Of a stretch of DNA of 64,000 bases, positions 1-64,000 are shown one piece after another. A program made the position numbers and the translations under genes. The notes under the pieces are model-generated. The model was not told the origin of the DNA. It saw only the letters and a program-made list of their open reading frames with translations, and made no database searches. Numbering within the stretch: the stretch's first letter is position 1; every line of letters starts with the position of its first letter. The DNA comes from Acidilutibacter cellobiosedens (GTDB lineage Bacteria > Bacillota > Clostridia > Tissierellales > Acidilutibacteraceae), in NCBI RefSeq assembly GCF_004103715.1, contig NZ_CP035282.1, forward strand, positions 1,974,673-2,038,672, given 5' to 3'.

Positions 1-326
1 AATACATTTTCTGCAACTGTAAACCCGGGAATCAAAGAAAATTCCTGATGTACCATACCTATTCCCGCATTCAGTGCTTCAACGGGATTATCAAATTCAA
101 CTTTTTCTCCATTAAGATATATATTACCTTCATAGCCGCCGGTTTCAGCAATTACATTCATGCCAAAGAGTATATTCATTAAGGTAGATTTCCCGGCACC
201 ATTTTCTCCAACAAGACCTAATATTTTTCCTTCTTCAAGGGTAAAGCTTACATCTTTCAATACTTGGTTTCCGTTAAAATCTTTTCCGACATTTTCTAAT
301 CGAAGTAACTCATCTTTCATAGACAA
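1..326 (-). CDS. ABC transporter ATP-binding protein (RbsA/MglA-like), C-terminus beyond the left edge
   Basis: Reading leftward from 326 gives an ABC ATPase N-terminus. Walker A GENGAGKST lies at residues 40-48 and a Q-loop-like MVHQEFSLIPGF lies near residue 95. The pattern matches sugar and nucleoside importer ATPases that carry two ATPase halves (RbsA, MglA, BMP-associated). The frame is open to position 1, so most of the protein is missing. A TTG at 326-324 sits 6 nt after AGGTG and is in frame with an ATG at 320, which would have poor spacing. TTG is therefore preferred. It lies downstream of the DUF3798 lipoprotein gene on the same strand, which is probably its substrate-binding partner. 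The substrate is unknown. Confidence 0.88.
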   Translation of the reverse strand, partial: MSMKDELLRLENVGKDFNGNQVLKDVSFTLEEGKILGLVGENGAGKSTLMNILFGMNVIAETGGYEGNIYLNGEKVEFDNPVEALNAGIGMVHQEFSLIPGFTVAENV

Positions 327-398
327 TAGATTCACCTCATCTTTGAATATAAATAATATTATTTTATAACCCATAGGAAAGTTTTATAAATGAGTTTT

Positions 399-445
399 AA
401 AAAAGGCTTCCTTAGTTTATTAATGCTTCGATAGAAGCCTTTTTT
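399..445 (-). terminator. Stem-loop between lipoprotein and ABC ATPase genes
   Basis: AAAAAAGGCTTC (399-410) pairs with GAAGCCTTTTTT (434-445) around a 23-nt loop. On the minus strand the stem ends in a T run. It lies between two genes that probably form one operon, so it may end only part of the transcripts and leave the binding protein in excess over the ATPase. That role is inference. Confidence 0.55.
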
Positions 446-453
446 GTTATAAT

Positions 454-493
454 AATATTTAGAAACGGTCCTAAAGGACCGTTTCTAAATATT
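454..493 (-). terminator. Perfect 18-bp stem overlapping the DUF3798 stop codon
   Basis: Positions 454-471 and 476-493 are perfect inverted complements around the loop TAAA. The core is AGAAACGGTCC / GGACCGTTTCT. The stem overlaps the stop codon of the lipoprotein gene. No strong T run follows, so it is more likely an mRNA-stabilising or processing hairpin than a full terminator. Confidence 0.55.
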
Positions 494-1718
494 ATTTTAT
501 ATCCTTATATTTTTCAGGAACAACTTCTTTACTATTTCCTAAATATCCTTGGCCAAATACATAGGTGTCTTGATAAACAAGCACATGGTTTTTAATATCT
601 TCTTTGTTAACACGATCATAGTACAGGGAACCATTCCAATCAGCTCCGGGAGTATATTCTCTGAAAGCATCGAGTACATCTTCAAGAGAACCTTTCTCCA
701 TTGTACCCTCCACTACATTTTTACCATATTCAACTAAAGCTTCCGTAGCTGTATATCCATAGGAGTAAGCCCATGTCCCCATTCTTTTAGCTCCGCCTTT
801 TTCAACTACAACGTCCTCGACTTTTTTAAGAATAGCAGGCCAATCTCCCGCTTCTTCCTTCAGATCAATGCCAAACGCTCCCGGATATCCCATTATCGGT
901 GAAGGAAGGTCAGGTTCAACAAATATGGCTCCCAGTTCTGCAACCCTCTTTAACAACGGCTCTGTCTGAGCATCATTTGTACAGAAGAAGGCGGTATCCT
1001 TGCCATATTTTTCAACCCATGCAGGCATCTTTTCAAGAATAAACTGTTGTGCGCCTGGAATTCCAACGTCACTCATTGGGTCCGGAGCTGTTTCAAATAC
1101 AAACTTTAATCCTAAGTCTTTACAAGCTTGTTCCATGATATTTCTTCTTACTGACAATAGTTCTATACTCATATGTCTTGGAAAGGAAATGTGTACAAAA
1201 GTCTTTGCACCCATTTTCTTAGCGGCAAGAACTATAAGATACCCACGATTTATGTTGTCAGGGTCAACAACCAAATCTGCAGCCCCTTCAATCATCGCTG
1301 TATCTTCTTGAGAAGAATTCGCTAAAAGCAATATATCAGGTCTCTTCTCACGAATCTGCTGAAAAGCCGCAACAGTTCCGGGAACAGCTTGATTTACTAC
1401 AATTGCTTTCATATCAGGATCATCGGAAAGACCTACAATCTGCGCAATAGTAGTTTCCTGCTCTTGCATAAAATTATCAGGATAGGTAACATGCTTTATC
1501 ATTCCTCCCGAATCAGCATCTCCATACTTTTCAATCATGGCTTCAGCACCACGAAGCTCATCCTCACCTTGAGATACTATTCCGGTAACGATACCAATAT
1601 GCATTTTACTTTCTTCACCATCTGTGGAACCAGCCGGTGGTGTTTCTGATTTAGAGCATGCTATTAATCCAAATACCATAACAATGCTTAAACCAATTAA
1701 CAATACTCTTTTAAACAT
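492..1718 (-). CDS. DUF3798 family lipoprotein, putative ABC solute-binding protein
   Basis: A protein of 408 aa with a lipoprotein signal: MFKRVLL, a hydrophobic stretch, then LIACS with Cys21 as the lipid-modified residue. The rest looks like a two-lobed periplasmic-binding fold (IGIVTG, repeated AIVV and DLVVDPDN strands). I recognise it as the DUF3798 family, which has no settled function. GGGGAG 5 nt before the ATG supports the start. The next gene on the same strand is an RbsA-like ABC ATPase, so its likely role is capture of a small molecule at the outer face of the membrane. The ligand cannot be named. Confidence 0.8.
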   Translation of the reverse strand: MFKRVLLIGLSIVMVFGLIACSKSETPPAGSTDGEESKMHIGIVTGIVSQGEDELRGAEAMIEKYGDADSGGMIKHVTYPDNFMQEQETTIAQIVGLSDDPDMKAIVVNQAVPGTVAAFQQIREKRPDILLLANSSQEDTAMIEGAADLVVDPDNINRGYLIVLAAKKMGAKTFVHISFPRHMSIELLSVRRNIMEQACKDLGLKFVFETAPDPMSDVGIPGAQQFILEKMPAWVEKYGKDTAFFCTNDAQTEPLLKRVAELGAIFVEPDLPSPIMGYPGAFGIDLKEEAGDWPAILKKVEDVVVEKGGAKRMGTWAYSYGYTATEALVEYGKNVVEGTMEKGSLEDVLDAFREYTPGADWNGSLYYDRVNKEDIKNHVLVYQDTYVFGQGYLGNSKEVVPEKYKDIK

Positions 1719-1739
1719 TTATACTCCCCATCACTATTT

Positions 1740-2160
1740 AGTTAAACCCATTTATAATACACGAATTCCACATTTTATAATTCCATTGTTAAGAAAAGAC
1801 TAATTTTACGCAGAATTCAGTATTTTCTGTATTTTCGTTATCCTTGACCCACCATTTAAATTAATAATAAAACCATATAAACCCTTTATTATTTTTAATT
1901 TATTTTCATATTTGGAAATTATTTTAATAATACAATAAACATATATACATTGTCAAATAACAATATGAACAATTTCGCATAATATTAATGCCAATATCTG
2001 GTTTGAATTTAATTTTATACATCATATATTCATTTTTTTATATAAAAAGCAGTTTGTTAAGGTTCTGTTAAAATTTTATTACGAAATTATTAATATTTTA
2101 TCACATTTATATTAAATATACAACCACTTTTATTCTCTATCTTCGTAAAAGAGCTTTCAA
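1740..2160. other. AT-rich gene-free stretch
   Basis: About 420 bases with no credible reading frame and no clear hairpin. It must hold the promoter of the DUF3798 gene near its left side, but I could not pick a convincing -35/-10 pair. Confidence 0.5.
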
Positions 2161-2162
2161 TT

Positions 2163-2207
2163 AAAAAAACTGTTACATCCGGAACTATTTGGTTCGTTAT
2201 GTAACAG
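2163..2207 (-). terminator. Rho-independent terminator of the GNAT gene
   Basis: CTGTTACAT (2170-2178) pairs with ATGTAACAG (2199-2207), extended by GGAAC/GTTC with mismatches. On the minus strand the stem is followed by seven T (complement of 2163-2169). Confidence 0.8.
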
Positions 2208-2220
2208 CCTTTAATATTTT

Positions 2221-2697
2221 TTAAATAATCTTCTCAAATTCAATTTCATGAAGAATAGGGATATTATCAAAACCGTATAATGGTATTTGAGGTTTGAGTT
2301 TCCTTGATCTCTGTATTGCGTTTATATGTATTTCTTTCATATAAAAGCCTCTTTTCTGGTAGTATCTTATGGCCTTAGTATTATCATTAGTCGTTATAAG
2401 CCAGACCCTCCTGCATTTATTTTCTTTAGCTTTTTCGATTACCTTATTAATTAAATTTGATCCTATACCTTGGTTTTCCACTAAACTATCAAGAGACACT
2501 ATCTCGCATTCACCATTTTCAATACTGTAAGTTATCACACCATCTATTTCCCCGTTTTCAACGGCTACATAACCTTCCAAGATATCTGCAAAATGTACTT
2601 TGCCTTTTGAAACTATTATTGGTGAACCCCAATTATCGGATATAAAATCAACTACATCTTTTCTTAATTCATCACAAATTGGAATGATTGTATACAT
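2221..2697 (-). CDS. GNAT family N-acetyltransferase
   Basis: A 158-aa single-domain protein. The acetyl-CoA loop is visible as LVENQGIGSNLINKVIEKAK (about residues 72-91), followed by the C-terminal strand VWLITTNDNTKAIRYYQKRGFY that is typical of GNAT enzymes. These transfer an acetyl group from acetyl-CoA to an amine of a small molecule or protein. The acceptor cannot be told. It is followed by its own terminator and preceded by the GyrI-like gene on the same strand with a 43-nt gap, so the two may be co-transcribed. Confidence 0.85.
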   Translation of the reverse strand: MYTIIPICDELRKDVVDFISDNWGSPIIVSKGKVHFADILEGYVAVENGEIDGVITYSIENGECEIVSLDSLVENQGIGSNLINKVIEKAKENKCRRVWLITTNDNTKAIRYYQKRGFYMKEIHINAIQRSRKLKPQIPLYGFDNIPILHEIEFEKII

Positions 2698-2740
2698 AAT
2701 TTATACCTTCTTTACATTTTCCATATAACTTATATTTAAA

Positions 2741-3376
2741 TCATTTAACGTACTTTTCTACGGGGAAACGCAAAACCGTTTTTAATTTCTCAGTCTTAGT
2801 TCTTCTCGGATCAGATATATATATTTCGTGATGCTTATGAATATCATCCGTTATATCTTTCAGTTGGTTATTGACGATAAACTCAGATATCCTATCAATA
2901 GTACGCTTCTCATCATCATATGCTCCGATATGCATTGCTTGTACGCACAATCCTTCTGTAAATATTTCAAATCTTGCCTTTGAAACATCTATAGAAGTTT
3001 TCTTTCTTTTACATTCCTCAAGGGCCCATTCAAATATTTCTTGAGTTACAAACTCCGGTTGTCGTATCATCGAAGTCCATAACCATTGAGATTTCGGCTT
3101 GTTCCAATCCAATTTTCCTCCATCACACCACCATAACCCTTCAAGAGGCGGTACCACATATTCAAAATATCCTTTTTTCTGTTTTCCGCTCATTTTAATA
3201 GTAAAAGTAAGAGAATACAGAATTTTAATACCCTCCTGATATTCTTGATCTTTCGGTTCTCCCTTTCCGTCAACCATGATAAAATTCATGGAAGGTATAT
3301 TGACCAAAACCGGTTTTTCCTTTGGTAAGTATAAATCTTTGTATTCCCTTTTGTAATCCAACTTTTCAACAGCCAT
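2741..3376 (-). CDS. GyrI-like domain protein
   Basis: A 211-aa soluble protein with the GyrI-like/AraC effector-binding fold: PSMNFIMVDGKGEP near residue 30, VPPLEGLWW near residue 76 and EIYISDPRRT near residue 186. Stand-alone members of this family bind small aromatic or cationic compounds, and some hydrolyse or sequester them. No DNA-binding domain is present, so it is not a regulator by itself. It lies just upstream of a GNAT gene on the same strand. Function beyond ligand binding is unknown. Confidence 0.75.
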   Translation of the reverse strand: MAVEKLDYKREYKDLYLPKEKPVLVNIPSMNFIMVDGKGEPKDQEYQEGIKILYSLTFTIKMSGKQKKGYFEYVVPPLEGLWWCDGGKLDWNKPKSQWLWTSMIRQPEFVTQEIFEWALEECKRKKTSIDVSKARFEIFTEGLCVQAMHIGAYDDEKRTIDRISEFIVNNQLKDITDDIHKHHEIYISDPRRTKTEKLKTVLRFPVEKYVK

Positions 3377-3540
3377 ATTTATATCTCCCCTTTCAACAAT
3401 ATATACGTCTTTCGTGAAATGCCTGATTATATAGTATTTACTTCAATTATATCAAACAATTCTTGACATCTGTATGTCAGGAATTATTTAAAGTAACATT
3501 TTTAATATTCAAATATAAAATAATATTAAATATCATTAAA

Positions 3541-3761
3541 GGAAGTGGTTAACCCGTACATTATATAGAAGTTGAAAAAAATGTAAGAATTGCAATTCAT
3601 GATTTAGATCCTAAAAGCAAAAAAACAATTATTTTGCCCTTATATTAAGCAAAGGAATAATAGGTTCCCAATTATATCCTTTTCAACATAGCGGTCACGG
3701 AATTTTTTATGATGAACTTGAATTGTTTAACTATATCTTTTTAGAATTTTTGCAAAAATAA
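3541..3761 (+). pseudogene. Alpha/beta-hydrolase remnant, internally deleted
   Basis: The first part reads YIEVEKNVRIAIHDLDPKSK (about 3562-3621), which looks like the N-terminus of a small alpha/beta hydrolase. After a frame change the sequence reads SKGIIGSQLYPFQHSGHGIF and continues to LEFLQK and a stop at 3761. That is the typical C-terminus with the catalytic His (SGHG). The nucleophile elbow and most of the fold are missing. No full-length frame can be restored. I interpret it as a decayed gene left by a deletion of about 600-700 bp. The family assignment rests on my memory of the end motifs. Confidence 0.6.
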
Positions 3762-3792
3762 ATTAAATGTAAATTATATCAAAAACAACATT

Positions 3793-4641
3793 TTATGAAT
3801 ATCTGTAATAATCAAACCGGGTTTTAATTTTAAATCCACTTTTAATGTAAAGATTATATGCTCTGCCGTTATTACTGTCGACTTCGAGAGTTATATCTTT
3901 AATACCCATATTTATGAGAATTTTCAGTAACAGATTAAGCATCTCTTTCCCGTATCCTTTGCCTTGATATCTTTGAGAAATCCCCAATCCAAATATGGAA
4001 GCTTCCTCTTCTAAGTTGACATTACAAGTCCCAATAATTTCATCCCCTAAGATTGCCATATAGGAAATTATTTTAGGGGAATTTATTGAGTTGATTATCA
4101 TACTTTTTTCATCCTCAAAACTGCCTCCGAATATGTCCGTATTCAAAGATATCATATCTTCTATTTTTTCTTGGGGAATTGGCTGCAAAGTTAATTTGGT
4201 ATTTTGGTTTTTAAAGAACTCTCGATTATATACCATCAGATATTCCGAATACTCATATTTAGCATTTAATTTTTTCAAAACGCCCTTTGCATCATTGCCA
4301 TTCGGCTCCTCAACAAAAAGTATATCGGAAATTGAATATAATTTTAATTCTTCGATAGCTCTATTCAATAAAGTATCAAAATATCCCTTCCCTCTATGGG
4401 AAGGCAAGGTATATGCAGATATCTCCGCTTCTTTGGAAGTCGGGACAAACATAGTTAAACAACTTATCAATCTATCCTCATCGTATAATAAATAAAAACA
4501 TTTTATTTCATGATTAAAATTTATTTCATTTGCTAAAAATAAGTCTCCCTTCAATTTTTCGTATCGTTGACAAATACGTTCAAGGTTTCTGATATCCGCT
4601 ACTTGAGATTCATTTAAACATTTAAGTTCTAAAATTTTCAT
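3793..4641 (-). CDS. Double-domain GNAT acetyltransferase
   Basis: A 282-aa protein with two GNAT modules. The first has a degraded acetyl-CoA loop around SHRGKGYFDTLLNRAIEEL. The second has SQRYQGKGYGKEMLNLLLK followed by LEVDSNNGRAYNLYIKSGFK. I choose ATG 4641 because GGGGGA lies 8 nt before it. A further in-frame ATG 27 nt upstream lacks a ribosome site. Tandem GNAT proteins acetylate small molecules, and one half is often inactive. The substrate is unknown. It stands alone between the hydrolase relic and apbE. Confidence 0.83.
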   Translation of the reverse strand: MKILELKCLNESQVADIRNLERICQRYEKLKGDLFLANEINFNHEIKCFYLLYDEDRLISCLTMFVPTSKEAEISAYTLPSHRGKGYFDTLLNRAIEELKLYSISDILFVEEPNGNDAKGVLKKLNAKYEYSEYLMVYNREFFKNQNTKLTLQPIPQEKIEDMISLNTDIFGGSFEDEKSMIINSINSPKIISYMAILGDEIIGTCNVNLEEEASIFGLGISQRYQGKGYGKEMLNLLLKILINMGIKDITLEVDSNNGRAYNLYIKSGFKIKTRFDYYRYS

Positions 4642-4712
4642 TATATATTTCCCCCGCTTCCAATCCAATATTATATCTTATATTTAATTATAAGATTCCG
4701 CTTTACTACAGA

Positions 4713-5765
4713 TTAATATTCTTCTTTAATTAACTTAAAATCCTTATTTTCTACAGAAAAAAGTTTAGAAAGTTTTTTAGGTAAGATTATTTCTTTATCC
4801 TTTTTAATAAAAATACATTCAACCTCTTTGAAATTATTCAAAAATTTCTTTCCCTTTTCTGTTCCCAAAACAAAAATAGTCGTTGAAAGGGCATCGCAAT
4901 CTATGGATTTATTTGATATAATGCTTACCGATGTAAGCTCATTGTTTACAGGGTACCCTGTTTTGGCATCAATAATATGATGATATTTGACTCCGTCTAC
5001 TATAAAATACCTTTCATAATCTCCCGAAGTAACCACAGAGCTGTCTTCTACCTGAACTATCCCTGCATAACTTCCTGTTTCCCCAAAGGGATTTTGTAAT
5101 CCTATCTTCCATTTAGTATTTTTCCCCTTATTTCCCACAGCATATATGTTTCCTCCCAAATCTATTATAGCCTTTTTTACACCATTGTCCTCAAGTATTT
5201 TTTTAACTTCGTCTGCCGCATAACCTTTAACTATACCTCCCAGATCCAATTTCATTCCTTTATCTTTTAAAAATACCTGATTATTATCAAGAAGCTCAAG
5301 TTTTTTATAATCTACCTTCTCCCTGGCAATTTCAATATCCTTTTTATCAGGTATACTGCTTCTTTCTATCTTTCCTTCTCCGTTTATGTTCCACAAATCA
5401 ACCAAGGGCCCTATTGTTGGTTCATAAGCACCATTTGATAGTTCGGCATAATATTTCGCTTTTTTCAACACATAGTATACATCATTATGTACTTTTACAG
5501 GTACTATTCCCGCATTATTGTTTACCTTAGTTATATCGCTCGTCTTTATTGTATTGCTCATCCTGTTTTCAATTTCGGCTATCCTTTTAAATGCATTATC
5601 TAATGTTTTTTCATCTTTCTTATCATATATCTTAATGGTCATAACAGTATCCATCATAAATTCCGTTTTTTCTATACTCTTGTTCTCTTCCTTATGGCAG
5701 CCCGTAAATATCAAAGAAAAAGAAAGTATAATTATAGATAATTCTAATAAATATTTTTTATTCAT
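4713..5765 (-). CDS. apbE: FAD:protein FMN transferase ApbE, lipoprotein
   Basis: ApbE moves FMN from FAD onto a threonine of partner proteins at the outer face of the membrane. The protein has a lipobox (LIFTGC), the conserved MDTVMTIKIYD start of the domain, DLGGIVKGYAAD for Mg/FAD binding, SGDYERYF, and HHIIDAKTGYPV. I take ATG 5765, which follows AAAGGGA. An ATG 18 nt further upstream has no ribosome site. It lies downstream of a double FMN-binding lipoprotein on the same strand and back to back with the rnf operon. Both the lipoprotein and RnfG/RnfD need this modification, so the context fits closely. Confidence 0.93.
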   Translation of the reverse strand: MNKKYLLELSIIILSFSLIFTGCHKEENKSIEKTEFMMDTVMTIKIYDKKDEKTLDNAFKRIAEIENRMSNTIKTSDITKVNNNAGIVPVKVHNDVYYVLKKAKYYAELSNGAYEPTIGPLVDLWNINGEGKIERSSIPDKKDIEIAREKVDYKKLELLDNNQVFLKDKGMKLDLGGIVKGYAADEVKKILEDNGVKKAIIDLGGNIYAVGNKGKNTKWKIGLQNPFGETGSYAGIVQVEDSSVVTSGDYERYFIVDGVKYHHIIDAKTGYPVNNELTSVSIISNKSIDCDALSTTIFVLGTEKGKKFLNNFKEVECIFIKKDKEIILPKKLSKLFSVENKDFKLIKEEY

Positions 5766-5792
5766 ATTGATTCCCTTTCTCACTATTTATTG

Positions 5793-5822
5793 AAAAAAGG
5801 CCCTAACTTATAGTCAGGACCT
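5793..5822 (-). terminator. Terminator-like hairpin between the FMN-binding lipoprotein and apbE genes
   Basis: On the minus strand AGGTCCTGAC pairs with GTTAGGGCC (G-U pairs allowed) around TATAA and is followed by six T. It lies just after the stop of the lipoprotein gene and just before the apbE ribosome site. Confidence 0.65.
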
Positions 5823-5829
5823 CATAATA

Positions 5830-6684
5830 TTATTTGGCCTGTTTCAAAGCTTCTTTTGCTAATTCAATCATTGTATCTCTTGTACTTGTAGCACCTGATA
5901 CTGCATCAAGTTTTAAATTTTCTACCCCATCATTATAAATTATCTGTTTTTGAAATTCCGTAATAGTATCAAATGCAGGAAGATGCTCATAATTTTCCGT
6001 AGATTTTATATCTCCTTTCTTAATTTTAACAGTCTCGGTTTTCTGCTTATTATCATCCCCGACTACAGGTTTCCCGTCCTTATCTAATACAGCCTTCGTT
6101 CCATCCATATCTTCTACGGCAACATCATGAAAATCAACCCCGGTAACAGTCCCATTTTTGACTACAATCTTGATCTGTGAAAGCCATCCGTGATTTGGTT
6201 CAGAAGCCTTTGCCTCATAAACTCCGTCTTTATAAACAGGACTATATGTTTCTCCCTTTTCAGCTTTTTCCAACAATTTTCCTACCGTATCTTTAAAACT
6301 ACTTTTTGTACTTGTAGCACCTGATACTGCATCATAATCAATATTATCTAAATTTTTCTTATCTGTAAACTGCTGATTTAAATTTTTAATTACCTCCAAA
6401 CCTTCCTTGTATTCATAATTATTTTCATTTTTAGCCTCTCCTGTCTGAGAAAAATATTCATTATAATCAAAGTCGGTTATTTTCCCATTTTCAACTTTCA
6501 TGGTAGACAAGGAATAAATTCCATGATCATTAGCGGGCATTTTGATCAAATAATCGCCATCTTTTAATTCCTGTGTACTGCTGCTTTCTTTATTGGTATT
6601 CGCAGCTTGATTATCTGTACCTTTAGAACATCCGGAAAAAACTAATAATGCTAAAATTAAACTTAATGATATAAATTTTTTCAT
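5830..6684 (-). CDS. Lipoprotein with two FMN-binding domains
   Basis: A 284-aa lipoprotein (signal peptide, Cys19 in VFSGCS) with two tandem FMN-binding domains. Each ends in the flavinylation signature: DAVSGATSTKSS near residue 120 and DAVSGATSTRDT near residue 265. The threonine of each SGAT is the expected site for covalent FMN added by ApbE, whose gene follows. Such proteins carry electrons outside the membrane, for example in extracellular electron transfer or reductase chains. The divergently placed rnf operon suggests a link to Rnf-driven redox, but direct partnership is inference. Confidence 0.88.
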   Translation of the reverse strand: MKKFISLSLILALLVFSGCSKGTDNQAANTNKESSSTQELKDGDYLIKMPANDHGIYSLSTMKVENGKITDFDYNEYFSQTGEAKNENNYEYKEGLEVIKNLNQQFTDKKNLDNIDYDAVSGATSTKSSFKDTVGKLLEKAEKGETYSPVYKDGVYEAKASEPNHGWLSQIKIVVKNGTVTGVDFHDVAVEDMDGTKAVLDKDGKPVVGDDNKQKTETVKIKKGDIKSTENYEHLPAFDTITEFQKQIIYNDGVENLKLDAVSGATSTRDTMIELAKEALKQAK

Positions 6685-6863
6685 TTTCTCTCCCCTCTCT
6701 TATTGTCCCGGATGGAATTCATTCTCCATCAGTTATTTTTATTACCCTTATCATCTTCATTTAATCACCTCAAAACATCTTTATAAATATTCCCACAAAA
6801 GTAATCGTCTCAAACAACAAATAACTTAATTATTATGCACTATCTTTGACTATTTAGATATTT

Positions 6864-6893
6864 TATACAAAATGGCAAAATATATGGTATAAT
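6864..6893 (+). promoter_or_regulatory. Candidate promoter of the rnf operon
   Basis: A good -10 TATAAT lies at 6888-6893 with a weak -35 TATACA at 6864-6869 (18-nt spacer). A TTGACT at 6846 is too far upstream to pair with it. The transcript would have a leader of about 110 nt before rnfC. Confidence 0.45.
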
Positions 6894-7010
6894 TAAGACG
6901 TTAGTGAATTATTTTACTATAATTTATCTAATTAAGTAATATATGATCAAAATATTTAAGAAACTTTTATTATTTAATTCAATTGTAATATGAATAAAGA
7001 GGTGGAAAAT

Positions 7011-8357
7011 GTGGAACTAAAAAATCGAACCTTTAAGGGCGGAATTCATATACCTCCTTTCAAGGAACAAACAGAATTACTCCCCTTAAAAAGAGCAAAG
7101 GAACCAAATTTTGTAGTTATCCCCCTTCAGCAACATATAGGTGCTCCTTGTGAACCTTTAGTAAAAATAGGAGAGAAAGTTAAAGCGGGACAAGTTATAG
7201 GCAGTTCACAGGAATTTGTTTCTGCAGTTGTACATTCAAGTATTTCAGGTACAGTTGCAGGAATTGAAACAAAATTAACTCCAACGGGAAACAAAGTAAA
7301 ATCTATAATAATTGAAAATGATGGCACAAAGGAATCAGAAGGAAAGATAGTTTCTAATGCTTCTCTTGAAAATATGACTCCAAAGGAGATATTGGATATA
7401 ATCAGAAAAGCCGGAATAACAGGTATGGGTGGAGCCGGATTTCCCACTCATGTAAAATTATCTCCTCCTCCGGACAAAAAAATAGATACAGTTATCTTAA
7501 ATGGATCGGAATGTGAATCCTTCCTCACATCTGATGCCAGATTGATGATTGAAAAACCCGAAAATGTAGTCTTTGGATTAAAAGCAATAATGAAAGTATT
7601 GGGAGTCAAAAGAGGATATATCGGAATAGAAGACAATAAGACAGAAGCAATAAAATCCATTAAAAAAACCTGTGAAAAAGAAGAAAATATTGAGGTAGTA
7701 CTTTTAAAAACCAAATATCCTCAAGGAGATGAAAAAAGGCTTATAAATGTAATTACAGGTAGAAAAGTACCTTCCGGAGGACTGCCAATGGATGTGGGTG
7801 TAATAGTGAATAATGCCGGAACATCAAACGCCATAGCCGAAGCAATTCTTGAAGGTAAGCCACTTTATGAGAGGATAATAACGGTAACGGGAAATGGAGT
7901 TAAGCAACCTCAAAATCTTATAGTAAAAATAGGAACATCTTTTAAAGACGTTATAAATCAATGCGGAGGTTACAATAAAAACCCGGGGAAAATAATAATG
8001 GGAGGTCCTATGATGGGAATAGCCCAAGTTACCGATGACGTTCCTGTAATAAAGGGAACTTCCGGAATATTAGTTTTAACCGAAGAAGAATCTAAACCGC
8101 AAGAGGTTTTGCCTTGCATAAAATGCGGAAAATGCTTGGAAGTTTGTCCCGTAAGATTGCAGCCCATTTATATAAGCAAGTATTCATTAAAAAAGCAATA
8201 TGACAAGGCAGATGAATATCATGCCTTAGATTGTATTGAATGCGGATTGTGTTCTTATGTATGTCCGTCAAAGATACATTTAGTAGAGTCAATAAGATTA
8301 GCAAAAAAAGTAATTACCGGAAAAAGAAAAAAAGCAAGAAATGATGGGAGGAATTAG
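7011..8357 (+). CDS. rnfC: Rnf electron transport complex subunit C
   Basis: RnfC is the soluble NADH-binding subunit of the Na+- or H+-pumping ferredoxin:NAD+ oxidoreductase. The 448-aa protein begins with the family-typical ELKNRTFKGGIHIPP. It has a glycine-rich nucleotide-binding region (ITGMGGAGFPTHVK near residue 140) and two C-terminal [4Fe-4S] clusters (CIKCGKCLEVCP and CIECGLCSYVCP). I prefer GTG 7011, which has AGAGGTGG 5 nt upstream. An ATG at 6990 in the same frame lacks a ribosome site and would add a non-conserved tail. It is the first gene of rnfCDGEAB and rnfD follows after 2 nt. Confidence 0.95.
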   Translation: MELKNRTFKGGIHIPPFKEQTELLPLKRAKEPNFVVIPLQQHIGAPCEPLVKIGEKVKAGQVIGSSQEFVSAVVHSSISGTVAGIETKLTPTGNKVKSIIIENDGTKESEGKIVSNASLENMTPKEILDIIRKAGITGMGGAGFPTHVKLSPPPDKKIDTVILNGSECESFLTSDARLMIEKPENVVFGLKAIMKVLGVKRGYIGIEDNKTEAIKSIKKTCEKEENIEVVLLKTKYPQGDEKRLINVITGRKVPSGGLPMDVGVIVNNAGTSNAIAEAILEGKPLYERIITVTGNGVKQPQNLIVKIGTSFKDVINQCGGYNKNPGKIIMGGPMMGIAQVTDDVPVIKGTSGILVLTEEESKPQEVLPCIKCGKCLEVCPVRLQPIYISKYSLKKQYDKADEYHALDCIECGLCSYVCPSKIHLVESIRLAKKVITGKRKKARNDGRN

Positions 8358-8359
8358 AA

Positions 8360-9346
8360 ATGGACAATATTTTTAAAAATGAACTTACAGTGACATCATC
8401 TCCACACATATTGTCCAAAAATACGGTTCAAAAGACAATGTTGGATGTAATAATAGCACTGTTCCCAGCAGCAATAGGAAGTATATATTATTTTGGATTA
8501 GGAGCCCTCAAAATAATAACCGTATCAGTAATTTCGTCGGTATTCTTTGAAGCATTCTATCAAAAGATAGCTAAAAAACCAATTACCATAAATGATTGCA
8601 GTGCAATTGTTACAGGATTGCTTATTGCATTTAATTTGCCTTCAACGGCACCATGGTGGATACCTTTTATAGGTTCCGGATTTGCAATTATAATAGTAAA
8701 ACAATTCTTTGGCGGTTTGGGTTCAAACTTTATGAATCCTGCATTGGCGGCAAGAGCAATGCTCTTAACATCTTGGCCTACTATTATGACTAACTTTGTA
8801 TCGCCCGGTTCTGCAGATGGAATTGCTTCGGCAACTCCATTGGCGATAATGAAATACGGAGCAGCTGATGTAACAGCGTCGGCTACAGTGAAGGAAGCAG
8901 GAAATGCCCTTCCCAAATTGATGGATATGTTTCTCGGGAATACCGGAGGCTGCTTAGGAGAAACATCGGCTATTTTACTTCTTATAGGAGCTATATATTT
9001 ATTGATAAAAAAAGTAATCGATTGGAGGATACCAGCATCATATATATTAAGCACTGCTGTATTCCTTCTGTTATTTGGAGTAGAAAGTCAAATGATACCA
9101 TATCATATTCTCGGGGGCGGACTAATTTTAGGAGCTTTTTATATGGCAACGGATTATGTTTCATCGCCTGTTACTCCTATAGGACGTATTGTATTCGGAA
9201 TAGGAGCAGGATTTCTAACAGCTTTAATCAGAACTAAAGGCGGATATCCCGAGGGTGTGTCTTATTCCATATTACTTATGAATATAGCTACCCCATTGAT
9301 TGAAAAATTTACAAATCCTAAAGTTTTTGGGAGGGTTAACGGATGA
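8360..9346 (+). CDS. rnfD: Rnf complex subunit D
   Basis: A 328-aa integral membrane protein with about nine hydrophobic segments. It carries the covalent-FMN signature DGIASATPLA with Thr159 as the likely flavin attachment site, modified by ApbE. GGGLGSNFMNPALAARA near residue 120 is a family hallmark. It forms part of the ion-translocating core together with RnfA, E and G. Its 3' end overlaps rnfG by 4 nt (ATGA), which implies translational coupling. Confidence 0.95.
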   Translation: MDNIFKNELTVTSSPHILSKNTVQKTMLDVIIALFPAAIGSIYYFGLGALKIITVSVISSVFFEAFYQKIAKKPITINDCSAIVTGLLIAFNLPSTAPWWIPFIGSGFAIIIVKQFFGGLGSNFMNPALAARAMLLTSWPTIMTNFVSPGSADGIASATPLAIMKYGAADVTASATVKEAGNALPKLMDMFLGNTGGCLGETSAILLLIGAIYLLIKKVIDWRIPASYILSTAVFLLLFGVESQMIPYHILGGGLILGAFYMATDYVSSPVTPIGRIVFGIGAGFLTALIRTKGGYPEGVSYSILLMNIATPLIEKFTNPKVFGRVNG

Positions 9347-9924
9347 AAGAAACGTTGAAACTTGGAATATCGCTTTTTTTGATAACAGCAATAAGTGCTA
9401 TAGTCCTTGCAATAAGTAATAATATTACATCGGCAAAAATAGCGGAAGCCGACAAATTGGCTAACGATACGGCAAGGCAAGAAGCTCTTCCTCAGGGAGA
9501 AACCTTTAAATCCATAGAGAATAATAAATTAAAGGAAATAACAGAAAAAAATCCTGAAATATTAGAAATATTTGAAGGAAGAAAAGAAGACGGAAGTTTG
9601 GCAGGATACACCTTTAAAGTTTCAGTTTCAGGATACGGCGGAAAAATAGAGATGATAACAGGTATATCCTCTGAGGGAAAAATAACCGGAATAAAAATAT
9701 TAAATCATGAAGAGACTCCGGGTCTTGGAGCCAATTCGACCAAACCCGAATTTCAAAACAGATTTAAAGATAAACCTACAGATAAAGAGTTAGTCGTAGT
9801 AAAAACTCAGCCCACATCTGACAATGAAGTGCAGGGAATAACAAGCGCTACCGTTACTTCAAAGGCAGTAGTGAAAGGTGCAAATACAGCAATAGATACA
9901 TTCAATTCAAAATTTGCAGAATGA
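9343..9924 (+). CDS. rnfG: Rnf complex subunit G, covalent FMN carrier
   Basis: A 193-aa protein with one N-terminal membrane anchor (residues 7-26) and an extracytoplasmic FMN-binding domain. GHEETP-like LNHEETPGLGA (about 120-130) and the flavinylation site QGITSATVTSKAV (about 164-176) are both present. It relays electrons between RnfD and the rest of the complex. It overlaps rnfD and precedes rnfE closely. Its maturation should depend on the apbE gene found 3.6 kb upstream on the other strand. Confidence 0.95.
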   Translation: MKETLKLGISLFLITAISAIVLAISNNITSAKIAEADKLANDTARQEALPQGETFKSIENNKLKEITEKNPEILEIFEGRKEDGSLAGYTFKVSVSGYGGKIEMITGISSEGKITGIKILNHEETPGLGANSTKPEFQNRFKDKPTDKELVVVKTQPTSDNEVQGITSATVTSKAVVKGANTAIDTFNSKFAE

Positions 9925-9945
9925 TTCTTTAAGGAGGTGTACAGT

Positions 9946-10581
9946 TTGAGATTATCAAATATATTTTACAATGGAGTAATAAAGGAAAATCCGATATTCG
10001 TGCAACTTATCGGAATGTGTGCTACCTTGGCTATAACTACAAGTGCATTGAACGGATTGTCAATGGGATTGTCCGTTACAGGGGTATTGGTTTGTTCCAA
10101 CTTTGTAATATCTTTGTTGAGAAATGTAATCCCCGATAAAGTTCGTATTCCCGCCTTCGTCGTAGTAATAGCAACTTTTGTAACTATGGTCGATATGTTT
10201 CTTAAAGCCTTTGCTCCGGCAATATACAGTGCATTGGGACTTTTCATCCCATTAATAGTAGTAAACTGTATAATATTTGCAAGGGCAGAGACTTTTGCCT
10301 CGAAAAACGGAGTAATAGAATCAATCGTTGACGGTCTCGGAATGGGAATAGGATATACAATAGCATTAGTAATATTGGGAAGTATAAGAGAAATATTGGG
10401 AGCCGGAAGTATATTCGGGATACCATTGTTCGGAGAAGGGTTTCAGCCTGCATTGATATTGATAATGCCGCCGGGAGCATTTATATTGTTGGGAACACTA
10501 ATAGGAATTTTTAATTTGATAAGAAAGAAAAACGAAAATAAAAAAGACGTTAAACATAAAGAAGAATCCTACAATATTTAA
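9946..10581 (+). CDS. rnfE: Rnf complex subunit E
   Basis: A 211-aa membrane protein with six predicted helices and the RnfE/NqrD pattern (IFYNGVIKENPIFVQLIGMC at the start; GLGMGIGYTIALVILGSIRE near residue 130). Together with RnfA it forms the antiparallel core pair that holds a buried Fe-S centre. I choose TTG 9946, 8 nt after AAGGAGG. The in-frame GTG at 9937 overlaps the ribosome site and cannot use it. The lysine-rich tail is cytoplasmic. Confidence 0.93.
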   Translation: MRLSNIFYNGVIKENPIFVQLIGMCATLAITTSALNGLSMGLSVTGVLVCSNFVISLLRNVIPDKVRIPAFVVVIATFVTMVDMFLKAFAPAIYSALGLFIPLIVVNCIIFARAETFASKNGVIESIVDGLGMGIGYTIALVILGSIREILGAGSIFGIPLFGEGFQPALILIMPPGAFILLGTLIGIFNLIRKKNENKKDVKHKEESYNI

Positions 10582-10605
10582 TATCATATACAGGAGGGAA
10601 ATTCT

Positions 10606-11178
10606 ATGAATTTGTTTACAATATTGATAAGTACTATATTCGTCAACAACTATGTTCTAGCCCGTTTTTTAGGAATATGTCCCTTTTTAGGTGTATCAAA
10701 TAAAACGGAAACGGCAGCGGGAATGGGAGTTGCGGTTACATTTGTAGTAACATTATCATCTATAATAACTTATTTCATACAAAAATTAATCTTAGATCCG
10801 TTGAAATTGGAATATTTACAGACAATAGTTTTTATACTTGTAATAGCTACATTAGTTCAATTTGTTGAAATGGTAATGAAAAAAACAAGTCCTACATTAT
10901 ACAAGGCCTTAGGTGTTTATCTTCCCTTGATAACAACTAATTGCATAGTTTTAGGAGTTGCAATATTAAATATTAAGGAAGGCTATAATTTAGTACAGAC
11001 AATAGTTAATTCAATAGGCGCATCAGTAGGATTTGCTTTTGCCTTGATACTTATGGCATCTGTAAGAGAGAAGCTGGAACTTTCTGAAATCCCGGAAAGC
11101 CTTAAAGGTTTCCCCATAGCCCTTATTACCGCAGGACTTATGTCAATAGCATTTTTAGGATTTAAAGGATTAGTATAG
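10606..11178 (+). CDS. rnfA: Rnf complex subunit A
   Basis: A 190-aa six-helix membrane protein. It has the conserved start FVNNYVLARFLGICPFLGVS, whose cysteine helps bind the membrane-embedded cluster shared with RnfE. TNCIVLGVAI near residue 107 is the matching second cysteine motif. It is preceded by AGGAGGGA at good spacing. It is homologous to NqrE. The place between rnfE and rnfB is the usual clostridial order. Confidence 0.95.
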   Translation: MNLFTILISTIFVNNYVLARFLGICPFLGVSNKTETAAGMGVAVTFVVTLSSIITYFIQKLILDPLKLEYLQTIVFILVIATLVQFVEMVMKKTSPTLYKALGVYLPLITTNCIVLGVAILNIKEGYNLVQTIVNSIGASVGFAFALILMASVREKLELSEIPESLKGFPIALITAGLMSIAFLGFKGLV

Positions 11179-11191
11179 GAGGTTATTTTAA

Positions 11192-11467
11192 ATGAGTACA
11201 ATATTATTGCCGGTAGCAGTATTGGGAAGTTTGGGCCTTATATTTGGCATCGGGTTGTCCTTGGCATCAAAGGCCTTCGAAGTAAAAATAGATCCGAGAA
11301 TAGAAGCTATAAAGAAATGTTTACCGGGAGTCAATTGCGGAGCATGCGGATATCCCGGCTGTGAAGGATTGGCATCTGCTATCGTGGAAGAAAAAGCATC
11401 TATAGACGGATGCAAAGTGGGCGGAAAGCCCGTAGCCGAAAAAATTAAAAATATAATGGAAGGTTAA
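11192..11467 (+). CDS. rnfB: Short RnfB-like subunit (N-terminal part only)
   Basis: A 91-aa protein: one N-terminal membrane helix (residues 3-25), then KCLPGVNCGACGYPGCEGL and a fourth cysteine in DGCKVGG. This is the first [4Fe-4S] module of RnfB. Normal RnfB proteins are roughly 190-330 aa and continue with ferredoxin-like CxxCxxC domains that take electrons from ferredoxin. Here the frame ends cleanly and a strong terminator follows at 11479, so nothing further is encoded in place. Either a short natural variant works with another ferredoxin protein, or the gene has lost its 3' part. Confidence 0.85.
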   Translation: MSTILLPVAVLGSLGLIFGIGLSLASKAFEVKIDPRIEAIKKCLPGVNCGACGYPGCEGLASAIVEEKASIDGCKVGGKPVAEKIKNIMEG

Positions 11468-11478
11468 CTATATAACTG

Positions 11479-11517
11479 TATAAAAGGAAGGAATAAATTT
11501 TATTCCTTCCTTTTATA
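11479..11517. terminator. Bidirectional terminator after rnf
   Basis: A perfect 17-bp stem (11479-11495 with 11501-11517; core AAAAGGAAGGAATA) around AATTT, with T runs on both strands. It serves rnfB on the plus strand and the DUF6483-like gene on the minus strand. Confidence 0.88.
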
Positions 11518-11523
11518 TGAACG

Positions 11524-11907
11524 TTAATAATTCTCAAAGAGTGTCAGCAGTCCGGAATCTCCAAACTTCTCTACCAACGTCTTCAGCCCCAATTCAATTT
11601 CATCTCTGCTATAATTATGAGATGCCAGGTATTCATCAGTTAAGTTATTTAACTTTGAATAAAAATCTAAACCTAATTCCAAATATTTTTTATTTTGTGG
11701 ATCAAGTTTTTCATATAATAAATCCTCGGCTTCATTAATATCTCCCTGGTTTATCATATCTACCAACTGTTGATATAGATAATCCGTTTCTGTATATTCC
11801 CTCTCATCCGGCAACTGATAAGTAACCGAATCGCTGCCGAAAAAGAATTTTGCAATGGTTTTTATTAAATCTTTGATCATGCGTATAAGATAATCTTCCT
11901 TAATCAT
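11524..11907 (-). CDS. DUF6483-like protein of unknown function
   Basis: A 127-aa acidic, helical, soluble protein (MIKEDYLIRMIKDLIKTIAK at the start). The sequence resembles small clostridial proteins I know as DUF6483. The helical layout, with repeated Asp/Glu-rich turns (NQGDINEAEDLLYEKLDPQN), is reminiscent of TPR-like hairpins. No catalytic motif is visible. It converges on rnfB and shares the terminator with it. No function can be given. Confidence 0.65.
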   Translation of the reverse strand: MIKEDYLIRMIKDLIKTIAKFFFGSDSVTYQLPDEREYTETDYLYQQLVDMINQGDINEAEDLLYEKLDPQNKKYLELGLDFYSKLNNLTDEYLASHNYSRDEIELGLKTLVEKFGDSGLLTLFENY

Positions 11908-12007
11908 ATATTAAAGCACCGCCTTATTTATCTTTACATATATTTTATTAAAAAATGGTTCTCATGATATTGACTTTATTTTACTATAACCATATATAAT
12001 TGTCTAT

Positions 12008-12055
12008 AATAAAATCAGTGATTGATGGGTTTATCCATCAATCACTGATTTTATT
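12008..12055. terminator. Perfect 21-bp stem-loop
   Basis: Positions 12008-12028 and 12035-12055 are exact inverted complements (core ATCAGTGATTGATGG) around GTTTAT. It lies 10 nt beyond the stop of the beta-lactamase-like gene. On the minus strand the stem ends ATTTTATT, so it probably terminates that operon. Confidence 0.75.
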
Positions 12056-12064
12056 GCTAAACAT

Positions 12065-12832
12065 CTAAAATTCATCGTATACCATTTTAGATACTTTCCC
12101 TATTATCTCTCGCCCATCTTTATTAGTCTCGGTTTCATTGGTAAGGACACATATTATATATTCCCTATGAGGAAGGTATACTATTCCCACATCATGTTCA
12201 AGACAGTCTAAATCCCCTGTCTTATGGGCTATTATAACATCTTCCGGCAAATACAAATCCAGTCTTCCCCTTACCTGCTGCCTTTTTAGAATATCCAGCA
12301 TCATACGGCTGCATTCTTCATTTATGTTCTTACCTCTGTATATAAGCTCTAAAATTAAACACAAATCATTAGCCGTTGTAAGGTTCTCCCTGCCTTCCTT
12401 TGCAGCCTGAGAATCCATCATTTTTCTCTGAAGTCTTGTATTTTTGAGTCCCATATCTTTTATTCTCTTATTTATATTATCCATGCCTAACAAATCAATT
12501 AATATGTTAGTAGCCATATTATCACTTATTATAATCATCAATGTCATTATTTCTTTTAATGTAAATTTATGACCTAATTCTAACTCTTTAAGGATACCGT
12601 CTCCGCCGGTTTTCATGTTCTCAGTCAATTTGATCTTATCATTTAAATTTAATGACCTCATATTGACTCTATTAAAAAGTTCCGACATTATTGAAAGTTT
12701 AATCGTGCTTGCAGAAGGGAATACAAGATTTTCATTTATTTTTATTTCCTTCCCTGTTTTTAAATCCTTTATTGCAACAGCTACATTTCCTTTTTGATTT
12801 TTAATAAATTCTCTTATCTTGTTTTCCAGCAT
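12065..12832 (-). CDS. Class A beta-lactamase-like serine hydrolase without signal peptide
   Basis: A 255-aa protein with the serine penicillin-recognising fold motifs: S42-T-I-K45 (SxxK), S103-D-N105 (SDN) and K204-T-G206. The usual omega-loop glutamate region is not evident. The corresponding stretch reads AAKEGRENLTTAND. There is no signal peptide or membrane anchor, so it appears cytoplasmic. It is more likely a serine peptidase/esterase of the beta-lactamase-related family than a resistance enzyme. AAAGGAGTG 7 nt before the ATG fixes the start. It follows a transporter gene by 14 nt in one operon. Confidence 0.82.
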   Translation of the reverse strand: MLENKIREFIKNQKGNVAVAIKDLKTGKEIKINENLVFPSASTIKLSIMSELFNRVNMRSLNLNDKIKLTENMKTGGDGILKELELGHKFTLKEIMTLMIIISDNMATNILIDLLGMDNINKRIKDMGLKNTRLQRKMMDSQAAKEGRENLTTANDLCLILELIYRGKNINEECSRMMLDILKRQQVRGRLDLYLPEDVIIAHKTGDLDCLEHDVGIVYLPHREYIICVLTNETETNKDGREIIGKVSKMVYDEF

Positions 12833-12846
12833 CTAAATTCACTCCT

Positions 12847-14142
12847 TTAATCGAAAATAGCTCTGACTGCAGCAAGTATTACAGAACATACAGTCACGGT
12901 TATCCCATATTTAACTAAATTTTTCATATCCTTTGATCTTGCAAGCCCCATTTGTCCAATCATATCCGCTTCAGGGTATGCAAATGACGTAATTTGTCCG
13001 GAAACAAGTAGTATCAATGCCCACAAAGAAGGAGACACTCCTAAATCCTTAACAATAATTTTAAACATATTATTCATTACTATATTATCTGCAGTCGCAG
13101 CACCGCCAACTCCAAAAATACCTGTCAAAGCAGTTACTATGGAGAATATCACTTTGTTTTGTGATTTAAGAAGAGGTTTTAATAATGAGACAAGAGCTTT
13201 AAATGACCCTGCTTTGTCAATAAATTCAATAAACGGATTAAACAATATAAACATGATAAACAACCACATCATACGGGAAGCACCTTTGATAAAAGTATCA
13301 ATTAAATCATTGGGCTTTAATTTCCCCACCAATCCCGTTATTACAGACGCTAAGACAATAACCAATATTGCATATGAAGCTCCGCTTTGAAGAGTTATAC
13401 CATACACTATTAATGCAGTCATAGATAAAATAAAGGCCAAAGTTGCTCTTTTGGTTTCTTGCTTAGCTTCATAATCTTCTTCTACTTTTTCCACATTTTC
13501 ATAGGCATAAATTCCTTTAGTTTTTTTCTGAATTCTGTTTGCAAATATATATGTTATTACCAATACAAGAATAGCCAACGGAATTCCCGCTCCCAATATA
13601 TACTGGCCATAGCTTAAACCCGTAAGCCCCATAATTGTTACTACCTGCGGAGTATAAGGTCCTACAAACATTCCCGTAAGGCCTGCCCCTAAAAAAATCG
13701 TTGCAACAGTCGATGGAGTTATACCAATTACTGCAACCAAAGGGATTATGATAGGAGCTATAATTGCATTTGCTCCTGCCAATGTACCAAGAAGTGATAC
13801 AAGAACCATTGAGCTTATCATTGTAGCTAATATTGCTTTTTTCTCATTGTTAACTCCTATTTTTTTCATCAGAGATTTAACTAAATATTCAGCTACACCT
13901 GTTTTTTGCAGAATTGCTCCAAGCCCTGAACCTAACATAATTATAAATCCTATCATACCTAAAAATGATCCCAGCGACTCGGCCAATACTCCCCCAAAAG
14001 ATGAAAATGGCTGCTTTGTAAGAATAGCAGTTAATATAACACTTATTGCTACATTTAATACAGGATTAATATCCTTAAATGATAAAATGATATAAATAAC
14101 TAATGGTACTAAGCCAAAGATAGGTGATAAATTAAATATCAT
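12847..14142 (-). CDS. Ion-transporter superfamily membrane protein (Na+/H+ antiporter or GntP-like)
   Basis: A 431-aa protein with about 11-12 hydrophobic segments. Features of the ion-transporter superfamily are the re-entrant glycine-rich patches MLGSGLGAILQKTG (about 69-82) and GIFGVGGAATADN (about 345-357), plus GAGLTGMFVGPYTPQV. I place it with Na+/H+ antiporter (NhaC-like) or organic-anion carriers. The substrate is uncertain. It starts the operon with the beta-lactamase-like gene. GGGAGGG lies before the ATG. A terminator-like hairpin lies in its leader (14172-14214), which suggests attenuation. Confidence 0.72.
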   Translation of the reverse strand: MIFNLSPIFGLVPLVIYIILSFKDINPVLNVAISVILTAILTKQPFSSFGGVLAESLGSFLGMIGFIIMLGSGLGAILQKTGVAEYLVKSLMKKIGVNNEKKAILATMISSMVLVSLLGTLAGANAIIAPIIIPLVAVIGITPSTVATIFLGAGLTGMFVGPYTPQVVTIMGLTGLSYGQYILGAGIPLAILVLVITYIFANRIQKKTKGIYAYENVEKVEEDYEAKQETKRATLAFILSMTALIVYGITLQSGASYAILVIVLASVITGLVGKLKPNDLIDTFIKGASRMMWLFIMFILFNPFIEFIDKAGSFKALVSLLKPLLKSQNKVIFSIVTALTGIFGVGGAATADNIVMNNMFKIIVKDLGVSPSLWALILLVSGQITSFAYPEADMIGQMGLARSKDMKNLVKYGITVTVCSVILAAVRAIFD

Positions 14143-14171
14143 ACTGTAACCCTCCCTTAAAATTTTTTAAT

Positions 14172-14250
14172 AAAAAACCAGCGAAAAACAGGCTTACCTG
14201 TATTCGCTGGTTTTCATTTACTCCGATATGGTCTTTTTATTTACCATATC
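14172..14250 (-). promoter_or_regulatory. Leader with tandem hairpins, one terminator-like
   Basis: On the minus strand, upstream of the transporter ATG, GATATGGT / ACCATATC (plus coordinates 14243-14250 and 14225-14232) is followed by a strong stem AAAACCAGCGAA / TTCGCTGGTTTT (14174-14214) ending in six T. An intrinsic terminator ahead of a gene implies attenuation by a riboswitch or antiterminator. I could not match a known riboswitch class. It could instead be a terminator of a lost upstream gene. Confidence 0.5.
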
Positions 14251-14511
14251 ACATAAACAAAGCAGCACCATTTATTCATCACTTTAATATAATGAAAACA
14301 TTTTCAACTCTATTTTACAACAATTTTGAATTTTTTTCAATATTATTTTTTTACAAAGAATAATGCATACTTTTTAACATTAATATTTATAAATATAAAA
14401 TTATATTATAAATATTAATTCTTTGACCGATTTTTATAAAACAAAAGTTAATAATTTTATTCTGTCAAAGCAATTTCAAAGATTTATGGGAATACTGACA
14501 ACGTAGGGTTA

Positions 14512-14540
14512 TTGCGAATATAAAAAAGATATATTATACT
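14512..14540 (+). promoter_or_regulatory. Promoter of the C69 dipeptidase gene
   Basis: TTGCGA (14512-14517) and TATACT (14535-14540) are spaced 17 nt apart, 40 nt before the start codon. Confidence 0.6.
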
Positions 14541-14580
14541 ATCTCTGGTATCTAAAAATATTAGAAGGGTGTGTTAGAAT

Positions 14581-16080
14581 ATGAAAAAAAGAATAGCAGC
14601 AGTTATTATGGTAAGTATCATGATTTTGAGTTCCGCCACACAAGTCCTGGCTTGTACAGGAACAATTATCGGAAAAGATGTTTCTGCCGACGGAAGCACG
14701 CTTATAGGAAGAACTGAAGATATAGACAGCGCTCATACAAAACAGTTCGTTGTACATCCGAGGACTGAATATAAGTCAACAGACATATTTGAGGACCCTG
14801 CAACCGGCTTTAAATATCCTCAGCCTAAAGTATCTTATAAATATACAGCAGTACCAGATTCTGAAATAGAAGAGGACGGTATTTATGCAGAAGTGGGATC
14901 CAATGAATATGGAGTATGCATCGATGCAACCGTTTCCGCAAGTCCCAATGATACTGTCTTAAAATATGATCCATTAGTTGAAAACGGATTAAGAGAAGCT
15001 AATATTCCGACAATAGTACTGCCAAGAGTGAAAACAGCTAAAGAGGGAATAAAACTTGTAGCTTCAATAGTTGAAAAACAGGGCTCTGCAGAAGGAAATA
15101 TACTTGTGATAGCTGATAAAAATGAAGTTTGGTATATGGAAATTCTCTCAGGCCACAGATATGCGGCAATAAAGTTTCCTGAAAACGTTGCTGCAGTATT
15201 TCCCAATTGTTATATGTTAGGATATGTTAATTTGCAGGATAGTAAAAATGTAATTGCTTCAAAAGATCTTTTAACATTTGCAAAAAACCACGGATTTTAT
15301 AAAGAATATAAAGGTAAATTTCATACTGCTCTATCCTACGGAGAACCTTTAGAGCAAGGAAACAGAGACAGACTCTGGGGAGCACAAAATTTGTTGGCTC
15401 CAAGCAAAAATATTTCTTATGATTCACAAGTATTTGATTTATTTATAACTCCGGATAAAAAAGTATCTTTAAAAGATCTAATGGAACTTCAAAGATACAG
15501 ATATGAAGGAACTAAGATAGATGCAAATCTTCCCGAAAACAAAACAGTACGTCCTATAGGAACTGAAAGACAAGCAGAATGTCACATAATTCAACTAAAA
15601 GATAAATATCCTACAGAACTTGGAGGAATCATGTGGCTGGCAATGGGGAATGCCGAACATTCCGTGTATCTTCCTACTTACGGAAATATAAACGATACTC
15701 ATAAAGCTTATAAAGTAAAAACAGCTAATTACAGTCCTGACTCAGCTTATTGGATATTCAGAAGTCTAAGTACATTATCAGAACTTGATAGGGATAAATA
15801 CGGAAAATCCGTAAGAGAATACTGGAGTGATTATGAAGATAATCTTATTGCCGAGCAAGAAAAAACAGACAAAAAAGTGCTGGAAATCTATAACAAGGAC
15901 AAAGCCAAGGCTGCCGAATATACTACACAATTAGGTATAGACATTGCTGAAGATGCAATGTCAAAGGCTAAGACAATATATGAAGAACTTTTTACTTACG
16001 TATCAAGAGAAGCAGGCAGACCTAATAAGACACCTTTCGTGCCTTCCATTTCAACTGTAGAACAAGACGTAGCAAAATAA
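14581..16080 (+). CDS. Secreted C69 family dipeptidase
   Basis: A 499-aa protein with a signal peptide (residues 1-24) cut just before Cys25 (VLA-CTGTIIGKD). In family C69 the N-terminal cysteine freed by processing is the nucleophile, as in PepD/dipeptidase A. GRTEDID, DGIYAEVGSNEYGVCIDATVS and MWLAMGNAEHS are further family stretches. It hydrolyses dipeptides, here outside the membrane or anchored near it. It is a single gene with its own promoter and a terminator just downstream. GGTGTG before the ATG is a weak ribosome site. Confidence 0.9.
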   Translation: MKKRIAAVIMVSIMILSSATQVLACTGTIIGKDVSADGSTLIGRTEDIDSAHTKQFVVHPRTEYKSTDIFEDPATGFKYPQPKVSYKYTAVPDSEIEEDGIYAEVGSNEYGVCIDATVSASPNDTVLKYDPLVENGLREANIPTIVLPRVKTAKEGIKLVASIVEKQGSAEGNILVIADKNEVWYMEILSGHRYAAIKFPENVAAVFPNCYMLGYVNLQDSKNVIASKDLLTFAKNHGFYKEYKGKFHTALSYGEPLEQGNRDRLWGAQNLLAPSKNISYDSQVFDLFITPDKKVSLKDLMELQRYRYEGTKIDANLPENKTVRPIGTERQAECHIIQLKDKYPTELGGIMWLAMGNAEHSVYLPTYGNINDTHKAYKVKTANYSPDSAYWIFRSLSTLSELDRDKYGKSVREYWSDYEDNLIAEQEKTDKKVLEIYNKDKAKAAEYTTQLGIDIAEDAMSKAKTIYEELFTYVSREAGRPNKTPFVPSISTVEQDVAK

Positions 16081-16090
16081 AAGTCTAACC

Positions 16091-16123
16091 AATAATGGCA
16101 CTGCTCTTTGCAGTGCCATTATT
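16091..16123. terminator. Bidirectional terminator between dipeptidase and aldolase genes
   Basis: AATAATGGCACTGC (16091-16104) pairs perfectly with GCAGTGCCATTATT (16110-16123) around TCTTT. It lies between two convergent genes. Confidence 0.8.
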
Positions 16124-16132
16124 ATAAAATCT

Positions 16133-16999
16133 TTAAGCTCTGTTTACAGAACCAAATAGTACCATCTTTTCCTTTACTTTTGCCTTAATAGCCTCAAAGC
16201 CAGGTCCTAATAATTTACGGGGATCATAGCCCTTCCCTACTAAATCCTTACCATCTTCGATATATTTACGAGTAGCCTCTGCAAAAACTAATTGACATTC
16301 GGTATTTACATTAATTTTAGCAACTCCCAAAGAAATAGCCTTTTTTACCATATCATCCGGAATTCCTGTCCCTCCGTGTAATACTAAGGGAACATCTACG
16401 GTTATCTTTCTTATTTTAGCTAAAACATCAAAATTAAGTCCTTTCCAATTTGCAGGATATTTACCGTGAATATTTCCGATACCGGCAGCCAGCATTGTAA
16501 CGCCTAAATCGGCTATTCTTTTACACTCAGCAGGATCAGCCAATTCTCCTTCACCAATTTTTCCGTCTTCTTCTCCTCCTATGGCACCGACTTCGGCCTC
16601 CAAGGAAATCCCTTTTTCCCTTGTGATCTTTATAAGTTCCTTTGTCTTCTCAATATTTTCTTCTATAGGATAGTGAGATCCGTCAAACATAACTGATGAA
16701 AAACCAGCTTCAATAGTTTTAAGGGCTCCTTCATAACTGCCATGATCCAAATGCAGAGCCACGGGTACCGTAATATTTAACTCTTCAAGTAATCCATTAA
16801 CCATTCCGACTACGGTCTTATATCCTCCCATGTATTTCCCTGCACCTTCAGAAACTCCCAAAATTACAGGCGAATTGTTTTCTTGAGCCGTTAATAAGAT
16901 CGCTTTGGTCCATTCCAAATTATTAATGTTAAAATGTCCCACGGCATATTTCTCTTTCATGGCCTTATTCAGCATTTCCTTAGCATTAACCAATACCAT
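16133..16999 (-). CDS. fba: Class II fructose-1,6-bisphosphate aldolase
   Basis: A 288-aa zinc aldolase. HLDHGSYEGAL (about residues 80-90) holds a zinc ligand and the catalytic region, FSSVMFDGSHYP follows, and GGTGIPDDMVKKAISLGVAKINVNTE (about 205-230) binds substrate phosphate. It cleaves fructose bisphosphate or a related ketose bisphosphate into two trioses. ATG 16999 follows GAGAGGTGG at good spacing. An upstream GTG at 17011 overlaps that site. A tagatose-bisphosphate role is possible given the sugar-alcohol PTS genes nearby, but it has its own transcription unit. Confidence 0.92.
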   Translation of the reverse strand: MVLVNAKEMLNKAMKEKYAVGHFNINNLEWTKAILLTAQENNSPVILGVSEGAGKYMGGYKTVVGMVNGLLEELNITVPVALHLDHGSYEGALKTIEAGFSSVMFDGSHYPIEENIEKTKELIKITREKGISLEAEVGAIGGEEDGKIGEGELADPAECKRIADLGVTMLAAGIGNIHGKYPANWKGLNFDVLAKIRKITVDVPLVLHGGTGIPDDMVKKAISLGVAKINVNTECQLVFAEATRKYIEDGKDLVGKGYDPRKLLGPGFEAIKAKVKEKMVLFGSVNRA

Positions 17000-17283
17000 T
17001 TTATATTCCACCTCTCAAAATATTATTTAACAAAACTTTACACTTTAAAAAATCATAATATACTATAGCTCTATGTCTATTATAATTTATTATTAGTATA
17101 TTTTACAGGCTTTATTGTAAAAATAAAAATTTTGTAATAATAAAACTACTACCCTGCTCTATTTTTCTGAATTATTAAATTCTTTAAATATTTTGGACAA
17201 AATCATATAACCTATATTAAAATAGAATTAGCGGAAACTAACATTATTAATAAATTTTTATATAAAATTAGGAGGATGATGGC

Positions 17284-18447
17284 GTGGAAAACAAAACTAT
17301 TGTAAAATCCGTAAGCAAAGAATCACTTCTTTTACTGATTGGAATTATTGTTTTTTTTGCTCTTTTTATAAGTATAATGGGTGCTACTAATACGTTTAAG
17401 ACAATGATAGCTACTGCCCACGATCTTATCTTAAATACTTCATTTTTCATTATGGGGGTTGCAATACTGGCAAGTGCTTTTTCTGCCGTGTTATCCGAAT
17501 TCGGAATTATTTCAATAATGAATAAAATTTTAAGTCCAATTATCAAACCTTTATTTGATCTGCCCGGAGTAGCCAGCCTTGGAATTATTACCACATACCT
17601 TTCCGATAATCCTGCAATTATTTCATTAGGCCGTGAAAACAATTTCAGAAAATATTTTAAAAAATACCAGCTTCCGGCTATTACAAACCTTGGGACAGCC
17701 TTCGGAATGGGATTGATTGTATCAACATTTATGATTTCTCAGGCAAAGGATGGAGAAAATTTTTTAGTTCCGGTTATTATAGGAAATATAAGTGCAGCCA
17801 TAGGAAGCATAATAAGCGTAAGATTGATGATGAAACATACAAAAAGGATTTACGGTACCGAAGAATATGTAACATCAAAAGATGACAGTTCCTATGACAT
17901 AATGGAATTCAGAGAAATAAGAAATGGAAGTGTATTTCAGAGATTTCTTGAGTCGTTGCTGGACGGCGGTAAAGAAGGTGTCAATCTGGGTTTATCAATT
18001 ATTCCGGGAGTCGTAATCATCTGTACGTTTATAATGATGCTTACCAACGGTCCTTCTCCCGACGGAATGTATACAGGAGGAGCCTACGAAGGAATCAGGC
18101 TTCTTCCATATATAGGAGAAAAATTGAAGTTTATTTTAAATCCTCTCTTCGGATTTAAACACCCTGAGGCTATATCATTTCCAATTACGTCTTTGGGAGC
18201 CGTAGGTGCCGCTCTGGGCCTCGTACCAAAATTTTTAGAAGAAAACCTTATCGGTGAAAATGAAATAGCTGTATTTACTGCAATGGGAATGTGCTGGAGC
18301 GGATATTTGAGCACTCATGTAGCAATGATGGATGCCTTAAATATGAGGGAGCTGACGTCAAAAGCCATAATAAGCCATACCATTGCCGGATTGTGTGCCG
18401 GAATAATAGCTCATTTTATATACATAATATATGCTTTTATATTTTAG
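17284..18447 (+). CDS. CD0519/CD1768-like membrane protein with gate domains
   Basis: A 387-aa protein with about 9-10 membrane segments. Two nucleoside-recognition (gate) type regions are visible: ASAFSAVLSEFGIISIMNKI / YLSDNPAIISLG in the first half and GLSIIPGVVIICTFIMML / HPEAISFPITSLGAVGAALG in the second. I recognise the clostridial family named CD0519/CD1768. Transport function is likely and the substrate is unknown. The start is GTG, 8 nt after AGGAGG. It stands alone between fba and the sugar-alcohol operon. Confidence 0.75.
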   Translation: MENKTIVKSVSKESLLLLIGIIVFFALFISIMGATNTFKTMIATAHDLILNTSFFIMGVAILASAFSAVLSEFGIISIMNKILSPIIKPLFDLPGVASLGIITTYLSDNPAIISLGRENNFRKYFKKYQLPAITNLGTAFGMGLIVSTFMISQAKDGENFLVPVIIGNISAAIGSIISVRLMMKHTKRIYGTEEYVTSKDDSSYDIMEFREIRNGSVFQRFLESLLDGGKEGVNLGLSIIPGVVIICTFIMMLTNGPSPDGMYTGGAYEGIRLLPYIGEKLKFILNPLFGFKHPEAISFPITSLGAVGAALGLVPKFLEENLIGENEIAVFTAMGMCWSGYLSTHVAMMDALNMRELTSKAIISHTIAGLCAGIIAHFIYIIYAFIF

Positions 18448-18569
18448 GTATAATAACATCCAGTTTAACGCTATACGCTTAATTGGATATTCAAAACAAC
18501 AAATAATATAAAAATACTTATATCAATGTAGCTTTTTTGAAGTCCATTTAGGTCAAGTATAAATTAATA

Positions 18570-18616
18570 AAAAATACTCATCTTCTTATAAATTGAAAAG
18601 AAAGATGAGTATTTTT
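18570..18616. terminator. Bidirectional terminator
   Basis: AAAAATACTCATCTT pairs with AAGATGAGTATTTTT at the two ends of this interval. T runs are present on both strands. It separates the convergent membrane-protein gene and the dehydrogenase gene. Confidence 0.85.
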
Positions 18617-18634
18617 ATATTTTACTTTCTCACT

Positions 18635-19681
18635 TTAAGGCTTCAATACCACTTTTATTGCTTCTCCGCTTCTTGTAAGCTCTACGGCTTTTTCTATTTC
18701 CTTCAGCGGCAGAACATGAGTTACAAACTTCTTTGCATCCAGCCTCCCAGACGTTATAAGAGAAAATGCCTTCCTTGCCTGTAAGTTACTGTATCCATAA
18801 TGTCCTATCAATGTTAAGGTATTGTAATGTATAATATTTGTATCTATATTTGTCAATTTCCCCTTCGGCACTCCTCCGAAAAATATTACGGTACCTTTTT
18901 TACATGCCATCGATATAGCCTGATTTTGTGCATCGGTAGATGGGCAGGCTGATATTACTTTTTCTGCTCCCCATCCTCCTGTTATTTCTCTTACTTTGGC
19001 TACGGGATCTTCTTTTGACGAATTTATCAGATAATCTGCTCCAAATTCTTTTGATTTGTTTAACCTTTCTTCCGACTGCTCTATTGCTATTACCGCTTTC
19101 GCTCCTCTTATCTTTGCAAGAGCCGTATGAAGGCATCCTATCGGCCCCATTCCTATAATGGCCACAGTATCTCCTAAAGTTATGCTGCAGTTTTCCTGAC
19201 ATGCATAAACCGATGATAATGGCTCCGTGATAACTGCCTGTTCATATTCAAGTTCATCCGGAATACTAAGTACTACTCCATTTTTTAATACTTTTTCTTC
19301 AAGAAGCATATATTCTGCATAGTCTCCCTGGATTTCCGTACCTATAACAGTTAAATTCTCACATAATTCTTCGTATCCCAACCTGCATGCTTTACATTCA
19401 TGACACGGTACTACAGGAGAAACATACAGCCTGTCTCCTGCTTTAAACTTCTTTACGTTCTTCCCTGTTTCAGCTACTTGTCCTGTTATTTCGTGCCCTA
19501 TTATCTGAGGATATTTAACCTTATAATGTCCGTAAGTGATAGTTCTTATATCCGATCCACACAATCCTATAGCCTTAATTTGAAGTAAAACATCATTATC
19601 CCCGCATACTGGCTTATCTACTTCTTCATATCTTATATCTTTAGGTCCATAAAGAACCATAGCTTTCATTTTTTCTTTCAT
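18635..19681 (-). CDS. Zinc-dependent medium-chain alcohol/polyol dehydrogenase
   Basis: A 348-aa MDR enzyme. Catalytic-zinc ligands are in GLCGSD (Cys near residue 41) and GHEITG (His-Glu near 64), and structural-zinc cysteines are in CHECKACRLGYEELC. The NAD-binding loop is GMGPIGCLHTA near residue 176. It is close to sorbitol/galactitol-phosphate dehydrogenases. ATG 19681 lies 7 nt after GGAGG. A TTG 6 nt upstream is too close. It is the last gene of the PTS/aldolase operon, 12 nt after the aldolase gene, so oxidation of a phosphorylated polyol is the likely step. Confidence 0.9.
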   Translation of the reverse strand: MKEKMKAMVLYGPKDIRYEEVDKPVCGDNDVLLQIKAIGLCGSDIRTITYGHYKVKYPQIIGHEITGQVAETGKNVKKFKAGDRLYVSPVVPCHECKACRLGYEELCENLTVIGTEIQGDYAEYMLLEEKVLKNGVVLSIPDELEYEQAVITEPLSSVYACQENCSITLGDTVAIIGMGPIGCLHTALAKIRGAKAVIAIEQSEERLNKSKEFGADYLINSSKEDPVAKVREITGGWGAEKVISACPSTDAQNQAISMACKKGTVIFFGGVPKGKLTNIDTNIIHYNTLTLIGHYGYSNLQARKAFSLITSGRLDAKKFVTHVLPLKEIEKAVELTRSGEAIKVVLKP

Positions 19682-19693
19682 ATTCAAGCCTCC

Positions 19694-20356
19694 TTACATT
19701 GTCTTAAATTTTACTTCTGAAGGATATTTCCACTTTTCAAGTTCTTCTTTGGGAAGAATATTAGGTTCTTTTAAGTTATTCAAAGTTAAAGTAATATAAT
19801 AAATCTCCGCTATTTCTTCCAAATACTGAGCCTTCAGAAATGCATCCTCTATATCATTTCCCACTGCAATAGCTCCGTGGCTTTCCATAAGACACACGTC
19901 GCTATACTTCAATGTATCTGCAACATTTTGTGCCAGAACTTGAGTTCCAGGCCTTCCATAAGGTGCGACAGGTATCCTTCCGTTTTTACTACAGTTATTA
20001 CATTCATATATTATCGGAGGTATTTCCTTCCCCAAAACGGAAAAAGCAGTCGCGAAGCGAGAATGAGTATGGGCCACTGCCATTACATCCTGTCTTGTCT
20101 TATAGATTTCAAGATGCATCAAAATTTCACTTGAAGGCTTATATTCCGTTTTCATTTCTATTACATTGTCATCCAAATCAACAACGGAAATATGTTCGGG
20201 AGCTAAAATCTCCCTTGAAACTCCTGAAGGGGTTATGACGACATATCCTGTCTTTTCATCTCTTATACTGAAGTTACCGGATTTATGTTTACACATGCCC
20301 GATTTATCCGCTTTCTTCGCTATTTTAACAACCTTCTCTTTTAATTCTTCAAGCAT
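19694..20356 (-). CDS. Class II aldolase/adducin family protein
   Basis: A 220-aa zinc enzyme of the fuculose-/ribulose-phosphate aldolase or epimerase type. VAHTHSRFATAFS (about 94-106) and ESHGAIAVG (about 158-166) supply the metal-binding histidines, SGNFSIRD and TPSGVS bind phosphate, and E117 in IIYECNN is a candidate acid/base. It cleaves or epimerises a sugar phosphate. In this operon it probably works after the neighbouring dehydrogenase. Exact substrate not determined. Confidence 0.87.
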   Translation of the reverse strand: MLEELKEKVVKIAKKADKSGMCKHKSGNFSIRDEKTGYVVITPSGVSREILAPEHISVVDLDDNVIEMKTEYKPSSEILMHLEIYKTRQDVMAVAHTHSRFATAFSVLGKEIPPIIYECNNCSKNGRIPVAPYGRPGTQVLAQNVADTLKYSDVCLMESHGAIAVGNDIEDAFLKAQYLEEIAEIYYITLTLNNLKEPNILPKEELEKWKYPSEVKFKTM

Positions 20357-20389
20357 TTATTATCATTCCTTTCAAAATCAATTTAAATT

Positions 20390-20671
20390 TCATTTAGTCA
20401 AATATCCAATAATTTTTTCGCAAACTTCTTCCATTCCTATTTTAGTTACAAAAGCCGTACCTAAAACAACAGGTCTATTAACTTTAATATTATTAGGTCC
20501 TATTAAAACAATGACAGTGGGATCTAAAGCATTAAAGTCAGCCTCATATACGTTAACTCCTTTAACCTCCGCATCAATTTTTCTTTTTTTACAGTAGTCC
20601 TTTATAAAATCAACTGCAAATTCTGTTTTATGATGTGAAGTCCCTGTAGCAACTACTACCTTATTTTTCAT
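20390..20671 (-). CDS. PTS galactitol-type IIB-like protein lacking the phosphocysteine
   Basis: A 93-aa protein aligned to the galactitol IIB family over its whole length, from MKNKVVVATGTSHHKTEFA to VTKIGMEEVCEKIIGYL. In IIB proteins the first strand ends in a phosphorylated cysteine (VACGG type). Here the same place reads VATGTS, so Cys is replaced by Thr. Remaining cysteines (YCKKR, EVCEK) are elsewhere. ATG 20671 follows AGGAGATAT. It sits between IIC and the aldolase. No IIA gene is seen in this window. Phosphotransfer by the standard route looks impossible. Confidence 0.8.
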   Translation of the reverse strand: MKNKVVVATGTSHHKTEFAVDFIKDYCKKRKIDAEVKGVNVYEADFNALDPTVIVLIGPNNIKVNRPVVLGTAFVTKIGMEEVCEKIIGYLTK

Positions 20672-20761
20672 ACATATATCTCCTTTGAAATTAAAATTTA
20701 CTAAACAAGGAAAGATGTCCGAATCTAACAATCAAGAACATCCGTCCTCGTCCAGGTTATT

Positions 20762-22132
20762 TCAATTTTCGCTGTATTGTTTATATTGCTTCTTTATATC
20801 ATTTCTAGTCCATATCCACATGCCAGCATATATAATTAAAGCAATCAATCCTATTATAAATGTCTTGCTGCTAATCAATTTCAGCAATATCCATAATGTA
20901 ACGTGGCAGCTCATATCAATTCCGGAAATCATTGTTGCGCCCTTCGGGAAAGCAAAATTTACTGCATGTCCTAAGGTTGTAGTTAATGCTCCCAAATCTG
21001 TTGCGATATAAAATACCCCGCACATCGTTATAATTGAATTTATCAGTCCTCTGAAAACATTCCCTTTGGTGGCTGCTACTGCCCAGATAACTGTAAAGGG
21101 AAGAACAGCCAAGTCTGCAAAAGGCAACATTTTATTATAAGGTAAAATAACCGATAATATTATGGTAATAGGTACCATCAGCAATGCTACGGCCATATTG
21201 GAAGGATTACCAATGACCACTGCGGCGTCTAAACCTATATAAACTTCTCTTCCCGGAAACTTTTTGGAAATAAAATTCCTGGCTCCTTCGGAAATTGGCA
21301 TCAACCCTTCCATAAGAAGCCCTACCATTTTAGGCATCAGGACCATTACTGCTGCCATCTGAACTCCTAAGGTCAATGTTTTGGCTAAACTATACCTTCC
21401 CAAAGCTCCCAACAGTATTCCCAATACAAGCCCGATTGTAAGAGGCTCACCAAATATACCCATCTTTTCATTGATTGTTTTTTCATTAATTACTATTTTA
21501 TTAAAAAATGGAATCTTATCTTCTATTTTATTTAAGGTATACATTATCGGGGCAAAGTTGACTGTTTCCCCATGAGGCAGAGAGATGCCGGGAAGCCCGA
21601 AATAATTTTCAACAACGGGTGCCGTCCAATCCGCAAGTTTAAATATAACTACGGTATTTATTAAAGTGGCTATTATGGCCAAAATCATATTATTATTTGT
21701 TGCATAATATACCATTGCTCCAGGAAATATCAAATGCCAATAATTCCAAATATCTACATCCATCGTTTTGGTGAAATTAAAATAAAGCAGAATCATATTA
21801 AATATAAAAATAATTGGAATCAAGATAGCCGCCAATGGTGTGGCAAAAGTTATAGCCGCTCCTACAGGCCATCCTACATCAATAATGTTTAAATTAATTC
21901 CCAATGATTTAATTAAAGCCTGAGCTGCCTCTCCTACAGATTCACTCAATAATCCGATAACCAGATTTAATCCGACAAAACCTATTCCTATAGTTATCCC
22001 CGATTTAAAAGACTTTTTAAACCCTTGTCCCAAAATTAAACCGAAAATAATCATAATAATCGGCAGCATAGTAGCTGCTCCTAAGTCAAGAATCCAATTA
22101 ACACCTGCTTTTACAGCTTGTAAAAAATACAT
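20762..22132 (-). CDS. PTS galactitol-type transporter subunit IIC
   Basis: A 456-aa membrane protein with about 10-11 hydrophobic segments. Family features include LGAATMLPIIMIIFGLILGQ at the start, VGWPVGAAITFATPLAAILIP, and the amphipathic GREVYIGLDAAVVIGNPSN near residue 297. It is the sugar or sugar-alcohol permease of a galactitol-type PTS. Its ribosome site AGGAGG lies immediately beside the left end of an IS element. The insertion therefore separates it from the dehydrogenase gene that originally preceded it. Confidence 0.88.
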   Translation of the reverse strand: MYFLQAVKAGVNWILDLGAATMLPIIMIIFGLILGQGFKKSFKSGITIGIGFVGLNLVIGLLSESVGEAAQALIKSLGINLNIIDVGWPVGAAITFATPLAAILIPIIFIFNMILLYFNFTKTMDVDIWNYWHLIFPGAMVYYATNNNMILAIIATLINTVVIFKLADWTAPVVENYFGLPGISLPHGETVNFAPIMYTLNKIEDKIPFFNKIVINEKTINEKMGIFGEPLTIGLVLGILLGALGRYSLAKTLTLGVQMAAVMVLMPKMVGLLMEGLMPISEGARNFISKKFPGREVYIGLDAAVVIGNPSNMAVALLMVPITIILSVILPYNKMLPFADLAVLPFTVIWAVAATKGNVFRGLINSIITMCGVFYIATDLGALTTTLGHAVNFAFPKGATMISGIDMSCHVTLWILLKLISSKTFIIGLIALIIYAGMWIWTRNDIKKQYKQYSEN

Positions 22133-22147
22133 AATTTTACCTCCTTT

Positions 22148-22159
22148 TTTATTAGGGTA
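22148..22159 (+). repeat. 12-bp direct repeat, left side of the IS
   Basis: TTTATTAGGGTA here is repeated exactly at 24034-24045 on the other side of the element. It looks like a target-site duplication, possibly lengthened by chance identity. Confidence 0.6.
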
Positions 22160-22258
22160 GTGTCAATAAGACACCCCTCTTTTTTTATTTAAAGCCTTAT
22201 ATTATCAAGGGTTACAGAGTTTTTATAAAATAAAAAACAATGACCCCCCATTTTCTGC

Positions 22259-22264
22259 TATAAT
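22259..22264 (+). promoter_or_regulatory. Transposase -10 element
   Basis: TATAAT, 47 nt before the transposase ATG. Its -35 region (near 22236) is poor and coincides with one arm of a dyad whose other arm lies just before the start codon. Confidence 0.45.
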
Positions 22265-22310
22265 TTGAGTTATCACGCACCAAATTTAAATAGAAAGGTT
22301 GGTCATTGTT

Positions 22311-23753
22311 ATGTCTCAAATTATAACTTATTTACTACTATATAATCAATACTTACTTAATCGAATTTATGAATTAACTTTATTTATCGCAAAGCATATC
22401 CCTATTAAACAGTGGACTTTCGATGATTCTAAAAGTCCTTATTATCAGAAATTTAAAATTGATAAGCTCCCTATCATCAAAAAATTTATCAAACAAGATT
22501 ATAAATTCCTACTTGAATACTATATCTGGAAATATGGTAAGCCTGTCAAGCCTGTTCAACGCCGTAATGGTAAAACCATTCCTGAGGATACTGTCTGCCC
22601 TCTCTGTGGTGCTCCTCATCAATACATTTACGATAATAATGGTGGTAAAGGCCAATTTCAATGTAAAGTCTGTGGTCAAACTTTTATTACAGGTAAACAA
22701 GCAACTTCTCCTTTGGTTCTTATTTGCCCTTATTGCGGACATGCTTTAGTTGCTAAAAAAGATCGTAAACACTTTATTGTGCATAAATGTGTCAATAAGA
22801 ATTGTTCTTACTACAAGAACAATTTAAAGCTGCTTCCCAAAGACTCAGATCCTAGTGAGAAGTATAAATACAAGCTCCATTACATCTATCGTGAATTTAC
22901 GCTGGATTTCTTTTCTATGGATTTACATCAGCTTCCTTCATGGGCTACTAGTTTTAAGTTTAGAAAGAACAATGCTCATATTATGGGACTTTGTCTTACT
23001 TACCATGTTAATCTTGGTTTATCTCTTCGTAAAACTGCTGAAGCTATGCGTGAAATCCATAATATTAATATCTCTCACACTATGGTTGCAAGCTATGCAA
23101 GAACTGCTGCTGTATTAATTAAGCCTTTTGTTGATACATTCGATTACAATCCTTCAAATAACTTAGCTGCTGACGAAACCTATATCAAAATTAAAGGACT
23201 CAAAGGTTATGTTTGGCTCATTATGGATACTGTTTCCCGCTCTATTCTTGGTTATCAAGTCTCTAAAAGTCGTGACGTCGGCCCTTGTATACTTACCATG
23301 AGAATGGCTTTTGATAAATTTAGAAAATTCCCAGGTAAAGCTTTAAAATTTATATCTGATGGTTACAGTGCTTATCCTTTAGCTGCTCAACAGTTTAAAA
23401 TTGAAAAGGACTGGGACTTTAATGTTACTCAGGTCATTGGTTTGACTAATGATGATCCTGTAACTAAAGAGTATCGTCCCTTTAAACAAAAGATTGAACG
23501 CCTTAACCGTACTTTCAAAGCTTCTTATCGTGTTACCTGCGGTTATGGTACCGATGATGGTGCTTATTATGGTATAAACCTTTGGGTTGCTTACTATAAC
23601 TTCCTGCGTCCTCATGAACTTTATAGTTGGAAACGTCCTTTAAATGAGGTTGATATGCTTAAGAATGCCGGCAATATGCCCGGTAAATGGCAGCTTCTTA
23701 TCTTTTTAGGACAGCAAGTCATTCTTAATATGCAAGAAAATCCTGCATCTTGA
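22311..23753 (+). CDS. DDE transposase (IS6/IS240-like) with zinc ribbons
   Basis: A 480-aa protein. The N-terminal half has a CPLC...CKVC zinc ribbon (about residues 95-125) and a second set CPYC...HKCVNKNC, both for DNA binding. The C-terminal half is a DDE core: Asp in LAADETYIKIKG, Asp in FISDGYSAYP and Glu in FKQKIERLNRTFK. It ends with the typical YYNFLRPHELYSWKRPLNE. ATG 22311 is preferred because the upstream in-frame GTG (22299) overlaps the AAAGG ribosome site. Composition is slightly richer in C and T than the neighbours. The gene is intact, so the element may be active. Confidence 0.88.
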   Translation: MSQIITYLLLYNQYLLNRIYELTLFIAKHIPIKQWTFDDSKSPYYQKFKIDKLPIIKKFIKQDYKFLLEYYIWKYGKPVKPVQRRNGKTIPEDTVCPLCGAPHQYIYDNNGGKGQFQCKVCGQTFITGKQATSPLVLICPYCGHALVAKKDRKHFIVHKCVNKNCSYYKNNLKLLPKDSDPSEKYKYKLHYIYREFTLDFFSMDLHQLPSWATSFKFRKNNAHIMGLCLTYHVNLGLSLRKTAEAMREIHNINISHTMVASYARTAAVLIKPFVDTFDYNPSNNLAADETYIKIKGLKGYVWLIMDTVSRSILGYQVSKSRDVGPCILTMRMAFDKFRKFPGKALKFISDGYSAYPLAAQQFKIEKDWDFNVTQVIGLTNDDPVTKEYRPFKQKIERLNRTFKASYRVTCGYGTDDGAYYGINLWVAYYNFLRPHELYSWKRPLNEVDMLKNAGNMPGKWQLLIFLGQQVILNMQENPAS

Positions 23754-23793
23754 TTTCTATCTGTTCTTAGATTTCAGAGCCTGAGGTAACCCA

Positions 23794-23939
23794 GCCACCC
23801 TTTAGGGCTTGCCCTTGATAGTAGGACAAATACAATGCTACAATACTGTAAAGACGGCACGAAAAATTATCTGTTCTTGAGTTTCTTCGCCGTCGGTAAA
23901 TATTGCGCAGCATTGTTTTGGCATACTGTCAAGGGTGGC
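23794..23939 (+). other. Large nested dyad downstream of the transposase
   Basis: Four arms pair in order with their partners: GCCACCC/GGGTGGC (23794 and 23933), CTTGATAGT/ACTGTCAAG with one mismatch or G-U (23814 and 23925), ACAATGCT/AGCATTGT (23832 and 23909) and GACGGC/GCCGTC (23853 and 23889). This makes a long irregular hairpin at the right end of the IS. It may be a structured RNA, a terminator-like barrier or part of the transposase-binding end. Confidence 0.5.
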
Positions 23940-24033
23940 GGTGACTGCCATGAAAATATATTTTTGCAATTTCCCAGGTTCTATTCAGCCTGATTTTTTT
24001 ATTCTTGTTTTTCATAGGCTACTTTACACTATC

Positions 24034-24045
24034 TTTATTAGGGTA
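24034..24045 (+). repeat. 12-bp direct repeat, right side of the IS
   Basis: An exact copy of 22148-22159. On the minus strand it contains the stop codon of the truncated dehydrogenase gene. Confidence 0.6.
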
Positions 24046-24922
24046 TTATGGCATATTTAATGCCTTCCTGTCTGCCAATACTCTCCAGTGCATCAATTGT
24101 TTTTGATAATGGATATTCTCCCGTTATGAATTCACTTCCGTCAACCTGCCTTGTTGCAAGAATATCAAGAGCTTTTTTTATATGATAAGGGGTATGGTGA
24201 TATACAGCTTTTATCTTTATTTCTTCATAATGAAACTTGACGCAATCAATTTTAAAATAAGTTCCTTTCTTCGTCCCTCCAAAAGTGAGTACCTGTCCAC
24301 CCGGCCTTATCATATTTATTGCATTTTCCCAAGCTTCGGGATATCCAGTTGCCTCTATGGCCACGTCAACACCTTTTGATTCCTCCGTTATGTCTTTAAT
24401 TCTTTGAGGATAATCTTTATAGGACGCGTTTATTGTTTTTACTGCTCCAAATTTTTCGGCTTGTTTCAGCCTATATTCCGAAAAATCGGCAGCTATTACT
24501 CTTGCCCCCTTCAAAGAAGAAAGTTTTACAAACATCAATCCTATGGGACCACATCCTATAACTGCTACTGTATCACCTAATTTAATATTGATTTCATCTA
24601 TTCCGTGAAGTACGCAAGCAAGAGGTTCGACCAAAGCTGCTTCTTTATAATCAAGGTCATCGGGAATATGAAGATAGTTATATTTTAATATTTGACTCGG
24701 AATCACTATATACTCGGCATATGCCCCGTTTAAATACTGAAGATTCTCACATAAGCTATACTCTTTCCGTTTGCAGAAATAGCAGTGAAAGCAAGGGACT
24801 GAATTAGCTCCAACGGCTCTGTCTCCCACTTTAAAGTTTTTTACATTTTTCCCTACTTCAACAGCATTATATTGGCAAACGTTTGTCCAAACCGGATTTA
24901 TAAAAATTTTTTTATTATTCAA
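24038..24922 (-). pseudogene. Zinc dehydrogenase, N-terminally truncated
   Basis: A 294-aa reading frame. From residue 22 (VEVGKNVKNFKVGDR) onward it is a medium-chain dehydrogenase: structural-zinc cysteines (CFHCYFCKRKEYSLC), NAD loop GCGPIGLMFV and a normal C-terminus. The first 80 or so residues, with the catalytic Cys and His-Glu, are replaced by an unrelated leader (FINPVWTNVCQYN). An active enzyme is unlikely. Before the IS insertion it was the gene just upstream of PTS IIC. The break lies near 24860, and upstream DNA shows no trace of the missing part. Confidence 0.75.
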
Positions 24923-25347
24923 TATAACAGACTATTTCATTTAATGCCAATGTTATATAATTGTCTATTATATAAAAAATCTTTCATAAACCTTATAAAA
25001 CAAGTATAACGATGTAAAAAACCATGTTTTAAAATATTCATCTCATTTGCTTTATAAAACAAATGAGATGAATGGTCTTGATTGTATATTATCTTTAATG
25101 CATTTATCACCATTTTCTGACACCTATTAATCTTTTTTCTGACAGCCATATTGATTTTATTTGGCAGTCCAAATATCACAATATTAAGATTCCCAGCATA
25201 GTTGCAGTTTGTCAGTATTTTCGGAATATCTATGGTTTTTACATTGCTTTCTTTCTATTTATTGTTTATACTGGTATGGAATAAAAAAATGAGATTTAGC
25301 AGTTGAGTTATACAGTTCTAATCATATTTATATTGAGGGTGATAAAA
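24923..25347. other. Gene-poor AT-rich stretch upstream of the broken dehydrogenase
   Basis: No convincing gene is seen. An 80-residue minus-strand frame (24937-25179) has no family signature and no ribosome site. This is probably scar DNA from the deletion that removed the dehydrogenase 5' end, perhaps together with a regulator and PTS IIA. That loss is inference. Confidence 0.4.
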
Positions 25348-25686
25348 ATGGATTTTTCAAAAGTTAAAATAGAAATATATGTCCCGCAAGAATATATTGA
25401 AAGTTTAAGGGATGAGCTGACGAAAATCGGAGCTTGCCAAATCGGAAAATATGATCACGTTATTTCCTTTTCTAATGTACAAGGTTATTGGCACCCCTTG
25501 CTTGGAAGCAGTCCTTTTAACGGAGAAGTTGGTACCATAAATTTCGGTTCCGAATGTAAACTGGAAGTCCGCTGTCCAATTACGAAAGTTAAGGATGCAG
25601 TAGCTACAATTAAAAAAATTCATCCTTATGAGGAACCTGTAATCAATATTATTCCTCTGATAAATGATATGTTTGAAATTGAATAG
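25348..25686 (+). CDS. NIF3/YqfO C-terminal-like (CutA/PII-fold) protein
   Basis: A 112-aa soluble protein. The pattern VKIEIYVPQEYIESLRDEL, GACQIGKYDHVISF, GYWHPLLGSSPFNGEVG and IKKIHPYEEPVINIIPL matches the PII-like insert domain of NIF3/YqfO proteins found as a stand-alone gene. HPYEEP is the most recognisable motif. It probably forms trimers and may bind metal or a small ligand. Function is unproven. ATG 25348 follows GAGGGTGAT. Confidence 0.75.
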   Translation: MDFSKVKIEIYVPQEYIESLRDELTKIGACQIGKYDHVISFSNVQGYWHPLLGSSPFNGEVGTINFGSECKLEVRCPITKVKDAVATIKKIHPYEEPVINIIPLINDMFEIE

Positions 25687-25794
25687 CTTCATAAAATGAA
25701 CAGAATATGGAATAAAGTATTTTAATCATTGAATTTTACTATATTTTGAGATAATATGTAATTAATCCATATTATAAAAGCGGAGGAGAAAAAT

Positions 25795-25938
25795 ATGGGA
25801 AATTCAACTATATTAGGTTCATTAGGCTTAGGGCTAAACATAGGTTGGGATTTAATAAAACTGGCCATTTTATATTTTGTAATAAAATATGCAGTTAAAT
25901 CCGCTATAAATGAAAGTCAAATAAAAAGCAGGCAGTAA
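25795..25938 (+). CDS. Small single-pass membrane protein, 47 aa
   Basis: GGAGGAGA 5 nt before an ATG opens a 47-codon frame: MGNSTILGSLGLG, a hydrophobic stretch about residues 15-35 (LIKLAILYFVIKYAVK) and a basic tail ending SRQ. The ribosome site is one of the best in the window and a terminator follows directly, which argues for a real gene. No family is recognised. Confidence 0.55.
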   Translation: MGNSTILGSLGLGLNIGWDLIKLAILYFVIKYAVKSAINESQIKSRQ

Positions 25939-25965
25939 GTCAAACTGCCTACTTTTATTTTTTTA
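25929..25965 (+). terminator. Terminator after the small membrane protein gene
   Basis: AGGCAGT pairs with ACTGCCT around AAGTCAA, followed by ACTTTTATTTTTTT. The T tract reaches into the 3' end of serS, which runs on the opposite strand. Confidence 0.75.
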
Positions 25966-27238
25966 TAACTTCTTTCCCGCCCATATACATTTGAAGAGGC
26001 TTAGGAATTGTAACGGAGCCATCTGCATTAAGGTTGTTTTCCAAAAATGCTATCAGCATACGGGGCGGTGCGACTACTGTATTATTAAGAGTATGTGCAA
26101 GATAGTTTCCCTTTTCTTTACTTCTAATACGAATACCAAGACGACGCGCTTGTGCATCTCCTAAATTTGAACAGCTTCCAACTTCAAAATATTTTTTCTG
26201 ACGGGGTGACCAGGCTTCCACATCAATACTTTTTACTTTTAAATCTGCTAAATCACCTGAACAGCATTCTAAGGTACGTACGGGAATGTCCAAAGAACGG
26301 AAAAAATCTACTGTAATATGATATAATTTTTCAAACCACTGAGGACTTTCTTCCGGCTTACAAACTACAATCATTTCTTCTTTCTCGAATTGGTGAATAC
26401 GATATACCCCTCGTTCCTCAATACCATGAGCACCTACTTCTTTTCGAAAACAGGGAGAATAACTGGTTAATGCTTGAGGAAGCTGTTCCTCATCTAAAAT
26501 TGTGTCAATAAATTTTCCAATCATGGAATGTTCGCTTGTTCCGATTAGATATAAGTCTTCTCCTTCAATTTTATACATCATATTTTCCATTTCTGAAAAA
26601 CTCATAACTCCGTTTACCACATTGCCACGTATCATGAAAGGTGGAATATAGTAGGTAAAACCTCTATCAATCATAAAATCCCGTGCATATGAAAGAATGG
26701 AGGAATGAAGACGGGCAATATCACCGCAAAGGTAATAAAAACCGTTTCCACTGGTTTTTCTTGCACTATCAAGGTCTATTCCATTAAGTCTTTCCATAAT
26801 ATCAACATGGTATGGTACTTCAAAATCAGGAACAATGGGTTCTCCAAACCTTTCACGTTCAACATTTTCACTGTCGTCCTTTCCGATGGGTACGGACGGA
26901 TCTATTATATTTGGAATAACCAACATTCTTTCCCGAATTTGACTCTCAATATTATCTTCTGACGTTTTCAAATCAGCAAGTTCCTGTGCAATATCTTCAA
27001 CTTGTTTTTTCTTTTTTTCAGCTTCTTCTCTTTGCCCTTTGGACATTAAAGCTCCAATCTCTTTGCTAATAGAATTCCTCTGACTTCTGAGAAAATCACT
27101 TCTTGTTTTTGTTGCCCTGAATTGTTCATCTAATTTTATTACTTCATCTACCAATATAAGTTTTTCATCTTGAAATTTTTTTCTGATATTTTCTTTTACT
27201 ATTTCAGGATTTGCCCGCAAAAATTTAATATCTAACAT
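25955..27238 (-). CDS. serS: Seryl-tRNA synthetase
   Basis: A 427-aa class II synthetase that charges tRNA-Ser. The N-terminal coiled-coil arm (about residues 25-110, rich in Lys, Glu and Gln) binds the long variable arm of tRNA-Ser. The catalytic core shows LIGTSEHSMIG (serine and ATP pocket), motif 2 FRKEVGAHGIEERGVYRIHQ and motif 3 VVAPPRMLIAFLENN. ATG 27238 follows GAGGAGG. The ATG 15 nt upstream is inside that site. A T-box leader precedes the gene, so it should be induced when tRNA-Ser is uncharged. Confidence 0.95.
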   Translation of the reverse strand: MLDIKFLRANPEIVKENIRKKFQDEKLILVDEVIKLDEQFRATKTRSDFLRSQRNSISKEIGALMSKGQREEAEKKKKQVEDIAQELADLKTSEDNIESQIRERMLVIPNIIDPSVPIGKDDSENVERERFGEPIVPDFEVPYHVDIMERLNGIDLDSARKTSGNGFYYLCGDIARLHSSILSYARDFMIDRGFTYYIPPFMIRGNVVNGVMSFSEMENMMYKIEGEDLYLIGTSEHSMIGKFIDTILDEEQLPQALTSYSPCFRKEVGAHGIEERGVYRIHQFEKEEMIVVCKPEESPQWFEKLYHITVDFFRSLDIPVRTLECCSGDLADLKVKSIDVEAWSPRQKKYFEVGSCSNLGDAQARRLGIRIRSKEKGNYLAHTLNNTVVAPPRMLIAFLENNLNADGSVTIPKPLQMYMGGKEVIKK

Positions 27239-27258
27239 TTTTCTCCTCCTCATATACA

Positions 27259-27497
27259 GTATTTTAAATAAAAAAACCTCCCAATCTCATATAATAAATA
27301 TGGGACGGAAGGATCCGCGATGCCACCCAAATTGTCAGCCCATAAGGCTGACCACCTCTAAAACGTGCAATAAAGGACACATTCCTTCGATTTTTCATCG
27401 ACAGCTCTAAAAGTGGAAAGGCTTAAATTCTAACCGGTTCGCAGCAAACACCAGCTCTCTGAATAGATTTATAAGCCGAAGTTTTTATCATCGCTCA
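27259..27497 (-). promoter_or_regulatory. T-box riboswitch of serS
   Basis: The conserved T-box GGTGGCATCGCGGATCC is at 27311-27327 (minus strand). It is preceded by a Stem I with an AGAGAG bulge and followed by a terminator stem (about 27270-27311) ending in seven T. In the specifier region the minus strand reads AAGCCTTTCCACTTTT, and UCC (serine) followed by A is the best codon candidate. Uncharged tRNA-Ser would stabilise the antiterminator. Confidence 0.92.
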
Positions 27498-27527
27498 TAT
27501 ATATTTTTGTATTACTAAATTATATCT

Positions 27528-27556
27528 ATTATATACAATTCGAAAATAATTTACAA
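27528..27556 (-). promoter_or_regulatory. Promoter of the serS T-box transcript
   Basis: On the minus strand TTGTAA (plus 27551-27556) and TATAAT (27528-27533) are spaced by 17 nt, about 35 nt ahead of the T-box Stem I. It lies directly after the jetC stop codon. Confidence 0.65.
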
Positions 27557-27568
27557 GTAAAAAATCTT

Positions 27569-30500
27569 CTAAAACATGGTAAGCTGTTCTTTTTCTCCGA
27601 GTCTCGATAAAACCTGGGGATCATTATCTTTAAAAAAAGCATACTTTATCTCTCTTTCTTTAGTGAATATCTGAGTATCTTTGTCTAAAGAAGGACGAAG
27701 TCTGCAACTGTACACTATTGGAAAATAATCTCTTATATATTTTCCTTCGCTGTGAGCAGTCAAAGCTATTATTTGAAACCCCAACTGTTCGGCAATAAAG
27801 AATACGGGATCCAAAACATGGTTACTTGAAGCTTCTCCGAACGGATTATCCAATATAACCGTACGGTTCCTCTTTTGTTCGAAATTTATACTCTGCTTTT
27901 TTTCAGCAAGATAATTCAATATCCCCAAAAATAAAGTCATATTTTTACTCCATTTTTCCCCGCCGGACCAAGAATTCGTTTTTTCCCAAGACACGGGAAT
28001 ACTATTTACCTTACCGTCATTCGTAACTTTTCTGCATTTTACTTTTATTCCGTCCCCTGCCATAAGGGCTTTCATAAGCTGCTTGGCTTGAAATTTATCT
28101 TCTATATATTTTCTTACGGAAGACTTATCTTCTTTTCCCTCTTCATCCTTAAATTCATTGCTTTCAATATCTTTAATCATAATATTTATATAATTTCTTA
28201 TTTCTTCCTTCCCAAATTCTTCTTTCCATTCCGGAACGTCAATTATATATATTTTTTTTGATTTGTCGTCTACCTTTATCCTCGTCTTCTTAGAAATAGA
28301 CCCTATTTCCTGAGCAAGGGACTTTAAATAAGAATTAAGATATTTCACAAACTGGCTTATCTCCTTATCATGCTCCATCATATCCATTTCCAATATATTT
28401 ACGGTTTTGTCAATTCTTTTATCTATGTTTTTCTGCCATTCAATAATATCATCATATTTATCTTTATATTTAATCCCCCATAACGCCATGTTTTTCAATC
28501 TGGGTTCGCTTATGTGTTCACTGCAAAACATCTCAAAGTCCCGTTTTTCTTTATCTACTTTAATTATATTTTCCTCTGTTTCCTTTTTTATATTTTCAAG
28601 GGAGTTCAAAACGAGACTAACATATTTCATTCTATCATAAGGAAGCCCTTGAATCATATCATCGGATAAACCTAAGGATATGACATTATCAGACAGATAT
28701 TCGTATTTTTCATTTTTCAGCCTCAAATTATTCAAAACTTCTTCTATTGATTTTAGTTCTTTATCCCATTTTTCTTCCATGGAATTCAAATAATCAATTC
28801 TCTTACCCAATTCGATCTTCTCATCATCTATCTCTTTCTTCACATTTCCCAAGGAATCGGTAAATTCCACTATCTTATCATAAACCTTAAAATAATCTTC
28901 TTCTTTGACTTCATATTTACTTTTAATATTCTGATATTTTTCTTTAAATCTATTTAATTCTTTTTCTTTTTTATCCAGCAGGGGAGAAAGAACTTTTATA
29001 CTTTTAATCAAATCCTCGATTTCGGCTTCTCCGTATATGGGAAATTCCATATCCTTTTCTGACTGATATTTGGCACGTAAAATCAAATTCTTTAAATCCT
29101 TCCGATGCTCTTCTTTTGCATCAGAAATTTTCACTATATTATACGATATATTTTCTCTGTCCTTCTGCTTCTTATTTAATACATCTTTCAATTCCTTTCT
29201 TTCTCTCTTTAAAACTTCTATGGAAATCGGAGAATATTCGGGAACAAAATCTCTGACTTCCATATACAATTCGTCTTTGCTTAAAGAATCAATATAACCT
29301 TTAATCTTATTTAGTTCTAAAAGTAATTTTTCAGATATTCCCCTGTACCTTTCTGTTTCCTTTTTATTCTCTTCCTTTTTTTTATTGTTTTCCTCAATTT
29401 TAAAATCCAATCGGAATAAATCTTTTTTTATACCTTTCACGGAGTTTTTGAAATTTAAATACTTTCCGGCTTCCACAATATTTTTATTTAATACATTTTG
29501 TTCTTCTTGCAAATTGTTGATTTTATTTCCCGCATTTTTTATATCGTTATCTATCTGCAATACTCTTTTTTCTCCTTCTTCTATATTGCATTTTATCGTA
29601 TTTATTTCCTCATCAGTATGTTTGTAATCCTCTTTTAACATAGTAAAATCCTCATAAGGATATTGGTCTAAAAATTCTTTTATTTTGTTTAAAACTTTAG
29701 TATACCTTTCCAACTCTGTTTCTTTTTCTTTCCTTGCCCGGGTAGCGCTTTCGGCTTTTTTTTGTCCTTCGGTTTTTTTAGCCTGAAAATCTTCTCTCTT
29801 TATATTATCCTTCCATACCGAAGGATAGAGAAAAATATCATTTTCTATTTTTCCTCCTTCCAAAAGGAGCTGTGCTTTGGATTGAGTCAAAATTCCAATG
29901 GGACAGCTGATTTTATCTATATTCCTTTTAAGTTTTTCATGTAATTTATTTTCACCGTTATCCGCAACAATTACGGATGATGCCCAATAAGGATAGTTCT
30001 GATAATACTCTGTTTCATCCTTATTCAAAACGGCAGCCGCCCTTCCGATATACTGAGCACCGGATTCCAAAAAAACGAAGTTATTCCTCCACTGATTTAT
30101 CCATGAATCCAGCATGGGTTCGGCAGTAAAATACTCATTATCCTTATAATCATCGGAAAACCTGTGAGATATCCTTTCATTTATCAGAAGTTCTTCCCTT
30201 TCCCGCCTGATTCTCTCACATTTATCTTCTAAAGCCGCTACTATCTGTTCTTTTTTTATATACAAACTGTTTATATGCTCATAACCTGAAATCAGCTCCT
30301 TTATCTTGATTAACAATTCCTTTTCTTCATTTTCTATTCTTTCTATTTTCTCTCCCAAAACTCCCCTGTTATCTGAAAGCTGCTCCTGTTTTTCCCTGTA
30401 AGAACTTAATTCGGCATTGATACGGTTTTTCTCCTCATACATCTCTTTCAGCCTCTCACGGCGTTCTACTAAATCCTTTTCCAGAAAATTAATTTTATCC

Positions 30501-31999
30501 GTCCATTTAGGATACTGTTCTTCTATTGTTTCATTTTCGGAATTGGAAAGTATCTCGCTTTCAATATCTTTCATTTGTCTGCAGGAAAAGTTCAGCTCTC
30601 CCCTTAGATTCCCTTTTTTTTCAACAAGTTCCTCATACTCCTTGTCTAAAGAGTCCTTTTTTTCTCTAAGTATACGGAGATTATCATTACATTCCTCTCT
30701 TTTTCTATTCGCTTCATCTCTCTTCCCATTCAATTTATTAAATTCTCCGTCAAAATATCCACTAACAGCGGATGAGTTGATTCTCAATTGTTTTTCTGCT
30801 TCATCGGTCTTTTCATCTTTTTCCAACATATCAAGCTGTTTTTTATAGATCAAAATCTCGTCTTCATCATCCTTGATCTTTTTTTTCAATTGAGCAATCT
30901 CTAAGTTTTCCAGCCTTCTTTCCTTAGCCGAAAATTCGTCTTTTTGCACCTCGTAATCTCTGAGACAGTTGTTATATTCGTTCTCATCCTTTTCTAATTC
31001 TTGCTTTATGCATTCCAAATAATAGGAATATTCCTTCTGAACTAATTTTTCATTTGTACTCTTCCAATCATTCTGTGCTTTTTCTACATCTTTTAATTCC
31101 TTATCCGTCTTTTTATGCTCATCAAGGAAAAATTCATAAAGGGCTTTTCCCTCTCCTTTTTTCTTACCGAATTTTTCAAGAGAATAATAATATTCCTTAT
31201 ATACTTCAACGTATTTTCTTATTCTATCCTGAATAAGTTTACTTTCATCTATATTCTTTTTCAGATAATTATGTTGCTTGAAATGTTCCCTCTGATTTTC
31301 AAAAGTATCGGCAAAATCCTTCATTCCGTTTCCCGCCAGGGCTTCTTCGGCAACGGGAATCAGGAGCCTGTCGACTAAACTTTCGGTAGTTTTGCAGCCG
31401 TCAAAAAATTTCTCCACCCCTCCCTCTTCTCCGTTTATCAATGATATTCTTCTCCATTCCATAGGAATTATCTTAAAATTTTCTTCTATATATTTTTGAT
31501 ATTCTCTAATTGTAGAAAATCTCTTGGCATTTACATGCTCCTTGCTCATATATTGATAATAATCATTCATTTCTTCTCTTCCCGCAGGGCGTTTATTCCC
31601 ATTTGAAGTATTTCTGACAAAAGGGATATTTTCGATTGAATTGCTGTCACTACTTCCGTATTCATAAACATATCTGTAAGAATCCAGCTTACCGTTAACT
31701 AAAAACAACGTTACTGCAGTTAAGGCATATCTTCTGGGTCTTTCGTTTAATATCCATTCTACGGCTATATGAGCGGGATTGCCTTCCAAAGACAATGTAT
31801 CCTTTATTTTTCTTTCCGCTAAATCCGAATGAGGAAGAATTGCCTGCAAAACGGTTTGTATAAAAACTGTTTTCCCGCCTCCGTTTTCTAAAAGAATTGC
31901 TCCGTTATTGCCTTCAAAAACAAAGATGTCATCGTTGTATCTTTTGGAACCTCCCTCATATACGACATTAGTGAACCTTATTTTCGATATGGACGGCAT
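27569..31999 (-). CDS. jetC: Wadjet SMC-like ATPase JetC
   Basis: A 1476-aa SMC/MukB-like ATPase. The N-terminal head has Walker A ENGGGKTVF (about residues 37-45). Some 1100 residues of Lys/Glu-rich coiled coil with a central hinge follow. The C-terminal head has the signature NSWSGGEKWSKNM, Walker B RTVILDNPFGEAS and ALTAHSEG. In Wadjet systems JetA, JetB and JetC form a loop-extruding complex that recognises circular plasmid DNA, which JetD then cuts. It overlaps jetB by 32 nt. No terminator is seen between its stop codon and the serS promoter. Confidence 0.93.
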   Translation of the reverse strand: MPSISKIRFTNVVYEGGSKRYNDDIFVFEGNNGAILLENGGGKTVFIQTVLQAILPHSDLAERKIKDTLSLEGNPAHIAVEWILNERPRRYALTAVTLFLVNGKLDSYRYVYEYGSSDSNSIENIPFVRNTSNGNKRPAGREEMNDYYQYMSKEHVNAKRFSTIREYQKYIEENFKIIPMEWRRISLINGEEGGVEKFFDGCKTTESLVDRLLIPVAEEALAGNGMKDFADTFENQREHFKQHNYLKKNIDESKLIQDRIRKYVEVYKEYYYSLEKFGKKKGEGKALYEFFLDEHKKTDKELKDVEKAQNDWKSTNEKLVQKEYSYYLECIKQELEKDENEYNNCLRDYEVQKDEFSAKERRLENLEIAQLKKKIKDDEDEILIYKKQLDMLEKDEKTDEAEKQLRINSSAVSGYFDGEFNKLNGKRDEANRKREECNDNLRILREKKDSLDKEYEELVEKKGNLRGELNFSCRQMKDIESEILSNSENETIEEQYPKWTDKINFLEKDLVERRERLKEMYEEKNRINAELSSYREKQEQLSDNRGVLGEKIERIENEEKELLIKIKELISGYEHINSLYIKKEQIVAALEDKCERIRREREELLINERISHRFSDDYKDNEYFTAEPMLDSWINQWRNNFVFLESGAQYIGRAAAVLNKDETEYYQNYPYWASSVIVADNGENKLHEKLKRNIDKISCPIGILTQSKAQLLLEGGKIENDIFLYPSVWKDNIKREDFQAKKTEGQKKAESATRARKEKETELERYTKVLNKIKEFLDQYPYEDFTMLKEDYKHTDEEINTIKCNIEEGEKRVLQIDNDIKNAGNKINNLQEEQNVLNKNIVEAGKYLNFKNSVKGIKKDLFRLDFKIEENNKKKEENKKETERYRGISEKLLLELNKIKGYIDSLSKDELYMEVRDFVPEYSPISIEVLKRERKELKDVLNKKQKDRENISYNIVKISDAKEEHRKDLKNLILRAKYQSEKDMEFPIYGEAEIEDLIKSIKVLSPLLDKKEKELNRFKEKYQNIKSKYEVKEEDYFKVYDKIVEFTDSLGNVKKEIDDEKIELGKRIDYLNSMEEKWDKELKSIEEVLNNLRLKNEKYEYLSDNVISLGLSDDMIQGLPYDRMKYVSLVLNSLENIKKETEENIIKVDKEKRDFEMFCSEHISEPRLKNMALWGIKYKDKYDDIIEWQKNIDKRIDKTVNILEMDMMEHDKEISQFVKYLNSYLKSLAQEIGSISKKTRIKVDDKSKKIYIIDVPEWKEEFGKEEIRNYINIMIKDIESNEFKDEEGKEDKSSVRKYIEDKFQAKQLMKALMAGDGIKVKCRKVTNDGKVNSIPVSWEKTNSWSGGEKWSKNMTLFLGILNYLAEKKQSINFEQKRNRTVILDNPFGEASSNHVLDPVFFIAEQLGFQIIALTAHSEGKYIRDYFPIVYSCRLRPSLDKDTQIFTKEREIKYAFFKDNDPQVLSRLGEKEQLTMF

Positions 32000-32735
32000 T
32001 TTTTCTCTCCTTTCCTTCTCTTTCCGCTTGATACATAAAATCTAAAATTCCTCTGTTGAATTCATATTCCATATAGTATTTTTGAACAATTGTCTTGGCT
32101 TTCTCCGTAAGTTCTATTTCGTCATTTCCTATATCAGTTATAAGCCCTTGATTTTCCAAAAATCTTTTCACCGTATTTAAAAAGCTGAGCCTGCTGACGG
32201 TCCTGGCATCTTGGACTTTTACGTTTTCCCTCAAATCATCCATTGCTTCCCACTTTTCCACTATTCCCACCCAATTATATTCGCTATCCTTCTCAATCTT
32301 TTTCAGCTCATCTTTGTCTATTTCCTTAATTGAGGAAATATGATTATTTAGAGAAGAAAGCCATTCCTTCATGGGTAAAAAATTCCTTGTTGCTTCGGTG
32401 CTCTGATAGCTGTCGTAAAATTCCCCGAATAAAACGATTATAGCCACATACATAAGATATATATCCAAGTTTACTGCTCTCGAAGGTAGATACTCTTTTT
32501 TAATCTCTTCATTTGATACATGAAATGGTGAAAGAGGTTCCGTTGGAACCAAATATACATATTCTCCCGCAGGTATAACAGTACACCCCACAACTGATGA
32601 AAATTGATTTACTAAGTCTCTTACCTTGTCATCGGTTATATAAAGCCTCATTTCATCTTTCTCGCAAAAACCGTTGGCTGCAAGGTAAGAATATATTTTA
32701 AACGCATTCAAAACTTCAACATCCCTATATTCCAT
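31968..32735 (-). CDS. jetB: Wadjet kleisin-partner protein JetB (MksE-like)
   Basis: A 255-aa soluble, mostly helical protein with winged-helix-like segments (EVLNAFKIYSYLAANGF at the start; VSRLSFLNTVKRFLENQGLI near residue 185). It matches the small MukE/MksE-like subunit of Wadjet complexes by size, place and content. AGAGGAGA lies before the ATG. The gene overlaps the end of jetA by 11 nt and the start of jetC by 32 nt, so it is translationally coupled. It would bridge the kleisin JetA and the JetC heads. Confidence 0.85.
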   Translation of the reverse strand: MEYRDVEVLNAFKIYSYLAANGFCEKDEMRLYITDDKVRDLVNQFSSVVGCTVIPAGEYVYLVPTEPLSPFHVSNEEIKKEYLPSRAVNLDIYLMYVAIIVLFGEFYDSYQSTEATRNFLPMKEWLSSLNNHISSIKEIDKDELKKIEKDSEYNWVGIVEKWEAMDDLRENVKVQDARTVSRLSFLNTVKRFLENQGLITDIGNDEIELTEKAKTIVQKYYMEYEFNRGILDFMYQAEREGKERKNAVHIENKVH

Positions 32736-34233
32736 CTGTATTCTCCTCTAATCTCATAACCATATTCTTTATTGAAAATCTTTTATTGCCGTAAACTATT
32801 CCGTCCTTCTCAACTACAGTTAGTTTTATCCTTTTACCTTTAAAGATTTCAAATGCATCCTTAAACAATTCATTGTTATCATATTCTGTGTCATTCAAAA
32901 TAATAGGGGATTTCTGATGAAGTATTATCCAAAAATCATAAAAACTCCTGTGATTTAATATATCTTCATCCTCAGATTGCATATTTCCGACAACTTCTTC
33001 TAAAGTAATTTCATTTTTGTTTCTCATCATCTTAATAACGATCTCCATTATTTTTCTAAAATTAAATTTTGTAATATTAAGGTATTCATCTATAATTTCC
33101 CCTTCTTGGGGCTCGGCAAATTCATAAATATCCTCACTTTCCCTTTCCGATTCTATCTTTTGTTCATAAAAAACTCTCAGAGGAGACCAGGTTTTTGCCA
33201 TCGACAAATACATAAACGGATTTATAATGTACCTTGACGCCCCAAGGGGCAGAGGTATAGATATAAGCCTTTTTGTTATTTCCTCCTCAAAATTAAAAGA
33301 TTCAACTCCTATAAAATATAATGATTCCTGAGCTGATTCCAAAGCATTTGTCTTTAAAGATATGCTGTTCTTAAGCAATTGCCTGTGCTCACTATGTACT
33401 TCGTCTAATTCATTATGAATTTTCCTTATTAATTCATAAGCCTTTCTGTCTTTTTCATCTTTAATTTCGTATTCCATTTTGTTTTTCGTATCGTTTACAA
33501 AATTTAGAAGTTCATCAAACTCTTCATTCTCTCTTGCAAGCCTTAAGTTTATATCCTCTATAAGGTTTTTATATCTTTCATAGGATTCTTCGGAAACAAT
33601 ATTTCGATTTATTTCATGGCCTATTTTAATTATTCTGTCTTTAAGGTTGCCGACAGCTAACCTCATCTCGTCAATCTGCCTCAAAGCCCCGGCAAATTCC
33701 CCTTTTTCCAGCTGTTTCCTCAATAGAAGCTGATTTATGGATATTTGAAATTCGCTGAAATATTCTCTTGTGGAAAATACAAGTTCAAGTCCTTGCTCAT
33801 CCAATGTATAATACTGGATATTCGATTTTGTATCGGACAGCCCGGATTTCAATATTGAATAATATACGGTTTCGTATCTTCTTTTTTCCCAATTATAAAA
33901 AGTCTTGCTGTTTCTTTTTCCGCTGGGAGGCCTAAAAGCATCAATAATATTTCTTGCTGCTCTTTCAAATCCTTCAATATTCAAATCTATTCTTCCGCCA
34001 TTTACTTCGGCAAAAAACTGTGCAAGTTCCTTCACTCCCGTATTTCTGTTTCTCATTATCATATTTTCGAAAAAAAACAACAGAGAAAGTAATCCCAAAC
34101 TAAAATAATCTATAAAGTTTCCGCTGTTATCTTTTTCTCTTTTATTTTCCAGTTTAAACAAGGGTTCATATAAGAAAAGCCTCCCCACTCTTTCTCCATA
34201 ATTATCAAGTATTCCCCTTATGTTTATGTCCAC
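32725..34233 (-). CDS. jetA: Wadjet kleisin-like protein JetA (MksF-like)
   Basis: A 502-aa protein whose C-terminal part and long central helices (about residues 185-310) fit the MukF/MksF kleisin of condensin-like complexes. I recognise it as the clostridial JetA family, probably type II Wadjet, but the type needs profile comparison. GTG 34233 lies 8 nt after GGAGG. The TTG at 34248 is inside that region and cannot use it. Its start overlaps the end of jetD by 10 nt. With JetB and JetC it would form the DNA-extruding motor. Confidence 0.87.
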   Translation of the reverse strand: MDINIRGILDNYGERVGRLFLYEPLFKLENKREKDNSGNFIDYFSLGLLSLLFFFENMIMRNRNTGVKELAQFFAEVNGGRIDLNIEGFERAARNIIDAFRPPSGKRNSKTFYNWEKRRYETVYYSILKSGLSDTKSNIQYYTLDEQGLELVFSTREYFSEFQISINQLLLRKQLEKGEFAGALRQIDEMRLAVGNLKDRIIKIGHEINRNIVSEESYERYKNLIEDINLRLARENEEFDELLNFVNDTKNKMEYEIKDEKDRKAYELIRKIHNELDEVHSEHRQLLKNSISLKTNALESAQESLYFIGVESFNFEEEITKRLISIPLPLGASRYIINPFMYLSMAKTWSPLRVFYEQKIESERESEDIYEFAEPQEGEIIDEYLNITKFNFRKIMEIVIKMMRNKNEITLEEVVGNMQSEDEDILNHRSFYDFWIILHQKSPIILNDTEYDNNELFKDAFEIFKGKRIKLTVVEKDGIVYGNKRFSIKNMVMRLEENTDGI

Positions 34234-35255
34234 GAAATTTTCCTCCAAATTTCCCTCATCTTCTCCTTTTCCAATCCTTCCTGAGGATAGTATCCTCCTC
34301 TTTTCAGCATATCCATAATCCTGTCTTTATAATCAACGCTGAAATTATTTAAAAAATTTTTCACAGCTTCATCGTTATGGATTTGTCCATGTTTTCCGTA
34401 AGAAAAATGATTTTTAAAAAATTCCTTATAAAAATCCACGGCAAGAAAAGCTTCTCTTTTTTCATTTACGGCATTCCATATGGATATTCCCTCATAATCC
34501 AGATCTCCGAAGTAAAAAACTTTATTTTGCTCGCATCCAAGCCTCAGCTGGTCTTCCAGTACAGATATCCCCGAGGTTATCTTCCAACCGGCACCATAAA
34601 CCAAAGAAGTAAATTCCGTATTTTCAATATCATCCATTAAAGCATAAAATGTAGATTTATTCTCCACTATCAGATGCATATGAGTTTCACCCAGAATTTT
34701 ATTTCTGTTTACAGCAATCATCAAAGGGTCCGGCATGAAATTTATATTAAGCCTTTTCCACAGTCCTATCCTTTCTAATATGACTTTTCCCCCTTCTTCA
34801 TCTATCCACTTTTCATTTCCCACAAACCTGTAAGAAAGCTCTGAGGTCGTATATTCACCGGTAGGAATTCCTTTTGAATTTAAATAAGAATTGATCTTCA
34901 TTATATAAGGAAGATCCCTTTCCCAATATTTTTCTCCGAGAGAGTAATAGTTCTGCAGATTTATATTTTTATTCGCTTTCAATTGATAGGAAGCTATTCT
35001 GTCGACAATTGCCATATTGAAATATGATTTGTTAATCCTAAAACTATTTGGAATGGAAATAGGTTTATCGGTAGTGCCGCTGGCTTTAATAGGAGAAAGT
35101 ATTCCTTCCTTTAACATATCATTAATTACTACCGCATAATCATCATATTCCACATCTCCCCGCAAGTGATCTTCTATCTCCCATAAACATATGGTCTTTT
35201 TACGGCAATTCTTTAGGAAATAATATAGAATTCTTCTTACAATTTCGGGTTTCAT
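34224..35255 (-). CDS. jetD: Wadjet nuclease JetD (Toprim)
   Basis: A 343-aa protein. The N-terminal half holds a winged-helix-like region. The C-terminal half is a Toprim nuclease domain: a glutamate in the HLIVENKSTFYALMDDIENT region, then KVFYFGDLDYEGISIWNAV with the DxD metal-binding pair. JetD cuts DNA held by the JetABC loop extruder, which removes plasmids. It is the first gene of the operon, 44 nt after a thioesterase gene. GAGAGG lies about 12 nt before the ATG, a rather long spacing. Confidence 0.9.
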   Translation of the reverse strand: MKPEIVRRILYYFLKNCRKKTICLWEIEDHLRGDVEYDDYAVVINDMLKEGILSPIKASGTTDKPISIPNSFRINKSYFNMAIVDRIASYQLKANKNINLQNYYSLGEKYWERDLPYIMKINSYLNSKGIPTGEYTTSELSYRFVGNEKWIDEEGGKVILERIGLWKRLNINFMPDPLMIAVNRNKILGETHMHLIVENKSTFYALMDDIENTEFTSLVYGAGWKITSGISVLEDQLRLGCEQNKVFYFGDLDYEGISIWNAVNEKREAFLAVDFYKEFFKNHFSYGKHGQIHNDEAVKNFLNNFSVDYKDRIMDMLKRGGYYPQEGLEKEKMREIWRKISWT

Positions 35256-35299
35256 ATATCTTCAATTCCTCTCTTTCACTATATATAATATATAGTTGT

Positions 35300-35725
35300 T
35301 TAACACTTCTCTTCATTTTCCGCTTTTTTTAACATATCCCAGATTTCTTTAAATTTCTTTCGGAAATTAACCGGTTTCATCTCTTTGTTCACAAAAGCAT
35401 GCTCGGTAAAGCCTTCGGCTAACAATAAATTATCCCTCTTCCTTATAATATTATATTTTAACCTCAGCCTTACTCCCTCCATTTTTTCAATTTTAGTTTC
35501 AATAATAATTTCATCATCGAATTTAGCCGAATATATATATTTACATCCTGTTTCTATAACCGGAAGAAATATTCCCTGAGTTTCAAGGTATTCACAGGTA
35601 TAGCCCATATCTCTAAAAAATTCGTTTCTTCCAACTTCAAACCATGTAAAATAATTTCCATAATAAACTACACCCATTTGATCCGTTTCTTTATATCTGA
35701 CCCTTATGTTTGTACAATTTTTCAC
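35300..35725 (-). CDS. YbgC-like acyl-CoA thioesterase (hotdog fold)
   Basis: A 141-aa single-domain hotdog protein. VRYKETDQMGVVYYGNYFTWFEVGR contains the catalytic Asp and the family signature of 4-hydroxybenzoyl-CoA thioesterase/YbgC. FTEHAFVNKEMKPVNF closes the fold. It hydrolyses short or medium acyl-CoA thioesters. GTG 35725 has AAAGGCGGG 6 nt upstream. The ATG at 35746 lacks a site. It stands just upstream of the Wadjet operon on the same strand, but a functional link is not implied. Confidence 0.85.
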   Translation of the reverse strand: MKNCTNIRVRYKETDQMGVVYYGNYFTWFEVGRNEFFRDMGYTCEYLETQGIFLPVIETGCKYIYSAKFDDEIIIETKIEKMEGVRLRLKYNIIRKRDNLLLAEGFTEHAFVNKEMKPVNFRKKFKEIWDMLKKAENEEKC

Positions 35726-35925
35726 AAATAACCCGCCTTTCTTCATTCAGCATACAATCAATTAATAATACTCCAGTGATATTATTATATCACTTCAATC
35801 TTTCTCAAACAATCAAATATATTTAACTTGGTGTTAGAATATAAATAGTACAAGTCAAAATGAGAAAATCCAAAATAAATATAAATTATGGTACAATGTA
35901 TGTATCGTAGAAGGAGGAACTCATT

Positions 35926-36210
35926 ATGGCTAAACAATATGATAAACAATTCAAACTGGATGCAATCCAGTATTATCAGGATCACAAAGACCTTGGGCTT
36001 ATAGGTTGTGCTGAAAACCTTGGTATCAGCCAGCAGAGCCTTTCCAGATGGAAGAAGGGACTTGAACAAACTGGAGAGATTGTGTGCCGTGGCTCCGGGA
36101 ATTATTCTTCCGACGATGAAAAAGAAATAGCACGTCTTAAGCGTGAACTTCGTGACACAAAGGATGCCCTTGATGTCTTAAAAAAAGCTATAAGCATTCT
36201 GGGAAGATAA
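35926..36210 (+). CDS. IS3-family transposase OrfA
   Basis: A 94-aa protein with a helix-turn-helix (QYYQDHKDLGLIGCAENLGI, then QQSLSRWKKGL) and a C-terminal leucine-zipper-like helix. It binds the IS ends. AAGGAGGA lies before the ATG. Seven A followed by G at 36180-36187 allow a -1 shift into OrfB, whose frame is open from there. The fused OrfAB would be the active transposase. Confidence 0.92.
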   Translation: MAKQYDKQFKLDAIQYYQDHKDLGLIGCAENLGISQQSLSRWKKGLEQTGEIVCRGSGNYSSDDEKEIARLKRELRDTKDALDVLKKAISILGR

Positions 36211-37121
36211 CAGAAGCTATTTATCATGAAGTTTCTGAAAAGACGGAGGCTGCCAAAAAAGAAAATCGCCGGGTTTCCGTCTCCGGAATGCTGAAAATTT
36301 TAGGCGTTTCACGCTCTGGATACCTTGCCTGGCAGAAACGTGTGCCCTCTGATACACAAAAGCGCAAAGAGGCTGTTAAAGTTAAAATCAAGGATATATA
36401 CGATGATTCAAAGCAGAATTATGGTGCACCAAAGATTACCCAAAAGCTTCAGCAGGAAGGTGAAACCATCTCTGAACGTACCGTAGGCAAATATATGAAG
36501 GAAATGGGTATTAAAGCTCAGTGGATAAAGCCATGGACTGCAACAACCAAAGATTCCGATTTTAGTACGGAGCTTCATAATATCCTTGATGAACAATTTA
36601 ACCCTGACCGTCCAAATGCAGTATGGTGCAGCGATATTACTTATATCTGGGCAACAAGAGGATTCGTCTATCTAATAAGCATTATGGATCTATATTCCAG
36701 AAAAATCATTGCATGGATGCTCTCAAAAACGATGGAAGTTTCCTGCGTAATAAATACAATAAACAAAGCTAAAGCGAGGAGAAATACAGACCTACCACTT
36801 ATTTTACATAGTGACCGCGGAAGCCAGTATGTTTCCAATGAATATATAAAAGCTACTGCTAAAATGCAGAGAAGCTATTCAAAAAAGGCTTTCCCATGGG
36901 ATAACGCCTGTATTGAATCGTTTCATGCAATAATCAAACGTGAGTGGCTGAATCGATTTAAAATTCGCAATTATCAACAGGCATACAAGCTTGTATTTGA
37001 ATACATTGAAGCTTTCTACAATACAAAACGAATTCACAGTCATTGCAACTATATGTCACCCGATGATTTCGAGAAGCTGTATGCTAAAGTACAGAATGAC
37101 AGCTTACTTTTAGCTGGTTAA
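36180..37121 (+). CDS. IS3-family transposase OrfB (DDE), expressed by -1 frameshift
   Basis: The frame is open from the slip site (KKSYKHSGKITEA) to 37121. An internal ATG at 36288 would give 277 aa alone. The DDE integrase core shows AVWCSDITYIW (first Asp), LILHSDRGSQY (second Asp) and DNACIESFHAIIKRE (Glu). The HTH_21 region (VKIKDIYDDSKQNYGAPKI) is also present. Both genes look intact, so the element may be mobile. Confidence 0.9.
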   Translation, partial: KKSYKHSGKITEAIYHEVSEKTEAAKKENRRVSVSGMLKILGVSRSGYLAWQKRVPSDTQKRKEAVKVKIKDIYDDSKQNYGAPKITQKLQQEGETISERTVGKYMKEMGIKAQWIKPWTATTKDSDFSTELHNILDEQFNPDRPNAVWCSDITYIWATRGFVYLISIMDLYSRKIIAWMLSKTMEVSCVINTINKAKARRNTDLPLILHSDRGSQYVSNEYIKATAKMQRSYSKKAFPWDNACIESFHAIIKREWLNRFKIRNYQQAYKLVFEYIEAFYNTKRIHSHCNYMSPDDFEKLYAKVQNDSLLLAG

Positions 37122-37209
37122 TATGAGGATATTTTTCTCATTTTAATTTGTACTAAATCTTGACATAGGACCATTCTGATTGAAACAGTTGATGAGGATT
37201 ATCACATTG

Positions 37210-38222
37210 GTTTCAATTCCTCATTAGGTATTATAAATTTGGTCGTGTCGGTCGTGCTTCTAAGGATAGCCCTGTTTCAATTCCTCATTAGGTATTATAA
37301 ATGTCACATTTACCGCTGGTTTTTGTAGGGGCCAGCTAGTTTCAATTCCTCATTAGGTATTATAAATGTTGTCCCGTATTCTTTCAATTCATCGTACATT
37401 TCTGGTTTCAATTCCTCATTAGGTATTATAAATGCTTTTTTTATTGAGAAGGAGGGATAGAATGAAGTTGTTTCAATTCCTCATTAGGTATTATAAATCA
37501 TTAGAAAAGTTGGAAAAGAGGTGAAAGTATGAAAGTTTCAATTCCTCATTAGGTATTATAAATAACAGATATAAAATATCCTTTCTACTTTGGAAATTTG
37601 TTTCAATTCCTCATTAGGTATTATAAATTTGAGGCTTTTGAACAGCATATTAGGGATAGCGAATGTTTCAATTCCTCATTAGGTATTATAAATCTTTCAC
37701 AAGAGCGTTATCCGCTCCGCATAGAATAGCTTGTTTCAATTCCTCATTAGGTATTATAAATTATGAACATCCAGAGAAGTTCGTTTCTTCAAGCGAGTTT
37801 CAATTCCTCATTAGGTATTATAAATGAGAGCGTTTTAGAGCGTTTCAGAGGTATTCTGACGTGTTTCAATTCCTCATTAGGTATTATAAATTTATTGATG
37901 TTCCAAGCTCCTGCCATTGACATTCCGGTTTCAATTCCTCATTAGGTATTATAAATAAAACTGAAATCCATATTCCCAAGCTTGCAGATCAGAGTTTCAA
38001 TTCCTCATTAGGTATTATAAATATGTCTCCGGAAGCGATAACAAAAAAAGTATGCAGTGATTTGTTTCAATTCCTCATTAGGTATTATAAATTGTAATCA
38101 GCTGCATCTGTCGCAATTATATAAGCGAGTTTCAATTCCTCATTAGGTATTATAAATAATTTCGTCCTCGGCCTCTTTCTTCTCTTCATCATAGTTTCAA
38201 TTCCTCATTAGGTATTATAAAA
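37210..38222 (-). CRISPR. CRISPR array 1 (leaderless left part), 16 repeats
   Basis: Sixteen 29-nt repeats beginning GTTTCAATTCCTCATTAGG and ending TATTATAAAT, with 15 spacers of about 35-41 nt. Read on the minus strand the repeat ends in ATTGAAAC, the standard crRNA 5' handle, so transcription is leftward. The last repeat (38194-38222) has lost its final T and runs into IS110 DNA. No leader follows it. I read this as the older part of array 2, cut off by the IS110 insertion. It can be transcribed only by read-through of the element. Confidence 0.95.
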
Positions 38223-38391
38223 AAAAGACCAGCTAATTAAAGTCAATAGATTTTAGCAAAATAATATTAAATATTTTTTGAAAAATTAATAATAAAAAAA
38301 TGCACACCTAATAAACCAATGATTATTGGTTTAAAAAACGAAGCTGTTATTTAAAATTGTTCTTTGAAAACTAAACATTAAATACAGATCA

Positions 38392-39681
38392 TTAGGCTAC
38401 TGAAGACCTAGTAAGAAGTAGTTCCTCATGCTCTTCTGGGGTTCTTAGCTCAAAAGGCTTTTTGTCTCTCATGACGGCGAATATAATATTTACTAATTTT
38501 CTCATTACAGCACCTAATGCAACCTTTTTGGGCTTGTTTGTACACTTTTTTTGGTAGAACTCATAGAGCACTGGATTAGTTTTGTCACCATTTCTCTTAC
38601 TTCGAATATTGGCTAAAGCAGTTGTAAAGATGACCCTACGAAGCAATCTAGAGCCCCTTTTAGACATTTTGTTACGGGTTCCGGTGAATTCACCCGATTG
38701 ATTAACAGAGGGGTCAATTCCAAAGAAAGCTACAAGTTTATTGGGGCTAGAAAATGCAGAAAAATCACCAACCTCAGCAAGTATCGTGGCAGCAGTTAGT
38801 ATCCCGATACCAGGAATACTGCATAGCAGATTAATAATAGGTGCCAATACAGGATTATCTTCTAAAGAATCTGCTAAAATAATTTCATTAATTGCGTCAA
38901 GTATGTCTTTTTGGGCATCTTGTAAGGTTCTTACCATGGAAATATTAACTTTGAGAATGGCTAGATTTCCAGGGTTATTGATGCTTAAATCTTTAAATTC
39001 CTTAGCTTTTAAAACCAAAAGTTCATATTTTTCAGTGGACCACGCTAAACCTTTTTTAGAAGTTTTTTCAATAAGTGATATTAATGTTTGTTTGTTAGCC
39101 TTTAGAATTTGCTTAGGTGAAGGATACCTATCAAGTACTGCTAAGGCAGTGTTTGAATATACATTTTGGAAGACATCTGTAAAGTTTAGCATTACTTGAT
39201 CAATAATGCCAATAAGCCTATTCTTGTAAGTAGTAAGTTCATCACCTAACTTGTAATATTGGCGACAAAGGCTTTTAAGGCAGTCAATAACATCATCAGG
39301 AACAACAGTAGTCTTAATAAAAGAAAACCTATAAAGCAATGCAATCTTATGGGCATCAAATTTATCATTTTTTACTTTCCTTATTCCAATATTTTTGATA
39401 GAATCAGATTGGATGGGGTTTATGATAGAGACCTCAAATCCAGAATCAGAAAGATAGTGGAAGAGGATTTTGTGATAGTGCCCAGTGGATTCTAAGACTA
39501 CGACAGGCCTAATTGCAAAATCCTTTTCTGCTTTTTGCAATAGACCTATAGCCTCTTTAATACTGTCAATTGAATCATGATAGATCTTAATACGATGATA
39601 AATCTCATTATTAGGGGACAAAATACACATCTCACTAAAATTTTTACCAACATCAATTCCAGCTACAGGTGGATAATCCAT
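38392..39681 (-). CDS. IS110-family transposase/recombinase
   Basis: A 429-aa recombinase. The N-terminal RuvC-like (DEDD) domain starts VAGIDVGKNFSEMCIL with its first Asp, and VVVLESTGHYHKILFHYL holds the Glu. The C-terminal Transposase_20 domain reads LLCSIPGIGILTAATILAEVG and then KMSKRGSRLLRRVIFTTA with the catalytic serine. ATG 39681 follows AGGAGG. A longer in-frame extension to 39759 has no ribosome site. IS110 enzymes work with a bridge RNA encoded in the element's non-coding end. Confidence 0.93.
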   Translation of the reverse strand: MDYPPVAGIDVGKNFSEMCILSPNNEIYHRIKIYHDSIDSIKEAIGLLQKAEKDFAIRPVVVLESTGHYHKILFHYLSDSGFEVSIINPIQSDSIKNIGIRKVKNDKFDAHKIALLYRFSFIKTTVVPDDVIDCLKSLCRQYYKLGDELTTYKNRLIGIIDQVMLNFTDVFQNVYSNTALAVLDRYPSPKQILKANKQTLISLIEKTSKKGLAWSTEKYELLVLKAKEFKDLSINNPGNLAILKVNISMVRTLQDAQKDILDAINEIILADSLEDNPVLAPIINLLCSIPGIGILTAATILAEVGDFSAFSSPNKLVAFFGIDPSVNQSGEFTGTRNKMSKRGSRLLRRVIFTTALANIRSKRNGDKTNPVLYEFYQKKCTNKPKKVALGAVMRKLVNIIFAVMRDKKPFELRTPEEHEELLLTRSSVA

Positions 39682-40058
39682 AAGAAACCTCCTAAATAAA
39701 GTATTTGGATTTAGAAATCCATTCCTTCTCAAATAAGTACACAACCTTGCATGTGACACGAGGAACCAGTGTTAACTGGCCTCAACCAGCCAAATAATGT
39801 AATCTTATGAGAATGGATAGATACTCTTTTTTACAGGTAGTCGCATAAAGGCGTCCTAGGAGGAATTGCATCAACCTCCAAATCCATAAATTAATTATAC
39901 AATATTGTTCATGGTTCAGGCCAAATTAAACTGGCTTTATGGCTAGGGTGAGAAGCCAAAGAAATGTATTTAATGATTAGAAAAGAAGACTATATTATTA
40001 TTTAAGAAATTGATAATTATTACAGTGGAAAACTGTAATTTGATTATAACTATATTGT
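39682..40058 (-). ncRNA. Candidate bridge RNA region of the IS110 element
   Basis: This 377-nt non-coding region upstream of the recombinase gene is where IS110-group elements encode their bridge RNA. On the minus strand several self-complementary parts stand out: GGCTTCTCACCCTAGCC, GCCAGTTTAATTTGGC, GGAGGTTGATGCAATTCCTCC with GGAGG/CCTCC arms (about 39858-39878), and GGCTGGTTGAGGCCAG (about 39777-39792). I could not assign the target- and donor-guide loops, so the call rests on family knowledge and position. Confidence 0.4.
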
Positions 40059-40094
40059 ACAAGGAGGAGAGTAAATGAAAGAAAACCCATACAG

Positions 40095-42669
40095 GTTTCA
40101 ATTCCTCATTAGGTATTATAAATTAAAATTGCAGATATGGCAATGACTGATATGGCTGAGTTTCAATTCCTCATTAGGTATTATAAATTAAAATTGCAGA
40201 TATGGCAATGACTGATATGGCTGAGTTTCAATTCCTCATTAGGTATTATAAATAAGAAATTGTTTTTAGCAAATGAGATAATAGAAAGTGAGTTTCAATT
40301 CCTCATTAGGTATTATAAATCTAAAATTGCAGATATGGCAATGACTGATATGGCTGAGTTTCAATTCCTCATTAGGTATTATAAATGTTCTCCTTTCGGA
40401 ATTGGAGTATACCCGCCTTTACTGTTTCAATTCCTCATTAGGTATTATAAATAGAAACTCTTTACCGGTGAGAGCGTGACCGTTGAACGGTTTCAATTCC
40501 TCATTAGGTATTATAAATTAGCAAGAGCATTGAGAGAGGCAGGCTTTGATACCGAGTTTCAATTCCTCATTAGGTATTATAAATAATGATGATACATCAT
40601 GCCAGTGCATGGGCCGACGGGTTTCAATTCCTCATTAGGTATTATAAATCTTCTTACCAAGAAAGAACTAATTAAGAGATGGAAAAGTTTCAATTCCTCA
40701 TTAGGTATTATAAATCCCGGCTCTTACATCAGTTGGTTCTGTTGTCCCGAAGTTTCAATTCCTCATTAGGTATTATAAATTATGCTACATATTTAAATTT
40801 GCTATCTCCGGTTGCAGTTTCAATTCCTCATTAGGTATTATAAATTCCTGAATATTAAGCAAACTTATTTCATCCATGCTGTTTCAATTCCTCATTAGGT
40901 ATTATAAATAAATTCCCTATAAGCAACTTCCAGAGTGTTATTATTGTTTCAATTCCTCATTAGGTATTATAAATTACATCATTTTCTGCCATGCTTTATC
41001 ACTCCTTTTTTGTTTCAATTCCTCATTAGGTATTATAAATTTTATTACATTTTTAAATTCTATATCTAAAGATGTAAGTTTCAATTCCTCATTAGGTATT
41101 ATAAATGAGAAGAAAAATGAAAAAGAAATATGAATTGACAGGGTTTCAATTCCTCATTAGGTATTATAAATTTATAAAATTATTAAAGCTGCTATCTAAA
41201 GAACCCATGTTTCAATTCCTCATTAGGTATTATAAATATGGGGAGACAACCCCCTGATGAACTGGTACACAAAGTTTCAATTCCTCATTAGGTATTATAA
41301 ATGTTATCCAGCAGAAAGAACCTTTATATTTAAACAAGTTTCAATTCCTCATTAGGTATTATAAATAAGTGGAAGTATACAAGCCAATGAAAGAGCTTGT
41401 ATAGTTTCAATTCCTCATTAGGTATTATAAATATGGGCACGACGGCATATGCCTTGTCTTGGCCTACGTTTCAATTCCTCATTAGGTATTATAAATTATA
41501 TCATCCGCATATATTTTATATATCGGATGGGAGGTTTCAATTCCTCATTAGGTATTATAAATTTTTTTGGCTTGGCTTTCAGAGATGCAATCACAAGTTT
41601 CAATTCCTCATTAGGTATTATAAATCTGGCGATTGAGGACTTCTCAATACAGATGGCTATGTTTCAATTCCTCATTAGGTATTATAAATTGTAAATACAA
41701 AGGAACAAGGAGCCTAAGGAGTGATAGTTTCAATTCCTCATTAGGTATTATAAATTGCTGTATTCCTCAATACGTCCGAAAATTGTCCCGGTTTCAATTC
41801 CTCATTAGGTATTATAAATTGCCTGGGCGGTTCCATATTCACCTCCTTCACCCAAGTTTCAATTCCTCATTAGGTATTATAAATAAAGGAGAATGCAAGT
41901 TAGATTCTCCTTGAATTACAGTTTCAATTCCTCATTAGGTATTATAAATCCAACCGGCAAATATAAAAAAGGCTGGGAGGTAACAGGTTTCAATTCCTCA
42001 TTAGGTATTATAAATAATACATGTAGTGTTTGAAAACGCTATAAATCCATAGTTTCAATTCCTCATTAGGTATTATAAATCATATGAAATGATAGCGGAC
42101 CCGAAGGCGGAGAAAGCGTTTCAATTCCTCATTAGGTATTATAAATCTTGGTGGGAGTCCTTGTCAGGGGTTTAGTAAAACAGGTTTCAATTCCTCATTA
42201 GGTATTATAAATTTTTGCACAATCGAATACTTCGTGAGTATTTAAACATAGTTTCAATTCCTCATTAGGTATTATAAATCTTCTATATCCGATTGCAATC
42301 CATTGCTAAAAGGAAGTTTCAATTCCTCATTAGGTATTATAAATAACTATAGTTTTAGTACCCGAGCCAGTTGAAACGCGTTTCAATTCCTCATTAGGTA
42401 TTATAAATAACGGTGCCAATGCCGGTTTGCGTCGCTGGGCTGGAGTTTCAATTCCTCATTAGGTATTATAAATAACTTGTTTCCGGGACCAGTCTAAAGG
42501 ACAGAGGGGGTTTCAATTCCTCATTAGGTATTATAAATGGGCAGAAGAAAGCAAAGGCAAAACCGAAAAAAACGAGTTTCAATTCCTCATTAGGTATTAT
42601 AAATTCGAGAATGTAGCGATTGAAGGTTTTGAAGAAATCGGTTTCAATTCCTCATTAGGTATTATAAAT
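40095..42669 (-). CRISPR. CRISPR array 2 (leader-proximal part), 40 repeats
   Basis: Forty copies of the same 29-nt repeat with 39 spacers of 34-38 nt. No variant repeat was noticed. The leader is on the right (42670 onward) and transcription is leftward. Spacers 1, 2 and 4 from the left are the same sequence (TAAAATTGCAGATATGGC...), the third copy having one extra base at its left end. A half-spacer (40059-40094) left of the first repeat marks the IS110 junction with array 1. It uses the same repeat as array 3, which lies next to the cas genes. Confidence 0.97.
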
Positions 42670-42838
42670 CCATCTATACATTGATATTATTATATTCTTT
42701 ATTCTTTGTCAAACTAAAAAATTTGTATAATTTTTTTAATAATTTCCCTGTATTTATTGGTATTACTTAATTATACAAAAAAATAAATTGTTGTCGATCC
42801 CCTGAACTTTTTACCTTATTAGGGGTCGACAACAATTT
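42670..42838 (-). promoter_or_regulatory. Leader of CRISPR array 2
   Basis: AT-rich DNA directly upstream (minus strand) of the newest repeat. It ends in a long dyad at 42786-42838: AAATTGTTGTCGATCCCCT and AGGGGTCGACAACAATTT around a 17-nt loop. The inner sequence TTTTTACCTTATTA and the GTCGA arms recur in the leader of array 3. It should contain the array promoter and the Cas1-Cas2 recognition signals. Confidence 0.75.
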
Positions 42839-42968
42839 ACTTTATAATTTTATATTAAATACAAAAATTTTCTTCTGGTATAAAATTTTCCGTCTTCGAT
42901 TGCATACCTATGTAAATTAAGATATGAACTTATTATTTATTAAGAAGATTTTTACATTCTATAACCAT

Positions 42969-44135
42969 CTATACTTTAATTTTAAATATAGTAAGAATAA
43001 ATTCTTCTCCTTGCTCCATCAGTAATGGTTCTTTGGCTCCCGATTCTTTCATATTCTTAATGATCATAGGAATTCCTCTTCCTAACTGGTCAATATATCT
43101 CATATTCTCCATATATTTTACCAAAAATGGATTTCGAGCATAAGACACTCCTATTTTCATTTTTTCTATAGTAACTGTATTGGGAAGTCTTCCCGGACTT
43201 CTAAATTCTATTCTATCGTCAAACATAAATACCCTAATTTTAGAACCACTAATACTATAGTTTCTATGCACCAATGAATTAACAATAGCTTCTCTCAACA
43301 CTATTATTGGATATTCTTCTTTTTCCTCTCTCCTAAGACCATTTATAATAGAAGGCGTTCGCATATTATTCCTTATAATCACCATTAATTGATCGGCAAT
43401 ATCTTGAATACGTCCTGTTATTACTTTTTTATCTATTAATTCATCCGTTATCTCATTACCTTTAAAATGAGCAAAACTTACGCCATTTTGCGGAAGATAC
43501 CTCTCCGGCTCCTTTCCAAATATGAGTAATCCTCCTACTGTACAGACTGTCCCCGTTTCAACTTCTTTTAATATATCCGCATTAATCAATATTCTTCGTG
43601 TAGATTCACTGTTTTCTTCAAATAAATCAAAAGTATTGTATTTCATAAAATAATCTCTTATAATATCAACATTTAAATCTTTGATAGTTGTTCCTTCCAC
43701 CGGAGATATATCAAAATGTAAGTTTCCTGTTCCTTCAAAAAGTCTTAACAATTCCTCTCGTGAGGCAATTCTTTTTGTAGTACCGACTCTTATATAATAT
43801 TTATGGTCAACAGTATAATACGGTTTATTTAACCCTTTTGGAATACTTACTGCTGCCACTTTCTTACCGCCTACTTTCACTTCTTCAAAAACCGGTATAA
43901 TATGAGGAATACAATTGTTTCTGCATATATTCATTATTGTTTCCTCAATTTTACTATTTTCAATTCCTTTAATATCTCCGTTATCATTCACCCCAATAAG
44001 TACAATACCACCTTCAGAATTAGCAAAAGCCACAAATTCTTCAGCCAATTCCTTTGCTCGAATACTTTCTTCTTTAAATTCAACATATAAATTTTCACCG
44101 TTGGATATCATATCAAGAATACTTCTTTCATCCAT
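42969..44135 (-). CDS. AlbA_2 domain ATP-binding protein (Schlafen/RecG-like type)
   Basis: A 388-aa protein. The N-terminal AlbA_2/divergent-AAA domain reads ENLYVEFKEES...FANSEGGIVLIGVNDNGDIKGI (about residues 14-58). The C-terminal part has a GHKL-like ATP-binding region (IVLREAIVNSLVHRNYSISG near 275) and GRGIPMIIKNMKESG. Proteins of this layout are often called transcriptional regulators or RecG-like ATP-binding proteins, and some belong to defence islands. The exact role is unknown. GGGGGA lies before the ATG. The gene sits between the leader of array 2 and a decayed CRISPR locus. Confidence 0.83.
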   Translation of the reverse strand: MDERSILDMISNGENLYVEFKEESIRAKELAEEFVAFANSEGGIVLIGVNDNGDIKGIENSKIEETIMNICRNNCIPHIIPVFEEVKVGGKKVAAVSIPKGLNKPYYTVDHKYYIRVGTTKRIASREELLRLFEGTGNLHFDISPVEGTTIKDLNVDIIRDYFMKYNTFDLFEENSESTRRILINADILKEVETGTVCTVGGLLIFGKEPERYLPQNGVSFAHFKGNEITDELIDKKVITGRIQDIADQLMVIIRNNMRTPSIINGLRREEKEEYPIIVLREAIVNSLVHRNYSISGSKIRVFMFDDRIEFRSPGRLPNTVTIEKMKIGVSYARNPFLVKYMENMRYIDQLGRGIPMIIKNMKESGAKEPLLMEQGEEFILTIFKIKV

Positions 44136-44200
44136 TTTTTATCCCCCTTTGCTTTAATTTATAAACTATTGATACCTTCATATTATAAAATTATATTATA

Positions 44201-44229
44201 GTTTCAATTTCTCATAGATATTCTAATTA
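44201..44229 (-). repeat. Degenerate solitary CRISPR repeat
   Basis: GTTTCAATTTCTCATAGATATT followed by CTAATTA matches the array repeat at about 22-23 of 29 positions, including the whole GTTTCAATT handle side. There are no neighbouring repeats. It lies in the same orientation as the arrays and 0.24 kb from a leader-like sequence. Confidence 0.55.
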
Positions 44230-44441
44230 TTTACAATAATTCCACATCTTTATTATAAATAATATTATAAATTAATTCTAATTGTCAATGTACATTATAC
44301 TATATTATAATATTATCTTATATAAAATTAATAAAAGTTTTACCTAATAAGTTGATCTTACATTATTACATATAATTGAAGCAAACTTCTAAATAAGACA
44401 TCTATATTCTTAATGCCATTCATATGATTTTCTTATATACC

Positions 44442-44520
44442 TATATTACTTAAATATACAAAAATGTCATCAAACTTCAGTCTTCTATATCATTTGAAGT
44501 TGACGACAATTTTTGTATAC
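44442..44520 (-). other. CRISPR-leader-like sequence with a long dyad
   Basis: TATTACTTAAATATACAAAAA (44444 onward) closely matches TATTACTTAATTATACAAAA in the leader of array 2 (42761 onward). As there, it is followed by a dyad: TGTCATCAAACTTCA / TGAAGTTGACGACA inside TATACAAAAA / TTTTTGTATA arms. It may also act as the transcription end of the ABC operon, whose last stop codon is at 44539. Confidence 0.5.
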
Positions 44521-44538
44521 ATCAATATATATTTATTT

Positions 44539-45306
44539 CTAATATATTCCCTGTTCATTTAATTTGGATTTATATATCCCAACCAATTCATCCTCAGTAA
44601 CATCCGTACTTGGTTTATCCAATATTATTTTTCCCCTATCAAGCATAATAATCCGATTGGAATAATTTATAGCATCTTTCATGTTATGGGAAATCATTAC
44701 AGTAGTTATGGAACATTTTTTGATTAATTCTTTGGTTTTTTTCATTATAACTTTGGAAGTCTTTGGATCTAATGCTGCCGTATGTTCGTCAAGCAAAAGC
44801 AGTTTAGGATATTTCATGGTTGCCATTATAAGAGAAAGAGCCTGTCTCTGTCCTCCGGATAGAAATTTTACTTTTGTATTTAACTTATTCTCTAATCCCA
44901 AATCCAAATCTTTCAAAAGTTTTTTATATGAATTTATTTTATCCTTCTTTATTAATTTTTTTAAAGTAAATTTTTCTCCCTTTTTATCTGCTAAAGACAT
45001 GTTTTCCAATATTGTAAGAGATGAGGCTACCCCCATAGATGGGTCCTGATATACTCTTCCTATATAAACGGATCTATCTTCTTCTTTTAAAGAAGATAAA
45101 TTTATATCGTCCAGCATTATCTCACCGTTATCTGATAAAACACTGCCGCCTATCATATTGAGAAGAGTGCTTTTTCCGCAACCATTAGAGCCTATTATTG
45201 ATACACATTCCTTTGACTCTATTTCTAAATTAAGCTTATCAAATATATTTATTTCATTTTCTGTTCCAATATTAAATGTTTTTGATAAATTACGTATTTT
45301 CAACAC
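44539..45306 (-). CDS. ABC transporter ATP-binding protein
   Basis: A 255-aa ATPase: Walker A GSNGCGKST (about 39-47), Q-loop RVYQDPSMGV, signature LSGGQRQALSL (about 148) and Walker B LLLLDEHTAAL (about 171-181). It powers the importer made with the permease and lipoprotein genes upstream. Its start overlaps the permease gene by 17 nt, which implies coupled translation. The three-gene set resembles the TrpXYZ-type amino-acid importers. Confidence 0.92.
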   Translation of the reverse strand: MLKIRNLSKTFNIGTENEINIFDKLNLEIESKECVSIIGSNGCGKSTLLNMIGGSVLSDNGEIMLDDINLSSLKEEDRSVYIGRVYQDPSMGVASSLTILENMSLADKKGEKFTLKKLIKKDKINSYKKLLKDLDLGLENKLNTKVKFLSGGQRQALSLIMATMKYPKLLLLDEHTAALDPKTSKVIMKKTKELIKKCSITTVMISHNMKDAINYSNRIIMLDRGKIILDKPSTDVTEDELVGIYKSKLNEQGIY

Positions 45307-46171
45307 TTTTCTTCACCCCTCTCTTATTTCTTAAATCCGGTAAATGTACTGCAATATTATTATAAGCTATAAATATTATCACTATTATTGCATTTATCGC
45401 CCTGAGGGCATTAGGATCCAACCCCAAATCTATAGCAATTCCTCCTATAATTTTATATACTATGGCTCCCAATATAGCCCTTGTAGTATTTTTTACAGCA
45501 TTTGAACTTCTCTTTATAGTATCTCCTATTATAATAGATGCAAGGGCAACTACAACAATTGAACTTCCCATTGTTATATCGGCAAATCCTTGAATCTGGG
45601 CCATTAAGCTTCCGCTCAATCCTACCAGTCCATTGGAAAGTACAAGTCCCATTGTTTTATATTTGTTACTATTTGCTCCAAGAGATCTTACGAGAATTTC
45701 GTTATCTCCCGTAGTTATTAGCAAATACCCGATTTCTGTCTTCAAAAACATATCCAATGAAACTTTTACCAGCAGCACTATAACTATCAGTACAAAAAGA
45801 GCTGGACCCATATCAAATATTGAACCGTATTTATACAGCGGAATATTTGATTTACCGTTTATTTTAAGATTCACAGAATACAATATGCTTAAAGTCAGTA
45901 TCCCTGCTAATAAGGGCTTTATTTTTAACTTAATAAATAATATTGAAGTCAAAAGTCCTGCCGAGCATCCAAAGCAAAAAGACATGAAACTGCTTAATAT
46001 AGGACTAACTCCCATAGAAATAAACTTCGCAAATATAAAAGCTCCCAATGGAAAAGTCCCTTCAACAGAAAGATCTGCAATGTCCAATACTTTATAAGTC
46101 AGTACCACTCCCATGGCTAAAACCGCAAATATCAATCCTTGTTCCAAAGATGTCAAAATCAGCGAATTCAT
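45290..46171 (-). CDS. ABC transporter permease (LivH/TrpY-like)
   Basis: A 293-aa membrane protein with about eight helices of the branched-chain/TrpY permease type (EQGLIFAVLAMGVVLTYKVLDIADLSVEG at the start, where GVVLTYKVLDIADLSVEG is typical; GLVGLSGSLMAQ near 198). It forms the membrane channel for the lipoprotein at 46199-47179. The gene lies 27 nt after that gene. Confidence 0.9.
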   Translation of the reverse strand: MNSLILTSLEQGLIFAVLAMGVVLTYKVLDIADLSVEGTFPLGAFIFAKFISMGVSPILSSFMSFCFGCSAGLLTSILFIKLKIKPLLAGILTLSILYSVNLKINGKSNIPLYKYGSIFDMGPALFVLIVIVLLVKVSLDMFLKTEIGYLLITTGDNEILVRSLGANSNKYKTMGLVLSNGLVGLSGSLMAQIQGFADITMGSSIVVVALASIIIGDTIKRSSNAVKNTTRAILGAIVYKIIGGIAIDLGLDPNALRAINAIIVIIFIAYNNIAVHLPDLRNKRGVKKSVENT

Positions 46172-46198
46172 TGTTTATCCTCCAGTTTCATCTCAAAT

Positions 46199-47179
46199 TT
46201 ATTTATCAACTATTACAGCATTTTTAAAAACTTTTAAATTCAAATCCAGGCCTAAGGCTTTTAGTGTTTTTTTGTTTACTTTTATTACGGTTTTATCTGC
46301 TGTGCCTACAGGTATAGATGATAAATCTTCTTTATCTACAAGTATTTTTTTTGCCATTTCTGCTGTCTGCTTTCCCAGTTCATAATAGTCAAGTCCATTT
46401 GTTGCAAGAATTCCATCATCTACTGCAGCCGCAAAGCTGGAAACGGAAATCATTTTATTTTCTATAAGAGACTTAGATACCAGCTCTATAGACGAAGCTA
46501 CAGTATTATCTGTAATCAGATATAAGGCATCTACCTTTTTAACTATAGAATCTATTCCTTGTGGTAATTCATTTACATTGGTTACTCCAACGGTTACCAC
46601 CTTTAATCCTGCTTCAGGAGCTAACTTTTTCACTTCTTCTATTTGTATTTCAGAATTCGTTTCACTTGTATTATACAATATACCTATGGTTTTTATATCA
46701 GGATCAATTTCTTTAAACATTTTCAATTGGGAGGCAATAGGAGCTGCATCAGATGTTCCCGTTATATTTCCCCCCACATTTTTCATATCATCAACTATTT
46801 CAGATTTCACCGGATCAGTTACCGCACTAAATAATATTGGAATATCGGAAGTTGCCTGCTTAGCACTCTGGGCTGCAGGAGTTGCTATAGCAAATATTAG
46901 ATCTACTTTATCTTTTACAAATTTTTGAGCTATGGCAGATGATGTTGGGATGTCCCCTTGAGCATTGCGGTAATCTATTTCTGCATTAACTCCAAGTTCT
47001 TTCAGACCATCTTCAAATCCCTTTCTCGTGTCATCCAAAGAAGGATGTTCAGATAACTGGCTTATTCCAATTTTAAATACTTTTTCTCCATTACTGCTCA
47101 CTTCTTTACTGTCCTTACCACAACTTGTCATAACTAACGCGATAAGTAAAATCAATGTTACCAAACTTACTTTTTTCAT
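46199..47179 (-). CDS. ABC transporter substrate-binding lipoprotein (TrpX-like)
   Basis: A 326-aa lipoprotein (Cys20 in VMTSCGK). The ABC_sub_bind family pattern is clear: FKIGISQLSEHPSLDDTRKGF, DLIFAIATPAAQSAKQAT, IPILFSAVTDPV, TGTSDAAPIASQL and DNTVASSIELV. Family members bind amino acids, mainly aromatic ones. A T-box leader upstream shows control by an uncharged tRNA, so the substrate is almost certainly an amino acid. Which one could not be read with certainty. AGGAGG precedes the ATG. Confidence 0.9.
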   Translation of the reverse strand: MKKVSLVTLILLIALVMTSCGKDSKEVSSNGEKVFKIGISQLSEHPSLDDTRKGFEDGLKELGVNAEIDYRNAQGDIPTSSAIAQKFVKDKVDLIFAIATPAAQSAKQATSDIPILFSAVTDPVKSEIVDDMKNVGGNITGTSDAAPIASQLKMFKEIDPDIKTIGILYNTSETNSEIQIEEVKKLAPEAGLKVVTVGVTNVNELPQGIDSIVKKVDALYLITDNTVASSIELVSKSLIENKMISVSSFAAAVDDGILATNGLDYYELGKQTAEMAKKILVDKEDLSSIPVGTADKTVIKVNKKTLKALGLDLNLKVFKNAVIVDK

Positions 47180-47227
47180 TTAATATCCTCCTCTTATAAT
47201 ATTCGTTAGATCAAATTTATTCGGGCA

Positions 47228-47513
47228 ATAAAAAAATCCTTCATTCCTATAAATACAGTCTTTAACTGTAATTATAGGGACGAAGGATTTAATTCCATTC
47301 CGCGGTACCACCCTTATTATGACAACACCGTCATCACTCAAATCGGACCTAACAGTCTTATCCCTTGTAACGATGGGCTTTCGGATTTGCCTAATAGAAT
47401 TAATCGTTTAGCAAATCTGCTCAAGAGGGAATATTACATATCATCTTAATGTTGGCTTCCACCTTATCCAACTCTCTGTAAAAAAGATTAAATATCTTTC
47501 TCTCCATCACAGC
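47228..47513 (-). promoter_or_regulatory. T-box riboswitch of the ABC importer operon
   Basis: The minus strand carries GGGTGGTACCGCGG (47300-47313), the conserved T-box core. It is followed by a strong terminator (AATCCTTC.../GAAGGATT arms, 47235-47289) ending in seven T. Stem I with AGAGAG bulge and GTTGG/CCAAC distal stem is visible. The specifier region reads GTAATATTCCCTCTTGAGC. AUU, UAU, UUC and AAU are all possible, so the amino acid is left open. Confidence 0.9.
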
Positions 47514-47533
47514 ATTTATTTATAATGAATATA

Positions 47534-47562
47534 ATCATAATACTTTATCAATATGAAGTCAA
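47534..47562 (-). promoter_or_regulatory. Promoter of the T-box/ABC operon
   Basis: On the minus strand TTGACT (plus 47557-47562) and TATGAT (47534-47539) are separated by 17 nt, about 20 nt before the T-box leader. Confidence 0.7.
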
Positions 47563-47721
47563 TACTTTCTAAACTTTTTTTAATAATTTCATAAATTTTT
47601 TTTAACAATGTAATAATTAAACATGGTTTCAATAACATTTAGACAAAAATTAAAAGAATATTAGGAAAGTTTCAACGTTAAAGTATCTTCTGCTATTTTA
47701 GAATAATGGTTGGTTTAACAT

Positions 47722-47750
47722 TTGAAAAAACAATTCCGTTGTGCTATATT
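47722..47750 (+). promoter_or_regulatory. Promoter of pepC
   Basis: TTGAAA (47722-47727) and TATATT (47745-47750) with a 17-nt spacer, 48 nt before the start codon. Confidence 0.65.
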
Positions 47751-47797
47751 TACACTTATAAACAGATGATAATTAAAATAAAACAAGGAGGTTAATT

Positions 47798-49135
47798 ATG
47801 AAAGAGAAAATTTCCTTTGAAAATTTAAAAGAGTTTAAAGACAATTTTGAAAGTGACAGAGCCAACAAAGTTGCAATGAATGCTGCAGCTACAAATGGAG
47901 TTATAAAGGCAGCAACAAATCCGCTGGTATTCAGTAATGTAAGACATAATTTTTCCATAAATTTGGAACAGGGAGACATTACCAATCAAAAACAAAGCGG
48001 AAGATGCTGGATGTTCTCTGCCCTCAACACTATGAGGTACAGAATTATAAAAAAATTAAATCTAAAGACATTCGAACTGTCTCAAAACTATCCTCTATTC
48101 TATGACAAACTTGAAAAATCCAATTATTTTTTGGAGAGCATACTGGAAACATTGGATGAAGAAACTAACGGAAGACTGATTTCATTCCTGCTGACAGCAC
48201 CTTTAAATGATGGAGGACAGTGGGACATGTTTGTAAATTTGGTAAATAAATATGGTGTGGTGCCAAAATATGCAATGCCGGAAACCGCAAATTCCGAAAA
48301 TACAAGAGAAATGGACGGTTATCTTACAAAACTTTTGCGACAGTATGCATGTAACATAAGAGAAGAATATAAAAAAGGCACGACGGTAGAAAACCTTCGT
48401 AAAGAAAAGAAGAAATACATGGAAAACATCTATAATATTTTGTGTATATGTCTCGGAGAACCTCCAAAGATTTTTGATTTTGAAGTAAGAGACGAAGATA
48501 AAAAATATATATGCGATAAAAACATTACCCCGGTAAAATTCTTTGAAAAATATGTAGGCATGAATCTTGACGATTATATAAGCCTTATAAATGCACCAAC
48601 AGCAGACAAGCCTTATCATAAGACATATACAGTTTCCTATCTTGGAAATGTAAAAGAGGGAAGACCTGTAAAGTACTTAAACTTAGAAATTGATCAGCTT
48701 AAAAAGGCAGCAATTGCTCAGTTGAAAGATAATCTCCCGGTATGGTTCGGATGTGACGTTGGACAGAGCAGCCTTGGAAAACAAGGGATTCTTGATCTTG
48801 ATGCTGTAAAAGTAGGTGAACTCTTCGGAACGGAATTCTCCATGACAAAAGCTCAGAAGTTAGATTATGGCGAAAGTCTAATGACCCACGCCATGGTGTT
48901 TATGGGCGTTGATCTTGACGAAAAAGGAAATCCCATACGATGGAGAGTTGAAAACAGTTGGGGAAAAGACGTTGGAAAAGACGGATATATGGTAATGAGT
49001 GACAAATGGTTTAATGAATATATGTATCAGGTAGTTGTAAATAAAAAATATCTTCCAAAAGAACTTCAAAAAGAGTGGGAACAGGAACCAGCTAAATTAC
49101 AGCCATGGGATCCTATGGGCTCTTTGGCAGAATAA
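47798..49135 (+). CDS. pepC: Aminopeptidase C, C1B cysteine peptidase (bleomycin-hydrolase family)
   Basis: A 445-aa cytoplasmic peptidase that removes N-terminal residues from peptides. The catalytic Cys70 is in QKQSGRCWMFSALN with Gln64 as oxyanion residue, His is in MTHAMVFMGVD (about 365) and Asn is in WRVENSWGKD (about 387). The length and the C-terminal tail match the family, in which the tail limits the enzyme to exopeptidase action. AGGAGG precedes the ATG. It is a single gene with its own promoter and a terminator. Confidence 0.95.
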   Translation: MKEKISFENLKEFKDNFESDRANKVAMNAAATNGVIKAATNPLVFSNVRHNFSINLEQGDITNQKQSGRCWMFSALNTMRYRIIKKLNLKTFELSQNYPLFYDKLEKSNYFLESILETLDEETNGRLISFLLTAPLNDGGQWDMFVNLVNKYGVVPKYAMPETANSENTREMDGYLTKLLRQYACNIREEYKKGTTVENLRKEKKKYMENIYNILCICLGEPPKIFDFEVRDEDKKYICDKNITPVKFFEKYVGMNLDDYISLINAPTADKPYHKTYTVSYLGNVKEGRPVKYLNLEIDQLKKAAIAQLKDNLPVWFGCDVGQSSLGKQGILDLDAVKVGELFGTEFSMTKAQKLDYGESLMTHAMVFMGVDLDEKGNPIRWRVENSWGKDVGKDGYMVMSDKWFNEYMYQVVVNKKYLPKELQKEWEQEPAKLQPWDPMGSLAE

Positions 49136-49158
49136 CAAATCTAAAATTCTAAAAAGCA

Positions 49159-49202
49159 TTAAAAAGATGATTACCTTGATTCAAAGGAATCATCTTTTTA
49201 AT
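49159..49202. terminator. Bidirectional terminator between pepC and glpK
   Basis: AAAAAGATGATT and AATCATCTTTTT arms around CTTGATTCAAAG-type loop sequence. T runs are present on both strands. Confidence 0.85.
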
Positions 49203-50714
<1,512 letters not shown>

Positions 50715-50741
50715 CTAATCTTTTAAATTTATTTTTTTCAA

Positions 50742-52046
50742 TCAATAACTTTTGTTTTCAAAAAATTTGCGATTACTTTGTCTAAACAAATACAGTACAA
50801 GCAATATTGTTGCAAATGTTATGACAGTTATAATCGTAAAAACATCTATATGCATCATATAATCAGAGATTCCATCGGGTAATAAATCTATCATCCACGC
50901 ATAAATCTTGTCTCCAAAGAAAATGCCTAATCCAAAGAAGGTTTGATATACTCCCATTGTCATCTCACGAACATTCTTTGCATATGGTTCCATTACAACT
51001 CCAATCAAAATATTATAAGTCAATCCATATCCAAAACCGCTTAAAGCATGGGTAAAGAATATAACCCACTGATTTGTAGTAATAGTCAATGTTAATGAAA
51101 ATATGCCACAAAGAGCAAGTCCAAGAATTAGGGTATTTCGAATACCTATCTTCTTTTTAAAATACAATCCTGCCAGAACGCCTGCAACTAATTGAAAACT
51201 GCTGTAAATAAAATCAATATATGCAATCAGAAAATCGCTCATTCCAATTTCTTTTAAGCGAACAAAAGCAACTAAATTACTACCGCTGGAACTGAATTTA
51301 ATAAATGATACCAATATTCCCACTGCGCTTAGAATTAGCAAACGCTGATCACTAACTACTTTTTTGAATCCCTTTAGCGAAAAATTTCTTGTAGGTTCTT
51401 TATTATCTTTCACAAATAACAAAAATATTAATGTGATTAAAGATAAAGCAGCACTTACTATCCACATTTCGCCATAATGCTTAATATTACCTTTAGTTGC
51501 TGTATATTGTATGGGGGACATAATAAATTCCGCCAATAATGGCGCAACCGACAAAATTGACACAGACATCATGGCTTGATTGCTGTCAAAAGTTTCGGCA
51601 AACAATACGTTAAACAAAGACAACATCGATGCGCTAATTCCCAATGCCAATGAAGACAATAATAATGAATAATAACCGGGTTTAAACACTACATAAACTG
51701 ATGTAACCAGTACAGCACTAACCGCAAATAAAATCAGAGCTTTACGGGATTTAAAATAATCGCTCAGAGCAAATACAGGTAAGCGAATAAAAGTTGATAT
51801 CAATCCATATGCAGCAGCAATATTGGCAGCCAATGTTCCTCCTAATGCCAGTCCTCCTATATCAACAGGTGCCATTGCATAAGCCTTACGATAAGAACGT
51901 ACAATATTAACAGCAGACCAAAATAAAACCAATAAGATAAAAATCAAGCATTGATACCGTGTTAAATGATATTTTTTATACAAAAATATCGACAGTATAA
52001 TCGTTGCTATAATAGTTATTCCATAAATTAAAATTTGATTGTCCAT
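50742..52046 (-). CDS. Major facilitator superfamily transporter
   Basis: A 434-aa protein with about 12 hydrophobic segments and a central cytoplasmic loop after segment 6 (VKDNKEPTRNFSLKGFKKVV). A charged loop between segments 2 and 3 (DYFKSRKALILF) corresponds to the MFS motif A position. It is co-directional with glpK and may carry glycerol-3-phosphate, glycerol or a related substrate. That is inference from position only. Confidence 0.78.
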   Translation of the reverse strand: MDNQILIYGITIIATIILSIFLYKKYHLTRYQCLIFILLVLFWSAVNIVRSYRKAYAMAPVDIGGLALGGTLAANIAAAYGLISTFIRLPVFALSDYFKSRKALILFAVSAVLVTSVYVVFKPGYYSLLLSSLALGISASMLSLFNVLFAETFDSNQAMMSVSILSVAPLLAEFIMSPIQYTATKGNIKHYGEMWIVSAALSLITLIFLLFVKDNKEPTRNFSLKGFKKVVSDQRLLILSAVGILVSFIKFSSSGSNLVAFVRLKEIGMSDFLIAYIDFIYSSFQLVAGVLAGLYFKKKIGIRNTLILGLALCGIFSLTLTITTNQWVIFFTHALSGFGYGLTYNILIGVVMEPYAKNVREMTMGVYQTFFGLGIFFGDKIYAWMIDLLPDGISDYMMHIDVFTIITVITFATILLVLYLFRQSNRKFFENKSY

Positions 52047-52260
52047 AATTCCTCTTTCCTCTTTATAAATTTTGTTAAAAAATAAATTTCAAGAAATCTT
52101 AGAGAATTAATTGTTATGTATAAAACAGCGTTCATATTAACGTTTTCCATAAGAACAAACATCTTCTCAAATATTTTTTTAACCCCATCCACAGCTGATA
52201 TTACTATATTACTCGTCTCTTGTCAATTCAAAAAGGTTTAAGAGTCTTAAATTATTTCAG

Positions 52261-52953
52261 CTAAGATATTATTATGCTGTTACCACAATCTACTGAGAAC
52301 ATCTCATACTGACCTCCGCAATTATCTATTATTTGCTCAACTATCTGTTTTAAAGAATTTTCTCGGTATTCTTTACTTGTATTTGCATTTCCCTGAACAA
52401 TTAGTATAACATTCTTTGTCTCCTCTGAAATCTTATATAGCTCTGAATCTCTAGCATCAAGATAAGCTAAAATATCATTCTCATCCCTATAAAGAAAATC
52501 ACCTCTGACTGTTCTTTTTTCTCCTCCGCCTATGGGATAAAAAATTTCTTCACCTTCAGCAAAAGTAAAACATAATGTTTGTGAAATTTTATCATAATCA
52601 TGAGCTCCGATAGATAAAAAATTTGAGATTACTTCCATATTGTAAATATCTACAATACTATTAATACGAGGCATATGTCCTCTATCCTTTATATTATTAA
52701 TTAATGCTTCTGCCGTAGGCGGATATTTTTTTAAACTTCTGCCGGATTTTCTAATCATTGCCCTATATCCTTCCAATATCTTATTATTTTTTATTACAGT
52801 TTCATCATATTTTAAAGCTTTATTCTGTTGTTCTTGTATCCTCTGTTCAATTTTGGGAGATAAAACATTTTTTACGTTGACATTATGTAAAATTGCTCCC
52901 ACAATATTCATTAATCCAAATAATAAATACCTTTTATCAACTTCAATCTTCAT
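52261..52953 (-). CDS. B3/4 tRNA-binding domain protein
   Basis: A 230-aa soluble protein. The B3/4 domain known from the PheRS beta subunit is visible at about residues 60-210: IRKSGRSLKKYPPTAEALI, RINSIVDIYNMEVISNFLSIGAHDYDKI and FLYRDENDILAYLDARDS. Free-standing B3/4 proteins may edit mischarged tRNA or act on related substrates, but this is not proven for this branch. The domain contains the FxxGxHD-like SIGAHDYDK motif. It has no clear operon partner. A DUF1648 gene lies 49 nt upstream on the same strand. Confidence 0.8.
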   Translation of the reverse strand: MKIEVDKRYLLFGLMNIVGAILHNVNVKNVLSPKIEQRIQEQQNKALKYDETVIKNNKILEGYRAMIRKSGRSLKKYPPTAEALINNIKDRGHMPRINSIVDIYNMEVISNFLSIGAHDYDKISQTLCFTFAEGEEIFYPIGGGEKRTVRGDFLYRDENDILAYLDARDSELYKISEETKNVILIVQGNANTSKEYRENSLKQIVEQIIDNCGGQYEMFSVDCGNSIIIS

Positions 52954-53002
52954 TTTTCAGTCATCCTCTCTCAAATGACAAATTTTCTTATGATAACTCC
53001 TT

Positions 53003-53419
53003 CTATTTGTTTCTCCGTAACCGTACACCAACAAGAACTGCAAAAAACAAAGCAAAAAACACAAATAAGATTAGTAACAAAGAAAAAGATGGTTTAATTA
53101 ACTTAATATTAAGAAGAAAAATATGGGTTTCTACTACTACAAATAAATAAGTCAAAAATACAGTAAATGCACCTCCTATTTCCTCTTCCTTTAAACCCTT
53201 CATCCAAGAATTGTAGGAAAGCGAGCTCATTACAGTAAAAATCGGAAATACAAAAAACATCCATTTATTCATATTTCCATTTGGAATTCCATCGGCTGTC
53301 CAATGAATAACAATATCATTTCCAAGAAAAACTAAAGCAAGGACGGTCAAAATAATACTTATTAAAACTAAAACATCAGCAATATTTCTCCAAAATTTAA
53401 TTGGTATTCTATTCTGCAT
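53003..53419 (-). CDS. DUF1648 membrane protein
   Basis: A 138-aa protein with four membrane segments. The DUF1648 pattern LGNDIVIHWTADGIPNGNMNKW (about residues 31-52) is clear. Proteins with this domain occur near toxin-antitoxin-like immunity systems (SdpI type) and as transporters of unknown role. The basic tail GVRLRRNK is cytoplasmic. No function can be given. Confidence 0.8.
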   Translation of the reverse strand: MQNRIPIKFWRNIADVLVLISIILTVLALVFLGNDIVIHWTADGIPNGNMNKWMFFVFPIFTVMSSLSYNSWMKGLKEEEIGGAFTVFLTYLFVVVETHIFLLNIKLIKPSFSLLLILFVFFALFFAVLVGVRLRRNK

Positions 53420-53535
53420 ATTGTCGCCCCTTGTCCACTTTTTATATATGTTATTATAACCTGGTAAATAATCTATTACTATTATATAATAATATTATAA
53501 AGAATATATAATCAAATAATGAGAGGATGAAAATT

Positions 53536-54120
53536 ATGTGCGGTAGATTTTCATTGGATGTGGATATAGATTTTTTAATAGATAGATATAAAGTAATTAA
53601 AAAAATCGGTGAATTTAATTCTAAGGATGAAATTTTTCCAACGGATTTTTCTCCTGTGATAATAAACAGGGGGTATAATGAACTTAGAGTGTTAAAATGG
53701 GGATTTATGCCGAGCTTTGCTAAAAGACCTATAATTAACTCAAAAAGTGAAACTGTCGATATAAAGCCAACATTTAAAAATTCCTTCTATAACAAAAGAT
53801 GTTTAATACCCGCAACAAGTTTTTTTGAATGGGAAAAATCCGGAGATAATAAAATAAAAAGGAGAATATATGTTAAAGGTGAGGATATTTTTTCTATGGC
53901 CGGATTATATAATATATTTAGAGATGATAATGGAGTTGAATATTATGCATTTACTATACTTACGACAGATTCAAACGAAGAAATGAAATCCATTCACTAC
54001 AGAATGCCTGTTATATTGCCTAAAGATAAAGAAGATTTGTGGCTCAATATAAATATTAAGAATCCAGTGATTTTAAAAGAATTGCTGAAACCTTATGAGC
54101 AGAGCTTATTAATAAAATAA
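53536..54120 (+). CDS. SRAP domain protein (YedK/HMCES type)
   Basis: A 194-aa SOS-response-associated protein that links covalently to abasic sites in single-stranded DNA through Cys2. MCGRFS at the very start supplies this cysteine, NSKSETVDIKPTF the active-site region with Glu, and SIHYRMPVIL the conserved histidine. The start must be ATG 53536, because Cys must be residue 2. The ATG 9 nt upstream abuts its ribosome site. FFEWEKSG is a further family mark. It is a single gene, divergent from the DUF1648 gene. Confidence 0.92.
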   Translation: MCGRFSLDVDIDFLIDRYKVIKKIGEFNSKDEIFPTDFSPVIINRGYNELRVLKWGFMPSFAKRPIINSKSETVDIKPTFKNSFYNKRCLIPATSFFEWEKSGDNKIKRRIYVKGEDIFSMAGLYNIFRDDNGVEYYAFTILTTDSNEEMKSIHYRMPVILPKDKEDLWLNINIKNPVILKELLKPYEQSLLIK

Positions 54121-54146
54121 ACTCTGCTTATCATGATTTAGTATAT

Positions 54147-55280
54147 CTACATAGCATCAGCAAAATATTTATGCAAACTTCCATTTATATTAATTCCATA
54201 TTTTTTAAATGTTTCATCCAATGCCTTTAAAGTTATATAAACCTTTTCTTCATAGCAATTTTCTCCCATATGCCCTATCCTAATAACCTTATCCTTCAGA
54301 CAATCAAAGTCTCCTCCTATCATTATATTGTGTTCTTCCACCATATGATTATATATATCGGAAAATGTAATTCCTTTAGGGATTAAAATTGCGGTAACCG
54401 TATTTGAATATCCGTCTATAGGATAAAGTTCCAATTCGGATTTCATTATAGCTTCTCTAACTGCAGTACCTATTTTTTTATGTCTTTCTATATAGTCTCC
54501 CTTTTTAAAAACTCTATCCAATGCACAATTTAGCCCATATATATCACTTATAGGAGGAGTATAAGGAAAGTATTTTTCTTCATACCAGTTTTTCCATATT
54601 GCCAGATTGCAATAGAAAGATGCAATGGGTGTTTTTCTGTTGAGGATAATATCCCAAGCTTTTTTACTGATACTTAAAAAAGTCAATCCAGGTGATGCGG
54701 ATATACATTTTTGGCTTCCTCCGAGGACTACGTCTATTTGCCATTTATCCACCTTTAATGGTTCTCCTCCAATGCCTGAAACTGAATCCACCACAGTAAT
54801 TATCCCATATTTTTTTAATAGCGGGCATATTTTGCTTACAGGGTTTGTAAGACCAGAAGGTGTCTCACAATGGACTAAAGTTGCCAATTTAAAGTCATTA
54901 TCTTTTTCTAAAAAGTTTTCTAGTTCCTTTAAGTCAATGGATCTTCTATAATTTCCCTTAAAATATGTAATCTCTGCTCCGTATATCTTAGCAAAATCTC
55001 CGAAACCCTTCCCAAATATGCCATTATCTATACATAGTACTTTATCTCCAGGTTCAATTAAAGATGCACAGGCTGCTTCAAGCCCCAGTATTCCTTCGCC
55101 ATCTAATATAAGTACATCCTCTTTAGTATTTAAAAGTTTCTTCAGCTTACCACAGGTTTCCTTGTAATATTCAAAAAAATTCACATCCAAATCCGGATTA
55201 GTTATACTCTGGGCCATTGCTCTTCTCACATCTTCATGAACCTCCGTTGGCCCAGGAGTCATTATTAAAGATTTTTTCAA
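54147..55280 (-). CDS. Class V aminotransferase (alanine--glyoxylate / serine-pyruvate type)
   Basis: A 377-aa PLP enzyme. MTPGPTEVHEDVRRAMA is the family start, VHCETPSGLTNPV and VVDSVSGIGGEPL hold the PLP contacts with Asp, and GGSQKCISASPGL contains the Schiff-base lysine (about residue 188). It transfers amino groups between alanine or serine and glyoxylate or pyruvate. TTG 55280 has GGGAGG 7 nt upstream. The TTG at 55295 overlaps that site. The gene lies directly beside the solitary CRISPR repeat and runs away from it. Confidence 0.9.
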   Translation of the reverse strand: MKKSLIMTPGPTEVHEDVRRAMAQSITNPDLDVNFFEYYKETCGKLKKLLNTKEDVLILDGEGILGLEAACASLIEPGDKVLCIDNGIFGKGFGDFAKIYGAEITYFKGNYRRSIDLKELENFLEKDNDFKLATLVHCETPSGLTNPVSKICPLLKKYGIITVVDSVSGIGGEPLKVDKWQIDVVLGGSQKCISASPGLTFLSISKKAWDIILNRKTPIASFYCNLAIWKNWYEEKYFPYTPPISDIYGLNCALDRVFKKGDYIERHKKIGTAVREAIMKSELELYPIDGYSNTVTAILIPKGITFSDIYNHMVEEHNIMIGGDFDCLKDKVIRIGHMGENCYEEKVYITLKALDETFKKYGININGSLHKYFADAM

Positions 55281-55460
55281 AATAATACCTCCCAAAACTT
55301 ATTAAACGTATCGTATCGCTTTAAAATTGTATTGTTTATAAATTTATAGTATCACTACAGTTTTGCTGTGTCAATAAAATTAACTATAGTGTAAATATTA
55401 TATTGGGGAAAGTAAAGTTTGGGGATAGGATATCTATTTTAAACATGAAGAAACGGTAAA

Positions 55461-55489
55461 GTTTCAATTCCTCATTAGGTATTATAAAT
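55461..55489 (-). repeat. Solitary CRISPR repeat, leader-distal to array 3
   Basis: A perfect copy of the 29-nt repeat, 491 nt away from the first repeat of array 3. It is probably the oldest surviving repeat of that array. The DNA between is phage-like coding sequence instead of a normal spacer. Confidence 0.9.
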
Positions 55490-55672
55490 ATTTATAACCC
55501 CGATGGACAAGTACAATATTTTATAATAAACTCTAAGCAAGGGAAGGATATTTCTAAATATAACCCGGAAGAGCAAGAAGTTTTATATCAAAGAGGTTCA
55601 ATATTTAGAATATCAGACATTGTTGAAAATAATAGTAAATATTATATTATGATGGAGGAATATCATGAATAA
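55490..55672 (+). pseudogene. C-terminal fragment of an ADP-ribosyltransferase-like phage protein
   Basis: The frame reads IYNPDGQVQYFIINSKQGKD, ISKYNPEEQEVLYQRGSIF and RISDIVENNSKYY, then stops. GKDIS..., EEQEVL and RGS.F.I resemble the end of ADP-ribosyltransferase exoenzyme domains found in phage head-morphogenesis and toxin proteins. There is no start codon. The frame begins within the CRISPR repeat, and a stop lies just before it. Some 60 residues remain. The stop overlaps the start of the next ORF. The family assignment is moderate. Confidence 0.55.
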
Positions 55673-55889
55673 TAAAAAATTAACCTTTGAAGAGTTTATG
55701 AAATTGCCAGAGCAAGAGAAAGGAGAAGCTTATAAAAAACTTTCAGATGAAGATAAATTTAAAGCAAGATTAGGACAAAATCCAGGAGGAACAACTATAG
55801 GCTACAAACCTTTAAAGGAGGGAGAAAAAGAAAAATATCATAAAGAATTCATTCAATTTTTAAAAGAAAAGCATGGGATAGACATTTAG
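55665..55889 (+). CDS. Small acidic/basic protein of unknown function, phage-like
   Basis: A 74-aa charged soluble protein (LTFEEFMKLPEQEKGEAYKK, GGTTIGYKPLKEGEKEKYHK). GGAGG lies 6 nt before the ATG, and its start overlaps the end of the ART-like fragment (ATGAATAA), so the two were one operon. A terminator follows. It may have been a partner of the ART-like protein in the source phage. No family is recognised. Whether it is expressed here is unknown because its promoter is missing. Confidence 0.6.
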   Translation: MNNKKLTFEEFMKLPEQEKGEAYKKLSDEDKFKARLGQNPGGTTIGYKPLKEGEKEKYHKEFIQFLKEKHGIDI

Positions 55890-55897
55890 AAAGAAAT

Positions 55898-55934
55898 AAG
55901 CACTCACTATTTTTATTTAGTAAGTGCTTTTATT
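55898..55934 (+). terminator. Terminator of the phage-like segment
   Basis: AAGCACTCACTA pairs with TAGTAAGTGCTT with one mismatch, followed by TTATT. It ends the ART-like/74-aa unit, and a new gene start (AGGAGGTGATTAGTGTGGCC) follows inside the spacer-length end piece. Confidence 0.7.
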
Positions 55935-55980
55935 ATGCTTAATTTTCAGGAGGTGATTAGTGTGGCCGCAAGTGTACAGA

Positions 55981-58900
55981 GTTTCAATTCCTCATTAGGT
56001 ATTATAAATCGCAGGTATTTTAAACGGCCATAGAGCTCTCCCGAAGTTTCAATTCCTCATTAGGTATTATAAATTCCCCGTCGATAAAAACATATCCGCT
56101 CCCGTGACAAGTTTCAATTCCTCATTAGGTATTATAAATGCTTCTAAAAAGCTAAGTAATAGTTTTATATAGCTGGTTTCAATTCCTCATTAGGTATTAT
56201 AAATTTTAAACCTCCTTTTAATAATGGCTATCTTAATTAGTTTCAATTCCTCATTAGGTATTATAAATAACAGGAAACCAAGGAAAAATTCTAAAAGGAC
56301 AAGGTTTCAATTCCTCATTAGGTATTATAAATGGGCATTTTTCTTATTAATTTTATTTTCTCGTCGTGTTTCAATTCCTCATTAGGTATTATAAATCGGA
56401 TTCTAATTCTCTTTGCCTTAGCTCCATTTTTATGTTTCAATTCCTCATTAGGTATTATAAATGTCGTTTTGGACAGAAAAAAACTGCTATAGAGCCGTGT
56501 TTCAATTCCTCATTAGGTATTATAAATTATACATCATTTATACTTTACCTCCCTTTCTCTCTAAAGTTTCAATTCCTCATTAGGTATTATAAATCAGACA
56601 ATGCGCCACGGAACTTTGCACAAAAGGATAGTTTCAATTCCTCATTAGGTATTATAAATTGTTAAATAAAGGGAGGAATTAAAATGAATTTAATGTTTCA
56701 ATTCCTCATTAGGTATTATAAATTTGTAGCGTCGGATGCTATGGGAAAAAACAAAACATGTTTCAATTCCTCATTAGGTATTATAAATTGCTACACTGTT
56801 CCCCTCAAGGGCGCAAAAAACATTGGTTTCAATTCCTCATTAGGTATTATAAATTTTATAAAAGTTCATGAACCGTAACACGTGGTGTATTGTTTCAATT
56901 CCTCATTAGGTATTATAAATCGGAAAGCGGAGAAGTAGAGGACAAATCAAAAGCAAAGTTTCAATTCCTCATTAGGTATTATAAATTAGAATTTTTCTAT
57001 TTCCTCTTTGTTCGGCCTTCCTGGTTTCAATTCCTCATTAGGTATTATAAATGGTCGCAACCTTGTAAAAAAGCGTAGAGGGAAATTTGTTTCAATTCCT
57101 CATTAGGTATTATAAATTCCATCTCTTGCCTGTCCATCTTCTTAATCTTTTTAGTTTCAATTCCTCATTAGGTATTATAAATTTTGAATAAAGAAATAGA
57201 GTTATTGAAAGAACAAATAGAGTTTCAATTCCTCATTAGGTATTATAAATAAGAAAGAAGATGTTCAGAGAATAGGTTCCAATATTCTGTTTCAATTCCT
57301 CATTAGGTATTATAAATACACATTATCTGAAACAAGTTCCGGTTTCATCCGGCGTTTCAATTCCTCATTAGGTATTATAAATTCCTTTGCTTCCTCATTC
57401 TTTGTTTTCCTCCAGCAAGTTTCAATTCCTCATTAGGTATTATAAATTTGTATGAGAATAAGGCAGATGCCCCTATAATTTGTGGTTTCAATTCCTCATT
57501 AGGTATTATAAATCACTCTAGCCCATTTTTGTTTTTCAGCATTTTCGTCGTTTCAATTCCTCATTAGGTATTATAAATTTCAGAAGATTTAAGAGAGTTA
57601 GCTGATACTTTAGAGTTTCAATTCCTCATTAGGTATTATAAATAAGATAATGCCTTACCGTTCTTCCTTGGAATCATGAGTTTCAATTCCTCATTAGGTA
57701 TTATAAATTTTTTGAGCTTCTTTCACTTCTTATCACTCCTTTTAGTTTCAATTCCTCATTAGGTATTATAAATTCTTGAACGTCAAGCTAAAATACAAGA
57801 ATTACTTATGTTTCAATTCCTCATTAGGTATTATAAATAAGGAAAGGTGATAAAATGGATAACATGGAAAATATGTTTCAATTCCTCATTAGGTATTATA
57901 AATACGTGCAAGGATTGCCTCAATACAGCTATAGAAAAGTTTCAATTCCTCATTAGGTATTATAAATTAAAATTCTGAATAGCGTTCATCCGTTGCAGTT
58001 CATGTTTCAATTCCTCATTAGGTATTATAAATAATTCGTTGACAGAGGAATAATGAATCCAAATGAAGGTTTCAATTCCTCATTAGGTATTATAAATGCC
58101 TATCTGTCAACCTTAAAATTTGATATCCATGATGTTTCAATTCCTCATTAGGTATTATAAATCTTCAACTGTTGTGATCTTAGCGGCCATTCCTGCGTTG
58201 TTTCAATTCCTCATTAGGTATTATAAATGACATGTCAAGATAGACTACAAAATTTCAAAATGAGTTTCAATTCCTCATTAGGTATTATAAATAATCTTCG
58301 TTCTGCATATCTGCCGTTTTAGGGCCTAGTTTCAATTCCTCATTAGGTATTATAAATCCTACAAAGCGGGGGTAAGGGGCCGCTTTGAATTAATGTTTCA
58401 ATTCCTCATTAGGTATTATAAATTTGTTTTGAAGGAAGTATAGAAGAATTTGAAAAGAAAGGTTTCAATTCCTCATTAGGTATTATAAATACACTGTTCC
58501 TTTTTGCCCCGTAAGCTTATGTGCTAGTTTCAATTCCTCATTAGGTATTATAAATTAAGCGGATTAAAGGGCTTATACGTTGACAATACTAGTTTCAATT
58601 CCTCATTAGGTATTATAAATAAGACGCTCAGTGCAGGAAACGGATTAAGAAAATGAGTTTCAATTCCTCATTAGGTATTATAAATCATTTCCTTGTATTT
58701 GGTTGCGTGAATAGAAAACAGTTTCAATTCCTCATTAGGTATTATAAATGAATCGGACACAAAGGGAAGTGTAGATTATGGCAAAGTTTCAATTCCTCAT
58801 TAGGTATTATAAATTAGTGGATTCCTAAGAACACCAGCCTATCGGCTAGTGTTTCAATTCCTCATTAGGTATTATAAATGTAGGAAGAATGTTTGAAATG

Positions 58901-59010
58901 CCTTCTTTCATAGAAAGTTTCAATTCCTCATTAGGTATTATAAATTGGACAGAAAAAGAAAAATGAAATTTACAAAAAATTGTTTCAATTCCTCATTAGG
59001 TATTATAAAT
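55981..59010 (-). CRISPR. CRISPR array 3, 47 repeats
   Basis: Forty-seven copies of the 29-nt repeat with 46 spacers of about 34-39 nt, same orientation as the other arrays (crRNA handle ATTGAAAC on the minus strand). The leader is at 59011-59174, next to cas2. A 48th repeat lies 491 nt further left. Repeats appear invariant. Several spacers carry a ribosome site followed by a start codon (for example GGGAGGAATTAAAATGAAT at 56670 and AAGGTGATAAAATGGAT at 57844), as expected from phage genomes. Confidence 0.97.
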
Positions 59011-59174
59011 CCATATTTTTAGCTAAAGTTAGCCATTCATATTACTGCAATATATAAATATTTGTTAAATAAAATTATTTGTTATTTGCTATTAATCTGT
59101 ATTTATCAGCCTTTTTATTATAAATTTTCAAATGTCGATCCCCCGATGTTTTTACCTTATTATAGGTCGACATT
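59011..59174 (-). promoter_or_regulatory. Leader of CRISPR array 3 with dyad abutting cas2
   Basis: AT-rich DNA between cas2 and the newest repeat. The dyad AATGTCGATC...GGTCGACATT (59131-59174) shares GTCGATCCCC, TTTTTACCTTATTA and GTCGAC with the array 2 leader. The right arm includes the cas2 stop codon, so the element could also end or process the cas mRNA. The distance from dyad to first repeat (about 120 nt) is the same as in array 2 (about 117 nt). Confidence 0.75.
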
Positions 59175-59436
59175 AAAAAAATATCGTAGGTTTATTTTTT
59201 TCACAGCCGATTATTTCCTTATTGGAATATTTGTCATTACTTAAGGTATATATAATTAATGAATCCTCATTCTTATTCATTTTGTTCTCAAGTTCAATTT
59301 TTAGTTTTTTTAAATCACCTTCAGTAATTTCTCCCTCGAATACCGAATTTTGAACCCAAGTTAAATATTTTCTGCATGTCTTCAACGCCTTAGCTACTCT
59401 GTTTTCTCCAAAATCGTATACTAAAATAATATACAT
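59173..59436 (-). CDS. cas2: CRISPR-associated endonuclease Cas2
   Basis: An 87-aa protein of the Cas2 family, structural partner of Cas1 in spacer integration. It has a ferredoxin-like fold with the conserved first strand MYIILVYDFGENR (Asp8), CRKYLTWVQNSVFEGEIT and DSLIIYTL. It is the last gene of the cas operon, 13 nt after cas1. It ends exactly at the leader dyad of array 3. Confidence 0.95.
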   Translation of the reverse strand: MYIILVYDFGENRVAKALKTCRKYLTWVQNSVFEGEITEGDLKKLKIELENKMNKNEDSLIIYTLSNDKYSNKEIIGCEKNKPTIFF

Positions 59437-59449
59437 AATCTCACATCTC

Positions 59450-60442
59450 TTACCATTTAGCTATAAATGGTAGATATTGTTCATCTTCGGTTATAAATTT
59501 CTGCAATTTGTATGCTTCAAGGCGTATCAATCTTTTATAGCTTACGCGATTAGGGAAATTCGGGTACTTTATCGTAGTCTCAAGTTTTTCATTAAATTCC
59601 TTAATAAACTTCATTCGCCCCTCATCACTAAGTATAATGCTTCCCAAATCTTTGTTAAAGTCTTTTTTAGTTATTATTTTCTTATTAATTACAGAAAATA
59701 TTGTCCTATCAACTATTATAGGTTTAAAAATTTCTGCTACATCAAGGTTAAGTGAAAATCTCCTGTCATTTGTACTATGCAGATATCCAATACGAGGATC
59801 CAATTGAGTCTGATACAGTTGGGATAAAACCAAAGTATAAAGCATAGAATTTCCAAAACTTATCAGAGAATTAATTCTATCTTTAGGAGGCCTTTTTGTC
59901 CTGGAAGTAAATGTAAAGTCTTCATCATCCAAAATTTTATTAAAACTTTTATAGTAGACCTGTCTTACATTGCCTTCAATTGCCATGATAGTTTCTATTG
60001 TACTCTGGAGCTGCAATGTATCAAGAAGATTTGTTATTTCTTCTATTTCCCCTTCTAAGTTAGAATTTCTCCTCTCATAATACTTCAAAACCTGCAGTAT
60101 GTTTTTTATAGCACCATCGATGAATGTCTTAGCTATAATAACCCTTTTCTCATAATTCAAATATGCCTCACTTTGCTTTAAAATTACGTATCCAGAATTT
60201 AAATATTCCCTTGGATAAAAAGTTCCCACATAGTATTCATAGTAATTGAAAAAATGAATTGTAATTTTATTTGAACATACAAATTCAAGAAAGTTTTTAT
60301 TTACATCAACCTCTCCGAAAATATAAATTGACTCTACGTTATTCACTGGAATATACTTTTTTCCTTCTTCTCCTTCGAACATTAATGTATTATCCTTTCG
60401 GCACAACCTGCCATTATTAAAAATAAACATATCCTTCTTCAC
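59450..60442 (-). CDS. cas1: CRISPR-associated endonuclease Cas1 (type I-B)
   Basis: A 330-aa integrase for new spacers. The catalytic triad region is visible: Glu in MAIEGNVRQVYY (about 155), His in GYLHSTNDRRFSLNLD (about 220) and Asp/Glu in LDVAEIFKPIIVDR. GTG 60442 lies 8 nt after AAGGGGG and gives the usual Cas1 length. A longer frame reaching 60547 would overlap cas4 by 92 nt and lacks a ribosome site. Cas1 works with Cas2 and Cas4 on both leaders. Confidence 0.95.
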   Translation of the reverse strand: MKKDMFIFNNGRLCRKDNTLMFEGEEGKKYIPVNNVESIYIFGEVDVNKNFLEFVCSNKITIHFFNYYEYYVGTFYPREYLNSGYVILKQSEAYLNYEKRVIIAKTFIDGAIKNILQVLKYYERRNSNLEGEIEEITNLLDTLQLQSTIETIMAIEGNVRQVYYKSFNKILDDEDFTFTSRTKRPPKDRINSLISFGNSMLYTLVLSQLYQTQLDPRIGYLHSTNDRRFSLNLDVAEIFKPIIVDRTIFSVINKKIITKKDFNKDLGSIILSDEGRMKFIKEFNEKLETTIKYPNFPNRVSYKRLIRLEAYKLQKFITEDEQYLPFIAKW

Positions 60443-60455
60443 TATTCCGACCCCC

Positions 60456-60947
60456 TTAAGAATAACAATATTCATTATATCCGCAATTATAGCAAAATTT
60501 ACACTTTTCAACTTTAGGTGGAGTTTCATTCTGCATAATATCAACAATACTATTCTTCATTACCTCAAGTTCTTGCAAAGTCTCTTCATTTAAAATAATT
60601 TCTGTTCTCTTCTTTTCTTCGAGATAAAGTAGCACCCCTTCAGCATCTATTCCCGCATCTTTTAATACCTTAAGATAATATAGAAGTTGCCATTTTGATG
60701 CCTGACTGTATTTTGAAGTCTTTTTAGTTTCACCTATTACAAGTTTTTCTTTAGTACTTAATATAACATCAAATTTGACATTACCAAATGCTATCTCCTT
60801 CTTATTCCTTTTATACGTTTGCTCATGGAGAAATCTCCCAAAATCTATGTTTTCATCATTTTGATCCGGAACAATATTTCTCGACATGAGCCACACCTCT
60901 CTTTTGCATATATTGTAATACCAGATTAAAGTACCGTTTACCTCCAT
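60456..60947 (-). CDS. cas4: CRISPR-associated exonuclease Cas4
   Basis: A 163-aa RecB-like nuclease that trims prespacers and selects the PAM side. Motifs: an N-terminal cysteine (YNICKREVW), FGNVKFDVIL, GETKKTSKY (Glu and Lys), QLLYYL, and a C-terminal cysteine cluster CKFCYNCGYNEYC for a [4Fe-4S] centre. AGGTGA precedes the ATG. It is 13 nt ahead of cas1, which fits their known physical association. Confidence 0.93.
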   Translation of the reverse strand: MEVNGTLIWYYNICKREVWLMSRNIVPDQNDENIDFGRFLHEQTYKRNKKEIAFGNVKFDVILSTKEKLVIGETKKTSKYSQASKWQLLYYLKVLKDAGIDAEGVLLYLEEKKRTEIILNEETLQELEVMKNSIVDIMQNETPPKVEKCKFCYNCGYNEYCYS

Positions 60948-61006
60948 AATATCACCTGAATCCTTAAAAAATTAATTATTAAACATGCAAAATTTGAATA
61001 AATATA

Positions 61007-63361
61007 TTAGAAAAAGAACATACTGTCATCTTCTTCTCTCTTATAACCTGTCATGTCATCATAATAACTACCTATTCCGATTCTCGGTATATAAAGTATT
61101 TCATACTCCGGAGTAACGGTAAATTTATCAAGGGTCCTCCAATACTTCTCCGGCATCGATATAAAATACTGCTGCATCTCTTTTTTAATAGGAATAAGTT
61201 TTTTTTGTCTTTCATTTATATTTTGTATTTCATAACAGTTTCTATATTCTTCAAGTAAGTCCTCTGCCTTTTCATCATACTCTATAAATACATCCAAATA
61301 TCCTCTGTTTTCTTCTATTAAAGAAAAATGCCCTACTTCCCATTTGTCATTTTCGTCAAAATTCATTTCCTGTATCGATTTAATGAAATTCTTTGAAGGC
61401 TGCTGGGATTTTATATCGCTTATTTTTTTATAGTATTCATTTATAAGTTGCAGGTAATCTTTTTCTTCAACTTTTTCATACGGCCCCAAAATCTCGTCAA
61501 CTACATTGATAGTATCCAATCCATAAATTTTTTCTCCGAAAGTCCTTCCGTCTTCTCCTACCATTTTTATTAGATTTACATTTCCAATAAAGCCCCGGTT
61601 ATTTCTATTGCATCTTCCCGCACATTGTATTATTGAATCAAGAGGAGCAATGTCCCTATACACTTCATCAAAGTCTAAATTAACCCCTGCTTCTACTACT
61701 TGGGTAGTAACTAAAATGACTTTTTCTTTACTTTTCAATTTCTTTTTTATTAAATTTATCCTTTCCACACGATGCTTAGGTATCAAATTGGTCGACAAAT
61801 AATAAAGCTGATGCCCATATTCGTTATTATTTTCAAGTGTTTCCTTTATCAACTTGTATAATTCAAGAGACTGACCAATCGTATTCACCACAATCATATA
61901 TGACTTGTCTCTTCTATTTTTGCTGAAATAATCGCAAAATCCCTCTAAAGTCATACCTTCATCTAACTTACATACAATTTGGGTTCTGTTAAACTTCTCA
62001 CAATAATTTTCATAAATATCACTATCCAAAAGTTCAAAAGCTTTCGGGAAAAATAAAGGCTTTGTAGCTGTCATTATTATAATATGGCAGTTAAGTTCTT
62101 CCGCTAATTCAGTAAATACATAATTCAAAAGCTCAAAATATTTTATATTTACAGCTTGGACCTCATCCATCAAAACAATAGAATCTTTAAGAGCATAAAA
62201 TTTTTTAAGCATCTTATTTTTGGCTCCTATGGCTGTTTCTAAAAATTGTACAAATGTAGTAACAATAACCCCGCTTTCCCAGTTTTCCATAAAAGTCTGG
62301 TAATCAACTGCATTATAAATTTCATCATCTCTGTCCTTTTCATAATCGCTTAAATGGTGGTGTTTCATAATATAGTGGTATTCACTGCCTTTTACATTTT
62401 CATCGGCAATATATAAATCTCTGATATCATTATAGTTTTGATCTATAATTGAAGTATAGGGAAGAACATATATGACCTTTTTTAGTTCAGAATTTAACTC
62501 TTTCAATTTCAATGCCGCAAAAAACCCCGTCATGGTTTTCCCAGAACCTGTAGGAGCAGTAATTGAAAATACTTTTTTATTACAATTCTTAGAGATATTC
62601 TCCTGAACCCTTTTTAAAATGCTGTTTCTCATATTATTAATTTCGTTTTTTTCTTTATTCGAGAATTCGTCCTCTCTTATTTTATTAAGTTCCGAATATC
62701 CAATAAATTTTTGTTCAAATGGCTTAACTTTTGATGCACTTACTTTGTCAGAAGCAATTAACGTTGAAAAAATTTGTTGATGAATCCAATATGCATCTTT
62801 TTCATCATATAATAAAAGAATTTTCTTACGTAAAAGTATTAATGTTTTTTCAATTGAATTTTCATCATCCATAAAAGCCTTAAAATCTTCTCCGAATCCT
62901 AATGATTTATATTCATTATAAATATCCGTATAATTTTCTTTAATGTTTTGTTTTTGCTTATTCAAAATTTGAAGTTTCCAATACATAGCATCGGATTTAT
63001 TTATTTTATTTCCGTGATATGACATTGGAAGATACTTTTCAAAATTCTTCACCCTGCTGTGATGAGACAAAACGGCGTTATAAGCAATAAGGGGGAGAAC
63101 TCCCTCCCCCATTTCCCGATTAAACATAACATATGCCGTAAAAACAGCCGATATGTGAGCATGGTTTCCTTCCGGCTTTTCTCCTTTCTCTCTTTTAAAA
63201 AGCCTGTCTTGAAAGTATGTCGTGTACTTGCCGAAGTCATGACCGCAAGCAACAATTTCATTTATCTTAGAATATTCCTTATTCCCATAAATCAGCGAAT
63301 ATTCCTTTACCTGAGATAAATGTACGATAAGTTTCATATCAGGATGAGAATAAAATTCCAT
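61007..63361 (-). CDS. cas3: CRISPR-associated helicase-nuclease Cas3 (HD fused)
   Basis: A 784-aa protein. The N-terminal HD nuclease has ACGHDFGKYTTYFQDRL (about residues 37-53) and AVLSHHSRV. A superfamily 2 helicase follows with Walker A SITAPTGSGKTMTGF (about 270), DEVQ box SIVLMDEVQAVN and motif VI IIQCAGRCNRNNRG. It is recruited by Cascade to unwind and degrade target DNA. ATG 63361 follows GAAGGTGAT. The frame extends 51 nt further upstream into the end of cas5 without a ribosome site. Confidence 0.95.
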   Translation of the reverse strand: MEFYSHPDMKLIVHLSQVKEYSLIYGNKEYSKINEIVACGHDFGKYTTYFQDRLFKREKGEKPEGNHAHISAVFTAYVMFNREMGEGVLPLIAYNAVLSHHSRVKNFEKYLPMSYHGNKINKSDAMYWKLQILNKQKQNIKENYTDIYNEYKSLGFGEDFKAFMDDENSIEKTLILLRKKILLLYDEKDAYWIHQQIFSTLIASDKVSASKVKPFEQKFIGYSELNKIREDEFSNKEKNEINNMRNSILKRVQENISKNCNKKVFSITAPTGSGKTMTGFFAALKLKELNSELKKVIYVLPYTSIIDQNYNDIRDLYIADENVKGSEYHYIMKHHHLSDYEKDRDDEIYNAVDYQTFMENWESGVIVTTFVQFLETAIGAKNKMLKKFYALKDSIVLMDEVQAVNIKYFELLNYVFTELAEELNCHIIIMTATKPLFFPKAFELLDSDIYENYCEKFNRTQIVCKLDEGMTLEGFCDYFSKNRRDKSYMIVVNTIGQSLELYKLIKETLENNNEYGHQLYYLSTNLIPKHRVERINLIKKKLKSKEKVILVTTQVVEAGVNLDFDEVYRDIAPLDSIIQCAGRCNRNNRGFIGNVNLIKMVGEDGRTFGEKIYGLDTINVVDEILGPYEKVEEKDYLQLINEYYKKISDIKSQQPSKNFIKSIQEMNFDENDKWEVGHFSLIEENRGYLDVFIEYDEKAEDLLEEYRNCYEIQNINERQKKLIPIKKEMQQYFISMPEKYWRTLDKFTVTPEYEILYIPRIGIGSYYDDMTGYKREEDDSMFFF

Positions 63362-63371
63362 ATTATCACCT

Positions 63372-64000
63372 TCACATAAATAATATATTTTCAGATTTAT
63401 ACGATTCTTCACCGCTCTTTACAACATAATAATCATTTTTCAATTTGAGGTCTATTTTAACCCCCCTATGATCAAATATATAGGTACCGCTTTTTTTTAT
63501 TTCCCTGTTCTCATCAAAGTCCCTGGGCATACGTTCCTTCACAAGCTGATAGTTTTCAATCTTTATATTCTCTATCTTCTCTGACGGAACAACGGAACTT
63601 ATAGGCACATATTCATTACTTTTTTCAGAATATATTTCACATCTTTGTACATTTTCAATATCCCCTTGAAAAAATACTGTTCCCATACACGGAGGATAAG
63701 CGAATTTATTCTTTATAAGCCGTTCCTGAAGTTCTTCCATAAAACCTTCTTCGGAAGCAGCATATATTCTGTAAGATACTATACTGTCATCATTACAACC
63801 TGTGATAATTTCAAAAGGAATTTGAGTATGCTCGTCGGGAAAACAAAGCTGCGATGCAGACGTAGCCTTAATATAATTCAAAGTTTGAGTAAGGCTTCGG
63901 GTAGGTCCGTTTTTCTTTACAGCAATATGAAGTTTATTGGACGACAGTACTTTATAATAGCTGTCCCTCTCATAGCCCAAAATGGAAGCAATGAGGCCTT
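63372..64000 (-). CDS. cas5: CRISPR-associated protein Cas5 (type I-B), N-terminus beyond the right edge
   Basis: A RAMP-fold Cascade subunit that caps the crRNA 5' handle. The visible part begins GLIASILGYERDSYYKVL, the normal Cas5 helix after the first strand (TTLLGLIAS type), so only some 35-45 residues are missing. It ends 11 nt before cas3. The rest of Cascade (cas6, cas8b, cas7) should lie further right on the same strand. The type I-B call rests on gene order and family look and needs cas8b for proof. Confidence 0.88.
   Translation of the reverse strand, partial: GLIASILGYERDSYYKVLSSNKLHIAVKKNGPTRSLTQTLNYIKATSASQLCFPDEHTQIPFEIITGCNDDSIVSYRIYAASEEGFMEELQERLIKNKFAYPPCMGTVFFQGDIENVQRCEIYSEKSNEYVPISSVVPSEKIENIKIENYQLVKERMPRDFDENREIKKSGTYIFDHRGVKIDLKLKNDYYVVKSGEESYKSENILFM

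Follow-up and report, generated by a model that had tools for sequence, protein, structure and literature searches.

Three copies of one spacer, the last a base longer than the others, lie close together in a CRISPR array of Acidilutibacter cellobiosedens. The question that this locus raises is whether the longer copy was captured separately from the same protospacer or was made by copying within the array. The window analysed here is a stretch of 64,000 nucleotides (NZ_CP035282.1, positions 1,974,673 to 2,038,672), and coordinates without a prefix refer to it. The spacers concerned are the following.

40124..40159, minus strand (the crRNA strand): spacer copy 1, 36 nt
40189..40224, minus strand: spacer copy 2, 36 nt, same as copy 1, which it adjoins
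40254..40291, minus strand: unrelated spacer between copies 2 and 3, 38 nt
40321..40357, minus strand: spacer copy 3, 37 nt, with an extra base (C on the plus strand) at the PAM-distal end

Direct reading and a script agree that copies 1 and 2 are the same 36 nt and that copy 3 is a C followed by these 36 nt. The coordinates, the lengths, the identity of the pair and the additional C at the left end had been given in a preliminary description and are exact. Each of the three copies is flanked by exact 29-mer repeats, and their PAM-side ends are identical. Random agreement of two 36-mers has a p of ~1e-20 at the base composition of the window, which becomes ~1e-16 over all pairs of the 135 spacers considered below, so that chance is excluded for the repeated spacer. 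An all-against-all comparison of these spacers on both strands, based on exact common runs of at least 14 nt, identified it as the only repeated spacer. The other overlaps were one of 28 nt (opposite strands, two arrays) and one of 14 nt.

A type I-B CRISPR-Cas locus lies in the window, together with arrays whose repeat unit is GTTTCAATTCCTCATTAGGTATTATAAAT. In total 135 spacers lie between 140 repeats, with 100 spacers and 104 repeats in the window and 35 spacers and 36 repeats in an array at about G000:C1:1669741-1672043 of the same genome. A scan of the whole genome with at most one mismatch gave the same total (104 repeats forward and 36 reverse). The repeat is exact in 103 of the 104 cases in the window and in 35 of the 36 in the other array.

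37210..38222, minus strand: array part 1, 16 repeats (the last with one base changed), 15 spacers
40095..42669, minus strand: array part 2, 40 repeats, 39 spacers, leader side right
42670..42832, minus strand: leader-like flank, base adjoining the repeat C on the plus strand
59450..60547, minus strand: cas1 (type I-B Cas1b)
60456..60947, minus strand: cas4 (Cas4b)
61007..63412, minus strand: cas3 (Cas3b)
63372..63980, minus strand: cas5 (Cas5b), below the NCBIfam cut-off, with a PADLOC match

The flank that starts at 42670, taken together with the repeat, shares 91% identity over about 200 bases with the flank at G000:C1:1669572-1669769 and 69% with that at 58982, which belongs to the array ending at 59010. 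This conservation places the leader on the right and the crRNAs on the minus strand. Genes of the Cas1b, Cas4b, Cas3b and Cas5b types are found further right of the array, and the minus-strand end of the repeat is ATTGAAAC, which we take to be the usual type I-B 5' handle. Leader flank, cas genes and repeat end together bear out the earlier assignment of the right spacer end, common to all three copies, to the crRNA 5' (PAM) side; the extra C is PAM-distal. The type I-B assignment is based on Cas1b, Cas4b, Cas3 and Cas5b near the array, in an operon that extends beyond the end of the window. Cas5b scores 53.0 bits against the NCBIfam cut-off of 97 bits and matches the PADLOC Cas5b model at 4.3e-30. 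In an RNA-family search of 36000-60000 the array was without any match. Spacer lengths run from 34 to 41 nt (n = 135), with 2, 24, 66, 33, 7 and 2 spacers at 34 to 39 nt and one at 41 nt, and two spacers drawn at random are one base apart in length with a probability of 0.445.

Several other features accompany the arrays. At 55461-55981 a lone exact repeat is followed by 491 bases and then by the next array. This insert encodes a piece resembling the C-terminal end of a phage protein, which matches phrog_25063 (unknown function) at 1.5e-19, phrog_595 (head maturation protease) at 7.2e-11 and, below the cut-off, a Pfam ADP-ribosyltransferase model; a second product is a small protein matching phrog_8857 at 7.8e-5. 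No other long copy of the insert was found in the genome, and it is apparently an oversized phage-derived segment between two repeats. A stretch of 190 bases at G000:C1:2468188-2468377 shares 75% identity with the repeat and its leader-like flank. No array with the same repeat was found in the 3 kb stretch around it, and it is perhaps a leader remaining from a lost array. An intergenic pair resembling the CRISPR repeat, with starts 39 bases apart and 21 and 22 of 29 ungapped matches, is present in Paenibacillus phage Scottie (MH460825.1, L195:608-675) and could be a phage-borne mini-repeat unit. The window further contains a Wadjet-type system, with JetC, JetB, JetA and JetD at 27569-35255 (PADLOC JetC3/B3/A3/D3 models), a Schlafen AlbA_2 / RecG C-terminal-like protein next to the leader of the array (42969-44135) and a T-box leader on the minus strand (47273-47519), which lies upstream of an apparent ABC transporter gene cluster (judged by eye).

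Array parts 1 and 2 are separated by an insertion sequence.

38221..40067, minus strand: IS110-family element, splitting array parts 1 and 2, ends uncertain by several bases

When the flanks of this element are joined, a single repeat appears, whose last base is A in place of T, and after it comes a stretch with GGAGG and ATG. This stretch is 36-37 nt long if GGAGG is counted as target; should GGAGG be part of the IS110 end, it falls short of the normal spacer length. The two parts were thus most probably once a single array of 55 spacers. No leader-like sequence was found on the right side of array part 1 (37210-38222), which is probably the leader-distal remainder. The three copies occupy places 39, 38 and 36 from the leader, which in an array of 55 is away from the far end. 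The genome has six copies of the IS110 element, the other five (100% identical as listed) being located at G000:C1 2094566, 3628893, 3511123, 2404639 and 305955. The right end adjoins GGAGG in five of the six and GGGGG in one, an A-rich stretch lies on the left in all six, and ATG occurs within about 11 bases of the right end in four. It is as if the element targets Shine-Dalgarno sequences, unless GGAGG is part of the element end, and the copy in the array looks like one that landed in a spacer with a GGAGG...ATG-type sequence. An IS3-family element (35840-37172, ends by eye) directly adjoins the leader-distal end of array part 1.

Duplication of a repeat-spacer unit leaves an identical whole spacer next to its parent. 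This pattern holds for copies 1 and 2 and fails for copy 3. The preliminary description had attributed the identical pair to simple duplication, and since the two are adjacent and identical this is still the best reading. The presence of another spacer between copies 2 and 3 means that a single unit duplication cannot give copy 3. We estimate a probability of about 0.83 that the 37-nt copy is a separate capture of the same protospacer and the pair an ordinary duplication.

The source of the spacer was sought at several levels. In the assembled genome itself no match with up to three mismatches was found outside the array, so there is no assembled prophage that carries the protospacer. The array was also the only match among 249 genomes of the order (own genome included, up to three mismatches) and, for a 29-nt core with up to two mismatches, among 391 genomes of the class (own included, drawn from a larger group). 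The genomes of the 60- and 249-genome sets, both of which contain the own genome, belong to the same order, and none besides the own genome comes from this genus or this family. Searches of viral contigs, phages, plasmids and genome contigs likewise failed to give the exact protospacer. The phage collection gave 90% identity over 30 nt at best. A degenerate pattern requiring both Ile and Met had no match in the genome contigs, and one allowing Met or Ile found two homologs there, again without the exact protospacer.

The other spacers were searched likewise. For the 38-nt spacer at 40254-40291, an exact viral match was sought with 36 of the 38 bases and none was found. No convincing protospacer was found for the other spacers of the array at 37210-42669 in the best 60 of 179 phage records, nor for the array at 55981-59010 in the best 25 of 264. 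With the rows of the three copies removed, short matches of 136 spacers (the 135 plus the split one) to the 127 homolog loci described below reached at best 20 identical bases (spacer 56333, E 2e-5).

In the frame of a tape-measure gene the 36-nt spacer reads K-I-A-D-M-A-M-T-D-M-A. The matching genes are annotated as tape-measure genes in three Ruminococcus phages (90% over 30 nt; three of seven records matched), and viral contigs with the degenerate motif match up to 32 of the 36 bases, among the matches listed. As judged from these similarities, the target is a conserved motif of phage tail tape-measure proteins. The scan pattern was fixed as A-D-M-A-(I/M)-T-D-M-A-(D/E), with the preceding residues and the bases after GA left free; the neighbouring-base position was thereby unconstrained. 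The viral scan returned at least 120 entries and the homolog set is a sample. Of the 124 sites listed with at least 24 matches, the 60 given in full read (A/S/V)-x-x-ADMAxTDMxDNANK and three of the 124 have other PAM-side letters, and the neighbouring base over these sites, among the matches listed, is C in 66, T in 57 and G in one. For counts by class the best site per locus was taken from 127 loci, and one locus without the motif was dropped, leaving 126 loci with 90 distinct 63-nt sequences.

The class of a sequence is defined by the residue at the place that the spacer reads as Ile. Among the matches listed, the first base outside the PAM-distal end is a C in all distinct sequences of the Ile (11/11), Val (30/30), Lys (5/5), Met (6/6) and Ala (1/1) classes, while in the Tyr class it is T in 35 of 37 and C in two. 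Over all 90 distinct sequences listed this gives 55 C and 35 T, with every T in the Tyr class; C is found in seven of the eight distinct sequences listed with at least 30 of 36 matches. The base is the middle one of an Ala or Ser codon, or of a Val codon in the Tyr class. A search anchored on Lys-Ile found nine viral and two genome loci, with C in 11 of 11, which amount to just four distinct sequences. A viral pattern with Met required and the preceding residues free found two contigs; each has the C and begins with Gly-Ile. Going by the homologs, C would be the base expected for the Ile class of the spacer, not for the whole family. Since the Tyr class mostly has T, this expectation hinges on the target being placed in the Ile class.

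On the other side of the motif, the coding strand has TAA or CAA in all 90 distinct sequences listed, which corresponds to TTA or TTG (TTR) on the crRNA strand. These letters arise from an Asp-Asn pair (GAY-AAY), whichever synonymous codons are used. The target is noteworthy as a tape-measure motif in which the next two codons give TTR on the crRNA strand throughout (90/90 among the matches listed). The uniform PAM side fits a spacer end that is fixed by the PAM. We infer TTA/TTG as PAM from this one target alone, the other spacers here giving no backing.

The preliminary description had looked to the base beside the protospacer to tell capture from copying. The exact protospacer is lacking; the homologs of the Ile and Val classes do have the C, and those of the Tyr class have T instead. 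A C in the target is not unique evidence, and it is a weaker discriminator than was held earlier, because a 37-nt parent losing its C, or a leader base C, gives the same letter.

The first of these routes belongs to a history in which a single acquisition gave rise to the other copies inside the array, through recombination or slipped replication, and a single-base change followed (C lost from a 37-nt parent or gained). In the SpacerPlacer survey (PMC11472070, in the part available to us), duplications far outnumber the other classes of repeated spacer, with 695 duplications against eight reacquisitions and seven independent insertions among 805 duplication candidates. Re-acquisition is rare in these counts (15/805), which counts against independent capture. 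A duplication is also the best reading of the adjacent pair, and the loss of C from a 37-nt parent agrees with the base of the target family. However, the change would have to hit precisely the end base of about 37, and the position of copy 3 away from the pair calls for a block duplication plus loss or for an ectopic insertion of the 38-nt spacer. A gained C would equal the base of the target family merely by chance, and the nearly unchanged repeats show little decay. We regard such a copying history as unlikely. A sketch of the odds, which is to be read only as such, with assumed indel fractions of 0.3 to 0.05, prior odds of 15 to 695 and C at a frequency of 0.165 (0.188 on the plus strand of the window), favours re-acquisition by 73-435 to 1 over duplication plus insertion and by 12-72 to 1 over duplication plus deletion; the rates come from the available part of PMC11472070.

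The second route is a slip at integration, in which a 36-nt prespacer was separately integrated and Cas1-Cas2 cut one base into the leader, so that the extra C would be the last base of the leader. The base adjoining the first repeat is indeed C, the same as the extra letter, in three leader-like flanks (those of array part 2, of the 55981-58982 array and of the array at G000:C1:1669741). Were such slips common, long spacers would be expected to begin with C more often than short ones. Leaving out the three copies, a left-end C occurs in 11 of 42 spacers of at least 37 nt and in 17 of 90 shorter ones, which is no significant excess (Fisher p 0.37, a weak test), and the C is already predicted by the phage context of the Ile class. 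Such a slip is very improbable here, and it would still mean a separate integration.

An error of sequencing or assembly is hardly credible as the source of the C. Repeated units are hard to assemble, and the judgement is made from the assembly. On the other hand, the site is no homopolymer (AAATCTAAAA versus AAATTAAAA), the letter equals the target base of the Ile class, and spacer length varies naturally in these arrays.

Separate capture of the longer copy, as proposed in the preliminary description, is supported by the C of the Ile class, by the separating spacer and by the location of the difference at the end that is cut imprecisely. It is favoured because it takes one extra event of a known sort, at an end known to vary. 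The following course of events, with its PAM and its number of separate captures, is our inference. All three spacers would derive from a single protospacer, anchored by its PAM, within the tape-measure gene of a phage tail. The 36-nt copy would have been integrated first and then doubled in tandem, presumably by repeat-mediated slippage, after which the 38-nt neighbour would have been added at the leader. Afterwards the same protospacer would have been captured anew, with its PAM-side end fixed by the PAM and the cut at its far end falling a base beyond the earlier one; the result would be the 37-nt copy, which is closer to the leader.

A second case of double sampling is seen in the 28-nt overlap noted above. 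It links the spacer at 58358-58394 with spacer 20 of the array at G000:C1:1669741-1672043, on opposite strands, and it appears from the overlap that one invader locus was sampled twice. The 24-nt core of this pair has no viral match. The tape-measure protospacer may also be an acquisition hotspot, with all three copies captured independently, perhaps from different phages sharing the motif, although we give this little weight. If it were so, phages could not remove the PAM by a silent change, as the Asp-Asn pair writes TTR, and the array would hold a redundant record of a site at which mutation is difficult.

The wider use of the observation lies in the length difference. Repeated spacers are usually counted as duplications, and a difference in length at the PAM-distal end is a simple mark, readable within one genome, of separate capture. 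It can be counted over public arrays for an estimate of how frequently a protospacer is taken up again. Such a mark was not found in the titles and abstract openings of the papers listed, mostly outside subscription journals, and we claim no priority.

Several described systems resemble the present case, as far as the available parts of the papers go. In the type I-F system of Pectobacterium, spacers of altered length but with the normal PAM arise mainly through inaccurate cutting on the PAM-distal side (Staals 2016, PMC5059440). Copy 3 similarly keeps its PAM-side end and is longer at the far end; there, newly acquired spacers were followed by deep sequencing, whereas the present case is one natural example, found in an old section of a type I-B array. 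The type I-B system of Clostridium difficile is of the same subtype and has comparable spacer lengths, with nearly all new spacers at 34-40 bp and an average of 36-37 (PMC8406132). Its PAM is YCN, while the target family here suggests TTR. A review states that repeated blocks were presumed to have arisen by duplication and mentions that a second encounter could conceivably yield the same spacer twice (PMC8047081). Unit duplication as described there accounts for the adjacent identical copies 1 and 2, but not for copy 3, which has a different end and lies apart from them. The SpacerPlacer classes (PMC11472070) likewise concern a spacer that enters an array more than once, and are reconstructed over aligned arrays of several genomes, in contrast to the length difference within one genome used here. 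Re-acquisition of one protospacer is a known process that is rarely documented; imprecise PAM-distal cutting and repeated uptake have both been described already, and this locus adds another example.
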